Shown: piece by piece, positions 1-20,328 of the stretch
Layout: the number at the start of each line of letters is the position of its first letter
Position numbering within the stretch: position 1 is the stretch's first letter
IMG/VR virus record: IMGVR_UViG_3300025652_008197
Location: 1 to 20,328 of that record
Source: a virus
Length of the DNA stretch: 20,328 nucleotides
Reading direction: 5' to 3' (one strand)
Made by a program: the position numbers and the translations under genes
Notes under the pieces: generated by a model
What the model was told of the DNA's origin: nothing
What the model saw: only the letters and a program-made list of their open reading frames with translations
The model's database searches: none

Positions 1-421
1 TGCCCTTCCACTCGTAGATACCCTGCTGACCCCGAATGGGGATGGGGTGTTCCAGTTTGATCGGATCAGTCAGACGCCAAGCGTAGCTGCCTGGTTCCCA
101 CCAACCGAAGTTCAACTCCGTGTCCGAGACATCTTCCATCATTTCTTCGGTCATAACATCGACAGCATCAAGAACCGCCGTGCCCAGAAGATACCCAAAC
201 GGCAACTCCAGATAATTCGGCATACCGGTCATTTCATAGTGAATGCGAAAGACCGGATCGTTCCACTGGTCACGCTGACCTGGAAGGATATTCTTTGTCG
301 ATGCGATGCCGATGCGCTGACCGATAACTGATGCTGGCGCTGGCCATGTTCTTGTCTCGACGGTCTTGCAGCCCTCCACAATCAAAGTCGCGAAGGGCTG
401 CCAAATGCTTATTGTCTTCAT
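1..421 (-). CDS. ASCH-domain (PUA-like fold) protein, 3' end cut by window edge
   Basis: Reading the minus strand from an ATG at 419-421 gives 140 codons with no stop before the window edge. The N-terminus carries SIWQPFATLIVEGCKTVETR (residues 5-24), the hallmark of ASCH domains: W-x-P near the start, then G-x-K-T-x-E-x-R. The end has GSYAWRL (111-117) and a P-I-P-I-R-G-Q-Q-G-I-Y run (126-136), matching the usual C-terminal strands, so only a few residues are probably missing. ASCH proteins have a PUA-like fold and are thought to bind RNA or modified nucleotides; some hydrolyse acylated cytidine. The exact substrate here is unknown. It is the first gene after recA on the same strand, and a GCTATAAT element lies about 30 bases upstream. 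The ribosome site is weak (GGA close to the start). Confidence 0.8.
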   Translation of the reverse strand, partial: MKTISIWQPFATLIVEGCKTVETRTWPAPASVIGQRIGIASTKNILPGQRDQWNDPVFRIHYEMTGMPNYLELPFGYLLGTAVLDAVDVMTEEMMEDVSDTELNFGWWEPGSYAWRLTDPIKLEHPIPIRGQQGIYEWKG

Positions 422-449
422 TATTCCACACCATATTTGCTTGCACTTT

Positions 450-461
450 ATTATAGCGCAG
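450..461 (-). promoter_or_regulatory. Candidate -10-type promoter element GCGCTATAAT upstream of the ASCH gene
   Basis: In the 62-base gap between recA and the ASCH gene the minus strand reads TGCGCTATAATAAAG. A perfect TATAAT is included and lies about 30 bases before the ASCH start. No TTGACA-like -35 stands at 16-18 bases. The same GCTATAA core recurs in other intergenic gaps of the window. It may be a host promoter with a poor -35 or a promoter read by a phage sigma factor. Confidence 0.4.
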
Positions 462-483
462 ACAAATGGGGAGTGCGGGATAA

Positions 484-1572
484 TTATGACACCGTGTCGT
501 CTTCGTCTTCTATGCTGATCTGAGCAACAACCGGCGGTGTGTAGGATGCCGGCAGAAGCGCTTTCAGCTTGTCAAAACCAGCGTCACCTTCATCACGAAT
601 AAGATCGGTCAGCTGGTCACGCGAATACTGCTTGCCATCCCATTCGATGTAGCCCGGACGACCTTTTGTCAGATGACCTTCGGCTTCGAGGAAGTCGATC
701 AATGACCGCTCACGATCAAAGCGACCTGTGCCGTCTTTCTCAAACATGAAGCGCCACTTTGCCTCACCGTAAGGACGCGCCACCTTGTTCTTAACGAACT
801 GACCGGTGACTTCCATGCCGATAACATCCGTGCCGACTTTGATCTTCTTCGAAGACAGCCACATCCGCTGCGAGAAGTAGAACTCAGGTGCATTGCCGCC
901 GGTGGTCTTGCGATTGTCACCAAACATCACGCCGATGTTCGTGCGCATCTGGTTCAGGAAGATACAGCACACGCCGTAATCCTCGGCCACCTGAGTGACG
1001 CCAGGAAAGTGAACAGAGGTTGCGGTCGCAAGTGCCAGTTTGTCGCGCATGTTGATCGAATTGGGATCACGACGCTTGCCCTTGTCGTCATAGATCACAG
1101 AGTAGGGCGTCATGGCGGCCAGACTGTCAAAGACCCAACAGATCGGCGCTTTGGGATCAATCAGCTTCTTGTCGCGAATGGTTGACACAGCAAGGTGGAA
1201 GGTCGCGATGGACGCTTCGAAGGTCTCTGGCTTCTTATAGATGAAACGCCCCGGTGAGTTGTCGAGCCCCAGCTTTGGTGACAACTTGATCGAGAACGAG
1301 CGCTCATGATCCATGAAACCAGCGATACCGCCCATTTTCTGTGCAGCGGCCATAGCGCGTGTCGCGATTGCCGTTTTACCTGCTGATGGTGGCCCGGCAA
1401 TTTCGATCACACGACCGACAGGGAAACCACCTGCCCAATCTGCGTTCGATGCGTGGTTCAGAACCGGAAAGCCGGTATCGAGAAACTTGGTGGGCGTTGC
1501 TTCTTCGTCATTGGTCAGACCGACGCCTGCCAGAGCATTTACGATGTCCTGCGGTGATGATGTTTTAGCCAT
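484..1572 (-). CDS. recA: RecA-family recombinase
   Basis: A 362-residue strand-exchange ATPase for homologous recombination and recombination-dependent replication. It shows Walker A GPPSAGKT (60-67), Walker B ICWVFDS (144-150), and an L2-like stretch from LNQMRTNIGVMF (206-217) through TTGGNAPEFYFSQR (223-236), close to bacterial RecA NQIRMKIGVMFG and TTGGNALKFYASVR. FVKNKVARPYGEA (259-271) matches RecA VVKNKVAAPF. This makes it more like cellular RecA than T4 UvsX. The end is short and acidic (EDEDDTVS), as in many RecA proteins. I chose the ATG at 1572 because AAGGAG stands 8 bases upstream; a longer frame to 1635 lacks such a site and overlaps the exonuclease gene. It lies 23 bases after the exonuclease gene, forming an SSB-exonuclease-RecA set. 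Confidence 0.92.
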   Translation of the reverse strand: MAKTSSPQDIVNALAGVGLTNDEEATPTKFLDTGFPVLNHASNADWAGGFPVGRVIEIAGPPSAGKTAIATRAMAAAQKMGGIAGFMDHERSFSIKLSPKLGLDNSPGRFIYKKPETFEASIATFHLAVSTIRDKKLIDPKAPICWVFDSLAAMTPYSVIYDDKGKRRDPNSINMRDKLALATATSVHFPGVTQVAEDYGVCCIFLNQMRTNIGVMFGDNRKTTGGNAPEFYFSQRMWLSSKKIKVGTDVIGMEVTGQFVKNKVARPYGEAKWRFMFEKDGTGRFDRERSLIDFLEAEGHLTKGRPGYIEWDGKQYSRDQLTDLIRDEGDAGFDKLKALLPASYTPPVVAQISIEDEDDTVS

Positions 1573-1595
1573 ATAGCTAACTCCTTGGTGAATGA

Positions 1596-2540
1596 TTAGG
1601 TTGTCGGATTGAATGCCGGAAAGACACGCAACCAATCGTCGAACTCTTGCAGAATGGATTTGAAGAGCAGGGTCTCGCAGAACCGCTCCATTTTGTGGTG
1701 TGACGGGACGCCCTTATCGAGCGTCATGCCAGTGGGTGCGGGACGCGCCGCTGTGCGCAAGTCCATCAACAAGATGTTTTCCTGAAACTTCAGCGCCTTT
1801 TGTTCATCTTCAACCAGCGCTTTAAGTTTCTTTGGTAGTTTGTTGAAATCTATGGACTTTTCAAGACACACCATGTTGATGAAGTCCGTAAAGCTGCCAT
1901 ATTTATTGAGAAAGTCTTTTGCGCCCTTCTCACCGATGCCACCTACGCCCGAGCCTTTGCCTAGATCACCGTCGTCACCAGCGAGTGCCTTGACCTCAAC
2001 AAACTGGCGCGACGTCGCAACACCTGTAAACTCCTCAAAGTTTTTGTGCGTGACGGTGCGTTTGTTGATGAAGTCGTGCCATGTCACATTCGGCCCAACA
2101 AGTTGCAACCAGTCCTTGTCGCCGGTCATAAGTTTGACAGTTTCACCCCGCGCTGTGAACTTGTCTGTGAAGATCGCCGCAAGGTCGTCAGCTTCCATAT
2201 TTGCCGCCGAAATCTGAGGAACACCGATATAACCAAGCGCCTGCTTGATGTAAGGAACCTGCTTGCGATACGCATCTTTGGCGGCTGCTTGTTTGATCTG
2301 ATATAGCTTTTCGACCACATCGCGATGCTCCTTGTAGTCACTTCTGATCTGATGGCGCCAAGACAGACCATCCCATAGAATGATCACGTTGTAATGCTGG
2401 TGCAGCGCATAGACTTGACGCAAGGTGCGCAGGAAATTGTAGATCGCCTGAACCTGCAGCTCACCAATGGACAATTTCTTGCCTGAATTGGCGAAATAAC
2501 CCAACGAATTACCGTCGATGATAAGATGGTGCTTTTTCAT
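1596..2540 (-). CDS. 5'-3' exonuclease / flap endonuclease (FEN family)
   Basis: A 314-residue FEN-family nuclease like T4 RNase H, T5 D15 and the 5' nuclease domain of Pol I. It would remove RNA primers and flaps during lagging-strand maturation or resect ends for recombination. Metal-binding acidic motifs are clear: IIDGNSLGY (7-15), EADDLAAIF (117-125) and TGDKDWLQL (139-147). The helix-3-turn-helix DNA-binding motif is GDDGDLGKGSGVGGIGEKGA (188-207), matching the family's GDxxDNxPGVxGIGxKTA. The ATG at 2540 has ACGAGG 5 bases upstream; a longer frame to 2591 would run through an upstream hairpin and was rejected. It lies between the single-strand binding protein gene and recA, fitting a joint role in recombination and Okazaki fragment processing. 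Confidence 0.9.
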   Translation of the reverse strand: MKKHHLIIDGNSLGYFANSGKKLSIGELQVQAIYNFLRTLRQVYALHQHYNVIILWDGLSWRHQIRSDYKEHRDVVEKLYQIKQAAAKDAYRKQVPYIKQALGYIGVPQISAANMEADDLAAIFTDKFTARGETVKLMTGDKDWLQLVGPNVTWHDFINKRTVTHKNFEEFTGVATSRQFVEVKALAGDDGDLGKGSGVGGIGEKGAKDFLNKYGSFTDFINMVCLEKSIDFNKLPKKLKALVEDEQKALKFQENILLMDLRTAARPAPTGMTLDKGVPSHHKMERFCETLLFKSILQEFDDWLRVFPAFNPTT

Positions 2541-2551
2541 ATGAACCTCGT

Positions 2552-2596
2552 AAAAACGGAGTGAGCGTCTGGCGAAGGACCAATCACTCACTCCGT
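2552..2596 (-). terminator. Hairpin with T-run abutting the exonuclease ribosome site (terminator or attenuator)
   Basis: Perfect 10-bp inverted repeat ACGGAGTGAG / CTCACTCCGT (2556-2565 and 2587-2596) with a 21-base loop. Read on the minus strand the stem is followed by TTTTT (2556-2552) and then directly by the ACGAGG ribosome site of the exonuclease gene. It may be an intrinsic terminator after the single-strand binding protein gene or an attenuator that sets exonuclease and recA level. The long loop weakens the terminator call. Confidence 0.45.
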
Positions 2597-2599
2597 AAA

Positions 2600-2621
2600 G
2601 ATCCGTTCGCGAAAACGGATC
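2600..2621 (-). terminator. Second hairpin in tandem, weak T-run
   Basis: Perfect 8-bp inverted repeat GATCCGTT / AACGGATC with a 6-base loop; the centre TTCGCGAA is itself a palindrome. On the minus strand it is followed by only TTT. It stands 48 bases after the single-strand binding protein stop codon and just before the first hairpin. It may protect the 3' end of that message or pair with its neighbour as an attenuator. Confidence 0.4.
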
Positions 2622-2668
2622 GAGTTCAATACAGGCCAGGGAGGGGAACCTGCATCGAATGACCTGCG

Positions 2669-3706
2669 TTACTTGAGCTGGTCAAGTTCCGCGAGGATGG
2701 CGTCTGCATCACTCTCAGAGAGCATCGGTGATGCAGTCTCAGGTTCTGCTTCTGCAACAGCCGCAGGTGTTGTCTGCGACTTCACAAGCGCGGCCTGCTG
2801 CGCCTGAAGTGCCGCGATCTGTGTTGCGATGTCATTGTCTACGGGCGCGACAGCGACAGGTTCGACAACAGCAGCGACGACAGGTGCTGCAACAGGTGCA
2901 GGTGCAGCAACAGGTGCAGGTGCAGCAACAGTAGCATCTGGAACAACCGCAGACGGCGCTGTCAACGCTGCTGTGGGTGTTGCTGCTGTGTTTGCCAAGC
3001 GTGGCACTGCGATACCGGCGATCTGCTGAATTGCGTTCAGGGCTTTCTGTTCTTCGCCACGGAAGAACTCGCGCTTCACGTATTCCAACGCATCAGGCAT
3101 CTTGGTGAATACATCTGCCGGAACTGGCTTGGAACCTGCTGGCGCAATCGCGACGTCATAGCTGGTGTTAAGACCCTTGCCAGTCTTGGTGATGATGATG
3201 TCCATACCGGCGTTGAGATCGGTAATGTCGATGCCTGAGTTTGGATCGCTTGGATCCTGCAAAGATGTCGCATACATCGTGATCAAATCCATGATCTTAC
3301 CGAAAGTGGTCGGCGTAAGCTCCATCAGAACAGGCGTGTCGGTCTCAGGACGAATGATGACCGGAAAAATGACAGACTTCTTTTCCTTCCAGCTTTCGAA
3401 GAGTTCCTTGCTGTCCTCGTCGGTGGCATTGTCGATGGCCATCTGGATCGCAGCTTTAATAACAGAGGGCTGCTGGAAGACGGTGTCACAGTCGCCAACA
3501 ACAACAAGAGGCTTGCCATTAACGTCGGCTTTGATCCAGTGAACGGCAGAGTCCTGCCAGAACTGTTCGAGCGGCTTTGAAGGGTCAATGAGAAGACGGA
3601 TCTGTGTGCGACCGTCACCTGGCTTTGCGGCTTTGTTACCGCCTCCGCCTTTGTATTTGTTTGCGGCCTGACCGAGCATACGGGTGAGTGCTGGATTGAT
3701 TGCCAT
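2669..3706 (-). CDS. Putative single-stranded DNA-binding protein, gp32-like
   Basis: A 345-residue protein. The call rests on architecture and place, not on a single decisive motif. A glycine/lysine-rich N-terminus (residues 15-32) is followed by a globular core (about 33-225), including QIRLLIDPSKPLEQFWQDSA (35-54) and LMELTPTTFGKIMDLI (127-142). Then comes a flexible Ala/Pro/Val linker (237-289) and an acidic C-terminal tip (SESDADAILAELDQLK) of the kind used by SSB proteins to recruit partners. The zinc site of T4 gp32 is not seen. It directly precedes the exonuclease and recA genes. The start at 3706 has AAGGAA 8 bases upstream. A longer frame to 3799 would translate the leader repeats into a Lys/Ser/Thr run and lacks a ribosome site, so I reject it. 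Confidence 0.55.
   Translation of the reverse strand: MAINPALTRMLGQAANKYKGGGGNKAAKPGDGRTQIRLLIDPSKPLEQFWQDSAVHWIKADVNGKPLVVVGDCDTVFQQPSVIKAAIQMAIDNATDEDSKELFESWKEKKSVIFPVIIRPETDTPVLMELTPTTFGKIMDLITMYATSLQDPSDPNSGIDITDLNAGMDIIITKTGKGLNTSYDVAIAPAGSKPVPADVFTKMPDALEYVKREFFRGEEQKALNAIQQIAGIAVPRLANTAATPTAALTAPSAVVPDATVAAPAPVAAPAPVAAPVVAAVVEPVAVAPVDNDIATQIAALQAQQAALVKSQTTPAAVAEAEPETASPMLSESDADAILAELDQLK
2889..2936. repeat. 18-bp tandem repeat in the Ala/Pro linker of the SSB-like gene
   Basis: GCAACAGGTGCAGGTGCA occurs twice in tandem (2889-2906, 2907-2924), followed by a decayed partial copy. On the coding strand it encodes the AAPAPV linker repeats. Such an in-frame minisatellite can change copy number and so the linker length between DNA-binding core and acidic tip. 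Confidence 0.8.
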
Positions 3707-3714
3707 GTGTGGCG

Positions 3715-3799
3715 TTCCTTTTGTGTTTTGCGTTTTGCGTTTTGAGACTTTGGACTTTGTATTTTCGACTTTGGACTTTGTGCTTTTCGTGCTGACCAT
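3715..3799 (-). promoter_or_regulatory. Repeat-rich, A-rich mRNA leader of the SSB-like gene
   Basis: The leader just upstream of the gene holds two kinds of direct repeat. A 15-base unit (minus strand ACAAAGTCCAAAGTC) occurs twice with a 21-base period (3767-3781 and 3746-3760). Closer to the start a 7-base unit is repeated in tandem (plus strand GTTTTGC at 3725-3731 and 3732-3738, then GTTTTGA at 3739-3745). In the RNA this gives a run of CAAAAC-like units leading into the AAGGAA ribosome site, poor in U and so probably unstructured. T4 gp32 represses its own translation by binding an unstructured leader; this is a candidate for the same kind of control. Confidence 0.45.
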
Positions 3800-3827
3800 G
3801 TAGCTACATAGCTATATAACTTATAGC
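3798..3827 (-). promoter_or_regulatory. Palindromes and candidate -10 element in the SSB-like gene upstream region
   Basis: ATGTAGCTACAT (3798-3809) is a perfect 12-bp palindrome. Next to it GCTATA and TATAGC (3811-3816, 3822-3827) form an inverted repeat with a 5-base loop. Read on the minus strand the second part gives GCTATAAGTT, a -10-like element 115 bases before the start. A promoter overlapped by operator half-sites is plausible. No -35 box is evident. Confidence 0.35.
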
Positions 3828-3906
3828 ATATTCTCGCTAGACCTGCATGTCTTTTTCACTGGGTTTTCATCGGCTTGTGTGTCGCGCTCAACGTCAGCGC
3901 TTGCTT

Positions 3907-3922
3907 ACGTTATAGCGCGAAA
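3907..3922 (-). promoter_or_regulatory. Candidate promoter element TTTCGCGCTATAA
   Basis: In the 236-base gap between the UvsY-like gene and the SSB-like gene the minus strand reads TTTTCGCGCTATAACG. Thirteen bases (TTTCGCGCTATAA) are identical to the element upstream of the WGR gene at about 18390. It stands about 200 bases before the SSB-like start and may drive the SSB-exonuclease-recA unit with a long leader. No TTGACA-like -35 is seen. Confidence 0.4.
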
Positions 3923-3942
3923 ATCTTGGGATGCGCTCTCTT

Positions 3943-4509
3943 TTATTCACCTTCCTCTTTACCTGCGCGTATGGCCTGAATCCGGGACATTGCGTCCATC
4001 GCCTGATGCTGACGCGCCTCTTCATGCGCGTTCTTCGCGGCGATACCGAGCTGACCCTTCATTTCTTCGCGACTGATCAAGCCTTGCTGAACCAGCATAT
4101 CGCGGCGATGGCGAAATGCCTCTACGGCGGTCTTGGTCACGGTCTCGACGCGCTTTGCCTGTGCCAGTGCGCGCTTCATGGAGACAACACGGTCATTGCG
4201 CGACACGGCTTTCTCGAGCATTGGCTCGGTGACTTTCTCACCGGCGTCTGTCAGCTCCTTGCGCAGCTTGCGGTAAACAGCGGCTTCGGTGTTTTCGAGC
4301 AGCATCTTGACCACGTCCACCTGATGCGATGCCTGCGCCAGAAGAACGCCGTAGTGGCTGAACAAAGACGCCTGACGCATCATCGCATCCGACAGATCGT
4401 TGGTTGAATACGCAAGGTCGGACTTGAGCTTACCTGCATCTACAAAGTCGCGCACCGTGTAGGTTGACTGGGGCAGGGCACTCAGGACGGGATTGACGGG
4501 TTCGGTCAT
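3943..4509 (-). CDS. Helical protein, possible UvsY-like recombination mediator
   Basis: A 188-residue protein predicted to be almost wholly helical and charged, with no cysteine or catalytic motif. Its layout recalls T4 UvsY: an N-terminal helix after an N-D-L turn (37-60), a long helix with conserved Glu (QVDVVKMLLENTEAAVYRKL, 63-82), a G-E-K-V-T-E linker (90-95), a short VSRNDRVVSMKRAL stretch (102-115) resembling LSADKDVLK in UvsY, and a final amphipathic helix ending AFRHRRDMLVQQG (131-143), in the place of UvsY ALDAIKSRGFAIKHIQDM. This likeness is structural pattern only. UvsY loads recombinase onto SSB-coated DNA, and this gene sits directly before the SSB-exonuclease-recA unit, which supports the idea. 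The ATG at 4509 has GGAG 7 bases upstream; a longer frame to 4590 would overlap the previous gene. Confidence 0.4.
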   Translation of the reverse strand: MTEPVNPVLSALPQSTYTVRDFVDAGKLKSDLAYSTNDLSDAMMRQASLFSHYGVLLAQASHQVDVVKMLLENTEAAVYRKLRKELTDAGEKVTEPMLEKAVSRNDRVVSMKRALAQAKRVETVTKTAVEAFRHRRDMLVQQGLISREEMKGQLGIAAKNAHEEARQHQAMDAMSRIQAIRAGKEEGE

Positions 4510-4510
4510 T

Positions 4511-4786
4511 TTATGTCTCCGGAAAGTGTGAAGTTGTGGGTGTCGGTGTGCTACGTTTACAGCTGTATTTTTCTTCACTCCGGTATCCAAAGATCAGATC
4601 AGCCATGACCTGATTAGGCTGCATGGCAGAGTCAAAGACATGACGCTCCGTCTCTTTGGAAACGGGATTATCTCCCCAGCGGCCGCATTTTAAGCAGCGC
4701 CAGTTTATGCGACCTTCATGATCACGCTCAATTATTCCGCCGACGTGAAACCAGTCACAGACCAGCCTCTTTATGAGTTTCTTCAT
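4511..4786 (-). CDS. Small zinc-ribbon-like phage protein
   Basis: A 91-residue basic protein starting MKKLIKRLVCDWFH and carrying WRCLKCGRWGDNP (29-41). The CxxCG knuckle plus the earlier C10 and H14 could make one zinc site. Small proteins with a C-D-x-x-H segment followed by CxxCG are common unannotated phage genes; no function is known to me. Its start overlaps the DnaE stop codon (ATGA) and it ends one base before the UvsY-like start, so it is translated as part of the same message. GGAG stands 9 bases before the start. Confidence 0.7.
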   Translation of the reverse strand: MKKLIKRLVCDWFHVGGIIERDHEGRINWRCLKCGRWGDNPVSKETERHVFDSAMQPNQVMADLIFGYRSEEKYSCKRSTPTPTTSHFPET

Positions 4787-7700
4787 GCCAACAACTCCGC
4801 TACTTTGTGGAAAATTCTGTTCATGTTTTCCTGCTTTTCTGGCGCGTGATAAATTTCGCCTGGATTGAAGCCGATCACCAGATTTGCATCAAGATCACGG
4901 TTGTAAACGACAGTGCCGGCGGCGTCTGACGCTTTGCCGCGGAACTCTGGCATGAACGTCCGGACTGTTGTCGTGCCCATCAAAACGATCACTGGCGGCC
5001 GCAGCATTTCAATCTCCTCGTCAAGATAAGGCTTGTAGAGGTTGATCTCCTCCGGCAGCAGCTGCGCACCGCGCTTGGGACGCTTCACAAGTGCCGTCCA
5101 GTATGCGTCGGGCACATCGAGCCCGGACTCGTAGATCGCCTCTGTAATGGCGCCTGCAGAGAGCGACAGACCCATAAGACCTGCTGTGTCTTCCTGACCA
5201 TTTGGGCAATCTGCGATGATCATAAAGCGCGCATTGCGTCCGAAGCTCGGCTTGACCGGCATACCGTCTGGTGTCGCAGATGCAGGACCGTGATTGGCGC
5301 GGTAGCGATCAATCAACTCGCCAAGATATTCTTTGGTCGTCTTGTCGTTGTTCATGCTGTGGTTGATAGGCACATGCGCCGCGATCAGACCCGGAAGAAG
5401 TTCGATCTGATCCTTGATGCGACTTGGATGATTTGGCGGCTGCTGAGTAGGATCAACCCATGCAAACGCCCCAACAAGAGTGAGAACCTCACGGTGACGG
5501 ACGTTGCAACTGCGCTTCTCGACCCGTGCAAGAAAGTCATCCATCGACGTAAAGCGACCAGTGACCCGTGCCTTCAGGATCGCATCGCATGTCTTGTCAG
5601 AAATGCCCTTGATCCGCTGGAACGGCATGACAAGACGTGTGTCTGTTGCAATCTCGAACCGACCCGTAGAGTGATTGATGTCAGGCACGTCCACGTTGAC
5701 GCCGCAGGACTTCGCCTCACGAATGATACCGGGCAGCTTGTCGCTGTCGAGAATGGTCAAAGCCGCTGCGAAGAACTCAACAGGAAAATTGGTCTTGAGC
5801 CACATCGCCTGATAGGAGATCAGCGTGTATTCAACGGAGTGACTTTTGTTAAAGCCGTATCCGGCGAAGCCTTCGATCTTGTCAAACAGTTTTCCGGCCC
5901 ACTCCGGCGCGCACTGAATTGTCGCGACGCAGCCATCAACAAAGTTGCCGCGTTCCTTCTTCATCTCCTCTGGCAGTTTCTTGCCCATGATTTTGCGAAG
6001 TTTGTCAGCACCGGCGCCGGTATATCCTGCAATCACTTGCGAGATTTTCATGACCTGCTCCTGATAGACGATCACGCCGAATGTCTCCTCGAGAACAGGG
6101 ATCATGATGGGGTGGTCGTATTCGACGCTCTCAAGACCCTGTTTGCGCTTTGCGAAGCTGTCCATCATGCCTGACTCCATTGGACCTGGACGATAGAGCG
6201 CGGTGCAAGCGGTGATGTCTTCAAACGTGATGCCGCCGTCTGCGCCGAGATCCTTCAGCAACTTGCGCATGCCGCCGCTCTCGAACTGGAAGATTGCATT
6301 GGTGCGACCTTCGGCAAAATTCTTGAGAACATTCGGATCATCGAGCGGAATTGCAGAGATGTCGGGCGTGGTGCCGGTGCGCTCGGTGATATAGTCAACG
6401 CACAGCTTGATCAGGTCGAGCGTAGAGAGGCCCAGGACGTCAACCTTGACGAGACCCTGGTCTTCTACCATGCGCTTGTCAAAGCACACCACAGGGCTTC
6501 CCTTGCGGTCCTCGATCACGGCGCGCTCAACAAGATCACACCCACCAACGACGATACCGGCGGCGTGCTGCGAGAAGTTCCGAATGGTGCCCTCGAGCGC
6601 TTCCATGATCTTCCAGTGTTCTGGATAGGTGTTTGCGAATTTATCAATCTCACCCACCTCGCGACACTCCGGCAAAGATACGTTTGCGCCGTGCTTCTTC
6701 GGCACGAACTTCGAAACCGAATATTCACGATCCGACAGACCCGTAACGCGGCCCACATCACGAATGGCAGATGCAGCACCAAGCGTGCCAAAGTTAGACA
6801 CACCTGCCACGCGGGAGCGGCCGAACTTCTGCACCAGATAATCGACAATCTCGTGCCGCCGTGAGGACATGAAATCAAGGTCAGCGTCTGGAAGATCGAG
6901 ACGCTCGGGGTTGATGAAGCGCTCGAACAGAAGACCAAAGCGGATCGGGTCGCATTCAGTGATGCCCATCAGATACGCAACCAACGAACCACCAACGGAG
7001 CCACGGCCCGGACCAACAAGAATGCCGCTTGTCTTTGCGTGAACGACGATGTCCTGCACCAGCAGAAAGTAGCCGGAGAAGTTCAGCTTCTTGAGGATCT
7101 CCAACTCATACTTGAGGCGGGGTAGATACAGGTTTTTCTGATCCTCGACAGTCGGCTGATGTCCGAAGACGGGCGCAGAGAAGCGCAGCCGCCAACCCTT
7201 CTGACATTCGGCTGTCAGCTTAGTGAACTCGTCCGGCGCCATCTTGGGCAGCGTCACAGCCGCTTTCTCCCAAACGTAGCTGATGCTATCCACAATCGCC
7301 TTTGTGTTCGTCAGACCGTCGCGCCAGAGCTGCCCTGCGCCCGTGACGCCGCGCGCTTCCAAATGCGCCGCTGATGTTTTGACGTGACCGACCATTTCAG
7401 ACAGACCCATCAAGTGCATGTCGCGGTTGTAGCGCGACTTGAACCAACCATCGGTGATCTTGTCGTTGTCGGAAATCGCCGTCATAATCTCTTGCACGTC
7501 TGCACCATCTTCGGTGTAGAGGGCAGGGCGGATCACAAGCGGCAATACGCGCGTTGTGGCGCACAGACCGGTTGCGATCTGATTGACACGACCCCAATAC
7601 GGCGTGTTGATCGGCACAAGCGGTGCGTAGACGTGTTCACTCTGCTTGCGGCAGCGCTTGGCGATGTTCTCAATGTCGGGATGCTCAAGCACAGATGCGC

Positions 7701-8127
7701 CATCACCCAGCACGACCACAAGATCATCGGTCAACTCGGCAAAGAAATCGTCAAAGCTGAGTTTGGGAACGTAATAGAACCGCTGCTCACTGCTGGCGAG
7801 CGTCAACAGGCGGAAAACAATCTTCACACCTGTGTCGTTGCGCGGATAGACCGTCAGGAAGTATTCCCGCGGCATATGCTTTTTCTTCTCGCCCTTGGCT
7901 GGGCGCCAGGTTGCATCATCTGTCAGGCGCAGACGACAACCAATAATCGGACGCAGCCCAGCTTTCTTGGCGGCGTTACTGAAATCAATCAAAGCGGTGA
8001 CGCTCATTGTATCTGTAAGACCAACAACACCCGCTCCGATCGCTTTCGCACCGGAGACGAGTTTGCCTATGGTCAGAATGCTCTCGCCGATGGAGAAGTC
8101 AGAGCGCGCTGCAAGAATGGGGTTCAT
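4783..8127 (-). CDS. dnaE: DNA polymerase III alpha-type (DnaE) with C-terminal UDG-like domain
   Basis: A 1114-residue C-family replicative polymerase. The N-terminal PHP domain (1-200) has lost its usual metal ligands: RSDFS (8-12) replaces HSDYS and TDTMS (38-42) replaces TDHGN. The palm is intact: GPGRGSVGGSLVAYLMGI (372-389), catalytic LPDADLDF (412-419) and VKVDVLGLSTL (560-570, D563), so all three carboxylates are present. ALYRPGPMESGMMDSF (643-658), IVYQEQVMKI (686-695) and FAGYGFNKSHSVEY (754-767) are typical DnaE blocks. A helix-hairpin-helix tail starts at IKGISDKTCDAIL (839-851). The usual OB and tau-binding domains are absent. Instead residues about 965-1110 resemble family 4/5 uracil-DNA glycosylases: ADCPNGQED (972-980), ALVKRPKRG (1012-1020), PPVIVLMGTTT (1044-1054), FNPGEIYHAPE (1087-1097). 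Start overlaps the upstream stop (TAATG). Confidence 0.93.
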   Translation of the reverse strand: MNPILAARSDFSIGESILTIGKLVSGAKAIGAGVVGLTDTMSVTALIDFSNAAKKAGLRPIIGCRLRLTDDATWRPAKGEKKKHMPREYFLTVYPRNDTGVKIVFRLLTLASSEQRFYYVPKLSFDDFFAELTDDLVVVLGDGASVLEHPDIENIAKRCRKQSEHVYAPLVPINTPYWGRVNQIATGLCATTRVLPLVIRPALYTEDGADVQEIMTAISDNDKITDGWFKSRYNRDMHLMGLSEMVGHVKTSAAHLEARGVTGAGQLWRDGLTNTKAIVDSISYVWEKAAVTLPKMAPDEFTKLTAECQKGWRLRFSAPVFGHQPTVEDQKNLYLPRLKYELEILKKLNFSGYFLLVQDIVVHAKTSGILVGPGRGSVGGSLVAYLMGITECDPIRFGLLFERFINPERLDLPDADLDFMSSRRHEIVDYLVQKFGRSRVAGVSNFGTLGAASAIRDVGRVTGLSDREYSVSKFVPKKHGANVSLPECREVGEIDKFANTYPEHWKIMEALEGTIRNFSQHAAGIVVGGCDLVERAVIEDRKGSPVVCFDKRMVEDQGLVKVDVLGLSTLDLIKLCVDYITERTGTTPDISAIPLDDPNVLKNFAEGRTNAIFQFESGGMRKLLKDLGADGGITFEDITACTALYRPGPMESGMMDSFAKRKQGLESVEYDHPIMIPVLEETFGVIVYQEQVMKISQVIAGYTGAGADKLRKIMGKKLPEEMKKERGNFVDGCVATIQCAPEWAGKLFDKIEGFAGYGFNKSHSVEYTLISYQAMWLKTNFPVEFFAAALTILDSDKLPGIIREAKSCGVNVDVPDINHSTGRFEIATDTRLVMPFQRIKGISDKTCDAILKARVTGRFTSMDDFLARVEKRSCNVRHREVLTLVGAFAWVDPTQQPPNHPSRIKDQIELLPGLIAAHVPINHSMNNDKTTKEYLGELIDRYRANHGPASATPDGMPVKPSFGRNARFMIIADCPNGQEDTAGLMGLSLSAGAITEAIYESGLDVPDAYWTALVKRPKRGAQLLPEEINLYKPYLDEEIEMLRPPVIVLMGTTTVRTFMPEFRGKASDAAGTVVYNRDLDANLVIGFNPGEIYHAPEKQENMNRIFHKVAELLA

Positions 8128-8321
8128 TACAAATACCCCATCTGATTACCGACGACGATCAGGAGAACGACGGCTAAAACATAAAGCCACGTCCGCATTA
8201 TCACCACAAATATCGCAACAAGTCCTAAAGTCGCGAGTGACGCCAGAAGAATAGAAAAGGCGAACAAGAGCGCAAAGAAATAGGCGAAGAACTCACCAAC
8301 TTTTCCGACAAGATTAAGCAT
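8127..8321 (-). CDS. Small two-helix membrane protein
   Basis: A 64-residue very hydrophobic protein. Residues about 11-42 form one long or two close hydrophobic helices and 46-59 another, split by M-R-T-W. It is predicted to sit in the inner membrane; no signal for secretion. The start at 8321 is preferred over the ATG at 8327 because AGGAG stands 7 bases before 8321 and only 1 base before 8327. It overlaps the upstream gene by 8 bases and its stop overlaps the DnaE start (TAATG). A membrane peptide just before a replicative polymerase could be a holin-like, superinfection or membrane-anchoring protein; nothing in the sequence decides this. Confidence 0.6.
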   Translation of the reverse strand: MLNLVGKVGEFFAYFFALLFAFSILLASLATLGLVAIFVVIMRTWLYVLAVVLLIVVGNQMGYL

Positions 8322-8847
8322 TCGCATTCTCCTTCAGAGAGATAAGACCATCATTACTTATGACAGCGCCCACATGTGTAAGCGCGTAAATGGCGACACG
8401 CGCATAAATTCTCGCGGTCTCGGGCTGCAATTTCAAATGCGAGACATAGGCCATCGTCAGTGTCTCGCGGTCGATCGGACGTTTGAGCCGAAGCAGAAGG
8501 TGACAGGCCACGCGCAACGTCGGCATCGTCTTGTCAAACGGGTTTTCGCCACGCTGTAACTTGCCAACAACGTCGAAGTTGCCATTGTCCAGCTTGTCCA
8601 ACAAATTCTGAACGCGCTGCGGCAGGCGAAAGGCGGGACGATCTTCGACAACCTCGGGTGCTTTCAAGACAGGTTTGAAAGCAGGCTCCGCAATGCCAAA
8701 CTTTGCCCGAAGTAACTGCGCATTGTGCAGCGCGACAGGACCGCAATTGCCCATGAAGCTACATGATTTACAGGTCAGCTCCGCCTTTTGAAACGCGATT
8801 GCTGATCCGAAACAGCCCGGCGCGTAGTTTGGAATGATACTGCTCAC
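8314..8847 (-). CDS. Cys-motif protein of unknown function following the sigma-like gene
   Basis: A 177-residue protein with an N-terminal motif GCFGSAIAF (11-19) then CKSCSFMGNC (26-35), giving C12, C26, C29 and C35, which could hold zinc or an iron-sulfur cluster. The rest (75-170) looks helical and may include a winged-helix-like end. PGCFGSA followed by CxxCxxxxxC is a pattern I recall from unannotated phage and plasmid proteins but I cannot name a family. It starts with GTG whose bases overlap the sigma-like gene's stop (GTGA), with AAGGA about 8 bases upstream. Being coupled to the sigma-like gene, it may act in transcription, but that is inference. Confidence 0.7.
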   Translation of the reverse strand: MSSIIPNYAPGCFGSAIAFQKAELTCKSCSFMGNCGPVALHNAQLLRAKFGIAEPAFKPVLKAPEVVEDRPAFRLPQRVQNLLDKLDNGNFDVVGKLQRGENPFDKTMPTLRVACHLLLRLKRPIDRETLTMAYVSHLKLQPETARIYARVAIYALTHVGAVISNDGLISLKENANA

Positions 8848-9488
8848 TTGTTCATCCTTTTAGTGACCTTCTCGATCTCCTTGAAGATTTTCGTGCGCTC
8901 GGTGCGCGTTGCACCCATGACGCCAAAAACATGAGAGGCCATCAAGCTGCGCGACACGGAATAGGTAATGTCCATTGACCGGGCATGTTCCGCTTTTGCA
9001 TCAAGACGTCTCAACTCCTCAAGGATCTCCTCTGGCGGGTTTGCGATCATCGTAACGAATGACCGAGCCCGTGGTGTTAGGCGACTGCACACCAAATCGA
9101 GATGCTGAGACTTGGCGATATGCTCGACGGGATCGACGGCGTCGGTGTCAGCGATAATATCACCAAGAGAACCAGCATCATCGCCTTCAGATCCTTTGGT
9201 TTGCGCATCCAAAGACAAGGCGGTGATTTCGCTGTGAACCTTTTCGAACTGGTTCAGAACATGCCGGTTAATGTGCAATTTCATACCGCGCATCAGGTAT
9301 GTCGAAAACTTGACGCCTTGCTCTGGGTCGAAATTGTCACGCGCGATACACCAAGCACACCATAGCTCCTGCTCGATGTCAGAAAACTGGGCAGTTTTTG
9401 CACCCAAGCTCCTCAATCTACGCATAACTTTGTGAGCGAACCACAGCACAAGGCGGCGGCTCGCTTCTGGATCGGCATGATTGCTCAC
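8844..9488 (-). CDS. Phage-encoded sigma-70-family-like factor
   Basis: A 214-residue protein with a clear sigma region 2: FSDIEQELWCAWCIARDNFD (35-54) followed by FDPEQGVKFSTYLMRGMKLH (53-72), matching the sigma pattern FDPxxGxxFSTYxxxxIR. Region 2 binds core RNA polymerase and melts the -10. An acidic linker (98-120) is followed by a helical end (LTPRARSFV, 137-145, to 210) that could be a diverged region 4, but the usual helix-turn-helix is not convincing. A sigma with only region 2 and a poor region 4 resembles T4 gp55, which reads -10-only late promoters. The start is GTG overlapping the CobS-like stop (GTGA). Confidence 0.7.
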   Translation of the reverse strand: MSNHADPEASRRLVLWFAHKVMRRLRSLGAKTAQFSDIEQELWCAWCIARDNFDPEQGVKFSTYLMRGMKLHINRHVLNQFEKVHSEITALSLDAQTKGSEGDDAGSLGDIIADTDAVDPVEHIAKSQHLDLVCSRLTPRARSFVTMIANPPEEILEELRRLDAKAEHARSMDITYSVSRSLMASHVFGVMGATRTERTKIFKEIEKVTKRMNK

Positions 9489-10693
9489 TCTGGAAAAATC
9501 CTGCTCATGTATTCAACAGCTGCCCGGCGGTTCACGCGCGACAGGCGGTTTGCGTAAGACAACTCAAGTCCGGTTGAGAACTTGCCGCCGAGGGAGCCGG
9601 CGATAATACAAGCACCGATCAACTCGCGCGGCGAGACAGGCATGTCAACTTTGCCCTCTGCGAACATACGGCGCATTTCGTTGCCGAACTTCACAACCTT
9701 CGCAGCGTCACTGCGCGGCACACCGGTCTTAGCAACGAGAATTGTCTCCTCGATCTTCGGATCGAGATATTTGACTTCGTCCACAATGCGGAAGCGTGAG
9801 TAGTTTGCAGCGTTCTGGATCAACGTGCCTTGATAGAGGCCAGTTTCGTCACCAATGCCGTTTGTGTTGCCGGTTGCGCAGATGCGGAACTCAGGATGCG
9901 GAATGATCTTGCGCAACGCAGGAGGTGCATCTTTAATCAACAAGGGCTCGCCTTCGAGAACTGACTGATACACGGCAGTTACAGATGGCATCGCGAAGTC
10001 ATATTCATCTGCGCAATACACCCATCCATTGATCATTGCTGTTGGCAATGGGCCAAGCTGAAACTCGGTCGCGCCGTCACGCACTGTCCACTGCCCGAGA
10101 ATTTCGCTCTCCTGCATGTTGATGGTGTGCTGAACGCGCAAGAACGGACGCTTTGTGCGCGCTGCGACCTGCTGCAACACTGACGTCTTACCAGTGCCGT
10201 GCATGCCCCAGAGATAAACCGGAAGGTTCAGCTCCATGCCGATGATGACCTTCTTGACGAGGTCAATGTCGAACACATACGCATGATCGACCTGCGGCAT
10301 ATAAAGCAGAGAGTCGGTGTCGTGACCGGTGAACATCTTGATGTTGATCGGATTGCCTTTTGCGTTGCGCGCAGCGGGCGCATTGCCAAGATCGAACACG
10401 TCATGAAACGGCGCTTGTGAAAAGGTGAAAGACTTACCAGAGGACACAAGCGTATCCTGACCAGCTTTTGCATTTGCGACGGCTTCGCGCATTTCTTTTT
10501 CCTTTTTGGCAAGTGCGTTCTTTGCCGTCTCGGAGAGCAGCGATGCGTCAGGATATTCCTGCTGATAGCGGTCAATCGTCCAGTCTGGGTGATTGCGCTT
10601 GATATGCGATTGCACGGAGTGAACGCGCACGTTGTCGATGTGGCACAATACCCGATCGTCCGTCGCGGTTGCGGCGTTTGCTTGGTCAGTCAT
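9485..10693 (-). CDS. cobS: CobS-like MoxR-family AAA+ ATPase
   Basis: A 402-residue AAA+ ATPase. The N-terminus has the zinc-finger-like CobS leader VLCHIDNVRVHSVQSHIKRN (15-34), then a helical linker and the ATPase core: Walker A GMHGTGKT (163-170), Walker B VYCADE (225-230), sensor 1 ICATGNTN (271-278) and an arginine finger region NYSRFRIVDE (297-306). Cellular CobS works with CobT in cobalt insertion during aerobic B12 synthesis. Phage homologues are often named so, but with no other B12 genes present a MoxR/VWA chaperone or protein-remodelling role is more likely. The partner CobT-like gene lies directly upstream, 112 bases away. The ATG at 10693 has GAGGG 9 bases upstream. Confidence 0.9.
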   Translation of the reverse strand: MTDQANAATATDDRVLCHIDNVRVHSVQSHIKRNHPDWTIDRYQQEYPDASLLSETAKNALAKKEKEMREAVANAKAGQDTLVSSGKSFTFSQAPFHDVFDLGNAPAARNAKGNPINIKMFTGHDTDSLLYMPQVDHAYVFDIDLVKKVIIGMELNLPVYLWGMHGTGKTSVLQQVAARTKRPFLRVQHTINMQESEILGQWTVRDGATEFQLGPLPTAMINGWVYCADEYDFAMPSVTAVYQSVLEGEPLLIKDAPPALRKIIPHPEFRICATGNTNGIGDETGLYQGTLIQNAANYSRFRIVDEVKYLDPKIEETILVAKTGVPRSDAAKVVKFGNEMRRMFAEGKVDMPVSPRELIGACIIAGSLGGKFSTGLELSYANRLSRVNRRAAVEYMSRIFPE

Positions 10694-10733
10694 TTTGATT
10701 TCCCTCTAAGATCAAACATGTTTCGCGACATGC

Positions 10734-10739
10734 TTTATA
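10734..10739 (-). promoter_or_regulatory. Candidate -10 box before the CobS-like gene
   Basis: The minus strand reads AGTATAAAGC in the 112-base CobT-CobS gap, about 41 bases before the CobS start. No good -35 is present. It could give extra expression of the ATPase relative to its VWA partner. Confidence 0.25.
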
Positions 10740-10772
10740 CTTCACACATTACTTACTTTTTGAGCGGGGTGC

Positions 10773-10795
10773 AATTGGGAAGTAACTCCCCAATT
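10773..10795 (-). terminator. Hairpin after the CobT-like gene
   Basis: AATTGGG / CCCAATT form a 7-bp stem with a 9-base loop, 11 bases after the CobT-like stop codon. On the minus strand it is followed by GCACCCCGC and not by a T-run, so it is a poor intrinsic terminator. It more likely shields the 3' end of the cobT message or partly separates it from cobS. Confidence 0.3.
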
Positions 10796-10805
10796 ACTTA
10801 TTTTC

Positions 10806-13127
10806 TTAACCCAGAAGTGCTTTAATTTCGGACATGACCTGTGTTGGCAGATCATCCAGGTTGCTCAAGATCACATGGTTCTTGTAGAACTTGGAGACGT
10901 TGCGATCCTTGATACCAATGCCGATACACTCGATGCCGATCTTCTCCAGATCCTCGACAACAGAGCGCAAGTGCGGACCTGCGTTGCTTGCGCCAGACGG
11001 GGCGCCATCAGACAGAACCAGAATGACTTTGCGCTTCTCCTGACGGCGCATCAGACGCTCGGCTGCAATCTGCAGGGACTCGCCGTCTACGTTTGTGTTC
11101 AGTCCTCGCTGAGCATTCATCATATAGGCGAAACGCTTCTTGATCACCGTATTCACGCGCTCGTCGAAGGACTTGTAGATCGGCATAATCAGAGGAACTG
11201 TGCGGTGAAAACCGACACTTCCAGTTTTCATTTCATCCATGACGGTAGAGCGCTCTTTTTTCGGTATGTCGCCCCAGTCACCTGTTGTGAAGCCAATGGC
11301 CTCGTTTGGAATGTTCACCCGGTCGAGTGTGCGCACAAGCGCATAGGTCGCGATGGCAGCGAGATAGAACTTTTCGCCATACATCGAGCCGGAGTTGTCA
11401 AACAACAGCGAAACGGCGGTGTTTTTCGACGTATGCTCCTGCTTCTGAGTGAAGACACGCGGATCGCCCATCGGAACACGATACAGAGATGCCGCATGCA
11501 ACTTGCCACTGCGGTGCCCAGGGATACGAACGACATGGTTTTGAGACGCCATGATGCGCTCGATGTCCTTCTGCATCCGACCTGCCATCTGATCAGTCTT
11601 TTCCTCCATCTCCGGTATCCAAAGATCGTTGATGTTCTCCGGCGGCTTGACCGGCTCGATCCGGTCAAACTCGCGTGTGAAGACGGTGTAATCAGACCGC
11701 GACATGACGTCCTGCGCGTCTGTTGAAATCAGCGCTGCCATGCTGGACGACAGATCGACAGACGCGAAGGCATCATCATCGAAGTCAAACAGTGACTTAC
11801 CTGATCCAGCGCCCACGCCACCGCCATCGCCGTCCTCGTCCGAGGTGTCCTGGCCATGCTCTACGTCACCATCCACATCGGTGACGGCTTTGACCTCGAC
11901 TAAGTCGCCGTCTGCATCTTCGGCATCGTCCGTATCCCCACTGGCGTCGCTGTCTGACCCTTCGGTGTCGCCAAGATCGCCACTATCGGCATCTTCTTCG
12001 ACATCTCCATCATCGCTGTCGGAGCCACCATCGCTTTCGTCCCCAGCGTCAGCGTCACCGTCATCTTCGCCGCTGTCTTCATCGGTGTCTTCTGTCTCTC
12101 CGTCGTCTTCGTCTTCGTCGGTGTCTGTGCCTTCGGCCTCATCTGTATCACCTTGCTCACTGTCTTCGTCCTCTTCGTCAGATGTGCCGGTATCGCCGGA
12201 CTCGCCGTCTTCACTGTCATCCTCGGTGTCTTCATCCGAGTCCTCTTCATCGTCAGAAGATGCGCCGCCGGAAGCGTCTTGATCGTCGCTCTCCTCGTCT
12301 TCATCTGCCTCGGACTCGGAGTGATCACGCTCACCATCGCCATCGCCTTCGCCAGCTTCTTGATCGGGCTTGTCCTGGGACTCGCCGCTATCATCGCTGT
12401 CGTCGGTGTCGCTATCGTCACTGTCTTGCTGTGGCGGTGGCGGGGGAGGTGTCTGCTGCTGTGGAGGTTCAGGCGGATAAAGAATTGCCTCGAGTTCCTT
12501 GGCGAGCACAAGTGTCTGCGCGGTTGTTGTCGCGGTCTTGATGTCCGCGAGGAACTTTGGCGATAGCTTCTTCATCATTTCATCAACTACCGGATTGCTC
12601 CAGTGATCGTGATCGTCCATCCAATCCTGCATCTCGGTGTGACCGGAAAGAGCGCGCATCGCCGGAACAAGAATGTATTGAAACTTTTCCTTGTCGTCTG
12701 CGGCTTTTGCAATCGCCTCGTCAGAGACCTTGATCAGGAAGTGCTTACGGACGTTTGAAAGGTTGCGCGCAGAGCCAGGGAAGACTTTGACCATCTCCTT
12801 CTCAATCATCGTATCCTCTACGATGTTGTGCAGACCATGCAGACGATTGTCCTCCATCGAACCGGGCTTGTGACCAGTTTGAGTGGAGAAGTCGGTGAAA
12901 AGAACATGCGCAACTTCGTGGTCAATGAAACCGTGAATCGCTAGAATAAACTCAGGTGAGGCGTTGTCCGAGATGTTCGGAATATTGACAATCTCGGGCT
13001 TTTTCGTATGGGCGTTTGCACGCACATACGCCTGACTTCCGCGCTGCGTTACACGCAAACCTTGCCCACTTAGCAGTGGAACCAGCTTGGTGATTACCTC
13101 GCGTAATTCTATGATTTCACGGTTCAT
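10806..13127 (-). CDS. cobT: CobT-like von Willebrand A protein with zincin motif and acidic tract
   Basis: A 773-residue protein. The N-terminal part (1-215) carries FIDHEVAHVLFTDF (67-80), a full HExxH metalloprotease motif (H70, E71, H74), followed by HNIVEDTMIEKEM (100-112), which could supply a third ligand. Residues 216-235 are Pro/Gln-rich. Residues about 236-437 are an acidic tract of Asp, Glu, Ser, Gly and Thr, as in CobT. The C-terminal VWA domain (565-773) has the MIDAS motif DNSGS (577-581) and VILVLSDGAPSG (701-712). VWA/MoxR pairs remodel or activate protein targets; here the phage pair may act on a host or virion protein. GGAG stands 7 bases before the ATG. Confidence 0.88.
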   Translation of the reverse strand: MNREIIELREVITKLVPLLSGQGLRVTQRGSQAYVRANAHTKKPEIVNIPNISDNASPEFILAIHGFIDHEVAHVLFTDFSTQTGHKPGSMEDNRLHGLHNIVEDTMIEKEMVKVFPGSARNLSNVRKHFLIKVSDEAIAKAADDKEKFQYILVPAMRALSGHTEMQDWMDDHDHWSNPVVDEMMKKLSPKFLADIKTATTTAQTLVLAKELEAILYPPEPPQQQTPPPPPPQQDSDDSDTDDSDDSGESQDKPDQEAGEGDGDGERDHSESEADEDEESDDQDASGGASSDDEEDSDEDTEDDSEDGESGDTGTSDEEDEDSEQGDTDEAEGTDTDEDEDDGETEDTDEDSGEDDGDADAGDESDGGSDSDDGDVEEDADSGDLGDTEGSDSDASGDTDDAEDADGDLVEVKAVTDVDGDVEHGQDTSDEDGDGGGVGAGSGKSLFDFDDDAFASVDLSSSMAALISTDAQDVMSRSDYTVFTREFDRIEPVKPPENINDLWIPEMEEKTDQMAGRMQKDIERIMASQNHVVRIPGHRSGKLHAASLYRVPMGDPRVFTQKQEHTSKNTAVSLLFDNSGSMYGEKFYLAAIATYALVRTLDRVNIPNEAIGFTTGDWGDIPKKERSTVMDEMKTGSVGFHRTVPLIMPIYKSFDERVNTVIKKRFAYMMNAQRGLNTNVDGESLQIAAERLMRRQEKRKVILVLSDGAPSGASNAGPHLRSVVEDLEKIGIECIGIGIKDRNVSKFYKNHVILSNLDDLPTQVMSEIKALLG

Positions 13128-13173
13128 TTGCGCACTCCGTTACGTTATCGCGTTGCGTTATGTAATATCTGAC

Positions 13174-13440
13174 TTACTTTTCATAATACGACAAAACGCT
13201 ACGGTCTTCAAAAGGATAGAAGAGGGTTGTTTCACCCCACGCCGCCAGCGCGACTAAAACAGAAACGCCATCAAGGCTTCCCCATTTTAGATCCGCACCG
13301 GCGATAGAGAACGTATCAGTCACGGTCATTTTTGCGACCAACTCACATCCAGCGTCATAAGAAATCTTTTCGACGCGACCGCGATTATCCATGTTTATTC
13401 TTTCAATAAAGGACTGTCGCGGCTTTTCAGGCAGCGACAT
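13174..13440 (-). CDS. Small hypothetical protein after the XRE regulator
   Basis: An 88-residue protein of no family I recognise. It contains one cysteine, a short hydrophobic strand VSVLVALAAW (59-68) and an end rich in aromatic residues (LFYPF, LSYYEK), suggesting a small beta-rich fold. It starts 10 bases after the stop of the XRE gene and ends 46 bases before the CobT-like start. The start is uncertain: neither the ATG at 13440 nor an internal ATG at 13392 (giving 72 residues) has a strong ribosome site. Confidence 0.55.
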   Translation of the reverse strand: MSLPEKPRQSFIERINMDNRGRVEKISYDAGCELVAKMTVTDTFSIAGADLKWGSLDGVSVLVALAAWGETTLFYPFEDRSVLSYYEK

Positions 13441-13450
13441 TTGATTTCGC

Positions 13451-13852
13451 TTAGGAGCTAAAAAGGGTGAAAAGCTCCTTCTCCATATTTTCAGTCAGTT
13501 CTGGGTCTTTTCCGCCAGTTGCGCTTCGGATCACCTCTAGGATGTTCTTTTCAGACTTGCTCAGCGCGCTACCGGAAAACGAAAGGATCATGCGCACCGT
13601 GTCTTCGGAATAGAACTGCTCAATGGCAAGACGGAACAGATACGCAGGATCGACGTCCAGTGCTTTAGCGAGTAGGGGAACCCTGTCAAGTGACAGTTTC
13701 ACATCGCCTTGCTTGAGCATGGATAGGATGTTTGGATTAGGGAACCCGGCTTCTCGGGCAATCTCTTTTTGGAGCTTTGTGCCTTGAAGTTCCTTGATCC
13801 GGTCTCTTACGAAAACAGAGACCTTTGATAGTTCGTCTACGGTGTCGGACAT
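13451..13852 (-). CDS. XRE/Cro-CI-type helix-turn-helix regulator
   Basis: A 133-residue DNA-binding protein. Residues about 14-75 form a lambda-repressor-like domain: FVRDRIKELQGTKLQKEIAR (14-33) with the turn AGFPNPNILSMLKQGD (35-50), then SLDRVPLLAKALDVDPAYLF (54-73). The rest is helical and probably for dimerisation. The ATG at 13852 has GGAG 6 bases upstream; a frame opening at 13864 is possible. It is read divergently from rep and is the first gene of the long unit that holds cobTS, sigma and dnaE, so it is well placed to govern both plasmid replication and phage replication genes. Its target is unknown; palindromes at 13889-13904 and 14013-14028 are candidates. Confidence 0.8.
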   Translation of the reverse strand: MSDTVDELSKVSVFVRDRIKELQGTKLQKEIAREAGFPNPNILSMLKQGDVKLSLDRVPLLAKALDVDPAYLFRLAIEQFYSEDTVRMILSFSGSALSKSEKNILEVIRSATGGKDPELTENMEKELFTLFSS

Positions 13853-13888
13853 TTCATACTCCATTTCTATCCGTCTTGTGTCGCTTAG

Positions 13889-13910
13889 TTTAGTTATAGC
13901 TAAAGTTATA
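13889..13910 (-). promoter_or_regulatory. Candidate promoter/operator of the XRE gene
   Basis: On the minus strand two TATAAC words lie 12 bases apart (GTATAACTTTAGCTATAAC). The inner one sits within TTTAG-TTATAG-CTAAA (13889-13904 on the plus strand), a 5-bp inverted repeat with a 6-base centre, about 40 bases before the XRE start. A -10 box overlapped by a small palindrome suits autoregulation by the XRE protein. Confidence 0.4.
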
Positions 13911-14012
13911 CGGACTGCATGTTGCCAAACGACATTTAATTCATCAATGACTTATTCCCATAATCTCACATCGTCAATGCAGGTTTTCGTAAAAAATTAG
14001 TCACACGTATAG

Positions 14013-14028
14013 GTTATGTTAACATAAC
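14013..14028. promoter_or_regulatory. Perfect 16-bp palindrome, candidate operator
   Basis: GTTATGTTAACATAAC is a perfect palindrome in the middle of the divergent rep/XRE region, about 80 bases before the rep -10-like box. It is short for a terminator and has no loop, which suits a dimeric DNA-binding protein such as the XRE regulator or Rep. Confidence 0.5.
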
Positions 14029-14109
14029 ATGGATTACAGGCGTTAATTCCACTGGTGTTATATATGTGTTACTTAGAGGTGTTAAGGCGCAAGAAGTGCC
14101 TATTTTGGC

Positions 14110-14115
14110 TATAAT
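14110..14115 (+). promoter_or_regulatory. Candidate rep promoter -10 box
   Basis: Plus strand TTTTGGCTATAATAATC contains a perfect TATAAT 26 bases before the first iteron. No TTGACA-like hexamer stands at the right distance. Its place upstream of the iterons would let Rep binding block its own transcription, a common arrangement for iteron plasmids. Confidence 0.45.
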
Positions 14116-14140
14116 AATCAGCCACTTACAATATGACCCT

Positions 14141-14290
14141 ATGTGTGAAGTGGGACTGTTTCATGTGTAGAGTGGGATTCGTTTATGGGTGAAGTGTCGT
14201 TACGTGATGATGGTATGGGTGAAGTGTCGTTACGCTTAGCCGTTATGGGTGAAGTGTCGTTTGATTTGACTCTATGGGTGAAGTGTCGTT
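14141..14290 (+). repeat. Iteron array of six direct repeats upstream of rep
   Basis: Four copies of the exact 17-mer ATGGGTGAAGTGTCGTT begin at 14185, 14215, 14245 and 14274, spaced 30, 30 and 29 bases. Two diverged copies precede them: ATGTGTGAAGTGGGACTGTTT at 14141 and ATGTGTAGAGTGGGATTCGTTT at 14163, spaced 22 bases from each other and from the first perfect copy. All six point the same way, towards rep, whose ATG is 30 bases beyond the last. Direct repeats of this size next to a RPA-type initiator are the expected Rep binding sites of an iteron origin. Confidence 0.9.
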
Positions 14291-14320
14291 TCTTGCGGGC
14301 AGTTCGAAAAGGGAATCCTT

Positions 14321-15340
14321 ATGCTCAAGCCTCTTCTACCAGATCGCCACCCTACCCCGGACTTTTTCATTTGCGACATCTTTGACGCGACGCCCAAAGG
14401 CGACATGGCATCTATGGAGCATCCGATCTTCTCATTGTCGACCAAGCCTGATCTGCGGCCGCGGCACTACGAACACAACGGGATCTCCATTTCAATCAAA
14501 CCCTCTTCGGATGGTCTGGCAACGGTGCATGACCGGGACATTTTGATATTCTGCATCAGCCATCTGGTGCGCGCGATCAACGCCGGTCTTGAGCCCTCCC
14601 CTATCGTGCGCTTCAACGCATCCGAACTTTTGAAATCCACAAACCGAATGACGACCGGTCGTGGCTATGAGCTTCTCAAATCTGCCCTAGAGCGACTGCG
14701 CGGCACGACCATCAGCACCAACATCATCACAGGCGGCAAAGAGGTCTTCGACACCTTCGGTTTGATCGAGCGGGCGCGTGTGGTGCGCGAGACGCGCGAC
14801 GGGCGCATGCAGGAGATCGAGGTCAAGCTCTCAGACTGGGTTTTTAACGCGATACGTGCGCAAGAGGTGCTTACGCTACACCGAGACTACTTTCGACTCA
14901 GGAAGCCCTTAGAGCGGCGCATATACGAGCTGGCGCGCAAGCATTGCGGCCACCAACGGGACTGGCGGATTAGTCTAGGCTTGCTCAAGAAGAAATGCGG
15001 ATCCGGATCGACTTCATTCGAGTTCAAGCGCCTGATCGGCGTGATTATCGCAGAGGACATTGAACACGACCACATGCCAGATTATGCCCTGCGGTTTTCC
15101 GAGGACGAAACTCAGGTCGTGTTCACGAACCGAGGCACAGTTGGTCAGGTTTTGGAGAAGGTCGTGATCGAGCCGCTTGATCCGGACATCTATGATACTG
15201 CGCGTGTATTGGCGCCGGGATGGGACGTGCGCATGATCGAGGCGGAGTGGCGCAGCTGGGCTACAGAAAAGCCCAAGAACGCGGAGTCTGCATTCCTGGG
15301 CTTTTGTCGCAAGTGGTATGAGAAGCGCGGTGCGCCTTAA
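14321..15340 (+). CDS. repA: Plasmid replication initiator, RPA family
   Basis: A 339-residue initiator, the only plus-strand gene in the window. Residues about 30-265 match the RPA (replication initiator protein A) pattern: HPIFSLSTKPDLRPRHYEHN (34-53), DRDILIFCISHLVRAINAG (71-89), TGRGYELLKSALERLRGTTI (112-131), YFRLRKPLERRIYELARKHC (190-209) and SLGLLKKKCGS (218-228). The end (310-336) holds AEWRSWA and FLGFCRKWYE, the usual C-terminal Trp-rich tail. RPA proteins bind iterons as winged-helix initiators. AAGGGA stands 6-7 bases before the ATG. The iterons directly upstream support function. Nothing looks broken. The stop codon overlaps the stop of the convergent gene. This gene type belongs to plasmids and not to standard lytic phages. 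Confidence 0.92.
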   Translation: MLKPLLPDRHPTPDFFICDIFDATPKGDMASMEHPIFSLSTKPDLRPRHYEHNGISISIKPSSDGLATVHDRDILIFCISHLVRAINAGLEPSPIVRFNASELLKSTNRMTTGRGYELLKSALERLRGTTISTNIITGGKEVFDTFGLIERARVVRETRDGRMQEIEVKLSDWVFNAIRAQEVLTLHRDYFRLRKPLERRIYELARKHCGHQRDWRISLGLLKKKCGSGSTSFEFKRLIGVIIAEDIEHDHMPDYALRFSEDETQVVFTNRGTVGQVLEKVVIEPLDPDIYDTARVLAPGWDVRMIEAEWRSWATEKPKNAESAFLGFCRKWYEKRGAP

Positions 15341-15546
15341 CCGATCGGCTCTATCCATTCGCCACAGCTATCAATCGCGTCGGAGCCTTTCTTACCACAG
15401 CAATAGCAGTGCGATTGTGGCAAACCCAGATACCCGTTGCCCCAAGCCACATAAAAGACATGCCCTTTGACCGAACAGATCGTCTCGCGCCATAACTGCT
15501 TCCAGCTGGGTTTAACGGCCTTGTTCTGAACGTGATGCGGTTTCAT
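15337..15546 (-). CDS. Small Cys-rich phage protein
   Basis: A 69-residue protein with ICSVKGHVFYVAWG (24-37) and SHCYCCGKKG (46-55), so up to five cysteines and two histidines could bind zinc. It is similar in plan to the small zinc protein at 4511-4786 (C, then H, then CxxCG) and may belong to the same broad group of phage zinc ribbons. The ATG at 15546 has AGGA 7 bases upstream and overlaps the preceding stop (ATGA); a longer frame to 15672 was rejected. It ends in a 4-base stop-to-stop overlap with rep. Confidence 0.65.
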   Translation of the reverse strand: MKPHHVQNKAVKPSWKQLWRETICSVKGHVFYVAWGNGYLGLPQSHCYCCGKKGSDAIDSCGEWIEPIG

Positions 15547-15743
15547 TTCATTTCCTCGTATAACCACACCCACTCTCCCTGAGAGTAGATACCGCGTCTC
15601 AAAACTACTCCAAACCAGGAGACACTTCCGCACTCGAGACGCACCGGAAGCCAGCAGAAATGCGTGTGCCAATTAGAAAGGCGGCGATGCTCTTCGAGAC
15701 GCCTTTCTGCTTTATCTTCCTCTGTTTTGAACCGAAAGATCAT
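15543..15743 (-). CDS. Small Trp-rich hypothetical phage protein
   Basis: A 66-residue protein. It begins with a charged helix (TEEDKAERRLEEHRRLSNWH, 7-26) followed by a Trp-rich beta-like part (FCWLPVRL, 29-36; SWFGVVLRRG, 42-51; WVWLYEEMK, 58-66). Short W-H-x-x-F-x-W-x-P-V-R proteins are frequent in tailed phages with no known role, as I recall. It overlaps the ligase stop by ATGA at its start and overlaps the next gene by 4 bases at its end, so it is part of the ligase message. Confidence 0.65.
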   Translation of the reverse strand: MIFRFKTEEDKAERRLEEHRRLSNWHTHFCWLPVRLECGSVSWFGVVLRRGIYSQGEWVWLYEEMK

Positions 15744-17281
15744 GCCGCGTCCTTCTCGCCCTGCTTGTCGTCACGCCACATAATAAAGCGGGGATGACGC
15801 AGTGAGCCGTCTGGCGTGACTTCGTGAAACTTCACCTCGATCATACCGCCGACGACCGTGTAGGCAGGTGGGATCAACTTGTTTGCATCCCAGACAATGC
15901 CCTTTGTGTCGGGTCGATGATCGAACGCACCCGGATCATGAATTGCGGCCGCGGCAATCTCGCGTGTAAAGACGCGCCATATCTCGTCACGCTGCGCATC
16001 GGAAAATCCACCACCCACGCGAACCTCGACACCATTACGATTTACGATCAGCCCGCCCAGGCTCTGCTCATACTTGGTGCCGGACTCGCCCGGATATGCA
16101 CCAATCACGATCAGGTCTTCGGTTTCTTCGGCTTTCAGTTTCAGCCAAGACCGAGACTTGCGCTTCTCATAAAGTGCATCTGGGTCTTTCACCATCGCGC
16201 CTTCGAGCATCTTCGGGCCGCCGGTGTTCGTGTCGATCATTCCTGCGAGCAGTTCGGCCTCGCGCTTCTTGTCGCCACGCGCGAGATAGACGGCCAGCGG
16301 TTTTTCCAGCATCGCTTCAAAGAAGGTCTGAATTTCTTTGTCCGAATTGACGAAATACTGAGGCACCTTCTGAACAGGACCATCTGACGTCAGCAGTTCG
16401 TGGGCGATCTGAACGAACCGGTTGAGATATGCGCGCCGTTTGCGCAGCGGCAGCCCGTGCGTTCCAGGTTCGTTGAAATCGTCATAGGGCATCATGTCGT
16501 AAAGATGCAGTTCCGCACCCTCTGCGTCCGCATCCTTGCGTCTGAGCGCGCCTGTGTCCTTGAACAGACCCATCATAGCTTCGCCGTCGAGCATGAATGA
16601 GATTGCGCCAAGCTGTGTCTCACCGCCCATAAAGGAGCGCACGCCCGTCATGAACTCGCACAAACCGGGATCGACGGTGACAGCATGGCGCGCGACATCA
16701 AGAACCGGCTGAACAAGAAACTGCAACGCCGGAACAACTTTGCCAGAGCGCGTGAAGAAAGCACCCTCGCCGTTCTTGACCAACAAGGTGTTGCGCTGAC
16801 CGTCCAGCTTTGGTTCGATCACCCACGGGAACTCTTTGATATATCGCTTCTCGTATGCCTGTGCGCGCTGAACAGCAAAGCCAGGCACCAGACCAGGCAC
16901 TGCGAGATTGATCGTCGTCTCACCGATGCCGCAACGCAGATCCTTGAGAACGATCCGTGACAGCAGCATTGCGCCTTCTGTGCCGATATGACCCATGATC
17001 TTTGTCAACCGCGCCTGCGCTTCGGCGCCGGTAATCTCGCGTGCGATCAGCTGGTCAAGAAACATGAATACGCCATCCCAATCCACAGTGAATGGCGTAG
17101 GGCCAGTTGGGATAGCGCCCTTTGGTTTGATACCGTATGTCTTGAACGGGTCGTAGGCATACGTCAGCACCTTGCGACCAAACCCAGATGCGGTGACATC
17201 CTTTAAAAGCGACTCCTTCTCGAGGCGCGCGCCCGTTGCCGCAATTTCCTCGATCTTCGCAAATATCTCTGCGTGGTTCAT
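15740..17281 (-). CDS. ATP-dependent DNA ligase
   Basis: A 513-residue ligase that seals nicks using ATP. The N-terminal helical DNA-binding region (1-145) resembles T4 ligase. Nucleotidyltransferase motifs follow: motif I EPKLDGQR (156-163, with K158 the AMP-accepting lysine), LDGEAMMG (231-238), LHLYDMMPYDD (258-268), motif IV EGAMVK (360-365) and motif V SWLKLK (379-383). The OB domain runs to the end (DLIVIGAYPG, 389-398; MIEVKFHEVT, 480-489). The stretch 320-358 between motifs III and IV is somewhat long for this group. GGAG stands about 8 bases before the ATG, which overlaps the previous stop (ATGA). The WGR-domain and Cys-cluster genes lie directly upstream in the same unit. Confidence 0.93.
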   Translation of the reverse strand: MNHAEIFAKIEEIAATGARLEKESLLKDVTASGFGRKVLTYAYDPFKTYGIKPKGAIPTGPTPFTVDWDGVFMFLDQLIAREITGAEAQARLTKIMGHIGTEGAMLLSRIVLKDLRCGIGETTINLAVPGLVPGFAVQRAQAYEKRYIKEFPWVIEPKLDGQRNTLLVKNGEGAFFTRSGKVVPALQFLVQPVLDVARHAVTVDPGLCEFMTGVRSFMGGETQLGAISFMLDGEAMMGLFKDTGALRRKDADAEGAELHLYDMMPYDDFNEPGTHGLPLRKRRAYLNRFVQIAHELLTSDGPVQKVPQYFVNSDKEIQTFFEAMLEKPLAVYLARGDKKREAELLAGMIDTNTGGPKMLEGAMVKDPDALYEKRKSRSWLKLKAEETEDLIVIGAYPGESGTKYEQSLGGLIVNRNGVEVRVGGGFSDAQRDEIWRVFTREIAAAAIHDPGAFDHRPDTKGIVWDANKLIPPAYTVVGGMIEVKFHEVTPDGSLRHPRFIMWRDDKQGEKDAA

Positions 17282-17829
17282 GCTGTCTCTCCATTGATAG
17301 CGGCTGTCAGATCGCCTGTGGCGGCTGCTGTGTTGATCTTGGGCTGTGCGACGGGTTCTGGCGTAGCAACGCGGCGTGGAGCGCTCCTACCGCGCGGTGT
17401 GCTCTTGCCAGCGATAACGACATTCTTCTTCGGCGCATTGCGCGGCGCGGTGCCCAATTGCTTTGTGATACGCTCACCGGCAGAGAGGATCAGTTCGCGC
17501 TCGGCAAGAGAAACGCGATATGCGTTCATGGTGTTTTCCATGACGACCGTGTTTTCGATGCGCTCCAAATCCTCGGCGTATATCTTACCCTTCGTCGCCT
17601 CTTCGGAGTAATACTCGGACCCGATGTAGCCCTTGATAAAGGACGTCTTTTGCACAATGCGTGTTACCGGACACTTACCTGCGTGCATGCAGGCCTGACA
17701 GCCGCGACGCACGTCTGGGCCACTGCCGCGCCAGAGCATATCGCGCAGCTTCACGCAGTCCTTCATCTTCGTCTCGGCGTTGAAGATAGGACAGGTGAAA
17801 ATCATATTGCTTTGTGTGAGAATGGTCAT
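17278..17829 (-). CDS. Cys-cluster protein with disordered tail, between WGR and ligase genes
   Basis: A 183-residue protein of no family I recognise. The N-terminus has FTCPIF (11-16), KDCVKLRDMLWRG (24-36) and RRGCQACMHAGKCPVTR (41-57), giving C13, C25, C44, C47 and C53, enough for one zinc or iron-sulfur site. A helical middle (75-130) is followed by a Pro/Arg/Ala-rich tail (about 128-175) that is probably disordered and basic, suited to nucleic-acid binding. The ATG at 17829 shares one base with the WGR stop (TGATG); a TTG at 17844 would add five residues but is less likely. Tight coupling with WGR and ligase genes suggests a part in nick or break handling, but this is inference. Confidence 0.65.
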   Translation of the reverse strand: MTILTQSNMIFTCPIFNAETKMKDCVKLRDMLWRGSGPDVRRGCQACMHAGKCPVTRIVQKTSFIKGYIGSEYYSEEATKGKIYAEDLERIENTVVMENTMNAYRVSLAERELILSAGERITKQLGTAPRNAPKKNVVIAGKSTPRGRSAPRRVATPEPVAQPKINTAAATGDLTAAINGETA

Positions 17830-18353
17830 CAGAAACGCCCCCAATCTGGATTGCTTGCCTCGATGGCGGCTTGTTCGCGCGCCTTTTGTTCATGCTGTGC
17901 CTGCAACAATTGATTTCGCGCAACGGCATCGCGCTTGTCTTTTTCCTCTTTCTCTTTTGTGAGTTCGGCAAACACATTGTATGTCTTGTCGTTAGAGTGA
18001 CCGATAAGGGCGAGCGCGTTCACGCCGGTCAAATGCCGCACCATTGCCGGACCGAGCGCTCTGCTCAATGCCACCTCGGTATTCACCTCGAACTCTTTGT
18101 AAGAATTTGGCCCAGAAGTGACACCGAAGTATCCCTTTTTGATCTTCTCGTTCTCTTTCTTCACCAAAGAGGGTGAAATCTTCTTTGCAAGCCCATCTTC
18201 AATGGCAATTTGACCGAATGTGCCGGTCTTGCCCCAGCGCGTAATGCCCAGTGCAAGACCGTCAGCAGTCTCGATTTTCATAAAATGGTATTGCTTTGTG
18301 CCGACTTGATGATCGAGCGACCAGCTTGTGATTTTAACGGGGTAGTTAATCAT
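17829..18353 (-). CDS. WGR-domain protein
   Basis: A 174-residue protein. Residues about 8-85 form a WGR domain: KQYHFMKIETADGLALGITR (20-39) followed by TRWGKTGTFGQ (38-48), with the W-G-K in place of W-G-R, then a KKISPSLVKKENEKIKKGYF (57-76) helix. WGR domains occur in PARP1-3 and MolR-type proteins and bind broken or nicked DNA ends. The rest (95-174) is helical, ending in a Lys/Glu/Gln-rich coiled-coil-like segment (128-165). No catalytic domain is present. It heads the unit containing the ATP-dependent ligase. AGGA stands just 3 bases before the ATG, a tight spacing, and a TTTCGCGCTATAA element lies about 37 bases upstream. Confidence 0.78.
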   Translation of the reverse strand: MINYPVKITSWSLDHQVGTKQYHFMKIETADGLALGITRWGKTGTFGQIAIEDGLAKKISPSLVKKENEKIKKGYFGVTSGPNSYKEFEVNTEVALSRALGPAMVRHLTGVNALALIGHSNDKTYNVFAELTKEKEEKDKRDAVARNQLLQAQHEQKAREQAAIEASNPDWGRF

Positions 18354-18386
18354 ACGTCCTCGCTTTTCGCGTGATCTTTTACAGTC

Positions 18387-18402
18387 TCTTTATAGCGCGA
18401 AA
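18387..18402 (-). promoter_or_regulatory. Candidate promoter element TTTCGCGCTATAAAG before the WGR gene
   Basis: The minus strand reads CATTTCGCGCTATAAAGAG in the 92-base gap between primase and the WGR gene, about 37 bases from the WGR start. It shares 13 exact bases with the element at 3907-3922. No -35 is evident. Its place fits a promoter for the WGR-ligase unit. Confidence 0.45.
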
Positions 18403-18445
18403 TGACACGGCATGCGCTCGGGAAGTCAGTCAGCGATGAACTAGC

Positions 18446-19528
18446 CTATTTGGCGTAGGGGTTGCGCAATCTGAGCCGAATATCCAAAGATGGTGCCCAG
18501 ACATCTGCCTTGTAGAAAGCCTCGCGCACCACCTCTGACGGCACCTCGTTGGGGTCTTTGCCCTGTGGCAAAAGCGCGATCCTCGCCTTCAGCCCAATCC
18601 CCGTCAGGATCTTACCGGCATCAAGGGCAGCCAGGAGTGCGCTCCTTTCCCCGTCCCACATGATTGTTACGGTCTTCAAGCCTCTGCTCTTGAGGATGTT
18701 AAAGCGCCCCAACTGATCATCGCCCACCATTGAGCCGTAAGACAGATGCTTGCCGAAAGACCCAACCGGAACGATGTGGCGCAGATCAACTTCCTCATCC
18801 ATTGCCATCTTGATCGCAGCAACATCGAGCGCGCCTTCGCCCATCACGACATGATTTGTCGCCATGACATTCTGGCCATTGAGCAGATAGCGACCAGTGC
18901 CGGGCAGCTCCTTTGGAAACAGGTATTTCATCTTGCTGGTGCCGGTGATGTCGCGACCCTGAAAAGTCTTCAACTTGCCATCCAGATCGAACACCGGAAT
19001 GATCACGCGATTGCCGAAGTTCTGCATCTGCCAATCGCCGTCAGCGTCTCTGAAACGCCACCAACCGGACTGACAATATCGCAAGGCGAAATAACGCACG
19101 ATGTCGGGTCCGAAGCCCCTCTGTTCCAGATATTCCAGGTTGGACCCGTCCTCGAGCGGCAGCGCATCAGAAATCGGCAGCACAACTGTGTCGTAATCAA
19201 CCGCCACCAGCGCCTCGCGCTTTGGCCGCCAGCCCTGCTCTGTCAAAAGCTCCCGTGCGAAATCGAAGGTGTCACGCCAAACCACACCGCCAAGATGTTC
19301 ATGCACGAAGGTTAGCTTGTTGAAGGCCTTGTTACAGACGAAGCAGTTTCCGCGGCCTGTCTCTGTGCCGAAGTATGTGCGCCAGCGGGAGTCACCGCAG
19401 GCCGGGCAGACCTTGATGTTCAACTGCACGCCGGACGAGCCGCGCGTGACGCGAAACGGAATGCTCTCGCGGCTGAGAAAGAACTCCATGTCCAGCTCTG
19501 CCTCGAACTCCTCGACGTCTAGCTTCAT
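18446..19528 (-). CDS. DnaG/gp4-type DNA primase
   Basis: A 360-residue primase without a helicase domain. The zinc-binding domain has CPAC (41-44) and CFVC (62-65), four cysteines as in phage primases. The TOPRIM domain follows: VVMGEGALDVAAI (227-239, E231), VTIMWDGERSALLAA (287-301, D292) and GKDPNEV (323-329), the expected metal-binding acidic residues. RVIIPVFDLDGKLKTFQGRD (174-193) is the usual strand before TOPRIM. It would make RNA primers for the lagging strand. The ATG overlaps the SLOG gene stop (ATGA), and the helicase gene lies one gene further upstream, so primase and helicase are split genes here, unlike T7 gp4. Confidence 0.9.
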   Translation of the reverse strand: MKLDVEEFEAELDMEFFLSRESIPFRVTRGSSGVQLNIKVCPACGDSRWRTYFGTETGRGNCFVCNKAFNKLTFVHEHLGGVVWRDTFDFARELLTEQGWRPKREALVAVDYDTVVLPISDALPLEDGSNLEYLEQRGFGPDIVRYFALRYCQSGWWRFRDADGDWQMQNFGNRVIIPVFDLDGKLKTFQGRDITGTSKMKYLFPKELPGTGRYLLNGQNVMATNHVVMGEGALDVAAIKMAMDEEVDLRHIVPVGSFGKHLSYGSMVGDDQLGRFNILKSRGLKTVTIMWDGERSALLAALDAGKILTGIGLKARIALLPQGKDPNEVPSEVVREAFYKADVWAPSLDIRLRLRNPYAK

Positions 19529-19890
19529 ATCACTTCCCCATTTCTATCGAACCGCATCAGCGGATATCTGAACTCATTCGCCAGATCGCACATGTGTTGC
19601 GTTCCATTGGCGCCAGGAAGCGCCACGACCAATTGCGGTTTGTAATGCAGCAACATCTTGCGGTTTCGCACACGACCGGCCAGACCGCCGTAATAGCTGT
19701 TCCAGTCGGCAGGACACCTATAGGTCACGATGTCATTCTGCTCAGCCCATCGACCGGCGGCCTTATCAACACCCGGCGCGTCGCCATGCACCAGCTCGGT
19801 GACACTTATGTTACCATGCAGCCAATCGAGCGCCCGCCAGACAATCGCTTCCTCGTCAAACTTTGACCCGCCACTGACCAGAATGCGCAT
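19525..19890 (-). CDS. YspA-type (DUF2493) SLOG-family protein
   Basis: A 121-residue Rossmann-like protein. MRILVSGGSKFDEEAIVWRA (1-20) and VHGDAPGVDKAAGRWAEQ (34-51) are the family's two glycine motifs, followed by RCPADWNSYYGGLAGRVRNR (58-77) and LVVALPGANGTQHMCDLA (87-104), ending the nucleotide-binding fold. SLOG proteins are thought to bind nucleotide-derived ligands or NAD/ADP-ribose-like molecules and are common in phages and near stress systems; the ligand of this one is unknown. It is set between helicase and primase, overlapping the first by one base (TGATG) and the second by ATGA, so it is made together with the primosome. Confidence 0.88.
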   Translation of the reverse strand: MRILVSGGSKFDEEAIVWRALDWLHGNISVTELVHGDAPGVDKAAGRWAEQNDIVTYRCPADWNSYYGGLAGRVRNRKMLLHYKPQLVVALPGANGTQHMCDLANEFRYPLMRFDRNGEVI

Positions 19891-20328
19891 CAGATCACAC
19901 GCCCCAGAACTTTTTTCACAAACTGCATCTTGCTACGATCCTGCTTGAGACGCAGAGAGAAGCCGTCTTCGGTGTTCCGGGATGCAAGCCAGGTCAAACG
20001 CGCCTCACCGATCTGTTTCTCGGCCTCTGTGGCGGAGATACCCAAGAACACGTCTGCGGTGCGCACCTTGTTCCAGTCGTCACCAACGTCTGTCGCTTTA
20101 GCCGTCGCGGCCTTGGCGCCGTCACGGTTGGTCTGTGTCGCTGTCAGCATGGCGCAATTAAACTCAAAGGCGATGGCGCGCAGGTCGATATAGATAGAGC
20201 GCAGGTTGTCGATCAGATTGTCAGAGCGATATTCCGCGGCCATGATGTCTGCGTAGTCTGGAATGATCAGATCAAGAATGATCCCTTCCGAGCGATATCC
20301 TTCGATGATCCGTGCAAGTTGACTTGGT
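19890..20328 (-). CDS. DnaB-like replicative helicase, C-terminal part (cut by window edge)
   Basis: The open frame runs off the right edge, leaving 145 residues of the C-terminal ATPase domain. The first visible part has a Walker B-like ILDLIIPDYADIM (just after the edge), comparable to LIVIDYLQLM in DnaB, then a helix NLIDNLRSIYIDLRAIAFEF and the strand AMLTATQTNR, where DnaB has the conserved SQLNR-type sensor. FSLRLKQDRSKMQF near the end is the usual last beta strand with its KxR finger. It would unwind the fork 5'-3'. Only a few residues follow (VKKVLGRVI). The N-terminal domain and Walker A lie outside the window. The stop overlaps the SLOG start by one base. Confidence 0.85.
   Translation of the reverse strand, partial: PSQLARIIEGYRSEGIILDLIIPDYADIMAAEYRSDNLIDNLRSIYIDLRAIAFEFNCAMLTATQTNRDGAKAATAKATDVGDDWNKVRTADVFLGISATEAEKQIGEARLTWLASRNTEDGFSLRLKQDRSKMQFVKKVLGRVI

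Follow-up and report, generated by a model that had tools for sequence, protein, structure and literature searches.

The window, i.e., the whole 20,328-bp virus record analyzed here, very probably belongs to the replication module of a tailed phage-plasmid from the pLM21S1/RHEph10 lineage in which RepC has been swapped for a plasmid RPA cassette in a maintenance slot. This slot lies between the genes for a DNA ligase and an XRE-CobT pair, and the same swap recurs in a second virus. Neither the RPA swap at a fixed slot nor its recurrence in another virus seems to have been described before. The original prediction had regarded the combination of a plasmid Rep and a DnaE replisome as undescribed, which does not hold: RepA and DnaE are found in one genome in SSU5, the pairing is known in pLM21S1 (PMC5537653) and a syntenic "repA, dnaE, dnaG, parB, recA" module has been reported for enterobacterial elements (PMC13221032).

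An RPA replicon within a phage replisome

The initiator gene matches PF10134 with residues 26-257 of its product (E = 3e-84), covering 228 of the 228 profile positions, and phrog_23447, "replication initiation protein" (E = 3e-74). The product shares 73-74% identity with an initiator from a Rhodobacterales plasmid and with the RPA of the viral contig L002. Directly 5' of the gene, in the window as in L002, lies the proximal iteron block; its four copies in the window start at 14184, 14214, 14244 and 14273, with spacings of 30, 30 and 29 nt, while TRF calls a 22-bp array at 14140-14196. In 1000 dinucleotide-type shuffles of positions 14100-14320, any 12-mer had two copies at most, vs. four in the real sequence. 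A six-copy iteron array had been predicted; the array is real, but the six copies consist of four strong and two degenerate ones. A motif of the type GTGAAGTG(T/A)CGTT at ~30-nt spacing is also found upstream of RPA in L002 and in the Rhodobacterales loci L005 and L180, and the distal ~22-nt block is present in L002 and L180, too. The iteron motif and two-block spacing of the window are those found 5' of RPA in L005 and L180. Two features that characterize an RPA plasmid replicon, an RPA-domain initiator and cognate upstream direct repeats, are present, and the window RPA is a putative working initiator of an iteron origin.

The reverse-strand genes around RPA make up a complete phage replisome; a sigma factor and a CobS/CobT-like pair are encoded among them (Table 1). 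Profiles or homologues identify RecA/UvsX, exonuclease, SSB, DnaE, ligase, primase and helicase, all on that strand. Thus the profile matches, the repeat analysis and the flanking genes bear out the prediction of an RPA-type initiator with iterons set in a phage replisome, and a plasmid initiator and phage genes occur on one molecule. The helicase gene, which runs off the window, continues in contig L179 at >99% identity. Capsid, terminase and par genes and circular ends were all absent from the 20.3-kb window, and a megablast search of the whole window against phages returned one matching place only, amounting to 9% of the window. The window DnaE also carries a C-terminal domain of the uracil-DNA-glycosylase superfamily (residues 963-1073; PF03167, E = 2e-7); the annotation of some Acinetobacter relatives instead shows a UDG gene of its own at this place, next to an inserted gene with a NUMOD4 domain.

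Table 1. Genes and sequence elements of the window, listed by position.
Feature	Position	Strand	Evidence or remark
RecA/UvsX-like recombinase	484..1635	-	PF00154 E=2e-34
5'-3' exonuclease	1596..2591	-	PF02739 E=7e-28
gp32-like single-strand DNA-binding protein	2669..3799	-	phrog_1192 E=1.5e-36
DnaE, DNA polymerase III alpha	4783..8127	-	PF07733 E=1e-72, PF17657 E=4e-55
Sigma factor	8844..9488	-	phrog_351 E=3e-20; annotated sigma factor in pLM21S1
CobS-like MoxR-type AAA+ ATPase	9485..10693	-	PF07728 E=4e-18; phrog_249 E=7e-83
CobT-like VWA protein, slot anchor	10806..13127	-	PF11775 E=6e-39
88-aa protein between regulator and CobT	13174..13440	-	positional counterparts are small ORFs in L007, L010, L002
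HTH/XRE-type regulator, resident phage gene	13451..13864	-	phrog_8 E=5e-7
Perfect 16-bp palindrome GTTATGTTAACATAAC, candidate operator	14013..14028	.	between regulator and iterons
Distal iteron block, two degenerate copies, ~22-nt spacing	14140..14183	+	TRF
Proximal iteron block, four exact 18-bp copies of TATGGGTGAAGTGTCGTT	14184..14302	+	
RPA-family plasmid replication initiator, 339 aa	14321..15340	+	PF10134, phrog_23447
ATP-dependent DNA ligase, other slot anchor	15740..17281	-	phrog_114 E=3e-93
DNA primase	18446..19528	-	phrog_47 E=9e-50; 69% to RHph_X66 primase
DnaB-like helicase, C-terminal part, runs off window	19890..20327	-	80% over 143 aa to RHph_X66 helicase

Membership in a phage-plasmid lineage

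The gene order ligase-slot-XRE-small ORF-CobT-CobS-sigma-DnaE is identical in the window, pLM21S1, RHph_X66 and the M. oryzae and Shinella elements, and the window shares the conserved XRE-CobT-CobS-sigma-DnaE order that characterizes the pLM21S1-type lineage. Some relatives with this order are plasmids known as complete circles (pLM21S1, M. oryzae, Shinella), and others are isolated phages (RHph_X66, RHEph10, B1VFA). The window DnaE is 65-67% identical to DnaE of rhizobial phage-plasmids; identity ranges from 61 to 67% for 115-122-kb rhizobial phages and plasmids and from 36 to 43% for SSU5, AB_1 and related elements. Plasmid pLM21S1 has been described as a RepC-type phage-plasmid related to RHEph10 (PMC5537653, PMC4447125), and B1VFA and V1VFA-S have been described as phage-plasmid-like, carrying parA, parB and repC (PMC12509600). 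Members of the group are thus known in virion and plasmid form (PMC12509600, PMC5537653); mitomycin C did not induce the one plasmid-like relative tested (PMC4447125). Based on homology to these relatives, the best reading of the window's own element is that it, too, would be a phage-plasmid.

Like the window, pLM21S1 of Sinorhizobium sp. LM21, RHEph10, RHph_X66, B1VFA, V1VFA-S and pRlX6 combine this replisome order with a plasmid initiator between ligase and XRE-CobT; their ParA is located elsewhere. Unlike the window, they have rhizobial hosts and carry RepC and a small RHH gene in place of RPA with iterons. The SSU5/pHCM2 supergroup and the AB_1 phage-plasmids also share the order of helicase, primase, ligase, CobT, CobS, DnaE, exonuclease and RecA, with the replisome accompanied by a plasmid Rep in SSU5 and by ParA in the Acinetobacter elements. 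However, in addition to the lower DnaE identity, RepA of SSU5 is of the Rep3 type and is found downstream of RecA, outside the slot. In the AB_1-type Acinetobacter locus L211 (5832-8127), the position corresponding to the slot, from ligase to CobT, is occupied by genes for ParA, a small site-specific recombinase and an HTH protein.

Contents of the slot between ligase and XRE-CobT

The slot was surveyed in DnaE loci from viral contigs and genomes. RepC was recognized in 29 loci, in every one of which it is opposite to CobT, and it lies between ligase and XRE wherever the ligase is in view. No match to RepC or RHH was found in the window, where RPA occupies the slot as it does in L002. Because RepC is also missing from the lineage members L002, L085 and L037, the window is a variant of the lineage rather than an outsider. 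The slot of L085, a 112.5-kb contig of Paracoccus litorisediminis, contains a Rep3-type initiator (PF21205, E = 4e-15; PF01051, E = 9e-8), and P. litorisediminis was the one close relative recovered by a terminase search of 395 genomes of the Paracoccus family. Three further loci have a short protein in the slot; two of these proteins are of the winged-helix type and weakly resemble replication initiation proteins. L037 has a tyrosine integrase (123-1271, reverse strand; phrog_1, E = 9e-30), which suggests a switch from plasmid to integrated persistence. The first third of the Rep3 initiator of L085 (2924-4078, forward strand) repeats the peptide AKNEVFGE, as if iterons were inside the gene.

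In all these variants the regulator and CobT are unmoved; consequently, XRE is considered a phage gene, and the exchanged unit comprises the initiator and its origin. Since the proximal iteron block adjoins RPA upstream in both RPA-bearing viruses, this unit can be specified as iterons plus RPA. We consider it reasonably likely that the position beside XRE is a dedicated lysogeny slot in which initiators from unrelated families (RepC, RPA, Rep3) and even an integrase interchange while the regulator and replisome stay constant, so that a single recombination event could give a virus a new incompatibility group, host range or way of persisting. For phage-plasmids, exchange of initiators has been proposed as a means of avoiding incompatibility (PMC10879196). 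Here it is traceable at one fixed site: RepC is common, RPA has been taken up at least twice and in either orientation, Rep3 is present in Paracoccus and an integrase in one viral contig. Initiator swapping in temperate viruses is thus directly testable at the slot, and typing of phage-plasmids by replicon alone would miss relatives.

The slot variants also bear on the proposal that RPA and its iterons also serve as the start site of lytic replication, at which the phage helicase and DnaE would be loaded, so that there would be one origin instead of two modes. The location of the origin inside the replisome operon fits such a proposal, as does the failure to identify a separate phage origin in the window. 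Nevertheless, RPA, RepC, Rep3 and the integrase interchange under a constant replisome, which suggests that the replisome is independent of any one initiator, and RepA of SSU5 is located elsewhere. A single origin for both purposes is therefore unlikely.

A second RPA-bearing virus

Contig L002 (IMG/VR 3300037566_000044; also G001) is 62,872 bp long and has the order ligase, RPA (73%), XRE and CobT. It also encodes TerL (75% identical to that of pLM21S1), portal, scaffold, capsid, tape measure and tail proteins, as well as ParA (69%) and two ParB-like proteins homologous to those of pLM21S1. The virion structural and partition genes that it had been proposed to look for are thus present in a relative, L002, as they are in pLM21S1, though none is in the window fragment. 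L002 shares with the window the slot, the iteron motif with core GTGTGAAGTGTCGTTTT, the proximal 30-nt block and the distal block. It differs in the opposite orientation of RPA, in having six proximal iterons instead of four and in lacking DnaE on the contig.

Could the window be a misassembly, in which the assembler attached the RPA origin of a plasmid to a phage contig whose true initiator is a different one? Positions 1-12085 and 19368-20328 of the window are also present in contigs >99.6% identical to it, and no second contig of the same species spanning 12086-19367 was found, so the slot is known from one assembly and the analogous L002; moreover, similar RPA genes are common in Rhodobacterales, with an RPA match in 49 of 120 sampled genomes. 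On the other hand, both borders fall between intact genes, and at the compact right junction the stop codons of RPA and of the small convergent ORF to its right overlap. Given this overlap and the same order in L002, an unrelated assembly with RPA at the same slot, a misassembly is highly improbable, and the rest of the slot content (the regulator and the 88-aa ORF) is the phage's own.

Partition genes and relatives also weigh on a second possibility, that a strictly lytic phage captured RPA as cargo, for instance to disturb RPA plasmids resident in the host, and is not itself maintained as a plasmid. The window has no par genes and the phage supplies a full replisome, as such a phage would. 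Yet relatives with RepC in the slot are found as closed circular plasmids, L002 encodes ParA and ParB-like proteins, a complete iteron origin accompanies the initiator, and RPA substitutes for RepC instead of being added to it. Captured cargo is accordingly quite improbable, and replacement of RepC in a phage-plasmid is the reading retained below.

A single RPA acquisition common to the window and L002 was rejected. A tree built from 39 RPA proteins places L002 together with two genome loci of Rhodobacterales (100/99) and the window together with a plasmid of Limimaricola (93/78); forcing the two viral proteins into one clade costs 40 log-likelihood units (p-AU 0.0005). For DnaE, contig L042 stands in for L002: it comes from the same metagenome, has a similar GC content and begins in CobT where L002 stops, leaving complementary CobT pieces, from which both probably belong to one genome. 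L042 is sister to the RepC-bearing L018 (100/99) and the window is paired with L013 (95/99), while one clade of RPA carriers plus L013 is rejected (p-AU 0.019). The ligase tree, which includes L002, leans to separate acquisitions, with 4% of the bootstrap trees uniting the window and L002 and no strongly supported branch separating them, and by itself does not decide the number of acquisitions. Together, the phylogenies suggest that the viruses acquired RPA from plasmid-type genes at least twice, in opposite orientations, and may also be compatible with gene flow from phage to plasmid. Searches of viral contigs with CobT and primase added almost only near-identical fragments.

Proposed mode of persistence and the XRE regulator

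In iteron plasmids, the initiator binds the iterons and starts low-copy replication using host enzymes. We propose that the slot of this lineage is reserved for a quiet-state maintenance gene, usually RepC. The sequences show that RepC and its small RHH partner have been replaced here by a plasmid cassette of iterons and RPA. In the quiet state, RPA would bind its own iterons and open the origin, where host replication enzymes would most likely act, and the copies would be segregated by a separate ParA/ParB system. The repressor-like XRE protein would probably hold the long reverse-strand operon off; upon induction, its release would let this operon yield phage helicase, primase, DnaE, ligase, SSB and RecA, with which the phage would replicate lytically. 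The repressor role of XRE is probable from the example of other phage-plasmids, which turn to lytic growth once a C1-type repressor is lost (PMC10090143, on a different Roseobacter element). Of the predicted phage-plasmid with two replication modes, the first part is supported by the circular-plasmid and phage relatives and by L002; the division of labor between Rep and DnaE is an inference.

The regulator is 52% identical to that of pLM21S1, and its HTH_3 match of 18.8 bits is below the Pfam cut-off of 23 bits. As predicted, the HTH gene is divergent from RPA, but it is not part of the plasmid unit: it is on the replisome strand, belongs to the replisome module and is kept beside CobT in relatives whichever initiator they carry. 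Arrival of XRE together with RPA was rejected, as XRE also accompanies every other initiator in the relatives. The palindrome upstream of the regulator is the sole perfect palindrome of at least 14 bp in the window. Because no identical counterpart was found upstream of the regulator in relatives, its role as an operator is a guess. RHph_X66-type relatives have another inverted repeat, AAATAAGT-N8-ACTTATTT, ~140 bp upstream of the regulator match.

Host and other carriers of RPA

The relatives of its RPA make Rhodobacterales the most likely host of the virus. The Rhodobacterales RepA-type (RPA) plasmid of L. variabilis (NZ_CP139696) has an RPA 73% identical to that of the window and the same upstream iteron motif, although it is without annotated phage genes in the 41 kb inspected. 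The Rhodobacter phages RcCronus, RcRhea and RcSaxon, for which an extrachromosomal prophage has been proposed (PMC4882933), are likewise tailed phages that carry a partition gene and an initiator of the RPA family (38-40% identical). In contrast to the window, they belong to a different lineage, with 36-kb genomes that have a primase and no DnaE in the annotated stretch. The 20.4-kb Synechococcus phage Ssp-JY41 (PP438431.1, L158) carries an RPA initiator, ParA and a YoeB toxin, and none of its genes is annotated as structural; it resembles a plasmid of Alphaproteobacteria more closely than it does a complete phage.

Besides L002, an RPA profile search of viral contigs returned just four small contigs, all of which lack this replisome. 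These four (L003, L004, L175 and L176) are 5-10 kb long and carry a divergent RPA initiator, which in L003 and L175 is accompanied by a serine recombinase and by a protein that weakly resembles the small subunit of a terminase (phrog_51, E = 1.5e-3 in L003). Contigs of the L003/L175 type are possibly packaging-parasite plasmids; L175 contains two copies of the set of RPA, recombinase and terminase-like genes.
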